Virus record (IMG/VR): IMGVR_UViG_3300031772_000079
Span: 1-42,299 of that record
Reading direction: 5' to 3' (one strand)
Source of the DNA: a virus
Length of the DNA: 42,299 nt
Shown here: piece after piece, positions 1 through 42,299 of the stretch
Position numbering within the stretch: position 1 is the stretch's first letter
Layout: the number at the start of each line of letters is the position of its first letter
Notes under the pieces: generated by a model
What the model was told of the DNA's origin: nothing
What the model saw: only the letters and a program-made list of their open reading frames with translations
Databases searched by the model: none
Program-made: the position numbers and the translations under genes

Positions 1-11
1 TTCTTGCTAAT

Positions 12-584
12 ATGGAAACTGTTACTGCATCTTTACTGATAGAACAATTTGAGGATAGCCTGAATATTAATAAAATGGTATATATTGGAGTTGATCCTCT
101 GCAAAGAGCGGAAATTGTTGCTTCTGAAATTAGCAAAATGAGGGATTTAGACACTGCCATAGGATATTCTCTTGATATAACTGGAGAGATATTAGGGGTT
201 AGTAGACAAGGATTGACTGATGATGAATATAGGAAAATTCTCAGATTACAAACATTTCTGAATAGGTCATGTGGTGAACCGGAAATGTTAATTTTGGCTT
301 TAAAAACATTTACAGGTGCAACAGTAGTACATTACTACGAAATGCATCCAGCAATGGTATATATGGAATTTACTTCAATTTTTGCTCCTCCATTAAACTT
401 ACTTAAGCTTCTACAAAAATTAGCTGTAGCAGGAGTTAAGATAATACTTTCCTGGGCAATTGATACGGATCCGGATTTTTCATTTGACGGTGAGGGAATT
501 TATCCTCCTCCAAGTAATACATTAGGATTTGGAGAATTGACATTACCTAATGAAGGTGGAAAATTTATGGAGTTAATTTCTTAG
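12..584 (+). CDS. Baseplate-region protein, DUF2612 family
   Basis: The 190-residue product resembles the DUF2612 family, which sits after the J-like baseplate protein in many contractile-tailed phages. An N-terminal stretch with LLIEQF is followed by the family-like block LDTAIGYSLDITGEILGV and then DDEYRKILRLQ. The exact role is unknown; a baseplate-to-fibre adaptor role is inferred from position. The reading frame is open to the left edge, so the start could lie upstream. The ATG at 12 fits the family's usual short N-terminus, but its ribosome site would lie outside the window. The tail-fibre-like gene follows after 52 bases. Confidence 0.75.
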   Translation: METVTASLLIEQFEDSLNINKMVYIGVDPLQRAEIVASEISKMRDLDTAIGYSLDITGEILGVSRQGLTDDEYRKILRLQTFLNRSCGEPEMLILALKTFTGATVVHYYEMHPAMVYMEFTSIFAPPLNLLKLLQKLAVAGVKIILSWAIDTDPDFSFDGEGIYPPPSNTLGFGELTLPNEGGKFMELIS

Positions 585-636
585 TTATCAATTTATTAAA
601 TTAATAATTTATTTTTATATGTAAAGGAGTTTATTT

Positions 637-1434
637 ATGACAACAGACTATTTACAACTTGCCGCATCGAAACCAGCAACAATTCCGAAATTTGCAGATT
701 TTGACTTAACAGATCCAACCTCTGGTCAACCTAATGTATCTACTCCCACTGAAGCACAGCAAAATTATGGTTGGCACCCTTTCAGACAAAGACCGGCAAG
801 GGGAATTATGAACTGGCTGCATAGACATACATATAGAGGTTTATACTGGTTGCTAAATGATTTTTATAGGGCTGTAGACGAAGGAATGTTCTTACTTGAC
901 GGAAGAATAACGGCAATGGAGCCTAATATTCGTAGGGAAAACGGCACGATAGAAGCTTCGCTTTTTCTTGTTAGAGACGAATTAGCGCCTACTTATGGTT
1001 GGCAATCGGGTTCTCCTTATAGTGAGGGGGCTCCAAGAGTGACAGATCATAGACATTTAGATTTTATTTTACGCTGGGAAATTTTTAATAATTTATTTAT
1101 ATTAAAAATTCCTGAACTTTACAATACTGTAAATTTATCAACACATGTACAAACAGTAATTTGTATTAATGATACAATTCCCCAAATTTGGAGAGATAAA
1201 GTTAAGGATTTACAAAGAATGTCATGTCTTGCTTATAACCCACCGGCTGTGGTAGTTTCAGCTCACTTGACATTAAGTAAAGATACCTGGTCTGAAGTTC
1301 CTTGGATGAACATCTTGACAGAAGATCCGGCGGAAGCGGATATTACAAATTGGCATAATAGTGTTATTGCTACTCCTACGGGGGGCATGGCAGGCATGCC
1401 AGCACAAATAATTACTGGTTGGTGCATTCCTTGA
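637..1434 (+). CDS. Tail-fibre-like structural protein
   Basis: The 265-residue product begins with a pattern seen at the N-terminus of many phage fibre proteins: a proline-rich PKFADFDLTDP segment, then SGQPN, a GW pair and RGIMNWLHRHTYRGLYW near residues 55-70. That part probably anchors to the baseplate. The rest is aromatic-rich with no recognised enzyme motif, and the C-terminus is rich in Gly, Met and Pro. An AAGGAG ribosome site lies just before the ATG. The gene follows the DUF2612 protein and is the last gene before a terminator, fitting a receptor-binding or fibre role. That role is inferred; the C-terminal fold is unknown. Confidence 0.55.
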   Translation: MTTDYLQLAASKPATIPKFADFDLTDPTSGQPNVSTPTEAQQNYGWHPFRQRPARGIMNWLHRHTYRGLYWLLNDFYRAVDEGMFLLDGRITAMEPNIRRENGTIEASLFLVRDELAPTYGWQSGSPYSEGAPRVTDHRHLDFILRWEIFNNLFILKIPELYNTVNLSTHVQTVICINDTIPQIWRDKVKDLQRMSCLAYNPPAVVVSAHLTLSKDTWSEVPWMNILTEDPAEADITNWHNSVIATPTGGMAGMPAQIITGWCIP

Positions 1435-1472
1435 CAAATAGCTTTTCTCCTCCTAAATAGTGGTGTGCTATG

Positions 1473-1508
1473 AAATGGAGCTTTGATTAATTTCAGGCTC
1501 CATTTTAT
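1473..1508 (+). terminator. Intrinsic terminator after the structural module
   Basis: A 9-bp perfect stem (AAATGGAGC at 1473-1481 with GCTCCATTT at 1497-1505) encloses a 15-nt loop and is followed by a T-rich run. It lies 39 bases after the fibre gene's stop and probably ends late transcription. Confidence 0.75.
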
Positions 1509-1515
1509 ACTTTTT

Positions 1516-1660
1516 AAAATCGACCGTAAAATGACCGTCTATTACCCTCTAGTGGGGGTATCTTTCACGCAACTAATATTTTTTTTATTATATATGTATA
1601 TATTATATATACCTACTACATAGCAATATACTGTCGATTTACTGTCGTTTTTAATAGTAG
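1516..1660. promoter_or_regulatory. Control region A: CGACCG/TACCC repeats around an AT-rich core
   Basis: The 474-base stretch 1435-1908 has no convincing gene. It holds the terminator, this element, and one copy of the 154-bp repeat. The element contains AAAATCGACCGT (1516-1527) and a second GACCG (1533-1537), then a TACCC...GGGTA near-palindrome (about 1544-1561). Next comes an AT-rich core starting CGCAACTAATATTTTTTTTA (about 1568-1587), then inverted CTGTCG motifs (about 1631-1649). The same modules recur at 19319-19460. It may be a replication origin or an operator/promoter region for the early genes; I cannot tell which. Confidence 0.55.
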
Positions 1661-1688
1661 AAATACTATATTTTAATACATTTTACAC

Positions 1689-1842
1689 AGTGTTTCTTAT
1701 AATGTAAATCAATTTAATGTCGAAATATACCAAAAAATTAAATTTTTGAATTATTTTTTATATTATAACTCATTATATTATAAGGAATTATAGAGATAGT
1801 AAAAAATATTTTAAAAAAATATTAAAAAGTTGATGTATTTTT
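1689..1842 (+). repeat. 154-bp direct repeat, copy 1
   Basis: This AT-rich segment is almost identical, without gaps, to 2870-3023; I see about four differences. It includes AATGTCGAAATATACC and ends near TTGATGTATTTT. Each copy sits just upstream of a gene starting ATGAAACAG, so it probably carries a promoter or leader. A weak TTGATG -35-like box lies at 1830. Confidence 0.85.
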
Positions 1843-1908
1843 AATGTTTTTAATATATATTTATATATAGATAGTAGTTAATAACAACAATAAACAGAGG
1901 AGTTTGGA

Positions 1909-2229
1909 ATGAAACAGAAAAAAATAGTACTTGCAGCAAAAATTGCAAGGAATAATGGGTATACACATATTGCATCAATGGTTAAGCAATTCAAATCTAC
2001 CTACTATTATCATCTGGTTAGTTGTGATAAAATAATATCGAACAAAGATTGGATACCTGCACCAAAAAAGTACAACGGCTTCGGTTGGATAGGTAGGATT
2101 GGAACTATTGGTACTAAAATTGATTGGACAAAAACGATTACACGTATCCAGGCTTTCAACACAGTCGATAAAGTGGAATTGAGTCTATTAAAACGAAACG
2201 AATTTGATAGTGACAATAACAGACAATAA
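1909..2229 (+). CDS. Hypothetical basic protein, first gene after control region A
   Basis: The product is 106 residues, basic, and rich in Lys, Ile and aromatic residues. I recognise no family. A stretch of Gly-Ile repeats (FGWIGRIGTIGTKIDW, about residues 58-73) is distinctive. The ribosome site AGAGGAG precedes the ATG after an AACAA-rich leader. It is the first gene downstream of control region A and repeat copy 1, so it is probably expressed early. Early phage genes in this position often act against host functions, but nothing in the sequence shows that here. Confidence 0.65.
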   Translation: MKQKKIVLAAKIARNNGYTHIASMVKQFKSTYYYHLVSCDKIISNKDWIPAPKKYNGFGWIGRIGTIGTKIDWTKTITRIQAFNTVDKVELSLLKRNEFDSDNNRQ

Positions 2230-2241
2230 TCAGGAGCAATT

Positions 2242-2418
2242 GTGTCAATAAATAGCAACACTAAAGCGATTATCTATTTACGTGGTAAACCAAAATTTTC
2301 GCTCGAATTATCGAACAGGCAGGCAAATAAATTATTTGATACAATGTTGCAAACATATTGTCATAAATATGGTAGTAAAAATATTAGATGTGAATTTAAT
2401 CAGAAGGAGACTGTATGA
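2242..2418 (+). CDS. Hypothetical 58-residue protein with GTG start
   Basis: The frame opens at GTG 2242, after AGGAG at 2232-2236, and ends at a TGA that overlaps the next gene's ATG (ATGA at 2415-2418). The product begins VSINSNTKAIIYLRGKP and continues with FSLELSNRQANKLFDTM. It fills what would otherwise be an empty gap in a tightly packed operon. The ribosome site, spacing and overlap are the evidence; no family is recognised. The strand-and-helix pattern could suit a small regulator, which is speculation. Confidence 0.6.
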   Translation: MSINSNTKAIIYLRGKPKFSLELSNRQANKLFDTMLQTYCHKYGSKNIRCEFNQKETV

Positions 2419-2630
2419 GTACTGATAAGATGTATTTAGTTGAAGCAACAATAAGGGGGCTTGAAATTGTAGATAGTATCAATTATGTGCCTAAAAAAGC
2501 ATTACAGGAGTTTAAAGCCTGTCTTGATGATAGTGAGCTTTTGCCCTGTGCATGCTGGGTAACAGCGAGTGAAGCGCGAGACCTGAGTGTTGAGTACTAT
2601 TTTATAAACATTGAATCAATCCGAAATTAA
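2415..2630 (+). CDS. Hypothetical 71-residue protein
   Basis: A small, mildly acidic protein starting MSTDKMYLVEATIRG, with Cys at about residues 36, 44 and 46 (the latter two in PCACW). GAAGGAG precedes the ATG, and the start overlaps the stop of the gene at 2242. No family is recognised. It belongs to the group of four small genes lying between the two 154-bp repeats. Confidence 0.6.
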   Translation: MSTDKMYLVEATIRGLEIVDSINYVPKKALQEFKACLDDSELLPCACWVTASEARDLSVEYYFINIESIRN

Positions 2631-2636
2631 AAAAAT

Positions 2637-2843
2637 ATGGAACTACATAAATTTCACTATCATTATTACTGTCTGGTACACGGTGGTATGGAGTATAAGG
2701 GCATAGTTTTACTCACTAAAGATAGATATGTAGTGAGCAAAAAAATGCACCAGCCCATTGAGGATAGTGACTGCGTGATATCAAAAGAATTTCTCTCAGA
2801 GGATGAGGCTTTTGAATATTTTTTGAGCAATATTAAGGATTAA
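2637..2843 (+). CDS. Hypothetical 68-residue acidic protein
   Basis: The product has a His/Tyr-rich N-terminus (ELHKFHYHYYCLVHGG) and an acidic C-terminus with two helices (EFLSEDEAFEYFLSN). It starts six bases after the previous stop with only a poor, A-rich ribosome site, so translation may be coupled. No family is recognised. It is the last gene before repeat copy 2. Confidence 0.55.
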   Translation: MELHKFHYHYYCLVHGGMEYKGIVLLTKDRYVVSKKMHQPIEDSDCVISKEFLSEDEAFEYFLSNIKD

Positions 2844-2869
2844 GTATGAAAAAATTCAAATTTTTATAT

Positions 2870-3023
2870 AGTGTTTCTTACGATGTAAATCAATTTAATG
2901 TCGAAATATACCAAAAAATTAAATTTTTGAATTATTTTTTATATTATAACTCATTATATTATAAGGAATTATAGAGATGATAAAAAATATTTTAAAAAAA
3001 TATTAAAAAGTTGATGTATTTTT
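2870..3023 (+). repeat. 154-bp direct repeat, copy 2
   Basis: This is the second copy of the element at 1689-1842, offset by 1,181 bases and about 97% identical by eye. Similarity extends loosely through an AACAA-rich leader into the ATGAAACAG start of the gene at 3087. The two copies bracket a four-gene cassette. Confidence 0.85.
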
Positions 3024-3086
3024 TATATTTTTAATGTATATTATATAGTAGATAGTAATTAATAACAATAACAAAAGGGGTTTGAA

Positions 3087-3266
3087 ATGAAACAGACAAG
3101 TAAAAAAACAGTAGAAACAACAAACGCAGTACGAAAAAATCAAATGATCTATCAAAACGTAATAAACACCGAACATACTCTAATGATCTCAGGTGATAGA
3201 TGTGTTAATAACGGTGTAGTTCATTACGACATAGCATACTCTGTAAATCAGCGTAAGTGCAACTAA
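3087..3266 (+). CDS. Hypothetical 59-residue protein behind repeat copy 2
   Basis: An open frame from ATG 3087 to TAA 3264, with AAAGGGG upstream. The product starts MKQTSKKTVETTNAV and ends YSVNQRKCN. Only the first three residues match the protein at 1909, so the duplication concerns the control region and not the gene body. No family is recognised. A hairpin follows the stop. Confidence 0.55.
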   Translation: MKQTSKKTVETTNAVRKNQMIYQNVINTEHTLMISGDRCVNNGVVHYDIAYSVNQRKCN

Positions 3267-3279
3267 GTAGATAAAGCGC

Positions 3280-3303
3280 AGAGGGCACTTTCGAGTGCTC
3301 TTT
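3280..3303 (+). terminator. Hairpin with TTCG loop after the small-gene cluster
   Basis: A 10-bp stem (3280-3289 with 3294-3303, including two G-T pairs) closes a TTCG loop. Its right arm ends in TCTTT, but no longer T-run follows, so it may be a weak terminator or an RNA-stabilising hairpin at the start of the DUF932 leader. Confidence 0.5.
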
Positions 3304-3340
3304 AACAATAAACAACAATAAACAACAATAAACAACAATA
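3304..3340 (+). repeat. 10-bp tandem repeat in the DUF932 leader
   Basis: AACAACAATA occurs three times in a row, preceded by a partial unit. The run lies in the untranslated leader just before the ribosome site at about 3344. Similar AACAA-rich leaders precede the genes at 1909 and 3087. Unstructured A/C-rich leaders can favour ribosome loading; that role is inferred. Confidence 0.75.
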
Positions 3341-3355
3341 TTGAAGAGGTGATAA

Positions 3356-4399
3356 ATGAGTGCAAGAATTTCGATGCAAAATGGTATCGGGGAAATGTTT
3401 GTGTCCGGAAAACCGGCTTGGCACAAATTAGGAGTTAACGTTCAAGAAGCGCAAACTTGGAAGGAAGCCGCCAAATTAGCTCATATTAATTGGCAGGTGG
3501 TTAAAAGACAATTGGAATACGCGGGTAAATCGGTAGATGCGTATGGTCTTTTCAGAGCGGATAATTCTCATTTTTTAGGCAGTTGTGGAAATGCATACGA
3601 ACCAATCCAAGTTGATGATGCATTTTCTCTTGTGGATTCTCTCTTGATAGAAGGGGGAGCGCACTATGAGAGCGCAGGCGCGCTTGATAATGGTTCAATT
3701 ATTTGGACATTAGCAAGGATTAGTAATGATATACGAATCTCTAACACGAATGATATTATAAAAAATTATCTTCTTTTTGTTGACTACAGGAGACAAGGGA
3801 AAGCAGCGATTGTTAAGATGTGTATGGAAAGGGTAGTTTGTAATAATACCATGACTAAAGCCCTTTCAGAGAAAGGGGATTTTTTTAAAATTTGTCATAA
3901 TGGGGATATACAAAATAAAATCAATATGGCGCGTAATTTAGTTGCTATTTCAACACAAGATGTTAAGAGTTTATCAGACAAATTTAACTTCTTAGCTCAA
4001 AAAAAGGTTGATAAAAAAATAGTAAAAAATTATCTTTTGTCATTGTTCACTGACTTGAAAACCAGTAATAACCAGCAAGGCAAAGCAGAAAGAATTTTAG
4101 AGCTTTTTGAAGATAATGATAATAATAAAATACCAGAAGTCAAGGGAACTGCTTGGAATTTACTTAATGCAACTACTCAGTATATCGATCATTATTCTCC
4201 TATTACGGTACGTAATGCAGACGGTACCGCTAATATACAAATGGTAAAAGAACAGAAACGAGCAGAAAGTTGTCTATTCGGGAATGGGGATGAATTTAAA
4301 CAACAGGCGCTTAAAAATATTCTTTCTCTGATAAATGAGGAAATACCAGTTAAATCAACTAACCCTATTGATAATATTTTATCACAAGTCAATATTTGA
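3356..4399 (+). CDS. DUF932 family protein
   Basis: The 347-residue product matches the DUF932 phage/plasmid family in its N-terminal half: GKPAWHKLGVNV near residue 20, AYEPIQVDDAFSLVDSL near residue 83, and the MERVVCNNTM block at about residues 157-166. The family is common in large plasmids and phages, and its biochemical role is not established. The C-terminal part is more variable. AAGAGGTG precedes the ATG, after a tandem A/C-rich leader. It opens the main early operon upstream of the replication genes. Length is typical for the family. Confidence 0.85.
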   Translation: MSARISMQNGIGEMFVSGKPAWHKLGVNVQEAQTWKEAAKLAHINWQVVKRQLEYAGKSVDAYGLFRADNSHFLGSCGNAYEPIQVDDAFSLVDSLLIEGGAHYESAGALDNGSIIWTLARISNDIRISNTNDIIKNYLLFVDYRRQGKAAIVKMCMERVVCNNTMTKALSEKGDFFKICHNGDIQNKINMARNLVAISTQDVKSLSDKFNFLAQKKVDKKIVKNYLLSLFTDLKTSNNQQGKAERILELFEDNDNNKIPEVKGTAWNLLNATTQYIDHYSPITVRNADGTANIQMVKEQKRAESCLFGNGDEFKQQALKNILSLINEEIPVKSTNPIDNILSQVNI

Positions 4400-4450
4400 T
4401 TATGTATAATTTTTTATTTAATAATTTTTAATGTTTTATTTGGAGGTGTT

Positions 4451-5062
4451 ATGAATGAAAAGATAGTCAGAATAAGGCCAAAAGTAGTTTTAGTAAATGA
4501 GACTAATTCTAATGTTGTAAAGATAGGAATTGTTAAGGATGAGCCAGTAGCAGATATTAAGGGGAAGTTGATTACTGCTGTAAAAAAGTTACCAAGCGTA
4601 AAAAAGGATAATAAAAAAGTAGTTCAAAAACCAAAAGTGGTACAAAAAGTTTTTGAAGAGATCATCATTGATAAAGATAAAATAGAGGAAAAGAAAAGTG
4701 GTAGTCATAAATCTTCTTGTGGTTTGCTTGTTCAGTTATTACTACAAAGCAAATTTACAGATAGTGAAATTATCAAAAAAGTGCTTGAAGAGTATCCAGA
4801 TAGAACAGAAAAGCAGATACAAATTTGTCTATGCAGCAAACGGTGTGATATAAATAAAGGGGAAGAAAGATATAAGAAACTCCATGAACAAGCAGGAAAA
4901 ATTCTATTTCCTCTAATCAGGAATGAAAACGGAGAATTGGTCAATAAAGAAAAAACAGTAGGTACTCCTAAAAAAGTAAAAAAGATTAAACCAAAATTAG
5001 AATTACTATTAAATGATGATACTGATGATGATATTGATGAAAATTATGTGAATAAGGATTAA
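4451..5062 (+). CDS. Lysine-rich protein with a small helical (winged-helix-like) domain
   Basis: The 203-residue product has basic N- and C-terminal stretches with many Lys-Lys pairs, flanking a central domain at about residues 92-140 (CGLLVQLLL, then SEIIKKVLEEYP). The C-terminus is acidic (DDDTDDDIDE-like). The central domain resembles the C-terminal half of the protein at 5190, so the two look paralogous. The N-terminus contains KIVRIRPK, loosely like the basic end-motif of other proteins here. A role in DNA binding or replication is inferred from charge and position. GGAGG precedes the ATG, and a terminator-like hairpin follows. Confidence 0.65.
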   Translation: MNEKIVRIRPKVVLVNETNSNVVKIGIVKDEPVADIKGKLITAVKKLPSVKKDNKKVVQKPKVVQKVFEEIIIDKDKIEEKKSGSHKSSCGLLVQLLLQSKFTDSEIIKKVLEEYPDRTEKQIQICLCSKRCDINKGEERYKKLHEQAGKILFPLIRNENGELVNKEKTVGTPKKVKKIKPKLELLLNDDTDDDIDENYVNKD

Positions 5063-5086
5063 CCTTTTCCCTCTTTTTGTTGTTGT

Positions 5087-5114
5087 ATTCTGCAAGGTGT
5101 GAGCCTTGCAGAAT
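5087..5114 (+). terminator. Hairpin terminator, 11-bp stem
   Basis: ATTCTGCAAGG (5087-5097) pairs perfectly with CCTTGCAGAAT (5104-5114) around a 6-nt loop, followed by TATATTT. It is preceded by CTTTTTGTTGTTGT, much like the hairpin at 11329. The short T-run suggests partial termination or message stabilisation. Confidence 0.65.
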
Positions 5115-5189
5115 TATATTTGATGATTAATATAGTTTTAATACTATAGATTTACTAATTAATAATTTTTTGAATTTTTGGAGGTAGGT

Positions 5190-5441
5190 ATGAAAATTGT
5201 GAGCAGTAAACCAATTGTTGTGAGGAGTAGATCAGAGAAAAAAGTTGATAAATTGGTAATTGATAAAGTGCTGGATAAGCCAGTTACTAATACAGGTCGT
5301 GTTAGTTCTATTGGATTGGTAATAAATTTACTAAATGGAGATGAAAAACTAACAAAACAACAAATAGTAGCTAAAGTAAAAAGTACGTTTAAAAATTTAG
5401 AAACTGTTGAGATTGAAAAGCTTATAAAGGAATATGAATAA
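5190..5441 (+). CDS. Small protein related to the gene at 4451
   Basis: The 83-residue product starts at ATG 5190, eight bases after GGAGG. An in-frame TTG at 5178 overlaps the ribosome site and is less likely. It begins MKIVSSKPIVVRSRSEKK, a basic stretch. The C-terminal half (about residues 40-83: SIGLVINLL, then TKQQIVAKVKSTF) follows the same pattern as the central domain of the protein at 4451. A small winged-helix-type fold is plausible. Function is unknown; proximity to the helicase suggests DNA work. Confidence 0.65.
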   Translation: MKIVSSKPIVVRSRSEKKVDKLVIDKVLDKPVTNTGRVSSIGLVINLLNGDEKLTKQQIVAKVKSTFKNLETVEIEKLIKEYE

Positions 5442-5474
5442 TATTCTTTATATGTAAACCTGAAACGGGAGTTT

Positions 5475-6818
5475 ATGAAAAAATTAGATTCAAATCAATT
5501 AAAGATGTACAAATATTGTTGTTCTGTAAACAATCCTTTACTATTCGTAGATATGCGTATGGGTAAATCGATTGTTACAATACGCTGGGTAAAAACGATA
5601 ATTGATTCGGGTTTAGTCCTGATTACATGCCCGTATTCAGGGATTTTTGGTTGGGTTGACGAATTAAGGAATGAGGGGGAAAATGATATTATACTTGCTA
5701 TTGGTAGTAAAGAATCCAGAATGTCAATGGCGTGTCGATTGATATTTGATATTGATACGCATATTCGATGGGTATTAACAAATCCAGAATGTCATAGAAG
5801 TTGCGCGCAAGTGCTAAATAAACCCTATAAAGTGTGGATTGCGGATGAAGCGACTTATTTACAAAATTATACATCTAAAACGTCACAATACTATTTTAAG
5901 AATACTTCACATATTCAACATAAAATTGCTTTGACTGGTACACCTGCAACAGAAGGGGAACAACAATTTTTTATGTTATGTAAAATAATCGAAAGCAATT
6001 GTTTTTTAGAAGGGAATTATTATCAATTTATAAATTCAAATTTCGGTAAACTCCCTAATCATCAACTTATTTTGAATGCAAGAGGGGGAAAATATATTAC
6101 AGATAGACTATCAAAATATGCATTATTTATGTCGCGAAAAGATTTTAATGTTGGGGGGAAAATTACAAGGGTAACAAGATTTTCTTCAATATCTAAAATT
6201 AATGATATATATAGAAAGACAGAAAGAGAATTTATTTTAGAAATTAAGGAACAGGATATTTATAAAGAGACAATTTGGGCGACTAAAAAATGGTTATGGT
6301 TGAGAAGGTTGTGCAGTGGGATTATTGACAATATAGTTATTGATAGTACAAAATTAGATGATCTAAAAAATTTGATTATTTCTGAATTTCACAAAAAACA
6401 AGTTTTGATTTGGGCAATTTATCACGAGGAAATAGACAATATCTATAGTTATTTAAAGAGTAAATTTGAAGTTGTGAAGATTGATGGACGCATGAAACCT
6501 CTACAAAGAGAAGCAGCAAGAAGATCATTCATGAATAAAGATGTGAACATAGTGATAGGAAACCCTTATGCATTGCGGTTCGGGGCGGATTTCTCTATTG
6601 CGCAAGTGGTAATTTACTTTTCTCTTCCAGTGTCTGGATTGACATATGCACAGAGTGAAGCGCGTCCGATTAATATAAGAACGAATAACGATTTATTAAT
6701 AATTTATATGTTAAGAGAAAAATCGGTTGAGGTTGATATATTCAATTCGGTTATTAAAAAAGAGAATAGAAGAGATACATTGAGGAATATAATTAAAGGA
6801 TTGAGGGAAAGGAATTGA
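5475..6818 (+). CDS. Superfamily 2 (DEAD-like/SNF2-type) helicase
   Basis: This is a DNA-dependent ATPase of helicase superfamily 2. The Walker A variant FVDMRMGKS lies near residue 24, motif II is IADEAT near residue 132, and motif III is ALTGTPA near residue 154. The C-terminal helicase lobe includes VLIWAIYHEE, KIDGRMKPLQREAARRSF and an Arg-finger-like SEARPINIRT near residue 395. At 447 residues it is compact, typical of phage SNF2-like helicases. It probably remodels or unwinds DNA during replication or recombination. It starts 33 bases after the small gene at 5190, with GGGAG upstream. Confidence 0.85.
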   Translation: MKKLDSNQLKMYKYCCSVNNPLLFVDMRMGKSIVTIRWVKTIIDSGLVLITCPYSGIFGWVDELRNEGENDIILAIGSKESRMSMACRLIFDIDTHIRWVLTNPECHRSCAQVLNKPYKVWIADEATYLQNYTSKTSQYYFKNTSHIQHKIALTGTPATEGEQQFFMLCKIIESNCFLEGNYYQFINSNFGKLPNHQLILNARGGKYITDRLSKYALFMSRKDFNVGGKITRVTRFSSISKINDIYRKTEREFILEIKEQDIYKETIWATKKWLWLRRLCSGIIDNIVIDSTKLDDLKNLIISEFHKKQVLIWAIYHEEIDNIYSYLKSKFEVVKIDGRMKPLQREAARRSFMNKDVNIVIGNPYALRFGADFSIAQVVIYFSLPVSGLTYAQSEARPINIRTNNDLLIIYMLREKSVEVDIFNSVIKKENRRDTLRNIIKGLRERN

Positions 6819-6823
6819 CAATA

Positions 6824-7126
6824 ATGATACAAATTGAGTACAAGTGTGGTTGTAAAGAAATGAATTTTGATTATGGAAAGTGCCCTATACATCAAAAGGA
6901 TTTAGTAAAAAGATTTAAGATTGATAATGTTTTATTAGCTAAAATTAGAGCACAGATTGAGCTAATGACAACAGAAAACATGCTTGCAGTGAATGAGATT
7001 GAGGAATTACAAGAGAGATTAGATTTACAAATGGATTTATCAAAATTTGATAATTGGAAGAAATGGAATAGTATAGAAGCTCTGGAAGTGGATTGTTATT
7101 TATCAATTTTACAGAAAGGGAAATAA
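6824..7126 (+). CDS. Hypothetical protein with Cys/His motif and coiled coil
   Basis: The 100-residue product starts at ATG 6824; the in-frame TTG at 6815 overlaps the helicase stop and is a weaker choice. The N-terminus has CGC and CPIH (about residues 8-23), a possible zinc site. A predicted helical coiled-coil stretch follows (about residues 40-75). No family is recognised. It lies between the helicase and an RNase H-fold nuclease, two bases before the latter. Confidence 0.6.
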   Translation: MIQIEYKCGCKEMNFDYGKCPIHQKDLVKRFKIDNVLLAKIRAQIELMTTENMLAVNEIEELQERLDLQMDLSKFDNWKKWNSIEALEVDCYLSILQKGK

Positions 7127-7127
7127 T

Positions 7128-7748
7128 ATGAGTATAACTTCTGATTGTGTGCTGAAAGCATATAATTTTAATATTAAAAAAACAACTAATTTATGGAATG
7201 AGTATGATAATACTCTCTTTGTAGATCCTGGATTTAATACAGGTATGGCGTATTGTTCACCAAGAAATGAATTAATAGAAGTAGAGGTGGTAACAATAAA
7301 AGAAGTTTCCCCTTTGTATACTTTAGAATATAGATATGAAAGATTAATGTCAATGTTCAGGCAATATGTCAAGGATAAAAATATTTTTAATATCATTTGT
7401 GAAGATATTTTTATGCGTCCGAATAGTACTCGAAGTATGGAAGCAGCATTATCCCAGAGTCTTTTTAAGACAACAAATATTATCGGAATGTATAGAGCAG
7501 TTGCATTAATGGAAGGATTTACTTTTAGCACTATTCATGCTCATGAATGGCGAGGGAGTATGAATGACAAAGTTGTAAAGTTACGGTTAGAAAAAAAACT
7601 ATATCCCTTGATTTATATTAAAAAATCGATAAAATTAGGTTCATTGACAATTAACAATAAATCCTTTGACAAATCAATATTAAATTCTCATGTTTGTTCT
7701 GCTTTGGGAATGATGCTCCATTCAGTAAAGTTGCTAAATAAGGAATAA
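7128..7748 (+). CDS. RuvC-like (RNase H-fold) nuclease
   Basis: The 206-residue product has the layout of phage RuvC-type Holliday-junction nucleases: a first acidic strand LFVDPGFNTGMAY (about residue 29), a second acidic position CEDIFMRPN (about residue 91), and a C-terminal helix NSHVCSALGMML (about residues 185-196). RuvC relatives usually carry Asp where this last motif has Ser, so one catalytic acid may be missing or displaced. The likely role is junction resolution or trimming before packaging. It sits among recombination genes. Confidence 0.65.
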   Translation: MSITSDCVLKAYNFNIKKTTNLWNEYDNTLFVDPGFNTGMAYCSPRNELIEVEVVTIKEVSPLYTLEYRYERLMSMFRQYVKDKNIFNIICEDIFMRPNSTRSMEAALSQSLFKTTNIIGMYRAVALMEGFTFSTIHAHEWRGSMNDKVVKLRLEKKLYPLIYIKKSIKLGSLTINNKSFDKSILNSHVCSALGMMLHSVKLLNKE

Positions 7749-7753
7749 TTCTG

Positions 7754-8317
7754 ATGTATATTCGGAAAAGAAAAGTAAATAAACTTCCTTTTGAGTTGAC
7801 AAATACAATATTGAATTGTCATAGATGCAAACTATCTCAATTTAGAAATCATGTTGTTATAGGAACAGGTAAAATCCCAGCAAAAATTTTATTTTTGGGT
7901 GAAGCTCCAGGTAAATCTGAGAATGTAAGTGGTATTCCTTTTTTTGGATTATCAGGAAATTTGTTGAGAGAAATAATTACAGATGCATGCAAATTAGGAA
8001 ATATTGATAAAATGCCAGATTATTATATCACTAATACTGTACTTTGTAGACCGTGTGATTTTTCAGGCGGTCAAAATAGAGCACCAAATAATAATGAGGT
8101 GTTGATGTGTGCCCCATTAGTACTTGAAATTATCAGACATATAAAACCTGAATTAGTTGTTTTTGTAGGTGATATAGCATATAATTATTACAAAAAAGAA
8201 TTTAATAATCATGTAAAGATTTTTCATCCTGCTTTCTTACTACGTAAAGGGGGTAAGGGATGTATACATTATGGAGCAACAATAAAAATTTTATCGGATG
8301 CATTGAAAGGAGTATAA
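7754..8317 (+). CDS. Uracil-DNA-glycosylase-like protein (4Fe-4S, family 4/5 type)
   Basis: The 187-residue product has the UDG superfamily pattern: CHRCKLS near residue 23, LGEAPGKSE (motif A) near residue 51, PFFGLSG, TNTVLCRPC near residue 95, a Cys near residue 118, and a late HPAFLL (motif B) near residue 155. The four spaced cysteines suit an iron-sulphur cluster. Family members remove uracil or act in phage DNA replication. The N-terminus MYIRKRK precedes the domain and matches the start of the next protein. The gene begins five bases after the RuvC-like gene. Confidence 0.8.
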   Translation: MYIRKRKVNKLPFELTNTILNCHRCKLSQFRNHVVIGTGKIPAKILFLGEAPGKSENVSGIPFFGLSGNLLREIITDACKLGNIDKMPDYYITNTVLCRPCDFSGGQNRAPNNNEVLMCAPLVLEIIRHIKPELVVFVGDIAYNYYKKEFNNHVKIFHPAFLLRKGGKGCIHYGATIKILSDALKGV

Positions 8318-9334
8318 ATGTTCATTAGAAAAAGAAAACAAGCTTTCCCAGTGGTAAAGCATGAGAAAATTCATCTTAAAAGTAAGTTAGATGATCTAAT
8401 AAATGGTGCATATAGATTAGAAAAGGAGGGGATTAGTCAATCTCTATTATCTAATTGGACATGTAGAGTAAAATTTTTACTATCCTGTCAAGGATTATTA
8501 CCTGTAGATAGTGGTAAAGGGACACATTATGGTTCTATTTGCCATGATGTTTTGGAAAAGATTTATAAAGATAAAAAAATGTTGACTAAAAAAGAAATTG
8601 ATAAAATAATAGATTTATTCATTCTCAAAAATCAGAAAAAATTATCTTGGAATGATAGGGAAATTGAACAACTTGCGGCAATATCTCGAACAGTAATGCT
8701 TCAATACTGTAAAGTGTATGAATCTGATTTAAAGTTAATGAATATTGTAGAGACTGAAAAAATATTTGGTCAATATATCGATAGATTATCCGCGAATGCA
8801 TTAATTAAAGGTAAGAGAGATTTATTATTCTCATATGTAAAAGATGCAGATACTCTCTATTATATGGAGCATAAGACAATGGGATCTGTAAACGAAAAGG
8901 TATTGAAAGCTCGTTTACCAATTGATAAACAGAATTTATTTTATCTTATGTCATTACTGGGAGAAGGGAGAAGAGTCAATAATGTTATTTACAATATCAT
9001 AAGAAAACCACAAATAAAAAGAACAGAGTGGGAGTCTATTGTTGATTTTTGCAAAAGATTGGATAGTGATATTAATGATAGGCCAGAGTTTTATTTTTTG
9101 AGGTATCCAGTATACTATTCTTCCAGTGATATTGAGGATTATCGCAGACAATTAATTTTAAAATTTAGAGAAATTGATATGTTTACAAAAGGAAAATTAT
9201 CAATATACAGGAATGAATCATCTTGTGAAAGTGCCTATAATGGGACTCCTTTTACCTGTGAGTATATTGACGTATGTCAATCAAATGATGTTAGTTCATT
9301 AGTAAAGAATGATTTATTTTCTGAATTAAAATAA
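8318..9334 (+). CDS. Cas4/RecB-like PD-(D/E)XK nuclease with Fe-S cysteines
   Basis: The 338-residue product carries the PD-(D/E)XK nuclease core: HYGSICHDVLEKIY near residue 70, IKGKRDLL near residue 165 (the Asp), and YYMEHKT near residue 184 (the E-x-K). A Cys near residue 48 plus three C-terminal Cys (in ESSCES, FTCEY and DVCQS, about residues 303-321) match the Fe-S layout of Cas4/AddB nucleases. It starts directly after the previous stop and begins MFIRKRK, like its neighbour. Probable role: DNA end processing in recombination-dependent replication. There is no CRISPR array nearby. Confidence 0.8.
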   Translation: MFIRKRKQAFPVVKHEKIHLKSKLDDLINGAYRLEKEGISQSLLSNWTCRVKFLLSCQGLLPVDSGKGTHYGSICHDVLEKIYKDKKMLTKKEIDKIIDLFILKNQKKLSWNDREIEQLAAISRTVMLQYCKVYESDLKLMNIVETEKIFGQYIDRLSANALIKGKRDLLFSYVKDADTLYYMEHKTMGSVNEKVLKARLPIDKQNLFYLMSLLGEGRRVNNVIYNIIRKPQIKRTEWESIVDFCKRLDSDINDRPEFYFLRYPVYYSSSDIEDYRRQLILKFREIDMFTKGKLSIYRNESSCESAYNGTPFTCEYIDVCQSNDVSSLVKNDLFSELK

Positions 9335-9343
9335 AAGTTTTTC

Positions 9344-9372
9344 TTGACTTAAATGTCGATTTAATGTATTTT
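9344..9372 (+). promoter_or_regulatory. Sigma70-type promoter before the ATPase/SSB/polymerase genes
   Basis: TTGACT (9344-9349) and TATTTT (9367-9372) are separated by 17 bases. The spacer holds AATGTCGATTTAATG, similar to AATGTCGAAAT in the 154-bp repeats. It lies in the only sizeable gap before the gene at 9408. Confidence 0.55.
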
Positions 9373-9407
9373 TTTAAAAGATTAATAAAGTTATATTAGG
9401 AGGAAAA

Positions 9408-10301
9408 ATGATACAAAGATTAAGATTACCAGCAAATAACTCTGTTGTTAAAAAACTAAGTGCTAAGAAAAATACTGAAATATCAATAGATTTTGATTTT
9501 GACTTACCAGAGGAAAAAAATGATGTAAATGTAGAGTTTGAGAATTGTACATCATTGATTTATGGGGAACAAAAAATTGGAAAGACAAGTTTAGTATCTC
9601 AATTTTGTAAAGGAGACGTACTCTTTCTTTCTTTTGAACGGGGTACACTTTCACAAAATGTTTACGCGACTAAATTGATTATCCACTGGAAACAAGTATT
9701 AAGTATCATTGACAAATTAGAAAAGAAAAAAATAGAGTCTGGGAAATTAAGGTATAAATTATGCTGCCTTGATACTGGTCATTCGGCATATGATAGAGCA
9801 TTAGAGTATTACTGTGAGAAAGAAGATATTTTACATCCTGGGAAAATGAAGGATTTCGGTGCTTCTTGGAAAGGTGTACTTCAAGAGTTTACTAATTTAC
9901 ATGAGAGATTGACTACGTTGGATATGGGATTAGTGATAATTTCTCATGATAGAATAAGAGATAGAGAGACAAGAGATGGAAATGCATTTTCAAGATGGGA
10001 GCCATGCTTTTCGGAATCAATTGAGCTTTACTATAAAGCAGTTTGTGATATAGTAGGATTTTATCATATTGTAAACGAAACGAGATATTTACTAATACAA
10101 CCAGAGGATGGAATAGTTGCAGGACATAGGGTAGATGGAAAATTTTTAACAACAGAAGGTAAGCCAGTTTATAGAATACCAATGGGGAACAGTAAGGAGG
10201 AAGCGTATAAAAATTTAATTAATGCTTTTGATAATAAACAAATTAAACAAAATAAAAAATCAGAATTAATAAGTAGTATAGTTAAGAAAAAAGTTAGTTA
10301 A
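9408..10301 (+). CDS. P-loop ATPase, AAA_24/Sak4-like
   Basis: The 297-residue product is a RecA-fold phage ATPase. Walker A is YGEQKIGKTS near residue 51, LFLSFERG follows, Walker B is KLCCLDTG near residue 118, and VIISHDR near residue 180 fits a sensor motif. Sak4-type proteins of this layout promote single-strand annealing or recombination together with the phage SSB, whose gene follows directly. The N-terminus begins MIQRLRLP, a basic tail. AGGAGG precedes the ATG, and a promoter-like site lies upstream. The precise subfamily is inferred from length and neighbours. Confidence 0.75.
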   Translation: MIQRLRLPANNSVVKKLSAKKNTEISIDFDFDLPEEKNDVNVEFENCTSLIYGEQKIGKTSLVSQFCKGDVLFLSFERGTLSQNVYATKLIIHWKQVLSIIDKLEKKKIESGKLRYKLCCLDTGHSAYDRALEYYCEKEDILHPGKMKDFGASWKGVLQEFTNLHERLTTLDMGLVIISHDRIRDRETRDGNAFSRWEPCFSESIELYYKAVCDIVGFYHIVNETRYLLIQPEDGIVAGHRVDGKFLTTEGKPVYRIPMGNSKEEAYKNLINAFDNKQIKQNKKSELISSIVKKKVS

Positions 10302-10355
10302 TTTACAATTTCAATTTACAATCTTAATTTACAATTTACAATTTACAATTTAATG
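10302..10355 (+). repeat. AATTTAC tandem repeats in the SSB leader
   Basis: Five or six imperfect copies of AATTTAC run through the gap between the ATPase and SSB genes, just before the ribosome site at about 10357. The run could be slippage-generated. It could also serve as an unstructured leader or a site for autoregulation by the single-strand-binding protein, which is speculative. Confidence 0.7.
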
Positions 10356-10368
10356 TAGAGGAGATTTT

Positions 10369-11292
10369 ATGTCAATTAAAGAAAGATTGGCTCAAATGCA
10401 AAAGGGTTTTATTCAATCCAAGGCACAATATGATCAAAAATTCGGAGGTATAAAAATTGATGAAGGGGAATATGTGGGAAAATTATCACGTTGTTCCCTT
10501 GACATAAGAAAGAGTGATGATAGTGTTGTTGTGTCTGTAGAGTATACTATCATGGAAGGTAAATTCAAAGGGTTTACAACTTTCGATCAAATGAATTTAG
10601 ATAATGAATGGGGAAGGCTTTTTGCAATTCGTTTTGTTGAATTATCAGGATTTGAATTTCCGGAAGATGTGACTTTACTTGATGCAACCATACAAGAAAT
10701 AGCAAAACAAGCTGGAACATATGAGATTACCGCAAAGAAAAACGGAGATTATATAAATATTTCTCCTAAACAAATGCTTAAAGAAGTTGTTGAAGAAGTT
10801 GTCAAAGAGGAAGTTAAAAAGAAAGCTGTAACTCCTCAAAGTAATTCTATTGTTCGAGATAGGCCAACTAAGCAGAAAGAAGTTGTTGAAGAAAGAGAAG
10901 AAAATGATGATAGTACAGAGATAACGATTGAATCTATCAATGCAATGGATAGAAAAGAATTGAAACAATTGATAACAGAGAAAGACATTGAGTTAAGAGT
11001 GACAACAAAACATTCTGATGATGATATTCGTAAAGCCCTTATTACTCATTTAGGTTTAAAAATGGATTTACCAGAAGAGGATGAGAGTGTGGAGGTTCCA
11101 ACTGATGATGAACTAAAGATGGATTTACTTGTGTTTTGTAAATCACATAAAATCAAGAGTATAAATAAAGATATGGATCTTGACACAATGTTGACTACTC
11201 TTGAAAATCATAAATTTGATAGGGAATCCCTGGAAGAAGATGAGATAAAATTATTGACAATGTTGGCAATTGATGGATGTATCGAAGGTTAA
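10369..11292 (+). CDS. Single-strand DNA-binding-like protein (DUF669 type) with C-terminal HeH/SAP-like domain
   Basis: The 307-residue product has an N-terminal block (about residues 30-130: GEYVGKLSR, SVEYTIMEGKFKGFTTFDQMNL) resembling the DUF669 phage single-strand-binding family. A charged linker with many Glu/Lys pairs follows. At about residues 190-232 lies a small helical domain (INAMDRKELKQLITEKD, then DIRKALITHLGL) like HeH/SAP DNA-binding modules. The C-terminus is acidic, as in SSBs that recruit partners. It is adjacent to the Sak4-like ATPase and the polymerase. AGAGGAG precedes the ATG. Confidence 0.7.
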   Translation: MSIKERLAQMQKGFIQSKAQYDQKFGGIKIDEGEYVGKLSRCSLDIRKSDDSVVVSVEYTIMEGKFKGFTTFDQMNLDNEWGRLFAIRFVELSGFEFPEDVTLLDATIQEIAKQAGTYEITAKKNGDYINISPKQMLKEVVEEVVKEEVKKKAVTPQSNSIVRDRPTKQKEVVEEREENDDSTEITIESINAMDRKELKQLITEKDIELRVTTKHSDDDIRKALITHLGLKMDLPEEDESVEVPTDDELKMDLLVFCKSHKIKSINKDMDLDTMLTTLENHKFDRESLEEDEIKLLTMLAIDGCIEG

Positions 11293-11328
11293 ATTTCCTA
11301 TCATTAATTACCCTTTTTATTGTTGTTG

Positions 11329-11362
11329 ATGTGGTAAGGGAATTTTCCTTACCACATTTTGT
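11329..11362 (+). terminator. Hairpin terminator between SSB-like gene and polymerase
   Basis: ATGTGGTAAGG (11329-11339) pairs perfectly with CCTTACCACAT (11347-11357), followed by TTTTGT. It is preceded by CTTTTTATTGTTGTTG, closely like the element before the hairpin at 5087. It could partially reduce read-through into the polymerase gene. Confidence 0.75.
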
Positions 11363-11375
11363 AAAGGATAGCATT

Positions 11376-13223
11376 ATGGATTGTCAATCAGAATTAAAAT
11401 TAGAACTGAATAGTCAATCAATTGACTATGAGACATGTAATAGTACTGATTATAAATTGGCAGTTAGACCATTCCATAAAAATACAAAAATATTTTCTTA
11501 CTGTATAGGTTATCCTTGTGGAAAAGTAGACGTGCATAGATTAGATTCTAAGAATGCAGAAGAGAATCTTTTTTATTGGGAAAAATTGAAAGATTTTTGG
11601 GCGGATACATCGATACATAAAATTTCCCATAATTCTAAATTTGAGTATACTTTGACACGTCAAGCAGGGATTGACATACCAGATAATACAATACTCCATG
11701 ATACAATGATACAATCTCAAATGTTAAGAAATTTAAATTTACAACATGGTTTAGCTTGGTTATGCTATGAATTAAATGACTCTGAAATTTATGAATATAA
11801 TAGGAAAACTTTTAATAGTAAAGAATTAGATTCATTTGTTGCAAAGGAGGGTAAACGCCTTTGTGGATATAATAAAATTAACAAAGAGTTATTTAATATA
11901 TATCAAGTAGCTGATGGGCAAAGATGTTTTTTACTACATAACATATTCTTTCCAGAGATTTACAATTCAAAAGAATTGTTAATGGATTATTACAATGAAT
12001 TGGAATTGATAAAAGTAACATACCAAATGGAAAAAGAGGGATTGTGTGTTGATATTGAAAAATGTGAAGAATTATTAAATTGGTTAAATAAGGAATTAAT
12101 ACGATTACCGCTTGAAGTACAGGATGAATTGGGGTATTTTGTCAATTTAGGGAGTGATAAGCAAGTTTCACAGATTATTTTTACACAATTAGGTTTACCA
12201 GTGTTAGAATTTACAGAAAAAGGAGTACCGTCAACAGATAAAAATACTATTCTAAAGTTGATAGAATTGTATCCTGATTTAAAAATATTAAAATTAGTTT
12301 TAAAACATAGATCATATACAAAAGGGAAAGCAAATATACAATCATATATTAATTTTTGTGATGATAACGGAATTATACATCCAAATATAAGAACCAATGG
12401 TGCACATAAAACAGGTAGACAATCCTCCGATAATCCAAATTTACAAAATATAGAAAAAGAAACATCGCTTAAGAATCTTTTTCCAGTGCCAGCTCGATAT
12501 TGTTTTATTGTGCATGATAATTGTGTGACAATATCAGTTGACTATGATGCAATAGAATTACGTTTAATTCTTGAAGCAGCACAAAGTACTAAAATGATGG
12601 AAAATTTAAGAAATGGAATAAGCCCACATGTTATATTTTGTAAAGTTATGTTTGGTTCTCGTTTTGTGTCGAAGCAAGATTCCAAAGAATTATATGACTC
12701 TGGGAAAAATGGACATTTTTGTCTATGTTATGGTGGATCTCTAAAAGAATTATCTGATACTTTACAATTGAGTAGAGAGGAAACTATTAACGGAAAGTAT
12801 AATTATAAAAAAGATTATCCCGAAATTGTCAATTTGATAAGTAATGGAATTGATAAGATAAAAAATGTAGGATATATAAAAACTGCTTTTGGTAGGCAAT
12901 TATGGATTGAGCCTGATAAATTGTATAGCTGGTTGAATTATTATATTCAGGGAACAGCAGCGGGTATACTAAAGAGAGCACAAGTTAAAGTACATAAATA
13001 TTTAATTGACAATTGGAATAATAGTGGAATTCAAATAATATTATGTGTGCATGATGAGCTATTGATTAAATATCCAAGAAATATGCTAAAATATAAAGAA
13101 GAGATATTAAAGGAAATTTCTTTACTTATGACAAATATTCCAGAAATTAAATCTCCTTTACAGGTAGCATTTAAGTACACACGTACTTCTTGGGCAGAAA
13201 ATAAACCTTTAAAAATAGGATAA
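11376..13223 (+). CDS. Family A DNA polymerase with proofreading domain
   Basis: The phage replicative polymerase, 615 residues from ATG 11376 (AAAGGA upstream). A longer in-frame opening exists, but it runs back through the terminator hairpin. The exonuclease domain shows IDYET (DxE motif I), HNSKFEY and YQVADG. The polymerase domain shows motif A VDYDAIELR, motif B GKNGHFCLCYGG and motif C CVHDELL. The Phe in motif B matches E. coli Pol I F762. Four residues before the motif B Lys there is Tyr where Pol I and T7 polymerase have a triphosphate-binding Arg. Length fits a small phage PolA-like enzyme without a 5' nuclease domain. Confidence 0.92.
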   Translation: MDCQSELKLELNSQSIDYETCNSTDYKLAVRPFHKNTKIFSYCIGYPCGKVDVHRLDSKNAEENLFYWEKLKDFWADTSIHKISHNSKFEYTLTRQAGIDIPDNTILHDTMIQSQMLRNLNLQHGLAWLCYELNDSEIYEYNRKTFNSKELDSFVAKEGKRLCGYNKINKELFNIYQVADGQRCFLLHNIFFPEIYNSKELLMDYYNELELIKVTYQMEKEGLCVDIEKCEELLNWLNKELIRLPLEVQDELGYFVNLGSDKQVSQIIFTQLGLPVLEFTEKGVPSTDKNTILKLIELYPDLKILKLVLKHRSYTKGKANIQSYINFCDDNGIIHPNIRTNGAHKTGRQSSDNPNLQNIEKETSLKNLFPVPARYCFIVHDNCVTISVDYDAIELRLILEAAQSTKMMENLRNGISPHVIFCKVMFGSRFVSKQDSKELYDSGKNGHFCLCYGGSLKELSDTLQLSREETINGKYNYKKDYPEIVNLISNGIDKIKNVGYIKTAFGRQLWIEPDKLYSWLNYYIQGTAAGILKRAQVKVHKYLIDNWNNSGIQIILCVHDELLIKYPRNMLKYKEEILKEISLLMTNIPEIKSPLQVAFKYTRTSWAENKPLKIG

Positions 13224-13229
13224 AAAGAT

Positions 13230-13385
13230 ATGAAAACTAAAAGAGGAGTTAAATGTTTAAGTAGAAGCGAATTGACAAAAAAGATTTGTCAAAAAGCTAA
13301 TTTACCAAAAGGTAAAAAAACAAATGAATACTTTACTAAGGATCAATTGATTCATTTATTGATAATTTTAGAAGCAAATTCTTGA
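13230..13385 (+). CDS. Hypothetical 51-residue basic protein
   Basis: An open frame from ATG 13230 to TGA 13383 fills the gap between polymerase and primase-helicase. The product is basic (KTKRGVKCLSRSELTKKIC), then KTNEYFTKDQLIHLLIILEA. The helix-turn-helix-like layout resembles the small HeH/SAP-type domain seen in the SSB-like protein. The ribosome site is weak (AAAAAGA), so confidence rests on position and composition. Confidence 0.5.
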   Translation: MKTKRGVKCLSRSELTKKICQKANLPKGKKTNEYFTKDQLIHLLIILEANS

Positions 13386-13426
13386 TAATTTCATAACATT
13401 GACTATTTAGGAATAGAAGAATTAAC

Positions 13427-15481
13427 ATGGATATAAAGAATAATCTAAAAACATTTTATCAACACGGATTTGTGGAAATTGAAGAAACTGGTAACCAAAT
13501 ACGGGGTTATTGTCCTTTTTGTAATGGAGATAAATTTTTTGTAAACTATGAGATTAAAGGTTGGGATTGCAAACACTGTGGCAGGAATGGTGGGTATCAA
13601 AGATTTTTACAACAAATAGCAGAGTATTGTAAGGAGCAATTCACAGGTGAAATTATTAAAACTCTTCACAAAAACAGGAGTATTTCGAGTAGAATTTTAA
13701 AATCTTTTGATATTGGTTATAACCCAAAGACACAAAAATATACAATACCAATGTACAATAGAGATAAAAGTAAGATAATGAACATCTATATTTTTACACC
13801 AAATTCAAAAAAATTTAAAATGATTGGTACATATGGAGGGGAACAAGAGCTAATTGGGGTTGACAAATTTGACCAAAAATCCAAAATTATTTGGTTGACA
13901 GAAGGACATTGGGATTATTTAGTAATGACTGAAATACTCGAAAATTTAGAGAAAGAGAATGAAACTGTCTTGGCAGTGCCAGGGGTAACCCAGTTAAAAG
14001 ATAGTTGGATTTCATATTTTAAAGGAAAATATGTTTTTGTCTTATTTGACAATGATCATGACCAAGTAAAAGGCGGTAAGATAATAAATCCTTCCAGAGA
14101 TGGGCAAATAAAAGTTTATAACAAATTAAAGACAATAGCAAGTGAATTAAAATTCATTCACTGGAAAGAAAATTTAAAAGATGGATATGATATTCGTGAC
14201 CTTTATAAAGATAACTCTCTAAATTATGATGAAACATATACACATATAGTAAGTAATTTAAAGGATTACCCGAAAGGGTTACAAGTGCCGGAAGTTAATA
14301 TAAAGGAAAAATCAGATATTTACACAGGGAAAAGTATTCCTTGTGAACAAGTTTATGGAAAATATCAAAAATGGTTAAAGTTAAAAAACACAGAAATAAT
14401 CGATGTATTTTATGGAAGTTTGATAGCAAATAGATTACAAGGAGATCCTATTTGGTTACTCCTTGTTGGTCAATCTGGATGTGGAAAGACTGAGATCATT
14501 ATGTCAATCAAAGATGTGAGTGATATTTATAGTATTGATACATTGACAAAAAATACTCTTGTTTCTGGAGCACATGGGATTGGCGGGAGTGATCCCTCGT
14601 TAATTCCCCAACTTGACAAAAAGATACTTGCTATAAAGGATTTTACAACCATACTTGATATGCATCCTAATGATAGGGATGAAATATTTGCTCAATTACG
14701 TTCTGCTTATGATGGAGAATTTAATAAACCTTTTGGTGTGGGGATTCTACGCTCTTATGTGTCAAAATTTGGAATTATTGGTGGTGTAACAAGAGCTATT
14801 GAGTTATATACAGAAGGGAATACAGCATTAGGAGAAAGATTTTTGAGATACCATTTCCCTGTTAGCAATACACAAAAGGGAAGATTTGAAGTTATGCACA
14901 AAGCTTTACAAAATATAACCTCTAATCAAAAAGATACTATGCATAAAGAATTAAGGGAAATTGGTGCTTTGGTACTTAACTTTAACTATGAGAATGTTCC
15001 CTTGATGGATGAAAACTTTACAAATAAGTTGGTTGCACTATCAGACTGGACTTCAATGCTAAGAGGTGCAGTAATACGAGATAAATATACGAAAGAGATC
15101 ACACATAAGGCATTTATTGAGCTTGGAACAAGATTAGTTACTCAATTAGGCAAGTTATCTTTCGGGATAGGTATGTTTAAAGGAATCGATAAATTGGATA
15201 TGGATGTTTATGATTCTGTGAAAGAAGTTGCGCGAAGTTCCATACCAACAAAAAATGAAGAGTTAGTGAGAAGATTATATTTTTTAAAAGGTAAAAAAGA
15301 GTTATCTGTGAATGAATTATCTGAGATTATCGGATTACCAACAATAACTGTACAGAGAATTGCGGAGAATCTATGCATATTAGGCGCGCTATCTAAAACA
15401 AGAATTGTTGGAACTATGGTGAGTAAATATAGTTTAAGTGAAGAAATAAAAAGTTTAATTGATAAAACAGAAGTATATTGA
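13427..15481 (+). CDS. Primase-helicase (zinc finger, TOPRIM, P-loop ATPase)
   Basis: This 684-residue product probably primes and unwinds DNA at the fork. An N-terminal zinc finger (CPFC near residue 28, CKHC near residue 45) is followed by a TOPRIM domain: WLTEGHWDYLV near residue 160 and VFVLFDNDHD near residue 205. An ATPase domain has Walker A LVGQSGCGKTE near residue 347 and a Walker B-like KKILAIKDFTT near residue 400. The last about 70 residues (LSVNELSEIIGLPTITVQRIAE) look like a winged helix. No separate DnaB-type helicase is visible in the window, so this may be the replicative one. The ribosome site is weak. Confidence 0.85.
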   Translation: MDIKNNLKTFYQHGFVEIEETGNQIRGYCPFCNGDKFFVNYEIKGWDCKHCGRNGGYQRFLQQIAEYCKEQFTGEIIKTLHKNRSISSRILKSFDIGYNPKTQKYTIPMYNRDKSKIMNIYIFTPNSKKFKMIGTYGGEQELIGVDKFDQKSKIIWLTEGHWDYLVMTEILENLEKENETVLAVPGVTQLKDSWISYFKGKYVFVLFDNDHDQVKGGKIINPSRDGQIKVYNKLKTIASELKFIHWKENLKDGYDIRDLYKDNSLNYDETYTHIVSNLKDYPKGLQVPEVNIKEKSDIYTGKSIPCEQVYGKYQKWLKLKNTEIIDVFYGSLIANRLQGDPIWLLLVGQSGCGKTEIIMSIKDVSDIYSIDTLTKNTLVSGAHGIGGSDPSLIPQLDKKILAIKDFTTILDMHPNDRDEIFAQLRSAYDGEFNKPFGVGILRSYVSKFGIIGGVTRAIELYTEGNTALGERFLRYHFPVSNTQKGRFEVMHKALQNITSNQKDTMHKELREIGALVLNFNYENVPLMDENFTNKLVALSDWTSMLRGAVIRDKYTKEITHKAFIELGTRLVTQLGKLSFGIGMFKGIDKLDMDVYDSVKEVARSSIPTKNEELVRRLYFLKGKKELSVNELSEIIGLPTITVQRIAENLCILGALSKTRIVGTMVSKYSLSEEIKSLIDKTEVY

Positions 15482-15507
15482 TTTTTAAAATTTTAGGAGG
15501 TTTGAAT

Positions 15508-16194
15508 ATGCGTAAATTTATTAGAGAACGTAAACAGGAAACTAAGGAGAATCTAAATGTATCAATTGAACCAATAGATTCTGTCAATTTGTGGAAAGAG
15601 AATCCAAGAAAAAATAGTCAATCCCCATCAAATTTAGGAAAATTATTAATGTTATATGGTCAAGTTTCCCCTGTTGTGGTGTGGATTAAAAACAAAGTAA
15701 TTTATAAAGGGAATACGACTTGGAAATCGCTTGACTGGTGGAGGAAACTTGATGATAATGAATACAAAATGATACTTGATGATTTAAAACTCCCTTCAAC
15801 TTTACAAAAGCCAACAACTATAAAAGTTTTATGGCAGGATTTTAAAAATGAGGAGGATGCAGTATCTTATGGGATAGCAGATAATAAATCAAGTGAATGG
15901 ACGTTCTGGGATGAAAAAAGACTTGAGAGTTTACTTGCTCAATATTATCTGGATTTAGAAAAGTTGACAATACGAAAGGATACTACACCAACAGGATTTA
16001 CAATGAGTGAATTAAATAATTTAATATTAATACCAAATTTAGATAACCTCAAAAAGAAAGAAGGAACGAAAGAATCTGAAATTATAAAAATAAAATGTCC
16101 TCCAGAGATCAAAGATGATTTAAAGGAATGGTTAATGGAGAATTTAGATGATCATTGTCCTTTTATCGGTTTACATACGATAGAAATAGTATAA
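15508..16194 (+). CDS. ParB-like nuclease-domain protein
   Basis: The 228-residue product starts at ATG 15508, behind AGGAGG at 15495-15500. It has a ParB/Srx-type domain: NPRKN near residue 32, VIYKGNTTWKSL near residue 65, and EDAVSYGIADNKSSEWTFWD near residue 125. Stand-alone ParB-like domains of this kind are common in phages, often with DNA methylases, and may bind DNA or hydrolyse NTPs. The N-terminus MRKFIRERK carries the basic end-motif shared with four other proteins. It precedes the QueD/QueE/GCH-like group. Confidence 0.75.
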   Translation: MRKFIRERKQETKENLNVSIEPIDSVNLWKENPRKNSQSPSNLGKLLMLYGQVSPVVVWIKNKVIYKGNTTWKSLDWWRKLDDNEYKMILDDLKLPSTLQKPTTIKVLWQDFKNEEDAVSYGIADNKSSEWTFWDEKRLESLLAQYYLDLEKLTIRKDTTPTGFTMSELNNLILIPNLDNLKKKEGTKESEIIKIKCPPEIKDDLKEWLMENLDDHCPFIGLHTIEIV

Positions 16195-16208
16195 AGGAGT
16201 GGGTAGGT

Positions 16209-16382
16209 ATGTCAAAAATTAATTTGTGCGATCATTGTATTAGGTGGGCAGAGTTTCCACTTTGTATAGATAGATATGTTGAGTTTGGAGATGGGGTAGG
16301 TAATGACAATATTATAAAATGTAATAGGTATATACGAATTGATGAAAGTGTAGGAGGAACAAATGATAATATTAACGAGTAA
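16209..16382 (+). CDS. Small cysteine-rich protein
   Basis: The 57-residue product starts at ATG 16209, after AAAGGAG at 16194-16200. It contains CDHC at residues 7-10, then a Cys near residue 18 and another near residue 38, so a small zinc site is possible. It overlaps the QueD-like gene by 20 bases. No family is recognised. Position suggests a link to the modification genes. Confidence 0.55.
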   Translation: MSKINLCDHCIRWAEFPLCIDRYVEFGDGVGNDNIIKCNRYIRIDESVGGTNDNINE

Positions 16383-16851
16383 ATTTACGTTTGAATCGGC
16401 ACATAGATTATTTCTTTATAATGGGGATTCTGCAAATATTCATGGCCATTCATACAAAGTAGAAATTTCAATTGATGCAGAAGTTTGTGAAGAATCTAAT
16501 GTTCAAACAAATTTATTTAATGAACAGAAGGAAATAAACTATCCAGGTATCACAATTGATTTTACTTATTTAAAGTGTGTAATAGGTAATTATATAAAAA
16601 ATAAATATGATCATTCTCTTTTATTAAATAATGAAGATTCCCTAAAAGAAGTTATTGGAGAATATACAGATAAGATAGTATATTTTGACTCTAATCCAAC
16701 AGAGGAAATAATATCAATAAAATTATTTAAAGAAATAAGTGGTATTCTTTTACAAAAAGGAATTAATGGTACTTTACAAAGTGTATCTTTATGGAGTACA
16801 GAGGATAATTGTGCCATTGCAATAATTGATTCAATAATAGAGGAAATTTAA
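16363..16851 (+). CDS. queD-like: QueD-like (6-pyruvoyl-tetrahydropterin synthase family) protein with altered active site
   Basis: The 162-residue product has the QueD/PTPS fold: FESAHRL (zinc His14) and NIHGHSYKV (His27, His29), TIDFTYLK, and DH at residues 83-84. QueD normally turns dihydroneopterin triphosphate into 6-carboxytetrahydropterin in 7-deazaguanine synthesis. Two key residues differ. Ser23 stands where QueD has its catalytic Cys, four before the HGH motif. Ser145 in WST stands where the substrate-binding Glu normally sits. The zinc ligands and the Asp-His pair are kept. The fold is clear, but the reaction is uncertain. AGGAGG precedes the ATG. Confidence 0.8.
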   Translation: MIILTSKFTFESAHRLFLYNGDSANIHGHSYKVEISIDAEVCEESNVQTNLFNEQKEINYPGITIDFTYLKCVIGNYIKNKYDHSLLLNNEDSLKEVIGEYTDKIVYFDSNPTEEIISIKLFKEISGILLQKGINGTLQSVSLWSTEDNCAIAIIDSIIEEI

Positions 16852-16886
16852 CTTTCTATAAAAAATTAACTTTTTGGAGTATTGAC

Positions 16887-17651
16887 ATGATAGTAATTAA
16901 TGATATTTTTTATTCGATTCAAGGTGAAGGTTACTACATCGGCACACCGGCAATTTTTGTACGTACCCAGGGGTGTAATTTACGATGTGGATTTTGTGAT
17001 ACAAAAGAAGCACAAGAAAGAGAGATAAAAAATTCTTTGTCTCAATGGTATACCTCTGATTTAGCGAGAAAATTGGTGGGTATGATAATTGAGCATAAAT
17101 GTAATTATATTGTATTTACAGGAGGGGAACCATTATTATTAAGGGAAAATTTAGGGGATTTGATTTATCTTATTGACGAAGAGATAAAAAGTCAAATTGG
17201 AATTTACAAAGCGAACCAATTACATTACGGAATAGAAACTAATGGTTCGCTGGATTTGGCAGAATGTGCAATAAAACCTTATCACTGGAAACAAATATCC
17301 ATTTGTCTATCCCCAAAAGTCAATAAAGGAAATCCAAGTTATATAGATTCCTCATTTTATGCCCATTGTATTTACGAAAAAAATAATTTTAAAAGAGTAT
17401 CGCTCAAATTATTGTATCCTTTTTATTTACTCTATGGTAAAGAGTACACGGCTTTACATTTTGATGATCATTATGTGCAACCACTTGTCGTAGATGTAGA
17501 ATATAATCTTTTTAGAACTGTCGAGAAAACACATAGTGAATGGATAGATTACTATTCTCTTGCATGTAAACAACTTATTACTGATTTAAATAAATTCGGT
17601 AGTATGTGGAAATTATCTATACAATTACAAAAATTATTAGGAATAAAGTGA
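16887..17651 (+). CDS. queE: QueE, 7-carboxy-7-deazaguanine synthase (radical SAM)
   Basis: The 254-residue product is a radical SAM enzyme of the QueE type, which converts 6-carboxytetrahydropterin to 7-carboxy-7-deazaguanine. Visible motifs are YSIQGEG near residue 10, the cluster motif CNLRCGFCDT (CX3CX2C, about residues 31-40), TGGEPL near residue 79, ETNGS near residue 118 and SPKVN near residue 145. All iron-sulphur cysteines are present, so unlike its neighbours it looks intact. It starts 35 bases after the QueD-like gene. Confidence 0.88.
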   Translation: MIVINDIFYSIQGEGYYIGTPAIFVRTQGCNLRCGFCDTKEAQEREIKNSLSQWYTSDLARKLVGMIIEHKCNYIVFTGGEPLLLRENLGDLIYLIDEEIKSQIGIYKANQLHYGIETNGSLDLAECAIKPYHWKQISICLSPKVNKGNPSYIDSSFYAHCIYEKNNFKRVSLKLLYPFYLLYGKEYTALHFDDHYVQPLVVDVEYNLFRTVEKTHSEWIDYYSLACKQLITDLNKFGSMWKLSIQLQKLLGIK

Positions 17652-17658
17652 GGTCGGT

Positions 17659-18663
17659 ATGAAAGTATATGTTGTTTCAGAGAATGAGTTTTTGACGTTA
17701 AGTCTTAAATTATATGAAAAAATACTCAATAAATTAAAGGAATGGGAAAGTTTTAATTGTACTCAAGATATTTTACACAAAGTGCAAATCGCTAATGATT
17801 TTCCAGGTAAAACGTGTGCAAAAGTAACTATCCACGGAATACCTAATAGTGGAGTACCGGTAGCATATAATATAGTTAGTTTACTTAATGATAATCCAGA
17901 ATTTAGATTAAAATACTATGCAACAGTTTCATTTAAACCAACTTCTAATTTTATTGTTGATATTATAAGAGACTCTGGAAAGACAAAAGAGCAGTACTCT
18001 AAAATAATACATGATCCTGATTGTTTCTTTGCTCTGATTGATAAAAAAGAAAGTGGTTTAACTGATTATTGGATAAAATTTCCCTGGGAAACTGATATTG
18101 ATAAAATTGAAGCTTTACCGGAGGATATACCTTTACAATTTTTACAGTACATAGGGGAAGATCCAAAACGGGAAGGTTTACTTGGAACACCTTCCAGGGT
18201 TATTGATCTTTGGAATTATCAATACTCTGGGTATAATGTTGATATAGAGGGATTATTTATAAATTCAAGTGAATCAAATATTGATAAAATGATAGTACTT
18301 GATAATTTGGAATATTATAGTACCTGTGAATGTCATTTATTACCAATTTTTGGTAAATGTTATATAGGGTATATTCCAAATAAAAAAATAATAGAAGTAA
18401 GTAAATTAATCCAATTAGTAGACGCCTTCTCCCAGCGTTTACAAATGCAAGAAAATTTGACTCAACAAATTGCAGGAGCGATTATGAAATATTTGGAACC
18501 TATGGGAGTAGGTGTAATTATGACCGGTAATAGTATGTGTATGCGTATGGTTTCACAGGGTATACAAAAACAAGAGCCCACTTTAAAAACTTTTGCTGTA
18601 TTAGGAGCATTCAAAGAATTTGTTGGAGCTCGCAATGAGTTTTTAAATCTTATAGCTTTGTAA
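17659..18663 (+). CDS. folE-like: Phosphoribosyltransferase fused to GTP cyclohydrolase I-like domain, altered catalytic residues
   Basis: This 334-residue product joins two domains. Residues about 55-145 look like a type I phosphoribosyltransferase: HGIPNSGVP (59-67), the PRPP-binding pattern FIVDIIRDSGKT (98-109) and WIKFPWE (138-144). Residues about 160-334 match GTP cyclohydrolase I (FolE): GTPSRV, YSTCECHLLP, YIPNKK, SKLIQLVDAFSQRLQMQE and NSMCMRM. FolE zinc ligands map to Cys223, His226 and Cys294. The catalytic His of CEHH is Cys225, and the second catalytic His (HxC motif) is Ser292. The domain may therefore stop at an intermediate or catalyse another reaction. It follows QueE by seven bases. 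Confidence 0.82.
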   Translation: MKVYVVSENEFLTLSLKLYEKILNKLKEWESFNCTQDILHKVQIANDFPGKTCAKVTIHGIPNSGVPVAYNIVSLLNDNPEFRLKYYATVSFKPTSNFIVDIIRDSGKTKEQYSKIIHDPDCFFALIDKKESGLTDYWIKFPWETDIDKIEALPEDIPLQFLQYIGEDPKREGLLGTPSRVIDLWNYQYSGYNVDIEGLFINSSESNIDKMIVLDNLEYYSTCECHLLPIFGKCYIGYIPNKKIIEVSKLIQLVDAFSQRLQMQENLTQQIAGAIMKYLEPMGVGVIMTGNSMCMRMVSQGIQKQEPTLKTFAVLGAFKEFVGARNEFLNLIAL

Positions 18664-18677
18664 AGGAATATTGATAT

Positions 18678-18923
18678 ATGAAAACTGTTGACGTGTGGAT
18701 AAAATTGGAGGATTGTGTGAGTGAGCATAGTATTAAATTTGGTAAAGCATTGATTCGATTACGTGAAAATAAAGGACTAAGTAAAGAAGAGTTATCCGAA
18801 AAGTCAGGTGTTTCGCTTTGTAGTCTTGACAGATATGAGAAAGGTTTAAATGTTCCCACAGTGCGTACTCTCAATAAATTATTAGAAATAATTGACAAGT
18901 ATCAAAAGGGAGATATAAAATAA
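18678..18923 (+). CDS. XRE-family helix-turn-helix regulator
   Basis: The 81-residue product carries a Cro/CI-type helix-turn-helix: FGKALIRLRENKGLSKEELSEKSG, then LCSLDRYEKGLNVPTVRTLNKLLEI (about residues 21-70, written here in two parts). It probably binds DNA and regulates phage genes; control regions A and B are candidate targets, by inference. The ATG at 18678 follows AAAGGAA; an internal GTG start is possible. Its stop is followed in frame by 24 more open codons (18924-18998), noted separately. Confidence 0.8.
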   Translation: MKTVDVWIKLEDCVSEHSIKFGKALIRLRENKGLSKEELSEKSGVSLCSLDRYEKGLNVPTVRTLNKLLEIIDKYQKGDIK

Positions 18924-18998
18924 GATTCAAAAAATATATCTATAGTGGATGAAAAAGAAGAGGAAATATTAAAAAGATTTGGTTATAAAGTTAATTAA
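18924..18998 (+). other. In-frame open extension after the XRE gene stop
   Basis: Directly after the TAA of the regulator, 24 codons stay open in the same frame to a second TAA at 18996. They encode a charged tail (DSKNISIVDEKEEEILKRFG, then YKVN). This could be a former C-terminus cut off by a new stop, a read-through tail, or chance. Confidence 0.35.
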
Positions 18999-19015
18999 AG
19001 AAAGGATTTTTTATT

Positions 19016-19264
19016 ATGACAAAGAAGAATTTATTCAAGAAAAAGCTTGACAATCGATGGGAAAGTTTTAATAAATCAATCGATAAATTGCAAGAAAATG
19101 CAAAATTTCTTGCAGAAACTCAAGCTTTAGAGTGCAAAACTAAAGCAGAAATTGATGTAATAATTCAAAATTTGAATGATCAAACTGATCTTTTTTCATT
19201 AAAAATTGATGAATTAAATGATGAAATTTTTGAGAGTTTATCAGAAATAAAAAGTGATTTATAA
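19016..19264 (+). CDS. Hypothetical 82-residue helical protein
   Basis: A Lys/Glu-rich protein with long helical stretches: FNKSIDKLQENAKFLAE, then DVIIQNLNDQTDLFSLKIDE. It is probably a coiled coil or helical bundle. AAAGGA precedes the ATG. No family is recognised. It is the last gene before control region B. Confidence 0.6.
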   Translation: MTKKNLFKKKLDNRWESFNKSIDKLQENAKFLAETQALECKTKAEIDVIIQNLNDQTDLFSLKIDELNDEIFESLSEIKSDL

Positions 19265-19318
19265 ATTTTTTATAACTTTTTATACGAAAATAGGGTAAAA
19301 ATAGGTAAAAATGCTAAA

Positions 19319-19460
19319 AAAACGACGTAAAAACGACCGGTACTTACCCCCTACCGTAGGTATATAAATTTATAATGCGCAACCAATATTTTTTTTATTA
19401 TATATTATATTAATTTGGGTATATATGCCAGGGGGTAATAGACGGTCGATTTTCTGGCAA
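19319..19460. promoter_or_regulatory. Control region B: same modules as region A
   Basis: This lies in the 240-base gap 19265-19504. It contains CGACG and ACGACCG (about 19323-19339), TACCCCCTACCGTAGGTA (about 19345-19362) and an AT-rich core CGCAACCAATATTTTTTTTA (19378-19397). GGGGTAATAGACGGTC follows (19432-19447), the reverse complement of a 15-base string in region A. ACGGTCGATTTT (19442-19453) is the reverse complement of AAAATCGACCGT at 1516. It is a candidate origin or operator region preceding the clamp-like gene. Confidence 0.55.
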
Positions 19461-19504
19461 TTTATATTTTTTATATTTTTATACTTTTTATATTTAGGAG
19501 GATT

Positions 19505-19798
19505 ATGTTATTTAAATATTTAATATCGGTAGAGGATATTTCAATTGGTATGCTTTATGATGATAGGAAAAAGGAAATGCGACTTGGGGGGAATAAGCGT
19601 TTTTCGGATTTTATAAATTCAATTGTGGAAACATATGCCGGATTATCGCTTGTTAATGGACATATAGTTATCGATAAATTAAAAGTGAGGTTTAGTATTA
19701 GTTGTACTAAAAAAATATTTGATCGCGCACTTATTGAATTAAGTAAACAAGGTATTTCGGTTGCTATGGTTAAATCTTTTAATAGGTTAATGAGGTAA
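19505..19798 (+). CDS. Hypothetical 97-residue protein
   Basis: A mixed alpha/beta protein starting MLFKYLISVEDISIGMLYDD and ending with a basic helix (SFNRLMR). AGGAGG precedes the ATG at ideal spacing. No family is recognised. It is the first gene after control region B and lies three bases before the clamp-like gene, so the two are probably translated together. Confidence 0.65.
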   Translation: MLFKYLISVEDISIGMLYDDRKKEMRLGGNKRFSDFINSIVETYAGLSLVNGHIVIDKLKVRFSISCTKKIFDRALIELSKQGISVAMVKSFNRLMR

Positions 19799-19801
19799 AT
19801 A

Positions 19802-20737
19802 ATGATAGTTTCAAAAAATGCTTTACAAGTGGTGAACTTGACTGCACCTGATAAACAAGTGCCATTACTTGATACTGTGCATATCAGGGAAGATGGGGGA
19901 GTAGTTGCAGCAAATAGAGATGTAGTGATATTAGTATCACCTGTAAAGGAGGAGGTAAAAGGAGCGTATCCACTAAAGAGTAGGGAAACAGAAGAGGTGA
20001 CAATTTCGTCTGATTCAATACGAGATATTATCAAATATATAGGAGTGGATAAAAGATTTAGGGGGTTATTAGATAATTGTGATATTGTCAAGAAAGGGGA
20101 AAAAGTAGAGGTAATGTGTTATGATGGGCAAAGAACAAAAGTTTTTGAGGGTAAATGTTACCCTGAATATTTTGAGTATATGCAATTGCTGACTCGTGTG
20201 TGTGAAGATAGTAATAATATACGGGTAGTATTAAATGTAAAGAGATTAAAAGCATTGATTGATACTATTGACAAAGTGTGCATGGATAGGGGAGACTTTG
20301 CACCAATATTCTTTGAGTTTACAAATAGTGGTGATATACTCATACGAGCGGTTGATGCAAAAATTGGAACAAGGGTAATGGCAGTTATACGAAGTTTACC
20401 AGGTTCAAAATTTTTGGATTATAGTGCTTGGGAGAAACAATTTATTAAACGTAAACCAGAAGCAAAAACGATACCAGTTAGAAAGAGATTTACGAGAACT
20501 AAAAATTTTAAAGTGGCTAAAGAGGAAATTGAAATGTCAAAACCAATATCAACAATAATAAGTAAGCCCTTCGTGAGAAAGAGAAAAACAATTAAAAAGG
20601 AGGTATATCTGTGGAAAATTATAAATGATACCTGCCCAAAATGTGGAAATCATTTGAGACGAGATAGCTTTTCAGGTGTTATTAAATGTTCCTATATTAA
20701 TTGTAAAGACTTTGTTCCGGATTGTATTCCATTTTGA
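19802..20737 (+). CDS. Sliding-clamp-like protein with basic linker and C-terminal zinc ribbon
   Basis: The 311-residue product begins with about 200 residues resembling a DnaN/processivity-clamp fold (VHIREDGGVVAANRDVVILV, then VVLNVKRLKALIDTIDKV, then FTNSGDILIRAVDAK). A basic region (about 215-265) contains IKRKP, VRKRF and FVRKRK. The last about 40 residues have CPKCG and CSYINC, a zinc ribbon. A bacterial clamp usually has three such domains; here there may be two or fewer, so oligomer state and role are uncertain. An AAAGGAGG inside the gene at 20596-20603 lies before the ribbon but is followed in frame only by CTG. Confidence 0.55.
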   Translation: MIVSKNALQVVNLTAPDKQVPLLDTVHIREDGGVVAANRDVVILVSPVKEEVKGAYPLKSRETEEVTISSDSIRDIIKYIGVDKRFRGLLDNCDIVKKGEKVEVMCYDGQRTKVFEGKCYPEYFEYMQLLTRVCEDSNNIRVVLNVKRLKALIDTIDKVCMDRGDFAPIFFEFTNSGDILIRAVDAKIGTRVMAVIRSLPGSKFLDYSAWEKQFIKRKPEAKTIPVRKRFTRTKNFKVAKEEIEMSKPISTIISKPFVRKRKTIKKEVYLWKIINDTCPKCGNHLRRDSFSGVIKCSYINCKDFVPDCIPF

Positions 20738-20778
20738 ATATAGTTGGGTATTCTTGGGTAGCATAATAAATATATTAA

Positions 20779-20807
20779 TTGCTTTTTCTGGATTTTTGAT
20801 ATATATT
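20779..20807 (+). promoter_or_regulatory. Sigma70-type promoter before methyltransferase/packaging genes
   Basis: TTGCTT (20779-20784) and TATATT (20802-20807) are separated by 17 bases, in the gap 20738-20833. It would drive the methyltransferase and perhaps the late operon. Two TTGGGTA strings lie just upstream (about 20746 and 20756). Confidence 0.5.
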
Positions 20808-20833
20808 ATATAATAAGGGTTTAAAGGGCTTAA

Positions 20834-21592
20834 ATGGTTGAAATGAACAAGGTATATCACGGTGACTGTCTTGATGTGATGAAAGATATTACAAGTAAGA
20901 GTGTTGACATGGTGCTATCGGATTTACCTTACGGAATGACAAGTAAGTGCGAATGGGATACTAAAATTCCTCTTATGTCATTATGGGAACAATACAGAAG
21001 GGTTATACGTGATAATGGAGCGATAGTGTTAACTGCAAGTCAACCATTTACAAGTGAGTTAGTAATGAGTAATTTAGAAATGTTTCGGTATGAATGGATT
21101 TGGAAAAAGACAAGATTTAGTAACCAAATGTTAGCTAAAAAGCAACCATTAAAGATACATGAGAATATTTTAGTATTTGGTAAAAGTGGAATAAAATATA
21201 ATCCACAAAATTTAATTAAGGTTGGCAAGGTTACAAGGCAGGGTAAGAAGCTATCTAAAGTAGTTGCTAATGGTATACGTAAAACAAAGTATTTTCAGGA
21301 ATACAGTAATTACCCTATATCGATACAATTAGTAAAAAATGAGACAGGTTTACATTCCTCACAAAAACCAGTTAAATTGTTTGAATATCTTATAAAAACG
21401 TACACCAATAAAGGGGATGTGGTTTTGGATAATTGTGCCGGTAGTGGGACAACGGGGATAGCTTGCCAGAATACTGAGAGAAAATATATTTTGATTGAGA
21501 AAGAATTAAAGTTTTGTGGATTAATAAAAAGACGATTAATGCTTAATTTGATTCAATTGCAAAAACAGAAATTTATTAGGGAACGAAAATAA
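20834..21592 (+). CDS. DNA methyltransferase, beta-class N6-adenine/N4-cytosine
   Basis: The 252-residue product transfers methyl groups to an exocyclic amino group in DNA. The catalytic motif DLPYG (a DPPY variant) lies near residue 31. The SAM-binding part comes later: HSSQKPVKLFEYLI near residue 172, then VVLDNCAGSGTTG near residue 194. This order defines the beta class. The C-terminus ends KFIRERK, the same basic peptide that starts other proteins here. No restriction partner is seen, so it probably protects or marks phage DNA. An alternative ATG lies at 20843. The terminase genes follow. Confidence 0.88.
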   Translation: MVEMNKVYHGDCLDVMKDITSKSVDMVLSDLPYGMTSKCEWDTKIPLMSLWEQYRRVIRDNGAIVLTASQPFTSELVMSNLEMFRYEWIWKKTRFSNQMLAKKQPLKIHENILVFGKSGIKYNPQNLIKVGKVTRQGKKLSKVVANGIRKTKYFQEYSNYPISIQLVKNETGLHSSQKPVKLFEYLIKTYTNKGDVVLDNCAGSGTTGIACQNTERKYILIEKELKFCGLIKRRLMLNLIQLQKQKFIRERK

Positions 21593-21601
21593 GGAAAATT
21601 T

Positions 21602-22342
21602 ATGGCAGAAATGTACTTGAAGAGTCTAATGGATGCGAATCTACTAAGTAAAAGTAGTTTTGAAAAAAAGACAACAAAAGGTTGGACTCCTTCTTTTCGT
21701 GACAAAATGCGATCTTGGGAAATGTATTCAAAAGGTTGTACAGAGCAAGAAATTGCCAAAACATTAGGAGTACCATTTGTTCATTTCAATAAGTTTCGGT
21801 TGGAATTTAAAAGATTTTTTGAACAAATGAAGAGGAGACGACCTCAAGATTTACCAACACGATTACGCAAAAATTCTCCTACAGAAGGTAATCCTCTACT
21901 ATCACCACAAGCGATAAGATTATTTGCACTTAGTGGATTTACAAAAAGAAAAATAGCAGAATTAGCAGGTACTACTTACCCATCAATTTTAAATTATTTT
22001 ACACGTCACCCTGAATTAGAGAAAATTTTTGCATCTTTTAGTGAAATAGCGGATGCAAAAGTGGTATACTCCTTATTTAAACGTGCTATGGGTATGAATG
22101 TGAAGAGAATGAAATTTGCTACCCATGAAGGGAAGATCAAGGACTATAAGGAATACAATGAACAAATTCCCCCCAGTGTTGACGCGGCAATGCATTGGCT
22201 TGTTAATAGAAAGAAATGGAAGAAATCAGATAATGCAGTATTGACAAGTAGTAAAGGTTCAATTTTAGAAGCTGTAGAGCAATTGACAAATATTGATAAT
22301 GAGGAATTGGAAAGACTTGATAAAGAAAACGCTATTGAGTAA
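21602..22342 (+). CDS. Terminase small subunit-like protein
   Basis: The 246-residue product has two helix-turn-helix-like stretches (GCTEQEIAKTLGVP near residue 45; GFTKRKIAELAGTTYPSILNYF, cited here by position near residue 117) and a later block KVVYSLFKRAMGMNV typical of phage small terminases. Such proteins bind the packaging site and hand DNA to the large subunit. It sits one gene upstream of the large terminase. The long N-terminal HTH extension is slightly unusual. Confidence 0.75.
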   Translation: MAEMYLKSLMDANLLSKSSFEKKTTKGWTPSFRDKMRSWEMYSKGCTEQEIAKTLGVPFVHFNKFRLEFKRFFEQMKRRRPQDLPTRLRKNSPTEGNPLLSPQAIRLFALSGFTKRKIAELAGTTYPSILNYFTRHPELEKIFASFSEIADAKVVYSLFKRAMGMNVKRMKFATHEGKIKDYKEYNEQIPPSVDAAMHWLVNRKKWKKSDNAVLTSSKGSILEAVEQLTNIDNEELERLDKENAIE

Positions 22343-22374
22343 TTTTATATTTATTAATTTATTTAGGAGGAGCT

Positions 22375-22896
22375 ATGTCAAATAAACAAACAATCAAAAG
22401 CACATTGACACGAGCGGAATTAATTGAAACTATTGGTTCATTACGTACACAGGTGATTAATTGGAGACAAGTAGCGGTGAGTATTGCTGCGGAACTATTG
22501 ATTGTTGATCCAAGTAATGAGCTATTTACAGACGATAATATGCAAGAAGCAATGTTAAAACATATTATTGCTTTCACAGCGGAAAAGTTAGAACATCAAA
22601 AAGAAGTTTTGTATAATAAGCGGGTGATAGCGGATTGTAAAGTCATGAGGATAGTTGGGGAAGTATCGAAATTCTCTGTTAAAAACACAGAAACTACATT
22701 GGATGGTTTGATCGTCCTATTCTCTGATTTTAGGAAACTACAAAAGGAATTTATGCACTTTGATAAAGAGAAAATTGCAAGTGCAGAGGGAAGTGCAATG
22801 ATGGATAAACTTGACATAGAGATAAATAAATTATATACTCATTTTTCTGGCAGACAATCGAAAGAAAAACCAATAGAAAAACCAATAGAAAAATAA
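22375..22896 (+). CDS. Hypothetical protein between the terminase subunits
   Basis: The 173-residue product is mostly helical, with a possible coiled coil at about residues 100-135. Its C-terminus has a short repeat, KPIEKPIEK. AGGAGG precedes the ATG. It abuts the large terminase with no gap. No family is recognised; a packaging accessory role is inferred from position only. Confidence 0.65.
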   Translation: MSNKQTIKSTLTRAELIETIGSLRTQVINWRQVAVSIAAELLIVDPSNELFTDDNMQEAMLKHIIAFTAEKLEHQKEVLYNKRVIADCKVMRIVGEVSKFSVKNTETTLDGLIVLFSDFRKLQKEFMHFDKEKIASAEGSAMMDKLDIEINKLYTHFSGRQSKEKPIEKPIEK

Positions 22897-24201
22897 ATGA
22901 TTAATTCTTTCTATTCTAAGCAAAAATGGTGTATGCATCGAATACCGATGCATAGGCTTAATCTTTTAATTGGCAGTGTACGTTCGGGAAAAACCGTTAC
23001 TGCCAATTATGCATTTATCAAGCTATTCCCTAATATCAATAAAGACGGGGATATATTTTTAATTGGAAAAACATTAGGGAGTTTAGAAAGAAATGTTATT
23101 AATCCATTACGTGTGGCAATTGGTGAGGATTTCTCATTTTCTAAACATAAATCACAAGCGCAATTATGGGGCAGAATAATACATTGCTTTGGTGCGAATG
23201 ATGAACAGGCTAAAGATGTAATACAAGGTTCAACTTGTGCTTTTGCTTATGGGGACGAAGTTACTTTATGGCCAAAGTCATTTTTCTCAATGCTGGATTC
23301 CCGTTTGTCACCGAAAGGAGCTTTATTTGTTGGAACGTCGAATACAGATAGTCCTTATCATTATCTAAAAGCGGATTACATTGATAGACAGGATAGGGGA
23401 GTAGATATAAATGTATTCAATTTTTATTTGCATGATAATAGTAAAGCAAATGGGGGATTTCTCGAAGATTCATTTATACAAAATATTTCGACTAATTATA
23501 CCGGTCTCTGGTATAAACGATACATAGAAAATAAATGGTGTGTTGCAGAGGGGGCAATATACGATTTTTTCGACGATGATACGCATGTGATTAGTCACGC
23601 GCCTACAATACCTGATTGGTATGATATAACCATTGATTATGGTACAAGTAACCCAACTGTGTTTCTGTTGGTAGGCACGACTACAAAGACATTACGTCCC
23701 TCTGTATGGGCGGAAAAAGAGTACTATTATAACTCTGTGAAAGAAGAAAAACAAAAAACGGATTCAGAGTATGCAAAAGATTTAGTTTACTTCGTTGCTC
23801 CTTTTACATCTAATATAGATTCTATCATTGAATATCGATTTGGAATGGAAGAATTGTTAAGATTAAAAAGTGAACGAATAAGAGATGTTCCTCTTGTAAA
23901 TATAATCATTGATCCATCGGCTGCAAGTTTCGCGCTTGAATTACAGAGATGGGGATTTACAGGAATAATTGATGCAGATAATTCAGTTGTCGATGGGATT
24001 AGAACAGTATCACGTGTGCTCAAAAATAGGCAGGCTGCAATTTGTCAAGATTGTAAAAACTTAATAAAAGAAATGAAAAGTTATAGATGGGATAATAAAG
24101 CGCAACTTTTAGGGGTTGATAAACCGTTAAAAAAATTTGATCATGCTCCTGATGCATTTAGGTATAAACTACATACTACGTTCGGGAATTTAAATTTTTA
24201 A
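22897..24201 (+). CDS. terL: Terminase large subunit
   Basis: The 434-residue packaging motor and nuclease. Walker A is IGSVRSGKTV near residue 26, Walker B is FAYGDEVT near residue 113, and VGTSNTD near residue 149 is the coupling motif. The nuclease domain shows TIDYGTSNPT near residue 247, IIDPSAAS near residue 332 and FDHAPDAFRY near residue 417. The layout resembles PBSX/Terminase_3-6 type enzymes. The ATG directly follows the previous stop, without a clear ribosome site. Confidence 0.93.
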   Translation: MINSFYSKQKWCMHRIPMHRLNLLIGSVRSGKTVTANYAFIKLFPNINKDGDIFLIGKTLGSLERNVINPLRVAIGEDFSFSKHKSQAQLWGRIIHCFGANDEQAKDVIQGSTCAFAYGDEVTLWPKSFFSMLDSRLSPKGALFVGTSNTDSPYHYLKADYIDRQDRGVDINVFNFYLHDNSKANGGFLEDSFIQNISTNYTGLWYKRYIENKWCVAEGAIYDFFDDDTHVISHAPTIPDWYDITIDYGTSNPTVFLLVGTTTKTLRPSVWAEKEYYYNSVKEEKQKTDSEYAKDLVYFVAPFTSNIDSIIEYRFGMEELLRLKSERIRDVPLVNIIIDPSAASFALELQRWGFTGIIDADNSVVDGIRTVSRVLKNRQAAICQDCKNLIKEMKSYRWDNKAQLLGVDKPLKKFDHAPDAFRYKLHTTFGNLNF

Positions 24202-24217
24202 TATAAGGAGTAAATTG

Positions 24218-25678
24218 ATGGATAAAAAGAGTATGTTGAATAGTATTAACAATGTAGAGAATACGAAACAAGCTTTTGAATTAAAAGATGAAATGAAAAC
24301 TATGCTCGATCATATGGAAACTTTGCATGATGCGTGGCAGAATGTAAATACCGGAGCGGGAATAATGGGAAAGGATAGAAAAACTGATACTATATTTAAT
24401 TTACATAATGCACCAAGTAGGGTTGAGCTTGCAGCACTTTACCGATTAGATGGATTGACAAGGAAAGTAATTAATTCCCCTATTAAATCAATGATTAAAA
24501 ATTGGATTTACATTGAAGGGGATGAGGAAAATCTGATATTAAAGGAATTAAGGAGATTAAAAGCAAAGAGCGCAATAAGTGAATGTTTACGCTGGCAAGA
24601 TGTATTCGGAGGTGGTGTTATAGTAATGGTAATAGATGATTCTATCGGTAGTACTATCCCAGAGCAAGGGGTATTCGCGGATAAGAATCCTTTTATGAAA
24701 CCTCTCAATATGAACAATATCCGAAAAGTAAATCTGTTGAAAGTGTACGAGAAAGAGGAGGTAACGCCGGAAAAAACTTATGATGTAAACGATAGTATTG
24801 ATAAAGCAGGAATGCCAGAAATATACAGAATTTCTCCAATGATAGGAGGTTCCCCATTCTCAGTGCATGAGTCAAGGTGTTTAGTTTTTGATGGGGAGGA
24901 AATTACAAGTGATGTGCGATCAAATAATAATGGTTGGGGGGATTCCCGCTTGACAAGTATCTATGATCGATTAAGAGGAGTATCAGAAGGTTACTCAAAT
25001 TTAGAGAGAATAATTGAGGAATTTATAATTGGTGTGTGGAAAAAACCAAATATGCGAGCAATTGTTGCTTCTGGACGAAAACAACTTGTTCAAGATGAAA
25101 TGAATTTGTTTGATATGGCCAGGCACATTTTGAATACCGTTATGATTGATGATAAAGAAAGTTACGACAGGCTAACTGCAACTGTTAATGGATTATCCGA
25201 TATAATGACAAAATTAGAAATATCCTTTGCAGGTGTGGTTGACATACCGGTATCTATTTTATTTGGTGACTCTGCAAAAGGGCTTAATTCGTCCGGTTCG
25301 GACAACCAACAAATGATAAATTATTATGAAGCACTTGCAGCAAGACAAGAAGATGAAATGAGGGAACCTTTAGAATATTTATGCTCTCTTATTATGTTAA
25401 GTAAAGAAGGAGTCACTAAAGGACAATTAATAAACGGTTGGGAATTGGAGTTTAATCCAATAGCTACTCCAACATTAAATGAGACTTTAGATGCAAGGGA
25501 AAAACAATCACGAATTGACAGAGCATATTGGGACATGAATGTATTGACAGAAGATACTATAAGGGAAAATAGATTTGGAGGGGAAGAGTATTCTTTTGAA
25601 ACAGATTTAGAAACAAGTACAGATGCAAGTATGGGCATGAGCGAAACCACAGAAAGTCAAAACTCTTTAGAGGAATAA
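24218..25678 (+). CDS. Portal protein, DUF1073 family
   Basis: The 486-residue product forms the DNA entry ring of the head. AAGGAG at 24205-24210 selects ATG 24218 over a TTG three bases earlier. Family-like features are RLDGLTRKVINSPIKSMIK near residue 72, the block CLRWQDVFGGGVIVMVIDD near residue 125, and FGDSAKGLNSSGSDNQ near residue 350. The C-terminus is acidic and Ser/Thr-rich. Placement between terminase and MuF-like protein is canonical. Confidence 0.87.
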   Translation: MDKKSMLNSINNVENTKQAFELKDEMKTMLDHMETLHDAWQNVNTGAGIMGKDRKTDTIFNLHNAPSRVELAALYRLDGLTRKVINSPIKSMIKNWIYIEGDEENLILKELRRLKAKSAISECLRWQDVFGGGVIVMVIDDSIGSTIPEQGVFADKNPFMKPLNMNNIRKVNLLKVYEKEEVTPEKTYDVNDSIDKAGMPEIYRISPMIGGSPFSVHESRCLVFDGEEITSDVRSNNNGWGDSRLTSIYDRLRGVSEGYSNLERIIEEFIIGVWKKPNMRAIVASGRKQLVQDEMNLFDMARHILNTVMIDDKESYDRLTATVNGLSDIMTKLEISFAGVVDIPVSILFGDSAKGLNSSGSDNQQMINYYEALAARQEDEMREPLEYLCSLIMLSKEGVTKGQLINGWELEFNPIATPTLNETLDAREKQSRIDRAYWDMNVLTEDTIRENRFGGEEYSFETDLETSTDASMGMSETTESQNSLEE

Positions 25679-25684
25679 TAAAAA

Positions 25685-26584
25685 ATGCTTAATTTACCAA
25701 ATAAAATAAAAAGAATTCCCCGTGTCCCAAAAATAAAAAGTGTAAAATTATTTGAAGAGCAGTATGCTTTACTTGTTGGAGGTATAGTAGATAATATTCG
25801 AGAACATTTTGAAAGAATGATACTACCATACATCGAACAGATATCTTTATCTGCACAGGCAGAGGGTTTAACAGTTAAAAAAGACTCTTGGGACGACCAA
25901 CTTGAGCAACTAATGACAGCGTTTAATTTATCTCTTTCCAGAGATATGGATATTAACAAAACAAGAGCAACAATTCAGCTAATAGGAGCAAGTGTAAATA
26001 AACAAAATAGTGAGGAATTACAAAGAGTAATAAAACAAATGTTCAATATTGGCATGAGGAATTATGAACCTTGGCTTAAATCAATGATGACTTCTTTTCT
26101 GAAAGAGGGAGTATCTCTGGTAAAGGATTTATCAGTAAAGACAGAAAAGGAATTATTCACTCTTATACAAAGAGATATTAAACAGGGGAAAAGGGTTGAG
26201 ACTATAAAAAAGGAAATATTGACAGGTACTGAACTAAAAGCGGGATATTTTAATTCTGTCAAGACAAGAGCCGAATTGATAGCGCGCGATCAAGTAGGGA
26301 AACTCAATGGTCAATTAAACAGAATGAGACAAAAGGATATTGGTATCACTCTTTATATTTGGCGGACTTCTGATGATGAACGAGTAAGAGGTACACATGA
26401 ACCACTAAATGGTAAAGTTTGCAGTTGGGAAGATCCTACCATATACGCTGATTCGGTAGAAGAAGCAATGGAAGGGAAATGGAAATCTCGTTCGTCAATT
26501 AATGGATTTATAGGTGAACCAGGGGAAGATTATCAATGTCGATGTAATGGGGAACCAGTCTTTAATACTATTTTGGAGCAATAG
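25685..26584 (+). CDS. MuF-like head morphogenesis protein
   Basis: The 299-residue product carries the MuF C-terminal domain: ARDQVGKLNGQLN near residue 200, TSDDERVRGTHEPLNGK near residue 232 and PGEDYQCRCNGEPV near residue 280. MuF proteins are minor head components packaged at the portal vertex. The N-terminal part is helical. AGAGG lies upstream of the ATG, and the gene follows the portal by six bases. Confidence 0.85.
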   Translation: MLNLPNKIKRIPRVPKIKSVKLFEEQYALLVGGIVDNIREHFERMILPYIEQISLSAQAEGLTVKKDSWDDQLEQLMTAFNLSLSRDMDINKTRATIQLIGASVNKQNSEELQRVIKQMFNIGMRNYEPWLKSMMTSFLKEGVSLVKDLSVKTEKELFTLIQRDIKQGKRVETIKKEILTGTELKAGYFNSVKTRAELIARDQVGKLNGQLNRMRQKDIGITLYIWRTSDDERVRGTHEPLNGKVCSWEDPTIYADSVEEAMEGKWKSRSSINGFIGEPGEDYQCRCNGEPVFNTILEQ

Positions 26585-26585
26585 C

Positions 26586-26792
26586 ATGTGTAAAGAAGAG
26601 ATTGATATATCAAAGACTTTTGTCTTTCTAAGAGATACAATCAAGAGCTATCTTGATCAAGAGATACAAGGTAAGAAATTTAAAGGAACTATTATTATTG
26701 AATTTAATTGTATTGATGGGAATATCGGTAGTTTTTCCACAACAGTAACAAAAAATTATAATAAAAATGATTCAAATGAAATTAAGTATTGA
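26586..26792 (+). CDS. Hypothetical 68-residue protein
   Basis: A small protein starting MCKEEIDISKTFVFL, with GGAGC upstream; ATG 26586 is preferred to earlier in-frame starts inside the MuF gene. The second half is beta-rich (KFKGTIIIEFNCIDGNIGSF). No family is recognised. Its stop codon overlaps the -35 box of the promoter at 26789. Confidence 0.6.
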   Translation: MCKEEIDISKTFVFLRDTIKSYLDQEIQGKKFKGTIIIEFNCIDGNIGSFSTTVTKNYNKNDSNEIKY

Positions 26793-26817
26793 CTTTTTTC
26801 AAAAATTAGTATATATT
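26789..26817 (+). promoter_or_regulatory. Strong sigma70-type promoter for a short RNA
   Basis: TTGACT (26789-26794), a 17-base spacer and TATATT (26812-26817) match a sigma70 promoter well. The expected start is about 26824. A terminator-like stem ends about 170 bases downstream, before the next gene. Confidence 0.65.
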
Positions 26818-26823
26818 TATATC

Positions 26824-26993
26824 TGAAACGAATTGGAATGCTATCAAGTCTCGAAAGAGTGTACTGAAAAGCCCAAGTAGTTTTAATATTAGATTTTTGT
26901 TATTTAATCAATGGTGTATACAGGTGATACCTTTGTACTGTTGGTAAATTAATGAAAAATCTTTTATTAGAACTATTTGGGCTTTTCGTTTTT
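26824..26993 (+). ncRNA. Candidate structured non-coding RNA (about 170 nt)
   Basis: Between the promoter at 26789 and the protease gene lies a fully non-coding, highly paired segment. The outer arms GAAAAGCCCAAGTAGTT (26866-26882) and AACTATTTGGGCTTTTC (26971-26987) pair over 17 bp with one G-U. Pairing continues inward with a few mismatches to about 26893/26960. A second stem pairs 26902-26911 with 26941-26949 (one bulge). An apical hairpin pairs 26919-26925 with 26929-26937. Near the 5' end, CTCGAAAGAG (26849-26858) can form a GNRA-type tetraloop hairpin. A T-run (GTTTTTT) follows the outer stem, so the unit looks like a discrete transcript. I recognise no known RNA family. Confidence 0.55.
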
Positions 26994-26994
26994 T
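26971..26994 (+). terminator. Terminator formed by the long outer stem
   Basis: The right arm of the 17-bp inverted repeat (partner at 26866-26882) is followed immediately by GTTTTTTG. The loop between the arms is 88 nt but is itself paired, so the structure may act as terminator or attenuator ahead of the head genes. Confidence 0.6.
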
Positions 26995-27010
26995 GTAAAG
27001 GATTTTTGAA

Positions 27011-28441
27011 ATGCCATACCCGAATGAGTTTGCAGCAAGAATAAATGAACCTGGGAAGTATAAAGATATTAAGCGCGAAAATAATAAATTCGGGCAGGGT
27101 ATCGATGTGATATGGGGAATTACAGAAGAGGGAAAAACAGAAGTACAAGCGATAAGATTCAACAAAAAAAAGTTTTCCAGTGAAGAGGTCAATTCTTGGT
27201 TGAAAAAAAATAAATATTCTCCTATTAAAGTCGAAGCGCCTTCGCAATCTAATGATGCAATGCAAGAAGCAATCCTTTATGACAAGTTGGGAGCAATTCA
27301 GGTTGACATAGATCAAGTTGACTTTGTGCCAATTAACATAAAAGGGGAGTTTGAAACCACTCCGGAAGGTTTCATGAAATTTGTTGCTCCCGTTGCAAAA
27401 GTAGGAATATATCAATATACTTTACCTGATGGAACTATACGAAGAGATTTAGTTGATGAAGAGACATTATTTGATACTAAGTCTATGAAATCATTGGAGT
27501 TAAAACCATTTACAAATGAACATCCAAATAATTTACTTGATACCGAAAATGTAAAAAGACATTCGGTTGGTTCAACAGGAGAAAAAGTTTACAAAGATGA
27601 AAATCGTCTTATGTCAAGTTTAGTAATTATGGATGCAAAAGCAATTCAAGATGTTAAGAACGGTAAACGCCAACTTTCTCCAGGGTATAAGACTACTTTA
27701 ATATTAGAATCTGGTACTTTTAATGGTCAATCGTATGATGCAATACAACGAAATCGCGTATACAACCACTTGGCATTATGCACCAAAGCAAGAGGAGGAA
27801 ATACGCTTTCGTTGACAATGGATAGTGTAAAAGGAGATAGTTTTACAAATAATAATATTTCAAATTCAAATAAAGGAGTAACTATGTTACCAAAGTTTAT
27901 GTTAAATGGTATTGATTATGAAGCTTCACAAGAGGTGATAAATCACGTAGATACCTTAGCTAAGAAATTATCCCAAATTGAGCAACAATATACTGTTCAA
28001 AAAGATAGTTTTGATAAAGCAACTAAAAGTTTACAAGAAGTACAAAGCGCTTTTGATACTTATAAGGCAAATGTTCCTAATCTGATAAAACAATCGGTTA
28101 TCGAAAGAACACGTCTGGAAAAACTTGCATCTTTGGTGCTTGATGCAACAGAATTGACAGATATGCCAAAAGTGGATAATGTTGTATTAAAATCAAGAAT
28201 GATTAAAGCGAAATATCCTTCCCTTAATATTACTGGGAAAGATGAAGCTTATGTAAGCGCTTTAGTTGATTCTCTTGAAAGTCAACTTGGAGATACTTCT
28301 ATTAAAGATCAAATTGATCTGCTTACTAAAACTTCAAGAAAACAAGTAAATCAAAATATAGTTGACTCTGCAAAAAGTCGTGAACAATATGCACAGAGTT
28401 TAAGCAGCGCCTGGCAAGTAAATCCACGAACAGGCAAATAA
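27011..28441 (+). CDS. DUF2213-type prohead protease with C-terminal scaffold
   Basis: The 476-residue product begins with MPYPNEFAARINEPGKYKDI, a conserved phage head N-terminal module (to about residue 75). A DUF2213-like protease region follows at about residues 95-265, with ETLFDTKSMKSLELKPFTNEHP (about 147-168, cited by position) and QLSPGYKT near residue 218. After a Ser/Asn-rich linker (about residues 278-290), the remaining 185 residues are a coiled-coil scaffold-like region (LAKKLSQIEQQYTVQKDSF). It precedes the cement and capsid genes. A nested start is described separately. Confidence 0.82.
   Translation: MPYPNEFAARINEPGKYKDIKRENNKFGQGIDVIWGITEEGKTEVQAIRFNKKKFSSEEVNSWLKKNKYSPIKVEAPSQSNDAMQEAILYDKLGAIQVDIDQVDFVPINIKGEFETTPEGFMKFVAPVAKVGIYQYTLPDGTIRRDLVDEETLFDTKSMKSLELKPFTNEHPNNLLDTENVKRHSVGSTGEKVYKDENRLMSSLVIMDAKAIQDVKNGKRQLSPGYKTTLILESGTFNGQSYDAIQRNRVYNHLALCTKARGGNTLSLTMDSVKGDSFTNNNISNSNKGVTMLPKFMLNGIDYEASQEVINHVDTLAKKLSQIEQQYTVQKDSFDKATKSLQEVQSAFDTYKANVPNLIKQSVIERTRLEKLASLVLDATELTDMPKVDNVVLKSRMIKAKYPSLNITGKDEAYVSALVDSLESQLGDTSIKDQIDLLTKTSRKQVNQNIVDSAKSREQYAQSLSSAWQVNPRTGK
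27884..28441 (+). CDS. Nested capsid scaffold protein from internal start
   Basis: Inside the protease gene, AAAGGAG (27872-27878) precedes an in-frame ATG at 27884 with good spacing. It would yield a 185-residue protein (MLPKFMLNGIDYEASQEV...), exactly the coiled-coil scaffold portion after the Asn/Ser linker. Phage lambda makes its scaffold Nu3 from inside the protease gene C in the same way. The internal ribosome site and domain boundary are visible; expression is inferred. Confidence 0.6.
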   Translation: MLPKFMLNGIDYEASQEVINHVDTLAKKLSQIEQQYTVQKDSFDKATKSLQEVQSAFDTYKANVPNLIKQSVIERTRLEKLASLVLDATELTDMPKVDNVVLKSRMIKAKYPSLNITGKDEAYVSALVDSLESQLGDTSIKDQIDLLTKTSRKQVNQNIVDSAKSREQYAQSLSSAWQVNPRTGK

Positions 28442-28513
28442 TTAATTGACTTGATAGCTAATAAATTAAAAAAAAACAAATAAATAAATAAATAATTTAC
28501 AAAGGAAATAAAT

Positions 28514-29233
28514 ATGCAATTAACGTATGATCTTAAGCAGGCAGAATTTTATGCAGGAATGATTTCAAATGCAATATACACGGAGAAAATTAGCCTATGT
28601 GCTCGTGAGACAGTACCTTTTGGAAGAGCAGTAGCTGGGGATGCGGGAAATGTTGACAGCGGGTATTTACCTAAAAATGATGTGCTTACCTTGACATTTT
28701 CAGGGGATGCTTTGGAAGCTTCAAATGTGATAAATGGGAAAATAAGAGGTTATGCAATTGCTCCTGTTACATATTTGACAAGTGAAGCAGTTACAATGGG
28801 GCTTATCGTTGCAGCAATTGCTTTACTCACCGGCGTGTCAAGTGCAGTATTGACAAGTGCTCATGTGATAACTGTGGAGACTCAGGGACTTGCTATTTCT
28901 GCCAGTGATTGGGCGGTAACGTCAGGTTCAAAGCAGGGCGTGATAACTCCAGCAACTGCAATTACTGATGATCTATTTAGAGGAGTTGCTTTACACGAAC
29001 ATAAGGTCGGCGGAACTTATTATGCAAATGATTTTATGACTATTGGCAAAAAGGGAGAATTTATTGTTGAAACTTCTGTTGCAGTAGCAGCAGATGATAC
29101 TGCTTATGTTGACCTTATAGGAGCTATCGGTAAATTTACGAATGTGTCAACTCTGAATTTGGTAACAGGTGGAAAATTTCGCTCTGCAACTACAGGAGCG
29201 GGATTAGCCAAATTAGATATTAATAATCCCTAA
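28514..29233 (+). CDS. Head decoration/structural cement protein
   Basis: The 239-residue product is Gly/Ala/Thr/Val-rich and beta-like, as in cement proteins (DUF2190-like) encoded just before the major capsid gene. Recognisable stretches are CARETVPFGRAVAGDAGN near residue 28 and GGTYYANDFMTIGKKGEFIV near residue 165. It probably stabilises the mature shell. AAAGGA precedes the ATG. A hydrophobic stretch (GLIVAAIALLTGV) is within the beta-rich part and is probably not a membrane span. Confidence 0.7.
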   Translation: MQLTYDLKQAEFYAGMISNAIYTEKISLCARETVPFGRAVAGDAGNVDSGYLPKNDVLTLTFSGDALEASNVINGKIRGYAIAPVTYLTSEAVTMGLIVAAIALLTGVSSAVLTSAHVITVETQGLAISASDWAVTSGSKQGVITPATAITDDLFRGVALHEHKVGGTYYANDFMTIGKKGEFIVETSVAVAADDTAYVDLIGAIGKFTNVSTLNLVTGGKFRSATTGAGLAKLDINNP

Positions 29234-29311
29234 AAGTAAATAAATAATTAAATAATTAAATAAAAACTATAGCTAATAATTAAAATTAAATTTATATCAA
29301 GGAGTAAGAAT

Positions 29312-30256
29312 ATGATCAGACAACAACAGTTTGTCAATTTGGATGCAAACGAGACAGTGTTTTTTCTTAGGGAGTTAGAATTTGTAAAGGCACAAGTTTA
29401 CAATAAACAATATCCAGAATACATTTGGCAATACCTTTTCCCAGTGGATAGCAGTGCGGGAGCAGGTGCAGAAGCGATTACATACCGCTCTTACGATAGT
29501 GTGGGTGTAATGAAGCTAATGTCAAGTTATTCAGACGATGCTCCAAGATCGGATGTATTTGCAAAGGAATTTACTGCAACAGTAAAATCAATACGCGGTG
29601 CTTATGGATATTCTATCCAGGATGTACGTGCGGCAATTTTCCAGAATAAACCCTTAAAAACCCTAAAAGCGGATGCTGCTATGTTAGCATATATGCAAGC
29701 CGTCAATGATATTGCTTGGTTTGCAAATGGTGGAGCAGCATATGGTGGATTATATGGCTTTCTTTACAATCCGAATACTACAAAAACCAATGCTCCTACA
29801 GGTGCATGGTTAACCGGCCCAAAATCAACAGACTTGATAATTGCGGATATTACATATGCAATTAATAGGCCAAAGTTATTGACAAAGAAAATTGAGATTG
29901 TCAATACAGTCATTCTTCCAGTGGATTGCTATGCTCATATAGCAAGTACACCAAGATCAGCGACAAGTGATACAACAATTTTGGAATTTGTACAAAGAAC
30001 AAATCCAACAGTGACCTTTCTTGATTGTAATGAAGTTTACCAAGTGAATCCAAAACCAAGCGGTGCAGCAAGTGCAACAAACTGCTTGATTGCGTATCGT
30101 AGAGATCCAATGAAACTGGAACTTTACATACCGCAACCTTTTGAGCAGTTTCCACCACAAGAGCGTAATATGGAGTATGTAATTAATACCCATGCTCGTA
30201 TCGGAGGAATAGCATTTTATTATCCATTGTCAATGATTATATTAGAGCAACTGTAA
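29312..30256 (+). CDS. Major capsid protein, DUF2184 type
   Basis: The 314-residue product fits the HK97-fold DUF2184 capsid family. Near the start is FLRELEFVKAQVYNKQYPE. IRGAYGYSIQDVRAA lies near residue 93, and a C-terminal block has IAYRRDPMKLELYIPQPFEQ and RIGGIAFYYP. AAGGAG precedes the ATG at 29312. It lies directly after protease/scaffold and cement genes and is followed by a terminator, consistent with a highly expressed gene. Confidence 0.87.
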   Translation: MIRQQQFVNLDANETVFFLRELEFVKAQVYNKQYPEYIWQYLFPVDSSAGAGAEAITYRSYDSVGVMKLMSSYSDDAPRSDVFAKEFTATVKSIRGAYGYSIQDVRAAIFQNKPLKTLKADAAMLAYMQAVNDIAWFANGGAAYGGLYGFLYNPNTTKTNAPTGAWLTGPKSTDLIIADITYAINRPKLLTKKIEIVNTVILPVDCYAHIASTPRSATSDTTILEFVQRTNPTVTFLDCNEVYQVNPKPSGAASATNCLIAYRRDPMKLELYIPQPFEQFPPQERNMEYVINTHARIGGIAFYYPLSMIILEQL

Positions 30257-30273
30257 ACAAAAGCATAAACAAG

Positions 30274-30300
30274 AGCGGTATACCTATTTTACCGCTTTTA
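30274..30300 (+). terminator. Hairpin after the capsid gene
   Basis: AGCGGTA (30274-30280) pairs with TACCGCT (30290-30296), followed by TTT; the stem can extend by A/T and G-T pairs. It lies between the capsid stop and the next gene, and probably lets capsid message outnumber downstream tail message. Confidence 0.65.
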
Positions 30301-30324
30301 ACATTATTTTTAGGAGGTTTACGA

Positions 30325-30747
30325 ATGAGTATTTTATTTAACAAAAACGCCTACTTATCACCAATAGGCAATCGTGTAATAACACCTGGAAAGAATATAA
30401 TTCCTGATGATGAAATTGAGAAACTAAAAGGGATTGTATTTGTACAAGATCAATTAAAATTAGGTAATTGGATTATAGAATCCTCCGGTGTTAAGTTGGC
30501 TTTCGAGAATTCAGAAGATGTACTTCCAAAAACAGAAGAGGAAACATTTGATAATGCGGTTTTAGAAATTTGCAATATGGATACAAAACTTGCAATCAAA
30601 GCGATAGTAGGGGATTCTGGCAGTGATGGGATACTTGACATTAGAGTTTTATCAAAACTAAAAGAATCAGACAAAAGAAAAGGTATACAAAAGGCAATTG
30701 ATGCGCAAATAGAATTCTTAACTCCTGTCGATGAGGAAAATAAATAG
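30325..30747 (+). CDS. Hypothetical protein downstream of capsid gene
   Basis: The 140-residue product starts MSILFNKNAYLSPIGNRVI, with a PGKNIIPDDEIEKLK pattern often seen in small phage proteins next to the capsid gene. The C-terminal half is acidic and helical. AGGAGG precedes the ATG. The role is unknown; a head-completion or structural accessory role is inferred from place. Confidence 0.65.
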   Translation: MSILFNKNAYLSPIGNRVITPGKNIIPDDEIEKLKGIVFVQDQLKLGNWIIESSGVKLAFENSEDVLPKTEEETFDNAVLEICNMDTKLAIKAIVGDSGSDGILDIRVLSKLKESDKRKGIQKAIDAQIEFLTPVDEENK

Positions 30748-30748
30748 T

Positions 30749-31123
30749 ATGTCAATCAAAACTAATATTCAGGCAAGATCCGGTTTTGATGTGTCAGATC
30801 CAAAAATCGATCAACTTATAGAATTATCAAAAACCAGATTATTGCCTGATAGTTTTGATACCGCTGCAACATATGAGTATGCAGTGTCTCTTCTTGTCAT
30901 GCATTGGTTAGCACTGACTAAGCAATCAGCAAGTACAAATAATATGGGAGGAGTAGGCGGTATAAAGTCAATTTCGGAAGGACAGTTGTCAATTTCTTTT
31001 GGTGCATTGTCAGGGAATAACTTTGGTTCGATGCTCCCTGATTTACAACAAACGAGTTATGGAGTTGAATTAAATTCCCTTTTAGAAACTGCTATAATTC
31101 CCCCAGCGACAAGGTTCGGTTAA
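30749..31123 (+). CDS. Head-completion adaptor, DUF4054 type
   Basis: The 124-residue product starts at ATG 30749 with GAGGAAA upstream; an ATG at 30731 overlaps that site. TLLP-like helices and the ending LQQTSYGVELNSLLETAIIPPATRF resemble DUF4054 head-tail adaptors, which plug under the portal. ALTKQSASTNNMGGVGGIKS at about residues 60-79 is Gly-rich, as in the family. It starts right after the previous gene. Confidence 0.7.
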   Translation: MSIKTNIQARSGFDVSDPKIDQLIELSKTRLLPDSFDTAATYEYAVSLLVMHWLALTKQSASTNNMGGVGGIKSISEGQLSISFGALSGNNFGSMLPDLQQTSYGVELNSLLETAIIPPATRFG

Positions 31124-31129
31124 ACTCAT

Positions 31130-31693
31130 ATGCAAAAAGTAAAGGGATATAATCATGTTTACTACCAGGATAGAGGAATGGCTCTAATCCTAAAAAATTT
31201 AAAAGTATTGGATACAAGCTTTACAAAAGTAGGTTTTCCAAAAGAATCACCTCCTGGTAAACCAAGCAAACAGACAGATAAGGAGCCTTTGTCAAGCATG
31301 AGTGAGGTTGCTTTAATTGCATTTTGGAATGAATACGGTACTGATACAATCCCTGCGAGACCTTTTATGTCCCTTGCTTATTATAAACATCTTGAAGGGC
31401 TTAAAAAAGTAAGAGATCAGGTTTATTTAAAAGTTATAGCAGGTGAAATATCTGTTGAACATGCTCTTGCTATTATGGGGGAGTGGCTCTCGGCAAAAGT
31501 AAGAAGTACAATTAATGAAGTTACAAGCCCACCAAATGCTCCAAGTACAATACGGAAAAAGAATGCTGCTTTACTAAGAAGGACGAGCACTGCAAAAAGA
31601 GATGCAAATCCTTTAATTGGCACAACGGCACATCCTTTAATTGACACAGCACAAATGAGAAATTCAGTTACACATGTGGAGGTTGTCAAATGA
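31130..31693 (+). CDS. Neck/tail-completion protein (HK97 gp10-like)
   Basis: The 187-residue product has the pattern of tail-completion proteins: IAFWNEYGTDTIPARPFM near residue 65, followed at the C-terminus by HPLIDTAQMRNSVTHVEV (about residue 165). The middle is basic (RKKNAALLRRTSTAKR). It probably joins the neck to the tail. The ribosome site is weak. Confidence 0.75.
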   Translation: MQKVKGYNHVYYQDRGMALILKNLKVLDTSFTKVGFPKESPPGKPSKQTDKEPLSSMSEVALIAFWNEYGTDTIPARPFMSLAYYKHLEGLKKVRDQVYLKVIAGEISVEHALAIMGEWLSAKVRSTINEVTSPPNAPSTIRKKNAALLRRTSTAKRDANPLIGTTAHPLIDTAQMRNSVTHVEVVK

Positions 31694-32031
31694 GTTTACT
31701 CGGTTATACAATAAACTGTTTACATCAGGCGGCACCTACAATCGTAAAGGGACAAATAACAGAGCAGAGTACACAAACACCGTTTAACTTAGAAGCGAGT
31801 GTGCAGCCCTCTACTTCTGCACAGTTGTCGATGCTTCCAGAGACAAGGAGATTACGGGGTGGGATATATACTTTAATTACTTTTGAAACTTTATTAACTG
31901 TTGATAATGATGTCTATCCGGATTTAATTCTTTTTGATAATAAAACTTATGAAGTCGTTACAAAATTAAAATGGGAAAATAATATATTGAATCATAATAT
32001 TTATTTGATACAAGAAATTAGAACAAGATGA
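31690..32031 (+). CDS. Head-closure/neck protein
   Basis: The 113-residue product is beta-rich: GQITEQSTQTPFNLEASVQP, then ETRRLRGGIYTLITFETLL and NKTYEVVTKLKWENN. Small beta-barrel proteins at this place in the gene order are head-closure proteins. It overlaps its neighbours at both ends by four bases. The family call rests mainly on order and fold pattern. Confidence 0.55.
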   Translation: MSLLGYTINCLHQAAPTIVKGQITEQSTQTPFNLEASVQPSTSAQLSMLPETRRLRGGIYTLITFETLLTVDNDVYPDLILFDNKTYEVVTKLKWENNILNHNIYLIQEIRTR

Positions 32032-32576
32032 TTGATATAAAAGAAATAAAAGACGGTTTATATGATTTTTTTGATACGTTGTGCGAGTATCAAGAATTGA
32101 CATTTAATATTCAATGGGCAAGAGATAATCAAAATAAAGTTGCTTTACCCAGGATAGAGTTAGATATTCTTTCGCTCCCTTCTGTTGGGTCACCAATACA
32201 AATGGAACCGGACGCGGATGGATTTTCAACTATTGTACATGAATCGAATCTTGTCTTGCGTGTTATTGCATCGGGAGAAAATTCGTGTGCAGTTTGTACT
32301 TTGTTGGAAATGGTATCCTTTGTTCCAGATATTATTGATGATTTAAGAGAGAATACCGGATTGTCAATACTTAATAATACAGATCCAATGAATATTTCAG
32401 GATTTAATGATCAATTTGTTGAGGAACGCTGGTCTATGGATGTTACCTTTACATTTGCATATGATATGGTGGAAGTAGAAGTAGGATTAATTGAACATAT
32501 GGAACTATCTGGTCAATTAGTCAAAGAAAATGGAAATTTAATGACAATACCTATATTTACAATAGATAAAACTTAA
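32028..32576 (+). CDS. Neck/tail terminator-like protein
   Basis: The 182-residue product starts MIDIKEIKDGLYDFFDTL and has RIELDILSLPSVG near residue 40 and FVEERWSMDVTFTFAYDMVE near residue 130. These fit tail-terminator or neck proteins that cap the tube and precede the sheath gene. It overlaps the previous stop by four bases and ends ten bases before the sheath gene. Confidence 0.65.
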   Translation: MIDIKEIKDGLYDFFDTLCEYQELTFNIQWARDNQNKVALPRIELDILSLPSVGSPIQMEPDADGFSTIVHESNLVLRVIASGENSCAVCTLLEMVSFVPDIIDDLRENTGLSILNNTDPMNISGFNDQFVEERWSMDVTFTFAYDMVEVEVGLIEHMELSGQLVKENGNLMTIPIFTIDKT

Positions 32577-32586
32577 AGGAGTTTTT

Positions 32587-33672
32587 ATGAGTGATTTAAA
32601 TTCAATTATTACTGTTACAATTGATAGGTTGACAAAACCAATAGGACAAAAAGGATTTGGAACCATACTTATTGTTGGAGCAAATGCGACTTTTTCAGAT
32701 CGTATTAAATATTATGATGATGATAGCCCTGCTGCAATTGCGGCAGACTTGACAGGTGGAACCGCAGCAATGGAGTATTTAATGGCTTCAGCTATTTTTG
32801 AACAAACTCCGCATGTCAATCAAATTGCAATTGGTAAAAAATTAGTTGGGGACACGGCATATGAGGATGCGCTAAATGCAATACTATTAGAATCTGGTGA
32901 TTTTTATGGAGTACTTTGCGCTGTGCGAACAGTGGCAGATCAAAAGTCGGTTGCAAAATGGGTACAAGCAAACGCGCGGTATTTTGTCTGTACAAGTGAC
33001 GAAGCAAATATTATTGGTCAGACAGTGGGTGCAGATACAACAAGTATTGCTCATGAAATTAAACATTCTGCCTATGATAGATCTACGGTAATTTATCATG
33101 CAGAAGCAGATACGGAATGTTTAGATGCTGGTTTACTTGGATATTTGTTATCTTTACAACCAGGTAGTTATACAGGAGCTATTAAAACAATTGCCGGTTG
33201 TAGCACTAATAAACTTAATGCTACGCAAAGTAAAAACGCTCATGATAAATTTTGTTCAACATATGAGGAAATTGCAGAGCGTAATGCACTTCTTTTTTCT
33301 TGGAATGGCACAGGAGAATATCTTGACATTATAGTATTTGCAGATTGGCTGAAAGCAAGATTGACAGAAAATAATTTTAAAGTACTTGCCAATGCACCAA
33401 AAAATCCATTTACGGATGCAGGTATCACCGCCCATGAAAATGCAACACGACAAATATTACAAATGGGAATTGATAGTGGAGGATTATCCCCTATGTCTTA
33501 CGATAAAACAACAGGAGTACAAACAGGTGGTTATTCTACTACATTTCCAAAAGCAGCAAATGTATCTGCTATCGATAAAGCAGCTCGTAAATTAACAAAT
33601 GCAAAATTTAAGGGTTGGCTTGCCGGAGCAATTCATAATGTTGAAATTGCTGGAACGATTTCTTACGAATAA
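32587..33672 (+). CDS. Tail sheath protein, DUF3383 type
   Basis: The 361-residue product matches the short sheath proteins of small contractile-tailed phages: KPIGQKGFGTILIVGANA near residue 17, VAKWVQANARYFVCTSDEAN near residue 118, YHAEADTECLDAGLLGYLLS near residue 170 and the C-terminal GWLAGAIHNVEIAGTISYE. The sheath contracts to drive the tube into the host. AAGGAG precedes the ATG. The tube gene follows, as expected. Confidence 0.87.
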   Translation: MSDLNSIITVTIDRLTKPIGQKGFGTILIVGANATFSDRIKYYDDDSPAAIAADLTGGTAAMEYLMASAIFEQTPHVNQIAIGKKLVGDTAYEDALNAILLESGDFYGVLCAVRTVADQKSVAKWVQANARYFVCTSDEANIIGQTVGADTTSIAHEIKHSAYDRSTVIYHAEADTECLDAGLLGYLLSLQPGSYTGAIKTIAGCSTNKLNATQSKNAHDKFCSTYEEIAERNALLFSWNGTGEYLDIIVFADWLKARLTENNFKVLANAPKNPFTDAGITAHENATRQILQMGIDSGGLSPMSYDKTTGVQTGGYSTTFPKAANVSAIDKAARKLTNAKFKGWLAGAIHNVEIAGTISYE

Positions 33673-33741
33673 GAGATAGTAGATATTAGATAGAATTATT
33701 AAATATAAAAATAAATAAAAATTTAAATAGGAGAAATAATT

Positions 33742-34173
33742 ATGTATACGTATGATCCGGCAAAAGTGGTTGTCAATGTAGCAGGCATTAATTTAGAGGA
33801 TTATGCTGATGGAACATTTGTAACTATTGAAAGAAGCTCGGATACCTTTACAAAAGTAACAGGAGCTGATGGAAAAACTACACGAGTAAAGCAGAATGAT
33901 AAGTCTGGTACAATAACGGTTACCCTGAGCCAATCCAGCCCATCAAATAGTTTTCTTTCATCAATAATGATAATGGATGAAACAACAGGTGATGGAATAG
34001 TACCGGTTACAGTCAAGGATATTCTTAGCACTTCACTTATGAGTACAGGTTATGCCTGGGTAAAGAAACCCCCAACTTCACCATACGCAAAGGAACATAC
34101 AAATAGAGAATGGGTTTTGGATTGTGCAGTGTTAGAAATGTTTATTGGCTCTTCGATAAGTTTTATGGGTTAA
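33742..34173 (+). CDS. Tail tube protein, DUF3277 type
   Basis: The 143-residue product resembles DUF3277 tube proteins: YDPAKVVVNVAGINLEDYADG at the N-terminus (cited in part), RSSDTFTKVTGADGKTTRV near residue 30, then KSGTITVTLSQSSPSN. It stacks into the inner tube of the contractile tail. It directly follows the sheath gene. Its last codon and stop are included in a 28-bp tandem duplication. Confidence 0.85.
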   Translation: MYTYDPAKVVVNVAGINLEDYADGTFVTIERSSDTFTKVTGADGKTTRVKQNDKSGTITVTLSQSSPSNSFLSSIMIMDETTGDGIVPVTVKDILSTSLMSTGYAWVKKPPTSPYAKEHTNREWVLDCAVLEMFIGSSISFMG

Positions 34174-34223
34174 TTGACATTTAAATATTTTCTTAGGTTA
34201 ATTGACATTTAAATATTTTCTTA
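34168..34223 (+). repeat. Perfect 28-bp tandem duplication at the tube gene stop
   Basis: The unit starting GGTTAATTGACATTT and ending ATTTTCTTA occurs twice with no difference (34168-34195 and 34196-34223). It includes the tube gene's final Gly codon and stop, and each copy carries a TTGACA. The second copy leads into the AGGAGG of the next gene. It looks recent. Confidence 0.9.
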
Positions 34224-34233
34224 GGAGGAGAAT

Positions 34234-34770
34234 ATGATTGAGTTTAAAACTGCTAAAAAAGAACTTACTATTAAGAGTAAAGAAGGAGAGGATATATCAA
34301 TTAATATTGACTCAACTTTATTCTTGGGAAGAGAATCTTTATCTATAGCTTTGCAATTAGGTAGAATGATTGCTCCTTTCTTTAAGGCACTTGGCGGAAT
34401 TTCCAGTAAATTCGATACAAAAATAGTAAAAGTTTCCGATAGTGAACCACTTGACAAAGAAAAATTACGTGATGAAATTTTAAAAAATTTGGAGTTGACT
34501 CCTGATTTTTTTAAAACTATTGTTGACCAATTAATTGCATCCATGGATGAGAAAAGATTCATGGATTTGATCTTTAGATTATTAAAAGGGACTCGCGTAA
34601 ATAATCAAGAAGTAAGTAAACCAGAAATTTTTGATGTTGTATTTCAAGCCAATATTGGAGTTTTATGGCAAGTTTTGCAATTTGTTCTGGAGTCTAATTT
34701 TGCCAGTTTTTTCGGAGTAAGCGGTTTCGATCTGCTTTTAAAAATAGCGATGAATGCCGCACAAAAATAG
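34234..34770 (+). CDS. Tail assembly chaperone, first frame
   Basis: The 178-residue product is helical and lies between the tube and tape-measure genes, where contractile-tailed phages encode the assembly chaperone pair. It includes LGRESLSIALQLGRMIAPFFKAL (cited in part, about residues 30-52), GTRVNNQEV and FDVVFQANIGVLWQVLQFVLE. It ends GCA CAA AAA TAG, where slippage into the overlapping frame is possible. AGGAGG precedes the ATG. Confidence 0.7.
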   Translation: MIEFKTAKKELTIKSKEGEDISINIDSTLFLGRESLSIALQLGRMIAPFFKALGGISSKFDTKIVKVSDSEPLDKEKLRDEILKNLELTPDFFKTIVDQLIASMDEKRFMDLIFRLLKGTRVNNQEVSKPEIFDVVFQANIGVLWQVLQFVLESNFASFFGVSGFDLLLKIAMNAAQK

Positions 34771-34799
34771 ATAGTAAACAAGAGAAAATATCTTTACTT

Positions 34800-34979
34800 A
34801 TGCAGGATATGAGCGATGATATAAAAGATTACTGGCTTTTTTGGAGAATAGTAATCTTTGGTATAAATGAGAGCTTTGACAGTGTGGATAAATTGACATT
34901 AGACGAAATTTTGCAGTACAATGAAGTGATTGATTTTAAGGATGAAATGACAAAACTACAAATGGAGGTTGATAAATGA
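34800..34979 (+). CDS. Tail assembly chaperone, second frame (frameshift partner)
   Basis: In the -1 frame relative to the gene at 34234, a frame open across 34761-34976 ends at TGA 34977. From its first ATG (34800) it encodes 59 residues: MQDMSDDIKDYWLFWRIVIF... It has no good ribosome site. The Trp/Phe-rich helix (YWLFWRI) resembles the T part of G-T chaperones. It could be made as a C-terminal extension by -1 slippage at AAAA-TAG (34764-34770). The stop overlaps the next gene's ATG. Confidence 0.6.
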   Translation: MQDMSDDIKDYWLFWRIVIFGINESFDSVDKLTLDEILQYNEVIDFKDEMTKLQMEVDK

Positions 34980-35290
34980 CAATGGATACTATTACCACCT
35001 TATTAGTAGGCGGGATAATCAGTTCTTTACTCACCTCATTTATTCATACCCTTAACAGTAGAAAGATCATAAAGGAGGTTGTTACCGAAGTGATACATAA
35101 TCACGAGAAGCAATACCATATTGAGAATCCTTCTAAAAATTTACAAGATCATATTGTTAATTGTCAATCGAACAATAGAATTATTAAAATAGAAAAAGCT
35201 CTGATTTATATTGTATGTCAAATAGGGGGAAACCCTAAAGAGTTAGGATTAGTAAATTTACAGTCTAATATGCCAGGAATAGATCTATGA
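34976..35290 (+). CDS. Small membrane-anchored hypothetical protein
   Basis: The 104-residue product has one likely membrane segment near the N-terminus (TTLLVGGIISSLLTSFI, about residues 7-23). A basic and His-containing helix follows (IIKEVVTEVIHNHEKQYH), then a soluble tail. It could be a holin-like or tail-linked membrane protein; with one segment and no endolysin beside it I do not call it a holin. It overlaps the chaperone frame and the tape-measure gene by four bases each. Confidence 0.6.
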   Translation: MTMDTITTLLVGGIISSLLTSFIHTLNSRKIIKEVVTEVIHNHEKQYHIENPSKNLQDHIVNCQSNNRIIKIEKALIYIVCQIGGNPKELGLVNLQSNMPGIDL

Positions 35291-37014
35291 ACGTAGCAGA
35301 ATTAATTAATTTGATAGGATTTAAACTTGACAAATCATCTTATAATGCTGTGCAGGACGCGACTTCCAACATTATGCAGAGTATGGAAGGGCTTGCAAAA
35401 AAAGCTTCAACATTCTTCACAGCACCTTTGTTGGCACTTGCCGGTGCGGCAGTAAAACTATACTCAATTGAGAATACCGCTGCAATGCAGGTTGAAAGAA
35501 CATTAAAAAGTACAGGTAATGCAGCAAAAAAATCTTTACAGGAGTTATTAGATGAAGCATATAATATTCAAAGAGAAACAATTTTAGAGGATGATGAGGT
35601 AATTCAACATGTAACCAATCGTTTATTAACATTCCAGAATATTGCAGGAGATCAATTTACACGAGCGCAAAAAGTCATTACGGATATTTCTGCCTATTTA
35701 GATCCGGCTATGAATAATATTGCAGAAATTGCTTTACAAGTTGGAAAAGCAATGAATGATCCTATCCAAGGATTGACAGCACTAAGAAGAACGGGTATTC
35801 AATTTTCAGAATCACAAATGAAATTATTTGAGAATACCTGGAAAATGGGAAAACAAGCAGAGGCTCAAAATTTAATATTATCAGAATTGGAAAAAAGATA
35901 TAAAGGAGCAGCTAAAGTCGTAGCAGAAAATTCAACCGGAATTAAACAATGGAGAGTTGCTTTAAGTGATATATTGGTATTATTTGGTAAAGACTTATTT
36001 CCTGCTTTTAGAAAATTTATGGATTGGTTAATTGACTTAACGTATAAATTTACAGAGCTTTTAACTCCTTCAGTGAGGAAAACACTTCTGATTTTTGGGG
36101 GTTTACTTGCATTACTAGGCCCGATTACGCTTGGATTGTTTGCTATTGGTAAAGCAGGACTATTTGTCAATACCATATTAGCAACTTTTGGATTGGCAAT
36201 TGCTAAAAGTAATTTAGGAGTGCTTGGCACTCTGGGGAAATATGCTTTATTTTTAGGGGGATTTGTTGCTATTGCATTAGTTCTATATGGTATTTTTAAT
36301 GACATATACGTTTATTTGCGGGGTGGTAAATCACTAATAGGTGAATTTCTCCCAGCATGGAAAGAACTAGGGCCAAAAATGTATGAGAGTCTGAAACCAT
36401 ACATGATATTAATGACTGCTTTATGGAAATCTCTGAAAAAAACAGGTGTTGAGGCAATCAATTACATGTACGATATATTTGGGAATCGCACCACAGAAGC
36501 AAGTAAACATTTTGACAAATTTATTGGTAGTTTAGGGGATAGTATCGGAAATGCAGGAGCAATTATTTTACCTGCTTGTTGGAAATTATTTTGGACGATA
36601 CAAAAAGCATTTTTAGATATGAGATTGCGATTAGTTTTAAAAATCGCTGAAACAATTGACAATGTGTTATTAAGCATGGCAGAATCTGTGGGAAGATGGG
36701 TAACTAAAATATTTAATATGGAGCCATTGCAAAGCATACAGAGACGCTTACCCGAATATAAATCAATGTTTGATATAGAACATGAACGTATTCCTACTAA
36801 CTCTTTTCCGGTACCTTATAATTCTTTACGCAATGGAGGGGAATTAAAAACGACAAAACAAGTGAACGTGACTGTCAATGCAGGATTAAATGTTCCTCAT
36901 GGAACTTCTGAGTATCAGAAAAGTTACTTGACAAAAACAGTACAGGATTTATTTAATGAATCTCTAAATAATTTAACAAGGAATTTAGTTCAGGGTTTAC
37001 CAGGGGTAGAATAA
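35287..37014 (+). CDS. Tape measure protein
   Basis: The 575-residue product sets tail length. The N-terminal half is helical with a tape-measure-like pattern (MNVAELINLIGFKLDK, ALRRTGIQFSESQMKLFENTW near residue 160). Two hydrophobic spans lie at about residues 265-300 and 315-340 (LLALLGPITLGLFAIGKAG; FLGGFVAIALVLYGIF), as in many tape measures that enter the host membrane. The length is modest, suggesting a short tail. It follows the chaperone pair. Confidence 0.87.
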   Translation: MNVAELINLIGFKLDKSSYNAVQDATSNIMQSMEGLAKKASTFFTAPLLALAGAAVKLYSIENTAAMQVERTLKSTGNAAKKSLQELLDEAYNIQRETILEDDEVIQHVTNRLLTFQNIAGDQFTRAQKVITDISAYLDPAMNNIAEIALQVGKAMNDPIQGLTALRRTGIQFSESQMKLFENTWKMGKQAEAQNLILSELEKRYKGAAKVVAENSTGIKQWRVALSDILVLFGKDLFPAFRKFMDWLIDLTYKFTELLTPSVRKTLLIFGGLLALLGPITLGLFAIGKAGLFVNTILATFGLAIAKSNLGVLGTLGKYALFLGGFVAIALVLYGIFNDIYVYLRGGKSLIGEFLPAWKELGPKMYESLKPYMILMTALWKSLKKTGVEAINYMYDIFGNRTTEASKHFDKFIGSLGDSIGNAGAIILPACWKLFWTIQKAFLDMRLRLVLKIAETIDNVLLSMAESVGRWVTKIFNMEPLQSIQRRLPEYKSMFDIEHERIPTNSFPVPYNSLRNGGELKTTKQVNVTVNAGLNVPHGTSEYQKSYLTKTVQDLFNESLNNLTRNLVQGLPGVE

Positions 37015-37016
37015 AC

Positions 37017-37673
37017 ATGGTATCATTTTTTATACAGAATGCAAAATCAAATAAAATAGAAGCATTAGAGATTGACACGACGATTACAGAGAATCACGAG
37101 TTTACAAATATAATAACCTCTTACCCTGTGGATATTGGTTTTAATGTTAGTGACCATGTACAGCAACAACAGCCAAAACTATCAATCACTGCATTGACAA
37201 GTAACACACCTGTTCAATATTTTAGTGGGCAAATTAGCAGGCTTGCTAGAAAAGACTTAACAAGTAAGATACAAGAAACTTTCAAATTGTTGATTAATTA
37301 TGCAGGGTTTCAAGTGCCGAAACATTCAGGGGCGGATTCTATTCAACCCATAGATCCTAAAGTATTGACAATTGTTACCGGTTACAATGTGTACAGGAAT
37401 ATGTTTATACAAAAAATATCTTTTCCCAGAGATAAAAGTACAGGTGATTCAATACAATATAATATTGAATTTACGCAGATTAGAAAAGTTAGTTCCAAAT
37501 ATAGTTTTATCTCTAATGCAAATTCTCTTAACGGTAAAGCTCCTGGTATAGAAAAACAAGCAGACAAAACAAAAAATATTGGTAAAGAAACACTGGAAGA
37601 AGTACCAGAAGAATCTTTACCATATAAAGGATTTCAATTTCTCAAAGGTAAATTAGGGGGAAATATACAATGA
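37017..37673 (+). CDS. Dit-like baseplate protein
   Basis: The 218-residue product begins with a beta-rich Dit-like pattern: ALEIDTTITENHEFTNIITSYPVD (about residues 16-39, cited by position), then VSDHVQQQQPKLSITALTSN, followed by SFPRDKSTGDSIQYNIEF near residue 135. This combination is common in phages with simple contractile baseplates, where it attaches to the tube end. The C-terminal tail is charged and linker-like. It lies two bases after the tape measure. Confidence 0.75.
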   Translation: MVSFFIQNAKSNKIEALEIDTTITENHEFTNIITSYPVDIGFNVSDHVQQQQPKLSITALTSNTPVQYFSGQISRLARKDLTSKIQETFKLLINYAGFQVPKHSGADSIQPIDPKVLTIVTGYNVYRNMFIQKISFPRDKSTGDSIQYNIEFTQIRKVSSKYSFISNANSLNGKAPGIEKQADKTKNIGKETLEEVPEESLPYKGFQFLKGKLGGNIQ

Positions 37674-37984
37674 TTTGGAATATACCTTGTGAATTATTAC
37701 CTTCTTACAGAGAGGAAATTACTTTTGGGGATACTCCTTATATATTGATTTTTAATTGGAATACCAGAGGTCAATTTTGGTCATTAGATATATTAGATAG
37801 GGAAGAAAATGATATACTCACAGGAATTAAGTTAGTTAACCAATGGGAATTTTTAGGAATGTTCGCAGATGAAAAGTTACCAAAAGGTAAACTTTATGTA
37901 GTTGATATTAAAGGAAAAATGGATGATATTGTCTATGATTCGTTTATTAATGGGCAATGTGTATTAATATTTGAGGATAACTAA
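37670..37984 (+). CDS. Baseplate plug protein (DUF6983/Pam3 gp18-like)
   Basis: The 104-residue beta-rich product starts MIWNIPCELLPSYREEITFG and contains FNWNTRGQFWSLDILD near residue 27 and GKLYVVDIKGK near residue 72. This matches the small proteins that plug the tail tube within the baseplate in Pam3-like phages. It overlaps the Dit-like gene's stop by four bases and touches the hub gene. Confidence 0.7.
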   Translation: MIWNIPCELLPSYREEITFGDTPYILIFNWNTRGQFWSLDILDREENDILTGIKLVNQWEFLGMFADEKLPKGKLYVVDIKGKMDDIVYDSFINGQCVLIFEDN

Positions 37985-38848
37985 ATGGCATTATTCGGGC
38001 GTATAATACAAATTGATATTGGGAAATCAGGATCTATTGGAAAATCGTTTTCTGATTATCATATTAATTTTGATATTAAAAAAAATGAATTTGGGAAAGA
38101 GCCAAATCCTTGTAAGGTAGTTATCAGTAATTTATCATCTGAGTTATGCTCATATGCTTTTGAAGAGAAGCAAAAATTAACAGTAAAGGCAGGTTATCGT
38201 GAAGAACATGGTTTGGAGGTTATCTTTACAGGAGACATAACCTATGTGGAAAATCGTATATTACGTCCTGATATATCAACTATAATTGACGCAGGGGATG
38301 CAAATAATTCCTTGAGGGATTCTAAATTGTCAATTTCATATAATATAGGAGCGCAAGGTTTCCAAGTATTAAAGGATGTGATTGATTCCTTTCATTTACC
38401 GAAGAAAACAAATTTACAACTGATAAAAATAGCTAAGAAGGTTTACAACAATGGATTTAGCTTCAATGGTGCAACCTCAACAGCTATGGATAAAATTTGT
38501 AAATATCTTGGTCTGACTTGGTCAATCCAAAATGAGGAAATGAAGATTTATGAAAAATATAATAATGATAGATCATTAGCCATTGAATTAAATAGTGATA
38601 CAGGTTTAATCGGTACTCCTCAAAGAACAAAAATATCCTCCCCTGAGTCAACAACCGATAAAACAAAAGAGATTGACGGTTGGTCAATTGAAAGTTTATT
38701 ACAACCAAAAGCGGAACCTGGGGGTATAATACTATTATCCAATGGCCTGAACAGACAAAAGAAGAAATATAAAATATTGACTGTACATCATACAGGAGAC
38801 AATATGGAGAGTGATTTTAAAACTATTTTACAGGCGGTGGAAATATGA
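37985..38848 (+). CDS. Baseplate hub protein (gp27/gpD-like)
   Basis: The 287-residue product begins MALFGRIIQIDIGKSGSIGK and has NPCKVVISNLSSELCSYAFEE-like repeats (near residue 40) and SFNGATSTAMDKICKYLGLTW near residue 155 (cited in part). GWSIESLLQPKAEPGG lies near residue 225, and the ending is LTVHHTGDNMESDF. This pattern is typical of hub proteins that hold the spike. It is directly adjacent to the plug and spike genes. Confidence 0.8.
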   Translation: MALFGRIIQIDIGKSGSIGKSFSDYHINFDIKKNEFGKEPNPCKVVISNLSSELCSYAFEEKQKLTVKAGYREEHGLEVIFTGDITYVENRILRPDISTIIDAGDANNSLRDSKLSISYNIGAQGFQVLKDVIDSFHLPKKTNLQLIKIAKKVYNNGFSFNGATSTAMDKICKYLGLTWSIQNEEMKIYEKYNNDRSLAIELNSDTGLIGTPQRTKISSPESTTDKTKEIDGWSIESLLQPKAEPGGIILLSNGLNRQKKKYKILTVHHTGDNMESDFKTILQAVEI

Positions 38849-39606
38849 CAATTGAGCAAATGAGCTTTAATCAAGCTTTACAAAGGTTATTCAGTACCTT
38901 TTTATTTGAGGGTGTCAATACAGCATTACCAGGTATTGTAGATAAACAGATTGATAGTTATAGAGTACAGGTAACACCTGCTATTAATCGTAAATATACT
39001 GATGGGGAAGAACTAAAATATAAACCTATTGTAAATGTTCCTTTAGTTCTCCCGCGCACAAGTAAAGCTGTAATACGTTTACCACAATTACAACAAGGGG
39101 ATACGGTACTTTTAATTTTTTCCCAGAAAGCAATGGATTCATGGTTGAATAGTATAAAAGGGGAACAGACAGCTTCAAGTGATCCCCGCAGATTTGATGT
39201 TACTGATGCAATCGCAATACCAGGGTTATACCCATTCAAAGTCAATACTCCGGAACCTAAAAATTTAAATGATTTGGAAATTATTTATGAGGATTCTATT
39301 ATATCAATGAAAGAAAACGGTGATATACAACTTACTTCGGGGAATGTATTGACAATTAAGACAACAGGAGAAATTGAAATCGGTGAACAATCTCTGAAAA
39401 AGTTGCTTAATGAATCATTTAAGGATGTATTTAACAACCATGTGCATAATTTTATTGCCGCACCGAGCGGTACTTTCTCGACAAGTACTCCTGCGAGTGT
39501 AATATTGACAAGTTTACCTCCACCTTTTCCTCCAGGGGGGGCACTTGCAACATATGGAAGTGCAATTACTAATAGTGAATTAACATCAAAAGTAAAGGCA
39601 CAATAA
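38845..39606 (+). CDS. Baseplate spike protein, Gp138-type
   Basis: The 253-residue product has the Gp138 N-terminal OB domain: TALPGIVDKQIDSYRVQVTP near residue 30, then RLPQLQQGDTVLLIFSQKAMD near residue 80 (cited in part). A beta-helix-like middle follows (SIISMKENGDIQLTSGN, LTIKTTGEIEIGEQ). The C-terminus contains NHVHNF, likely metal-binding His at the spike tip. The spike punctures the host envelope. It overlaps the hub gene's stop by four bases. Confidence 0.85.
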   Translation: MTIEQMSFNQALQRLFSTFLFEGVNTALPGIVDKQIDSYRVQVTPAINRKYTDGEELKYKPIVNVPLVLPRTSKAVIRLPQLQQGDTVLLIFSQKAMDSWLNSIKGEQTASSDPRRFDVTDAIAIPGLYPFKVNTPEPKNLNDLEIIYEDSIISMKENGDIQLTSGNVLTIKTTGEIEIGEQSLKKLLNESFKDVFNNHVHNFIAAPSGTFSTSTPASVILTSLPPPFPPGGALATYGSAITNSELTSKVKAQ

Positions 39607-39966
39607 ATGGACTTAGCAATTAACTTGACAACTAGAGACTTAATCTTGGAGAATGGAGATTTTTATTTTGTAACTGAACAAGAAGCTTGTCGACAGCGTT
39701 TACAAATAAAATTGTTATTCTTTTTTAATGAATGGTTTTTAGATACAACTTTAGGGTTGGATTGGTTCGGAGTTGCTTTTATAAAAAATCCAAATCAAAA
39801 TTTAATTGATAATATGATACTTGTTACCATGACTGATGATTTTGAGGTCATTGAAATATTAGAATATAGTACAGAGTACTCCATTTTGTTAAGAAAATTA
39901 TCTGTAAAAATGAAATTAAGGACAATATATGGGGTATTAATTTTGAATGAGGGGATAGAAATATGA
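39607..39966 (+). CDS. Baseplate wedge protein, gp25/gpW-like
   Basis: The 119-residue product has the gp25-like layout: DLAINLTTRDLILENGDFYFV, then ACRQRLQIKLLFFFNEWFLDT and GLDWFGVAFIKNP. Such proteins initiate sheath assembly at the baseplate. It begins right after the spike gene and overlaps the J-like gene by four bases. Confidence 0.8.
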   Translation: MDLAINLTTRDLILENGDFYFVTEQEACRQRLQIKLLFFFNEWFLDTTLGLDWFGVAFIKNPNQNLIDNMILVTMTDDFEVIEILEYSTEYSILLRKLSVKMKLRTIYGVLILNEGIEI

Positions 39967-41420
39967 GTAGTTACGGGTTGACAAATACAGGTTTTAGAGT
40001 TAAACGACAAGATGCTATTTTACGCGAAATGCAAACTGATGCAATTAGTAAATTTGGAAATGTGCAGACAGATGCAGATAGTATATTAGGACAATTGCTT
40101 GGAGTACTCTCTAAACCGTCAATTGATGTGTGGGAACAATTAGCAAATATTTATTTGAATACCAACCCTGTCACTGCAACAGGAGTTTCTCTTGATTATT
40201 GTGTCGACTTTAATGGAATACAGAGGTTAAAAGCGATTGCATCCCTTGTGATAGTTGGATTACGCGGTGAGAGTAGTTCAATAATTCCTGAAGGCACACT
40301 TTTTAAATCAAATATTACAGATAATATTTTTAAAACATTATCAGATATAACTTTATCTTATGTTAATAATCATAAAGGTTATGTTGAGGTTTCTGATATT
40401 CAACCGGATACTACATATCAATTTGGTATTGACAATAGCGATACAACTACTTTGGTGGTAAGTGAAGATAGTGGAGTATCTCCTGATATTGATACATTGA
40501 TTGATTCAATGGTAGAGCAAATTAATACGGAATCTTTGTGTACTGTGACTGCCGAAAATATCGGGAATGGTGTAATTTTATTACATGCAAAGCAGGATAG
40601 CAGTGTTTTCAAATTTACAAATATTGATGAAAGTGTAAATTTTTATAATCTTGTAAATTGTCAATGTATGGTACTTGGCGCGATACCAGTATCACAGAAA
40701 ACTATTGATATTATTGAGACTCCAGTTATTGGATTAACAAATGTTAATAATTTTGAAGAGGGAGTCAAAGGAAGAGATATTGAAACGGATGCGGAATTAC
40801 GAATAAGAAGAAAAGAATCCTTACAAATAGTTGGAGCTGCTAATTTGGAAGCAATTGTAGCAAGAATGTTACGAGAAGTTGCAGGTGTGACTGTTTGTAA
40901 AGGATTTGAAAATATTGAGGATATTGAAGTTGACGGGAGACCTCCCCATAGTATAGAGATTCTTGTTGTAGGGGGAGATCCTATAGATATTGGAAATCAA
41001 CTATGGAAAACAAAAGGAGGGGGTATTAAAACTTTTGGTAGTATTAGTCGATCGGTCATTGATTCAAATGGGGATACTCAAATAATGAATTTTTCACGTC
41101 CGATAAAAAAATATGGTTGGGTATCTGCAAGTATTACAACATATAGTGAAGAAATTTTTCCTTCAAATGGTTTACAAACTATAAAAGATTTACTTTGGGA
41201 GTATGCACAGACATTTGAAGTAGGGCTTGATATTATTCCGCAAAGGTTTATAACTAATATTTATCCTAATGTTCCAGGAATAGAGAGTATTTACATAATG
41301 ATTGCAGTAACAAACTCCCCTGATGATTCTCCATCATATAATACAAATAAATTAGCAATCGCATCAAATCAAATAGCAACTTTTCATCCTAATAGAATTT
41401 TTGCAACTTTACCAGCATAA
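39963..41420 (+). CDS. Baseplate J-like wedge protein
   Basis: The 485-residue product resembles baseplate_J: an N-terminal MSSYGLTNTGFRVKRQDAIL, LDYCVDFNGIQRLKA near residue 78, a hallmark EEGVKGRDIETDAELRIRRKES near residue 260 (cited in part), then GAANLEAIVARMLREVAGV. It forms the baseplate wedge arms. A DUF2612 protein usually follows it; here that protein is at the window's left end. Confidence 0.88.
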   Translation: MSSYGLTNTGFRVKRQDAILREMQTDAISKFGNVQTDADSILGQLLGVLSKPSIDVWEQLANIYLNTNPVTATGVSLDYCVDFNGIQRLKAIASLVIVGLRGESSSIIPEGTLFKSNITDNIFKTLSDITLSYVNNHKGYVEVSDIQPDTTYQFGIDNSDTTTLVVSEDSGVSPDIDTLIDSMVEQINTESLCTVTAENIGNGVILLHAKQDSSVFKFTNIDESVNFYNLVNCQCMVLGAIPVSQKTIDIIETPVIGLTNVNNFEEGVKGRDIETDAELRIRRKESLQIVGAANLEAIVARMLREVAGVTVCKGFENIEDIEVDGRPPHSIEILVVGGDPIDIGNQLWKTKGGGIKTFGSISRSVIDSNGDTQIMNFSRPIKKYGWVSASITTYSEEIFPSNGLQTIKDLLWEYAQTFEVGLDIIPQRFITNIYPNVPGIESIYIMIAVTNSPDDSPSYNTNKLAIASNQIATFHPNRIFATLPA

Positions 41421-41436
41421 GAAATGGAGAAATAAA

Positions 41437-41745
41437 ATGGCAATTGACAAAACAATTTTAGAGACCTATAAACCAAAAGTTGAAAACGCTCGAAAATCAG
41501 CGGACGACTCAAATGATCTTTTAGACCGTTTGAGAAGTTTATCAGATTTTTATAGCGGAATAGAAAAATCTTCTTTTAAAAAATATTTTATTAATCTCGA
41601 TAATGAAAAACATGATTTGAAGGATCTTATAAATACAGAGGAATTTAAAACTTTCTTTTTATTAATTATTGAAAAGAAGTATACAGAATTGGTTGATAAA
41701 CTAAAATTAATAGTTGATAAAACAAAAAATGGTAATGGAAAGTAG
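41437..41745 (+). CDS. Hypothetical 102-residue helical protein
   Basis: The product starts at ATG 41437 with GGAGA upstream; an earlier in-frame start would overlap the J-like gene. It is highly charged and helical (KPKVENARKSADDSNDLLDR; FFLLIIEKKYTELVDKLKL). No family is recognised. It lies between the J-like and the partial fibre-region gene. Confidence 0.65.
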   Translation: MAIDKTILETYKPKVENARKSADDSNDLLDRLRSLSDFYSGIEKSSFKKYFINLDNEKHDLKDLINTEEFKTFFLLIIEKKYTELVDKLKLIVDKTKNGNGK

Positions 41746-41755
41746 AGCTTGACAT

Positions 41756-42299
41756 ATGCCAACAGTATCAAGACGACTTGCGGATACGGTAGTTTTAACT
41801 TCGGGAAGTACCAGTGTTACAGTAGATATTGATAATGATTGGGATTTGTCAAAGACTTTTATGGTATTTCACCATGCGGCTCCTTCACTTGTTGACAATT
41901 ATGAACGTTCTGTGCTTGCTGGAAAAATCTACGAAAGTGGTGGAACTAAATATATAAAATTTGAACGCGGTGAAAGTGGGTCTGAATATAATATTGATTA
42001 TCAAATTTTACAGATTAATGAAGCATATGTACAACACGGTCAATGCAGTGTAGGTGATTATTCTAATACTGCAACTATAAATAGTATTGATACTACTAAA
42101 TCTTTTGTAATTGCGACAGCACAAATTAATTATGGCAATGCGTATCCCTCAAATTTCTGTTTCTTGGCAGAAATTACAAATAGTACTACTCTAACATTTA
42201 CTCGTGATACAACAACCGGTACATTGACAATTGAATATATGGTTATTACAATACCTGAGATTAAATCAATACAAGTTAAAACAGGAACTATTACCAGTG
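41756..42299 (+). CDS. Partial tail/fibre-region structural protein
   Basis: The first 181 codons of a gene that runs off the right edge, starting MPTVSRRLADTVVLTSGSTS. It is beta-rich and Thr/Ser-rich: DIDNDWDLSKTFMVFHHAAP, then DTTKSFVIATAQIN and TNSTTLTFTRDTTTG. The pattern resembles repeated beta domains of phage fibre or receptor proteins, so a longer protein is expected. The frame would continue without a stop into 1-584 if the ends were joined. Confidence 0.6.
   Translation, partial: MPTVSRRLADTVVLTSGSTSVTVDIDNDWDLSKTFMVFHHAAPSLVDNYERSVLAGKIYESGGTKYIKFERGESGSEYNIDYQILQINEAYVQHGQCSVGDYSNTATINSIDTTKSFVIATAQINYGNAYPSNFCFLAEITNSTTLTFTRDTTTGTLTIEYMVITIPEIKSIQVKTGTITS

Follow-up and report, generated by a model that had tools for sequence, protein, structure and literature searches.

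A short basic peptide on unrelated proteins of one phage

Why should several unrelated DNA-metabolism proteins of a single phage carry nearly the same short basic peptide, mostly at their ends? A sequence-only reading of IMGVR_UViG_3300031772_000079, positions 1–42,299 (the window, that is, the whole stretch of 42,299 nucleotides analysed here), had proposed a phage-specific docking tag for a common partner such as the clamp, SSB or DNA. We scanned the 57 window proteins for the strict motif [FY][IV]R.RK and for a looser core, [FYIVL][IV]R.R. Five strict copies were located where that reading had put them, all in frame within real genes on the plus strand, and a six-frame scan returned these five in-gene copies and no others. 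Three are N-terminal tails: MYIRKRK (7754–7774) of a family-4-like uracil-DNA glycosylase (UDG; gene 7754–8317, Pfam UDG E 4.9e-26, NCBIfam family-4 UDG match below cut-off), MFIRKRK (8318–8338) of a Cas4-like PD-(D/E)XK nuclease (gene 8318–9334, Pfam PDDEXK_1 E 6.1e-9, phrog_1218 exonuclease), and MRKFIRERK (15508–15534) of a ParB-like protein (gene 15508–16194, phrog_620 ParB-like E 5.9e-15). Shine-Dalgarno-like AAGGAA, AAGGAG and AGGAGG precede these three starts (7754, 8318, 15508). The fourth copy, KFIRERK (21569–21589), forms the last seven residues of an N6/N4 DNA methyltransferase (gene 20834–21592, stop to 21592; Pfam N6_N4_Mtase E 9.5e-30), and the fifth, FVRKRK (20570–20587), lies between the clamp fold and the Zn ribbon of a clamp-like protein (gene 19802–20737).

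Looser forms occur on the same strand. IVRIRPK (4463–4483; gene 4451–5062) and VVRSR (5217–5231; gene 5190–5441), near the N-ends of an early protein and a small early protein, had been pointed out before and are genuine members of the core. IVRDR (10849–10863) begins at residue 161 of the SSB-like protein (gene 10369–11292) in a low-confidence linker, and PVRKR (20474–20488) is a second looser copy in the clamp-like protein, in its disordered linker. The Sak4-like annealing protein (gene 9408–10301, phrog_124 Sak4 E 1.2e-28) has a basic N-terminal tail in lysine wording, VVKKLSAKK (9444–9470, plus strand), from which the strict motif is absent.

The core of the clamp-like protein has a clamp fold by Foldseek (E 4e-5 to 9-1-1, with weaker matches to PCNA and beta clamps) and aligns to the beta clamp of the Gp168 complex (7evp) over residues 1–211 (VIA Z 12.1, rmsd 3.1, 184 residues aligned), in a monomer-only model of pLDDT 72 and pTM 0.59. 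Residues 220–273 all fall below pLDDT 50 but for one. Downstream, a CPKC...CSYINC Zn-ribbon module fused to this protein (20633–20734, plus strand) ends in an SSB-tip-like DCIPF. From the sequences of relatives, where this module is a separate small gene, the FVRKRK "linker" copy looks like the module's N-tail. The SSB-like protein finds chains of the plasmid protein PrgE as its best Foldseek matches (E 2.7e-4, one solved with DNA); SSBs come next, from E 0.04 downward in quality. Of 17 members, 4 to 9 are hit by phrog SSB families, and the window protein alone only weakly (E 0.0024). Its residues 140–179 are mostly below pLDDT 50. It ends LAIDGCIEG rather than in an acidic D..PF tip, and none of the 24 family SSB matches listed (duplicates included) ends in PF.

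Enrichment of the motif in the window proteome

The strict motif, picked post hoc from the same data, occurs in 5 of the 57 proteins. Shuffling, be it of entire sequences or of 8–40-residue blocks, gives an expectation of 0.02, so that the motif stands far above chance even with local composition kept; no shuffle of 2000 reached five in any of six schemes. The looser core is found in 9 of the 57, where whole shuffles give 1.07 and block shuffles 1.04, with a maximum of 5 in 500 shuffles each. One of these nine copies, in an HTH protein at 18678, lies within an apparent folded helix and is probably a chance match. Tests that make no use of the motif gave less: exact 6-mers common to the 12-residue ends of different proteins yielded one pair against 0.021 expected (42 of 2000 shuffles), whereas 3-, 4- and 5-mers at protein ends (556, 215 and 175 of 2000 shuffles) and a reduced alphabet were not significant. 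On the shuffles we reject a chance origin of the strict motif, although the motif-free tests reach weak significance at best.

None of the five strict copies has Lys at either arginine position; each has Arg at both, in a genome where Arg makes up only 31% of Arg plus Lys. We also considered a DNA element: bases common to the copies show no excess over synonymous codon choice in any of 10 pairs and, because the codons differ between copies as that choice predicts, what recurs is a peptide.

Basic ends in related phages

Our comparison covered 28 loci including the window, more distant or short loci being set aside. Duplicates (L036, L076, L077, L078, L084) were dropped before counting, save for the L078 clamp, counted for L047, and fused ParB-methyltransferase proteins were counted in both families. 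The literal strict motif occurs in none of 22 relatives, an outcome that the sequence-only reading had itself named as refuting it. What is conserved at the same ends is a basic tail, mostly lysine-based: charge is kept, sequence is not. Basic ends were found at the Sak4 C-end in 19/21 relatives and its N-end in 14/22, at the C-ends of clamp (10/13), SSB (13/19) and methyltransferase (4/7), and at the N-ends of ParB (10/14) and Cas4 (11/20). Across 11 DNA-metabolism families 134 of 383 ends are basic, against 13 of 163 structural-protein ends (Fisher p 5e-12), in a tail list compiled automatically that includes some folded ends; the 88-tail core set leaves out relatives' UDG N-ends (mostly a folded cysteine-rich region), SNF2, RuvC and some other ends. 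In L031, where ParB and methyltransferase are fused, the basic N-end and C-end are kept, matching the two separate proteins of the window, and lysine-rich terminal repeats are seen in L041, L049 and G007 (AKK/PAAKK-type in the first two). Since the literal motif is absent from relatives while their ends are still basic, the peptide is not a conserved docking tag; the sequences indicate a family-wide basic-tail system with phage-specific wording.

Primase, RuvC-like and polymerase ends are mostly not basic (e.g., primase N-end 2/23), though these proteins act on DNA, and some head proteins also have basic N-tails, so basic tails are not exclusive to the recombination/replication module. In Brevibacillus Sundance, Alicyclobacillus KKP_3916 and Enterococcus EF1, all unrelated phages, Sak4 lacks basic tails, and in Sundance and KKP_3916 an acidic tip of the DDLPF/DLPF type closes the protein adjoining Sak4. 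When viral_contigs was scanned with one protein at a time, neither polymerase nor primase gave a close relative with early genes; L010 (86%) and L011 (97%), the closest terminase relatives, are fragmentary and do not include the tagged genes, and ahead of the first packaging gene of L010 there is no end of a methyltransferase. Among eight records followed from UDG matches in the phage collection, six are faecal fragments that lack annotation and appear bacterial; neither these nor the Moorella phage has a tail of this kind.

Likeness of tails within a phage

Within a phage, the tails of different proteins are more alike than the tails of orthologues from different phages (15.09 within vs 12.38 between; 0/2000 label permutations). 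The within-phage excess of 2.70 exceeds the 1.30 given by composition alone (0/300), as it does when the window is omitted (2.44 vs 1.29, 0/300), and residue composition accounts for only about half of it. In the window the tails have a common residue order (z 5.3, 0/300 shuffles), and no relative exceeds z 1.9. The proposed phage-specific tag thus holds in part: the peptide is ordered, specific to this phage and placed at ends and linkers, but its literal form is not kept in relatives.

DNA as the preferred candidate partner

Both the clamp-like and the SSB-like protein of the window carry the core motif, and the clamps and SSBs of relatives are mostly tailed at their C-ends. Because they bear tails themselves, either one fits poorly as the sole receptor, and the suggestion that clamp or SSB is the common partner becomes unlikely in that form. 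Known clamp-binding peptides were sought as well. The PIP box follows the pattern Q..[ILMV]..[FYW][FYW] and the bacterial clamp-binding motif (CBM) Q[LMI][SDN][LMI][FLY]; in the window these patterns match nothing but three genes of the late region (27011, 31690 and 39607), none of which encodes a tagged protein. The APIM pattern as given in PMC7261172, [KR][FYW][LIVA][LIVA][KR], has no match in the 57 window proteins. DNA is our preferred candidate, being the target most simply common to the tails, since the tailed proteins, SSB and clamp included, are DNA-binding.

We favor, with about even confidence for and against, a reading in which this phage words in its own way a family-wide set of basic end-tails that act as non-specific DNA tethers on recombination and replication proteins. 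In its favor we count, besides the enrichment and the excess of basic ends, the fused protein of L031, the three unrelated phages with untailed Sak4, and the published UNG2 and TopA tails described below. The tailed module would comprise the Sak4-like, Cas4-like, SSB-like, ParB-like, methyltransferase, clamp-like and Zn-ribbon proteins, and in this phage the UDG too. Short, disordered, positively charged tails would touch the DNA of the phage, or DNA covered by SSB, concentrate each enzyme at that place, offset weak core binding, and hold the enzymes on DNA under copying and recombination. The wording is set per phage: most relatives use lysine/valine repeats, this one [FY][IV]R.RK. We infer the disorder of most tails, predicted models covering the clamp-like and SSB-like proteins, as well as any effect of the tails on activity. 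One point against tethering is that charge alone does not call for so specific a motif as that of the window: pure electrostatics would not predict a wording that is ordered and particular to one phage. Further points against it are the mostly non-basic ends of primase, RuvC-like protein and polymerase, the basic N-tails of some head proteins, and the folded ends in the tail list.

Alternative explanations

One rival is a phage-specific docking peptide, read by a fast-changing protein hub of the phage such as an acidic SSB-like linker, which would recruit tagged enzymes to SSB-covered DNA. We hold this possible, though unlikely. Within-phage likeness above that between phages and above the composition-only excess, with or without the window, speaks for it, as do the SSB-like proteins of most relatives, which have strongly acidic runs of as many as 20 Glu in a row, and the HK620 SSB, whose last six residues load Sak4 on SSB-covered ssDNA according to the account in PMC5928155. 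However, SSB and clamp are themselves tailed, order-specific likeness is weak in each relative taken alone, and some SSBs lack a strongly acidic linker (in L035 the most acidic 20-mer has net charge −5). A bolder form, which we consider doubtful, gives each phage of the family a private basic peptide address, [FY][IV]R.RK here, borne by most of its recombination and replication proteins. A hub that evolves along with it (the SSB linker, the clamp or a scaffold bound to DNA) would read the address; if true, enzymes would be gathered where the phage replicates its own DNA, rather than on host DNA or the DNA of a competing phage.

It is improbable, in our judgment, that the tails have no common function, the disordered ends of an AT-rich phage with a purine-rich strand having drifted to K/R-richness and their likeness reflecting drift, copying by recombination or chance. 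The window coding strand is indeed purine-rich (positive GC and AT skews), composition alone reproduces about half of the within-phage excess, and the ParB and methyltransferase copies have 16 of 18 bases in common. Yet base sharing nowhere exceeds synonymous codon choice, shuffles that keep local composition almost never give the motif, such ends are rare on the same family's structural proteins, and other relatives repeat tails at the same ends in lysine or arginine wording. Least probable is that AAA/AGA-rich codons after the start raise early-gene expression: three of five strict copies directly follow the start codon or lie within four residues of it, but the copies at a C-end and in linkers, the SSB-like one among them, go most of the way to refuting this idea, and in relatives it is the C-ends that are most often basic.

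If the tails matter, short end-peptides organize a whole replication module, with charge kept while sequence turns over from phage to phage, and natural tail variants from more than 20 related phages offer a simple system in which to set a generic DNA tether against a specific address. For annotation the lesson is that a striking motif common to the proteins of a single phage may represent, in local form, something looser that the whole family has.

Comparison with known systems

Titles and abstract openings in the open-licence literature gave no description of an end-peptide common to one phage's replication proteins. The disordered basic N-tail of human UNG2 is described as boosting processivity and anchoring the enzyme near ss/dsDNA junctions (PMC9266487), and tails of UNG2 and other DNA glycosylases resemble what we propose for ours, a disordered UDG tail that helps the enzyme contact DNA and reach structures of the replication fork (PMC9266487; RPA-guided UNG, PMC10810282). 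As portrayed there, the UNG2 tail is longer and belongs to one enzyme, not one wording across many, and the window UDG, being family-4-like, is of another family. Actinobacterial topoisomerase I and HupB likewise bear basic repeats on DNA-binding proteins (PMC7398561, PMC5676037), and TopA lysine repeats are reported to confer processivity (PMC7398561). Relatives such as L041 and L049 come close to these in sequence with their AKK/PAAKK-type repeats. The window differs from them, as presented, in a short wording built on arginine with a fixed order, and in having a whole module of unrelated proteins decorated. CBM, PIP box and APIM are, as introduced in PMC7261172, short peptides common to DNA-repair proteins that are not related to one another. 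In APIM, too, an aromatic/aliphatic pair stands beside basic residues, but by the pattern given there it needs an aliphatic at position 4, where the residue after the pair is Arg in all five strict copies. The acidic C-terminal tip of SSB (DDDIPF), including the HK620 Sak4 case as outlined in PMC5928155, would share the principle of a short charged end that recruits recombination enzymes to SSB-covered DNA, with polarity reversed: here the enzymes have basic ends, and the SSB-like proteins lack the D..PF tip and mostly end basic.

An ordered end-peptide in early proteins of the window

The window, a 42,299-base viral record with a single long rightward gene set and a GC content of about 32%, encodes five proteins carrying the strict motif [FY][IV]R.RK. 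With families assigned through Pfam, PHROGs and NCBIfam, the motif lies at the N-end of the uracil-DNA glycosylase (gene from 7754), the Cas4-like nuclease (gene from 8318) and the ParB-like protein (gene from 15508), at the very C-end of the methyltransferase (MTase; 21569-21589) and in the linker of the clamp-like protein (20570-20587). Whole-protein and block shuffles place it in 0.02 window proteins, and at least five carriers arose in 0 of 2000 shuffles under every scheme, supporting the sequence-only reading that a phage-specific end-peptide is shared. Since the motif had been chosen by eye, we added motif-free tests: exact 6-mers common to the ends of different proteins gave one pair against 0.021 expected (42 of 2000 shuffles), and sharing of 3-, 4- and 5-mers and reduced-alphabet words between window protein ends was not significant. 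The looser core [FYIVL][IV]R.R occurs in 9 of 57 window proteins, all from the early region, against about 1 by shuffling (maximum 5 in 500); the additional carriers are the linker of the SSB-like protein, genes 4451 and 5190, and a helix of an HTH protein, the last regarded as chance. The likeness of the strict copies lies at the protein level, because their arginine codons vary (CGG, AGA, AGG, CGT, CGA) and their shared bases fit the synonymous expectation in 10 of 10 pairs. Arginine makes up 31% of Arg plus Lys in the window and fills both arginine positions in all five copies.

The window also holds consecutive QueD-, QueE- and FolE-like genes (16363-18663), an arrangement that suggests synthesis of 7-deazaguanine, which might serve to modify DNA; the FolE-like protein has an additional N-terminal part of about 160 residues.

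Basic ends across the phage family

A terminase scan yielded 14 relatives, including the locus G007 (L025), which is syntenic with the window across the early region; with further scans using polymerase and primase alignments, the comparison set comprised 28 loci including the window, or 23 distinct phages. The strict motif occurs in DNA-metabolism proteins of 0 of the 22 relatives, so that the literal tag, absent from orthologues, is lineage-specific on the sequence-only reading's own terms. Any family-wide function must rest on something looser, a basic end. The core occurs in 8 of 15 window DNA-metabolism proteins (0/300 shuffles); besides the window, only G007 exceeds shuffling (two proteins, 6/300).

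We scored likeness among a core set of 88 tails, the short basic ends of DNA-handling proteins, by best 6-mer under BLOSUM62. Means were 15.09 for different proteins of the same phage, 12.38 for different proteins of different phages and 12.90 for orthologous tails of different phages, a same-phage excess reached in 0 of 2000 label permutations. About half of this within-phage likeness is composition, because residue shuffling inside tails retains 1.30 of the 2.70 excess (0/300 reach 2.70); without the window the means are 14.92, 12.48 and 12.96 for the respective classes, and shuffles retain 1.29 of 2.44 (0/300). Strong order likeness is seen for the window alone (z 5.33, 0/300), with G007 at z 1.9 (11/300), the locus L031 at z 1.5 (18/300) and others below 1.4, several negative. 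The ordered motif is thus special to the window, and relatives share charge and composition.

In the family the corresponding ends are nonetheless basic. Counting as basic any end whose terminal 20 residues include 12 consecutive ones with a net charge of at least +4, we found such ends in the annealing protein Sak4 (C 19/21, N 14/22), clamp (C 10/13), ParB (N 10/14), SSB (C 13/19), MTase (C 4/7) and Cas4 (N 11/20), in contrast to clamp N (0/14), MTase N (0/6), primase N (2/23) and polymerase C (1/23). Over both ends of 11 DNA-metabolism families the count is 134/383, against 13/163 for structural proteins (nine control sequences of the phage family, in part from phages beyond the 23). Relatives have ParB N-ends such as VKLKLKKKVKK, MKIKKIKTRM, MPIRKRGS and MINKRKRV, and clamp C-ends such as LKIRKSKKRKKLRLKIK and RPVAKKVAGRRKK. 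In L031, ParB and MTase form a single protein whose ends (N, MIKKVKK; C, ARKIKRMKRTQ) mirror the tails at the ParB N-end and the MTase C-end of the window.

The two proteins are separate in the window (15508-21592) and fused in L031 and in another relative, L037. The L031 contig (L092 / L031) belongs to the bin of a Candidatus Falkowbacteria MAG (QMNH01000001.1), which may hint at the host without proving it. Basic N-tails also occur on the minor head protein (window gene 25685, with homologues in L014 and L017) and on the L017 portal; both are structural and might contact DNA.

Clamp-like and SSB-like proteins and a proposed target of the tails

By sequence, the clamp-like protein of the window matches none of the clamp families, and 1 of 11 family members reaches DNA_pol3_beta (E 0.092). 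It nevertheless models as a clamp fold, its core (residues 1-214) matching sliding clamps with a Foldseek E of 4e-5 and a VIA Z of 12.1 over residues 1-211; residues 220-273 have pLDDT <50 almost throughout. In L035, G007, L031 and L043, small separate genes encode ribbons similar to the C-terminal CPKC...CSYINC ribbon of the clamp-like protein (phmmer E 4e-6 to 4.5e-4, suggestive only in a five-sequence database), each with basic residues at its start. The linker FVRKRK thus probably corresponds to the basic N-terminal tail of a ribbon module that has been joined to the clamp.

SSB-tip-like C-ends are found on clamp-like and ParB-like proteins, namely DCIPF (window 20720-20734), DTGVPF (ParB-like protein of L035, gene from 14137) and ADGLPF (ParB-MTase of L037, gene from 16072), whereas no acidic D..PF tip is present on the SSB-like proteins of the family. 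Most of the latter have an internal acidic stretch; those of G007 (20 consecutive Glu) and L041 contain poly-glutamate runs followed by a lysine-rich C-end.

The tail-bearing proteins bind or process DNA, and SSB and clamp are among them. The docking tag first suggested, for a common partner such as clamp, SSB or DNA, is putative, and clamp or SSB is unlikely as its sole receptor, both carrying tails themselves. Because such a lone receptor would need to bind its own tails too, DNA or SSB-covered DNA would be the simplest common target. The reversed polarity, with basic enzyme and SSB ends and no acidic tip, suggests an altered recruitment of enzymes to SSB-covered DNA. Two unrelated phages, Brevibacillus Sundance and Alicyclobacillus KKP_3916, show the usual arrangement, a tailless Sak4 adjoining an acidic DLPF-type tip. 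Basic, disordered tails are described as aiding UNG2 (PMC9266487) and TopA (PMC7398561) on DNA.

Follow-up and report, generated by a model that had tools for sequence, protein, structure and literature searches.

GTP cyclohydrolase I (FolE) is the entry enzyme of 7-deazaguanine and folate synthesis. In the T. thermophilus FolE, the equivalents of E. coli H179 and H112 are catalytic, the phosphates are bound by K134, R137, R183 and R64, guanine by E150 and the ribose by S133 (PMC4005822). Replacement of H179 abolishes the activity of E. coli FolE, and a folE deletion is not complemented by a Plasmodium GCH1 bearing H279S, the counterpart of H112 (PMC4005822). The PTPS family, to which QueD belongs, is divided by the motifs CxxxHGH (PTPS-I), CxxxxxHGH (PTPS-II) and ExxHGH (PTPS-III) (PMC5041015). 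In tubercidin synthesis in Streptomyces tubercidicus, the tub activities comprise a CPH4 synthase, a radical SAM QueE, a GCH I and a purine-type phosphoribosyltransferase (PRTase), TubE, which couples PRPP with 7-carboxy-7-deazaguanine (CDG); no QueC is listed (PMC6112128). Counterparts of the PRTase-FolE fusion described here are common in phages. A tblastn search returned 33 phage records matching at least 80% of the fusion protein; they come from phages of Pseudomonas, Vibrio, Stenotrophomonas, Sphingomonas and other hosts, and their annotation reads just GTP cyclohydrolase. Among the best 80 viral-contig matches and one bacterial-contig match (L102) taken together, 75 have the PRTase motif, and the neighbours of these 75 fusion loci include DpdA in 61, QueC in 48, QueD in 69 and QueE in 73. 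Examples are found in NP1 (L003:8893-9786), VpKK5 (L005:8917-9819) and MMDA13 (L002:8989-9876), with more in L022-L099 and L102. The fusion is therefore no novelty: a Gpt-type PRTase fused to FolE is common in deazaguanine phages and present in public records, though, as a literature search found no paper describing it, apparently undescribed. DpdA removes guanine from DNA by exchange, and in these ordinary fusions the Gpt-type domain might salvage the guanine so released toward GTP, the substrate of FolE; by analogy with TubE, it may alternatively join PRPP to CDG.

The locus lies in a viral DNA of 42,299 nucleotides (hereafter the window; IMG/VR record IMGVR_UViG_3300031772_000079, positions 1 to 42,299). 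This 42.3-kb record has a low GC content (29-36%) and carries genes for replication, packaging, head and tail. In its replication region the genes for QueD, QueE, a PRTase-FolE fusion and a small HTH protein follow one another, with the following features:

16363..16851, plus strand: QueD/PTPS-like protein, Ser23 in place of the catalytic Cys and Ser145 in place of the catalytic Glu (Pfam, alignment)
16887..17651, plus strand: radical SAM enzyme resembling QueE, with its conserved residues preserved (Pfam, NCBIfam, alignment)
17659..18663, plus strand: PRTase-FolE fusion with altered active sites, 334 aa (ORF, Pfam, alignment, structure model)
17659..18096, plus strand: N-terminal Gpt/XGPRT-type PRTase domain, aa 1-146 (alignment, family profile, structure match)
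18136..18654, plus strand: FolE (GTP cyclohydrolase I) domain, aa 160-332 (PF01227)
18325..18336, plus strand: CECH, C223-E224-C225-H226, in which C223 and H226 remain as zinc ligands and Cys225 stands in place of the catalytic His (alignment)
18394..18414, plus strand: E246 where all others have Gly, unchanged S248 and K249, and Q252 where all others have Arg or Lys (equivalent to the E. coli triphosphate binder R139) (alignment; roles from PMC4005822)
18532..18558, plus strand: S292 (E. coli His179), zinc ligand C294 kept, Q300 (Arg185) (alignment)
18678..18923, plus strand: HTH_3 DNA-binding protein, 14 bases 3' of the fusion (domain match)

The fusion ORF is a genuine frame encoding 334 aa, with an ATG start. 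Residues 160-332 match PF01227 with an E value of 1.3e-52 (178 bits for a cut-off of 27). No PRTase model was among the Pfam matches of the whole protein, and residues 1-146 searched alone matched no Pfam model at all; a family profile of the N-terminal region retrieved xanthine-guanine phosphoribosyltransferases, with 5xtk as the top match (E 2e-13). An AlphaFold2 model built from an alignment of 63 sequences has a mean pLDDT of 92, a family alignment that would tend to bias the model toward the family fold. Its FolE domain superimposes on T. thermophilus FolE 1wm9_E with a Z score of 24.9 (rmsd 1.6 over 181 residues), and residues 1-150 of the model on E. coli XGPRT 4jls with a Z score of 11.4 (rmsd 3.1 over 111 residues). 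The protein has a FolE domain whose T-fold is predicted with confidence, and its N-terminal domain is predicted to adopt a type I PRTase fold. The two-domain architecture proposed initially is borne out by these matches; the PRPP-binding pattern noted at residues 98-109 reads FIVDIIRDSGKT. The fusions from Queuovirinae and comparable phages (NP1, VpKK5, MMDA13 and Stenotrophomonas phage ply2008005c) have the identical domain order, are 35-40% identical to the window protein and likewise have QueD and QueE as neighbours within the replication region; in contrast to the window, they retain CEHH and HxC, both Arg of the triphosphate site and the DD pair of the PRPP motif, and most adjoin QueC and DpdA, both of which the window lacks.

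The FolE domain was compared with 87 relatives and E. coli FolE (n=88); the E. coli sequence serves as numbering reference, and its residues are numbered +1 in the alignment relative to usual practice, the initiator Met being counted. C225 aligns with H112 and S292 with H179, and His occupies both positions in 88/88 aligned sequences where the window reads CECH and SMC. The zinc ligands C110, H113 and C181 are kept as C223, H226 and C294, the Cys, His, Cys set of type IA FolE. The loss of both catalytic His with retention of the zinc site, noted from the letters alone, is confirmed by this comparison. Three further changes affect invariant or near-invariant columns: G to E246, R to Q252 and R to Q300. 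The last two replace E. coli R139 and R185, two Arg residues that hold the triphosphate, so that among the equivalents of the four T. thermophilus phosphate binders K134, R137, R183 and R64, K249 and R180 are kept, R137 is replaced by Q252 and R183 by Q300. Also retained are Q264, the guanine-binding E265 and S248. Compared with the ordinary FolE of T. thermophilus (1wm9), human and E. coli, the window domain thus shares the fold, the zinc ligands and the guanine-binding Glu; it differs in that the two catalytic His and two of the Arg that bind phosphate are replaced, and in having an additional N-terminal PRTase. The structure search also returned PDB entry 1a8r, E. coli FolE H112S with GTP bound, in which the His is replaced at the position of Cys225, but this is a laboratory mutant with the rest of its residues intact. 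The TIGR00063 equivalog score of the window domain (174.9) falls below the cut-off of 181.6, compared with 221.9 for the phage NP1 relative; two NCBIfam subfamily models are passed.

Reversion to His would take two nucleotide changes at C225 and two at S292; the substitutions of His by Cys or Ser and of Asp by Ile each require two base changes, and that of Glu by Ser three. Because several substitutions require two or three base changes, and each His position two, single-base sequencing error is unlikely to be their source.

Published mutants of homologues strongly suggest that catalysis would be lost in this domain, and judged from its residues the fusion protein is very unlikely to be a GTP cyclohydrolase I. 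The retained zinc site, Glu265 and overall fold, together with a PF01227 score far above the cut-off, could be reconciled with an enzyme still active through substitute residues, but both His are present in all 88 aligned sequences, homologues with single mutations at these His are dead (PMC4005822) and two triphosphate Arg are lost as well; we regard such activity as highly improbable. The proposal that the domain stops at the ring-opened product of GTP is made less likely by the loss of two of the four triphosphate-holding basic residues.

The PRTase domain is altered too. Its PRPP motif, VDIIRDSGKT, keeps D101 and has Ile102 where 82/84 relatives have Asp, so that the two adjacent acidic residues of Gpt/XGPRT-type enzymes are reduced to one; D105, G107, T109, W138 and W143 are kept. 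The domain resembles Gpt XGPRT (1a95, 5xtk) in fold (Z about 11), in profile match and in a PW motif, and differs from it by Ile102 and by a PPi loop that reads PNSG rather than RGG. With the loss of the near-invariant motif Asp, the idea that the PRTase supplies or uses a nucleotide becomes doubtful, and the domain may do neither.

We found the same kind of alteration in the neighbouring QueD. At the positions of Ser23 and Ser145 its relatives have Cys (81/81) and Glu (81/81), respectively, whereas the zinc His14/27/29 and the Asp83/His84 pair are retained. The protein therefore resembles QueD, a 6-carboxytetrahydropterin synthase (PTPS-I), in family, zinc His and Asp-His pair, but has SxxxHGH in place of CxxxHGH and Ser for the catalytic Glu, and its motif matches none of PTPS-I, -II or -III. 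QueE, by comparison, keeps 24/26 conserved columns, the iron-sulphur Cys included; one of the two deviating columns is a possible alignment shift and the other is a His to Gln change also seen in 8/84 relatives. The 7-deazaguanine cassette members of the record are these QueD, QueE and FolE homologues. QueC (PF06508) and TGT/DpdA (PF01702, a model applied without a separate check on phage DpdA) were not found in the record by Pfam, and phmmer queries with phage QueC and DpdA gave no match in it, although the same queries detect them in most other loci. The initial annotation had pointed to the His, the zinc ligands and the fusion; beyond these, the two triphosphate Arg, the invariant Gly, the PRTase Asp and the QueD catalytic residues are changed, and the fusion is common. 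The finding here is that the active sites of two consecutive pathway enzymes are altered. Because the FolE residues that carry out the chemistry are replaced while the pocket is kept, and the neighbouring QueD is altered alike, the DNA-modification pathway looks as if it has been switched off or redirected.

As a tentative first choice among the explanations considered, we propose that the fusion is a pseudoenzyme that binds a base, a remnant of a 7-deazaguanine cassette retained for binding, assembly or regulation. The protein would descend from the PRTase-FolE of phage 7-deazaguanine DNA-modification cassettes and would no longer make dihydroneopterin triphosphate, lacking the pair of His responsible for opening the imidazole and ribose rings and two of the Arg that grip the triphosphate. 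It would retain FolE-like folding and assembly, hold zinc, with C223, C225, H226 and C294 possibly supplying its full set of ligands, and hold a guanine-type base through Glu265. QueD appears to be in the same state, keeping zinc with its catalytic residues gone. The altered FolE and QueD may then bind purine or pterin ligands, each other or host enzymes, and so sequester or sense a metabolite or assist QueE, which is apparently catalytically intact and could work on host-made 6-carboxytetrahydropterin. We know of no FolE or QueD pseudoenzyme with an established role. The data do not firmly separate this reading from the two discussed below, decay and new chemistry.

That the cassette is simply decaying, with QueC and DpdA lost, the pathway useless and the PRTase, FolE and QueD drifting in frames that are still open, is in our estimation somewhat unlikely. 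It would account for the missing QueC and DpdA and for damage to three domains, and the terminal branch of the window FolE is indeed long, the second longest of 83; the QueD and QueE branches are also long, with average root-to-tip distances. The altered variant is, moreover, preserved in no relative found. Single-protein searches of viral contigs with the fusion, QueD, QueE, DNA polymerase and primase gave no close relative, and the relatives of the terminase (L008-L021) are records, mostly fragments, without a match to the fusion protein. A DNA pattern of the CECH context, which does detect the window, had zero matches in viral contigs, and a looser CECH pattern had zero in 398 + 82 genomes from two phyla that are possibly not those of the host. 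Gut-phage contigs with QueD, FolE and QueE (L182-L186) retain the catalytic residues in all cases. With no close relative found in the viral contigs or in the genome groups sampled, selection of the altered residues for a new role would be hypothetical.

Against decay, however, all three reading frames are intact, QueE looks untouched, and the two- and three-base codon changes are many for very recent drift. The distribution of the losses bears on the same question and counts for the pseudoenzyme. The catalytic columns of QueD are our own assignment. Within FolE, whose roles are those of PMC4005822, and QueD together, losses affect 6/10 catalytic or phosphate-binding columns and 4/41 equally conserved others (p about 0.002), in small-number statistics that hinge on this choice of catalytic columns. 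When the two His flagged initially are excluded, the counts are 4/8 and 4/41 (p about 0.017); taken separately, neither QueD (p 0.20) nor FolE with those His left out (p 0.08) reaches significance. Non-catalytic columns of equal conservation have mostly survived (29/32 in FolE, 8/9 in QueD). As the losses are concentrated on catalytic columns, uniform neutral drift is not expected to produce this pattern.

A third reading is that the altered FolE and QueD form, with QueE, a different deazapurine route, in which the FolE-type site would process a substrate that lacks a triphosphate, Cys225 and Glu246 serving as its new catalytic groups, and the PRTase would join a deazapurine to PRPP as TubE does with CDG. 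The coordinated change of the pocket, in which triphosphate Arg are lost and an invariant Gly gives way to Glu, is consistent with it. The set QueD-QueE-FolE-PRTase without QueC also parallels TubA-B-C-E, which has the same four activities by family (PMC6112128), and DpdA-free insertion of deazaguanine via a modified dGTP has been proposed (PMC6884629). Set against this are the loss of the near-invariant PRTase motif Asp and a QueD without any PTPS-I, -II or -III motif. TubE is a separate protein, and the decarboxylase, reductase and Nudix hydrolase of the tub cluster were not found in the window; among the proteins scanned, neither a decarboxylase nor a nucleotide kinase could be identified. 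We consider this reading unlikely, less so than the fuller scheme in which altered QueD, QueE and PRTase-FolE would make up a new QueC- and DpdA-free phage deazapurine route. In that joint scheme, which we hold to be improbable, the remodelled FolE-type site would act on a non-triphosphate intermediate, the PRTase would couple the deazapurine with PRPP and the phage polymerase would put the resulting modified nucleotide into DNA. A new nucleotide-modifying enzyme, as first suggested, has some plausibility, but since QueD is altered likewise and QueC and DpdA are missing, a non-catalytic base-binder or a decaying cassette fits at least equally well.

A resemblance to QueF was also considered. 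The window protein matches PF14489 with 29.1 bits, but so do 50/63 fusion proteins, so that the match is unspecific, and a QueF-like reading was rejected on that ground; the QueF model TIGR03139 scores 37.8, below its cut-off of 86.9. In a hand alignment, Ile230 would occupy the position of the B. subtilis QueF catalytic Asp D62, and Glu246 may coincide with a QueF motif Glu.

Annotation of FolE and QueD customarily relies on the domain only, and here it would call both functional despite their missing catalytic residues. Should the proteins be kept for binding, they would be a case of phage use of metabolic pseudoenzymes; should they carry out new chemistry, they would bear on the DpdA-free entry of 7-deazaguanine into phage DNA, which is open in the literature (PMC6884629).

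The ends of the record carry a DUF2612 baseplate gene (12-584, left) and Baseplate_J (39963-41420, near the right end). In phages these two genes are usually adjacent; their position at opposite ends suggests that little of the genome is missing and disfavours a fragment artefact. The record probably covers nearly all of a circularly permuted genome.

Other features of the record and of its relatives were noted. The que genes are flanked by a ParB-like protein (15478-16194) and an N6/N4 DNA methylase (20834-21592), the phage thus encoding its own DNA methylase. A uracil-DNA glycosylase superfamily protein is encoded at 7754-8317, in the replication region. A 214-base direct repeat, 92% identical (1681-1894 and 2862-3075), flanks a small ORF (1909-2229). 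Among the 81 QueD relatives, 12 have HGY for HGH and 10 have Phe at the first zinc His (L002:8522-8989, L007:8535-8981, also L034, L039, L071 and others); these proteins are seemingly without two of the three zinc ligands and keep the catalytic Cys.

Follow-up and report, generated by a model that had tools for sequence, protein, structure and literature searches.

A predicted promoter and terminated leader RNA among the head genes of a contractile-tailed phage and its distant relatives

Main finding

The region between the MuF head-morphogenesis gene and the head maturation protease gene of a contractile-tailed phage is best explained as a promoter-proximal, terminated leader RNA by which read-through into the head genes would be gated, a reading whose chances we put at about even. 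The window analysed was the whole of positions 1-42,299 (42,299 nt) of the IMG/VR record IMGVR_UViG_3300031772_000079. The promoter-like site, the fold, the terminator, and the conserved order and spacing are supported as sequence predictions, and from the same analysis we infer a working promoter and terminator and regulated read-through. The long fold is particular to the window phage; the layout is widely shared.

Genomic context

The genes of the window, which include those for portal, MuF, a DUF2213 protease, cement, PF09950 capsid, tail sheath, tape measure and baseplate hub proteins, indicated a contractile-tailed phage. On the + strand, the MuF gene (25685-26584; Pfam Phage_Mu_F, 1.3e-14; phrog_324) lies upstream of the RNA, the protease gene (27011-28441; Pfam DUF2213, 9.9e-35; phrog_530) is the first gene past the terminator and the major capsid protein gene (29312-30256; Pfam Major_capside, 1.7e-42) is found farther downstream. 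Between the end of MuF at 26584 and the protease start at 27011 there is a 68-codon gene (26586-26792, + strand) followed by 218 bases without a gene. This small gene is conserved and ends within the -35 box of the promoter, and it had been overlooked when the DNA was previously read from its letters (hereafter the sequence-only reading).

Fold and terminator of the RNA

A short transcript of about 171 nt was predicted on the + strand at 26824-26994, its start being placed 7 nt after the -10 box. The folding energy of these 171 nt was -56.3 kcal/mol (z -7.89), and none of 200 dinucleotide shuffles (mean -28.5, sd 3.5) was as stable. Among 1686 segments of 150 nt on both strands, the RNA region was the most stable for its GC content at -6.15 sd, followed by a segment at -3.44. 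Folding of this interval, a check proposed in the sequence-only reading, thus placed the RNA well beyond shuffled sequences, and the inverted arms, nested stem, apical hairpin, 5' GNRA-type hairpin and T-run described there were all recovered.

The fold starts with a 5' hairpin with a GAAA tetraloop (26847-26865, + strand; loop 26853-26856). It is followed on the same strand by a long interrupted stem-loop of 122 nt (26866-26987), the predicted terminator hairpin, which consists of an outer stem of 17 bp, nested stems and an apical loop. The outer arms (26866-26882/26971-26987) form 17 pairs including one G-U, extend to 33 nt at 88% complementarity and rank first of the 169 inverted pairs listed for the window, while further stems were folded at 26891-26898/26955-26962 and above. 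The T-run of the intrinsic terminator occupies 26989-26994 on the + strand (terminator score 58.5). The feature was assigned to the + strand because the minus strand folded more weakly (-37.5), because a strand-neutral alignment of the arms showed transition mismatches that read on the + strand as 6 G-U and 0 A-C, and because the T-run is present in the + orientation only. The transcript of about 170 nt without a gene that had been proposed earlier agrees with the 171 nt predicted here inside the gene-free 218 bases, and the predictions lend good support to describing it as a short RNA that has a promoter and terminator of its own.

Promoter in the window

A sigma-70-type promoter (TTGACT-N17-TATATT) was predicted on the + strand at 26789-26817, with the -35 box TTGACT at 26789-26794, a 17-nt spacer and the -10 box TATATT at 26812-26817. 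The -35 box overlaps the TGA codon (26790-26792) that ends the 68-codon ORF at 26586-26792. The near-consensus hexamers and the overlap with a preceding stop codon had already been described, and both hold at these positions, the stop being that of the small gene. Sigma-70-like hexamer pairs were common, with 103 sites in 20 kb compared to 94.2 in shuffles, and a weight matrix ranked the promoter at 26789-26817 fourth among the + strand sites of the whole 42 kb. Within the 120 nt before the stem, the shuffle p value of the window promoter was 0.005. Further promoter-like sites in the window may supply the downstream genes with transcripts independently, which counts against a gate.

Sequence searches with the RNA

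A search of the window at the gathering score matched 0 of 4227 Rfam families, and the relaxed search gave six matches, all with microRNA-precursor models and far under their cut-offs; the RNA family search that had been suggested as a check therefore gave no credible match at either level. No match was found by DNA similarity to phage records. Three plasmid DNA matches were short and weak (E 0.01-0.6) and were rejected. The arm pattern was found in viral contigs only in a near-identical relative and was absent from the genome contigs.

The RNA of the near-identical contig differs at three positions, two being inserted bases and one a substitution in the long stem. The two insertions, one on each side of the 5' hairpin, add a U-A pair, which gives a single hint of support for the predicted pairing. 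The three changes in 171 nt (1.75%) compare with 0.2-1.0% for portal, MuF, protease, cement and major capsid protein (MCP) and are fewer than the mean of 171-nt stretches across the whole overlap of the two contigs; in this comparison, the RNA was no better conserved than the neighbouring head genes. A base-by-base alignment of the RNA was obtained with the near-identical relative only, all other relatives being unalignable. A leader-peptide attenuator was also considered and rejected: the frame from ATG 26838 (MLSSLERVY-stop) is shortened to MLSSL-stop by the two inserted bases of the relative.

Layout in distant relatives

Relatives were gathered by MCP searches, and most had about 30-55% identity to the capsid protein of the window. 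Searches of viral contigs with the protease and MuF proteins retrieved the near-identical relative only. The order found in distant uncultivated phages was MuF, small gene, promoter, 29-62 nt, intrinsic terminator and protease/capsid genes. In several relatives, a small gene of the same family is followed at this place by a promoter-like site and a terminator that differ entirely in sequence from those of the window, and the terminator hairpins of the relatives are mostly shorter at 26-66 nt (89 nt in locus L015). The long nested stem was found only in the window phage and its near-identical relative.

Searching with a small-protein profile retrieved 61 loci. When these were compared over their last 150 bases, 29 were distinct, including the window itself and the near-identical relative. 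The small gene was upstream of the protease and capsid gene in 29/29 loci and downstream of portal or MuF wherever these were found (no MuF was found in 3/29 and no portal in 7/29). A terminator scoring at least 20 was present within 330 nt past the small gene in 25 of the 29 distinct loci, compared to 2.8% of 290 dinucleotide shuffles. As for the remaining four, L066 scored 18.5, L019 and L028 showed by eye hairpins with a poorer T-run, and L069 had none. Strong terminators elsewhere in the 29 loci numbered five in 335 kb. Of the 83 distinct loci that lack the small gene, 11 had a terminator of score 20 or more in the interval from MuF to protease (Fisher p 1.4e-12 for loci with versus without the small gene, uncorrected for kinship and with different searched intervals). 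In three of these 11 (L186, L188 and L216), a different short gene was followed by a promoter and a terminator.

The promoter was assessed in 26 loci after L005 and L061 (near relatives of the window and L063) and L069 (no terminator) were dropped. It beat its own shuffles at p≤0.05 in 9/26 loci where 1.3 were expected (p 2.8e-6), and in six of the nine loci ranked, no other + strand site anywhere in the locus matched better. The other 17/26 loci had no promoter that beat shuffles at this level, which counts against a gate. In the 11 loci with p≤0.1, the -10 box and the stem were 38-62 bases apart.

A scan for modules with a promoter 28-80 bases before a terminator covered 133 distinct loci and 1.42 Mb. 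It found 14 modules between MuF and protease (151 kb), two elsewhere on the + strand and three on the minus strand. When the spacing was freed to 15-200 nt, 13 of the 14 inside modules still had a spacing of 29-62 nt. The thresholds of the terminator and module scans were set after the pattern was first seen and were checked by the counts elsewhere in the same loci, by a grid of thresholds, across which the excess between MuF and protease persisted, and by the loci added last. The 36 distinct loci that were new to the count after this addition, scored at a promoter score of 10 and a terminator score of 20-28, had nine modules inside (eight at a terminator score of 28), none elsewhere on the + strand and 2-3 on the minus strand.

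Six of the small-gene loci (L017, L066, L077, L092, L165 and L179) have other DNA between the terminator and the protease, which also counts against a gate. Locus L006 (the same contig as L039), from a distant relative, has an interval of about 2.2 kb between MuF and protease (5127-7375) with several minus-strand ORFs, indicating that extra genes are also acquired here. A GGTTGC(T)-like stretch, sometimes followed by GTCT, was seen between promoter and terminator in L017, L199, L028, L153, L162, L019 and L020. Across all 26 loci the GGTTGCT leader motif was weak, the best 10-mer model having a log-likelihood (LL) of 36.4 compared to 29.1-31.3 in four shuffled sets. The leader sequences are hardly conserved, and the architecture is what is conserved. 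As the arrangement is conserved but the RNA sequence is not, it can be detected by layout only and would escape RNA family searches.

The small gene and its protein family

The 68-codon product belongs to a family of small proteins of about 50-70 residues with the motif FTG.I...GGI and a predicted fold of a helix and a beta hairpin. The AlphaFold2 model (pLDDT 73) placed the helix at residues 8-27 and the two strands at 34-43 and 46-56. No match was found in Pfam or NCBIfam and no convincing one in PHROGs, a search of phage records gave nothing better than E 0.6, and the structure search returned 72 matches at E≤10 and 0 at E≤0.001. The family was not found in eight chosen genomes or records.

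The product is a candidate regulator by position only, its gene ending at the promoter as a regulator beside its site of action might, and it may instead be a virion or assembly protein given that its gene stands among head genes. The broader proposal that it is an antiterminator or leader binder acting at the promoter on its own stop codon, forming one unit with the module and gating the capsid genes across a wide range of uncultivated tailed phages, is doubtful.

Two further observations concern these loci. In L067, a minus-strand tRNA-Met (CAT) gene (2747-2821) is found between the small gene and the terminator. The modules at L186 3577-3850, L188 3480-3885 and L216 3436-3737 are preceded by a different short gene that has a comparable length and a motif of its own, and that may be distantly related to the small family or may have taken its place.

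Proposed function of the module

A strong sigma-70 promoter located exactly at the end of the conserved small gene would start a short RNA that would end by default at the intrinsic terminator, the stem of which is unusually long in this phage. From this promoter, transcription would extend into the protease, cement, major capsid and tail genes only if RNA polymerase passed the terminator. Read-through would be regulated by some factor, for which position makes the product of the small gene a candidate. Since a promoter placed before a terminator yields a short RNA unless the polymerase can pass, and since the protease, capsid and tail genes lie behind this terminator, a gate on their transcription would be the simplest function. 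The order of promoter then terminator is also the wrong one for merely separating two operons, which favours a gate. The sequence-only reading had offered an attenuator of the head genes or a new structured RNA; the first gained from the recurrence of the layout in distant relatives and the second was weakened by the phage-specific long stem.

Searches of the phage's own record, which may be a fragment, for the Q-family antiterminators PF03589 and PF06530 gave no hits, and the controls for both did match. PF06323, also of the Q family, gave none in this record, but its control matched nowhere. No shared binding element was seen by eye in the promoter spacers of the relatives.

If there is indeed a gate inside the head genes, it would add a second type of late gate, and it could allow the capsid and tail proteins, of which large amounts are required, to be controlled separately from terminase, portal and MuF. 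The family of small proteins bordering the module would then be a concrete candidate regulator.

Alternative explanations

The main rival of a gate is a dedicated small-RNA gene, the RNA of which would act in trans on host or phage messages with the terminator as its 3' end. The predicted promoter and terminator of its own, the U-tract and the stable fold are all consistent with such a gene, as are the GGTTGC-like letters common to the leaders of some relatives. PR'-tR' leader RNAs of other phages become regulatory RNAs, as reported for StxS (reviewed in PMC7873438). However, the leader is hardly conserved by the 10-mer model above, its pairing to 50 phage start regions was no better than that of shuffled leaders (fraction 0.215), and the stem locks up most of the RNA. 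This explanation is possible but clearly less probable than a gate.

An ordinary terminator that lowers downstream transcription, with a promoter-like site arising by chance in AT-rich DNA, would account for the high frequency of promoter-like hexamers and for the 17 loci where the promoter did not beat shuffles. The enrichment of promoters before these terminators at a narrow spacing and the rank of the promoter as best of its locus in six of nine cases make it unlikely.

The long imperfect inverted repeat might also be an inserted mobile palindrome, MITE-like or of another repeat type. This is very improbable, as it occurs once in the window and otherwise only in the near-identical viral contig, with no copy in the genome contigs, no phage match and only the short plasmid matches at E 0.01-0.6; moreover, its mismatches favour an RNA of the + strand (6 G-U, 0 A-C) and unrelated hairpins hold the same position in the relatives. 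A packaging RNA, which was raised in the sequence-only reading, or some other RNA with a structural role in the virion would suit the location among head genes and the high degree of structure. It is equally improbable given that no sign of a packaging RNA was seen, that there was no Rfam match and that the long fold is absent from the relatives, which mostly have short hairpins.

Comparison with known systems

In the pR'-tR' region of phage lambda, a promoter is followed by a short leader, an intrinsic terminator and the late structural genes, and a small gene ends at the promoter. The module described here resembles it in having a predicted promoter, a short leader, an intrinsic terminator and then structural genes, with a small gene ending at the promoter. 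In contrast to lambda, the module lies inside the head genes, between MuF and protease, and not before them, no Q family was found in the phage's own record, and the product of the adjoining gene has about 50-70 residues and belongs to a family with no match in the databases. The lambda region is described as a late promoter with a terminated leader RNA that is antiterminated by Q (PMC7171158).

AlpA antitermination in Pseudomonas aeruginosa belongs to a host programmed-death system in which an intrinsic terminator downstream of the promoter is reported to be bypassed to reach the operon, with the binding element between the -35 and -10 boxes (PMC7969949). AlpA operons share with the module a promoter and a downstream intrinsic terminator ahead of an operon, but no common element was seen by eye in the promoter spacers here. 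StxS is a small RNA from a phage PR'-tR' region that is produced by default termination, and its activity in trans is reported to have been shown (PMC7873438). StxS resembles the RNA predicted here, which would also be short and would be made when transcription from a late phage promoter stops by default at the terminator behind it; it differs in that the leader sequence is not conserved here and that action in trans is only a rival reading.

The P7 protein of phage Xp10 has about 73 residues. It is similar in size to the product of the small gene, a likeness of size alone. P7 is reported to allow the polymerase to pass intrinsic terminators (PMC6624301). An arrangement like the one described here was not found in the titles and abstract openings of the literature surveyed, which included few subscription papers.

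Other features of the window

Genes for PTPS (QueD-like), radical SAM (QueE-like) and GTP cyclohydrolase I/QueF-like proteins were found in a row at 16363-18663, which suggests 7-deazaguanine modification of the phage DNA. A 214-bp direct repeat (1681-1894 and 2862-3075; 92% identical) was found in AT-rich DNA including intergenic stretches. Finally, two AT-rich intergenic blocks at 1517-1611 and 19378-19463 have a 28-bp direct and a 34-bp inverted match in common, and are possibly shared promoter or replication sites.
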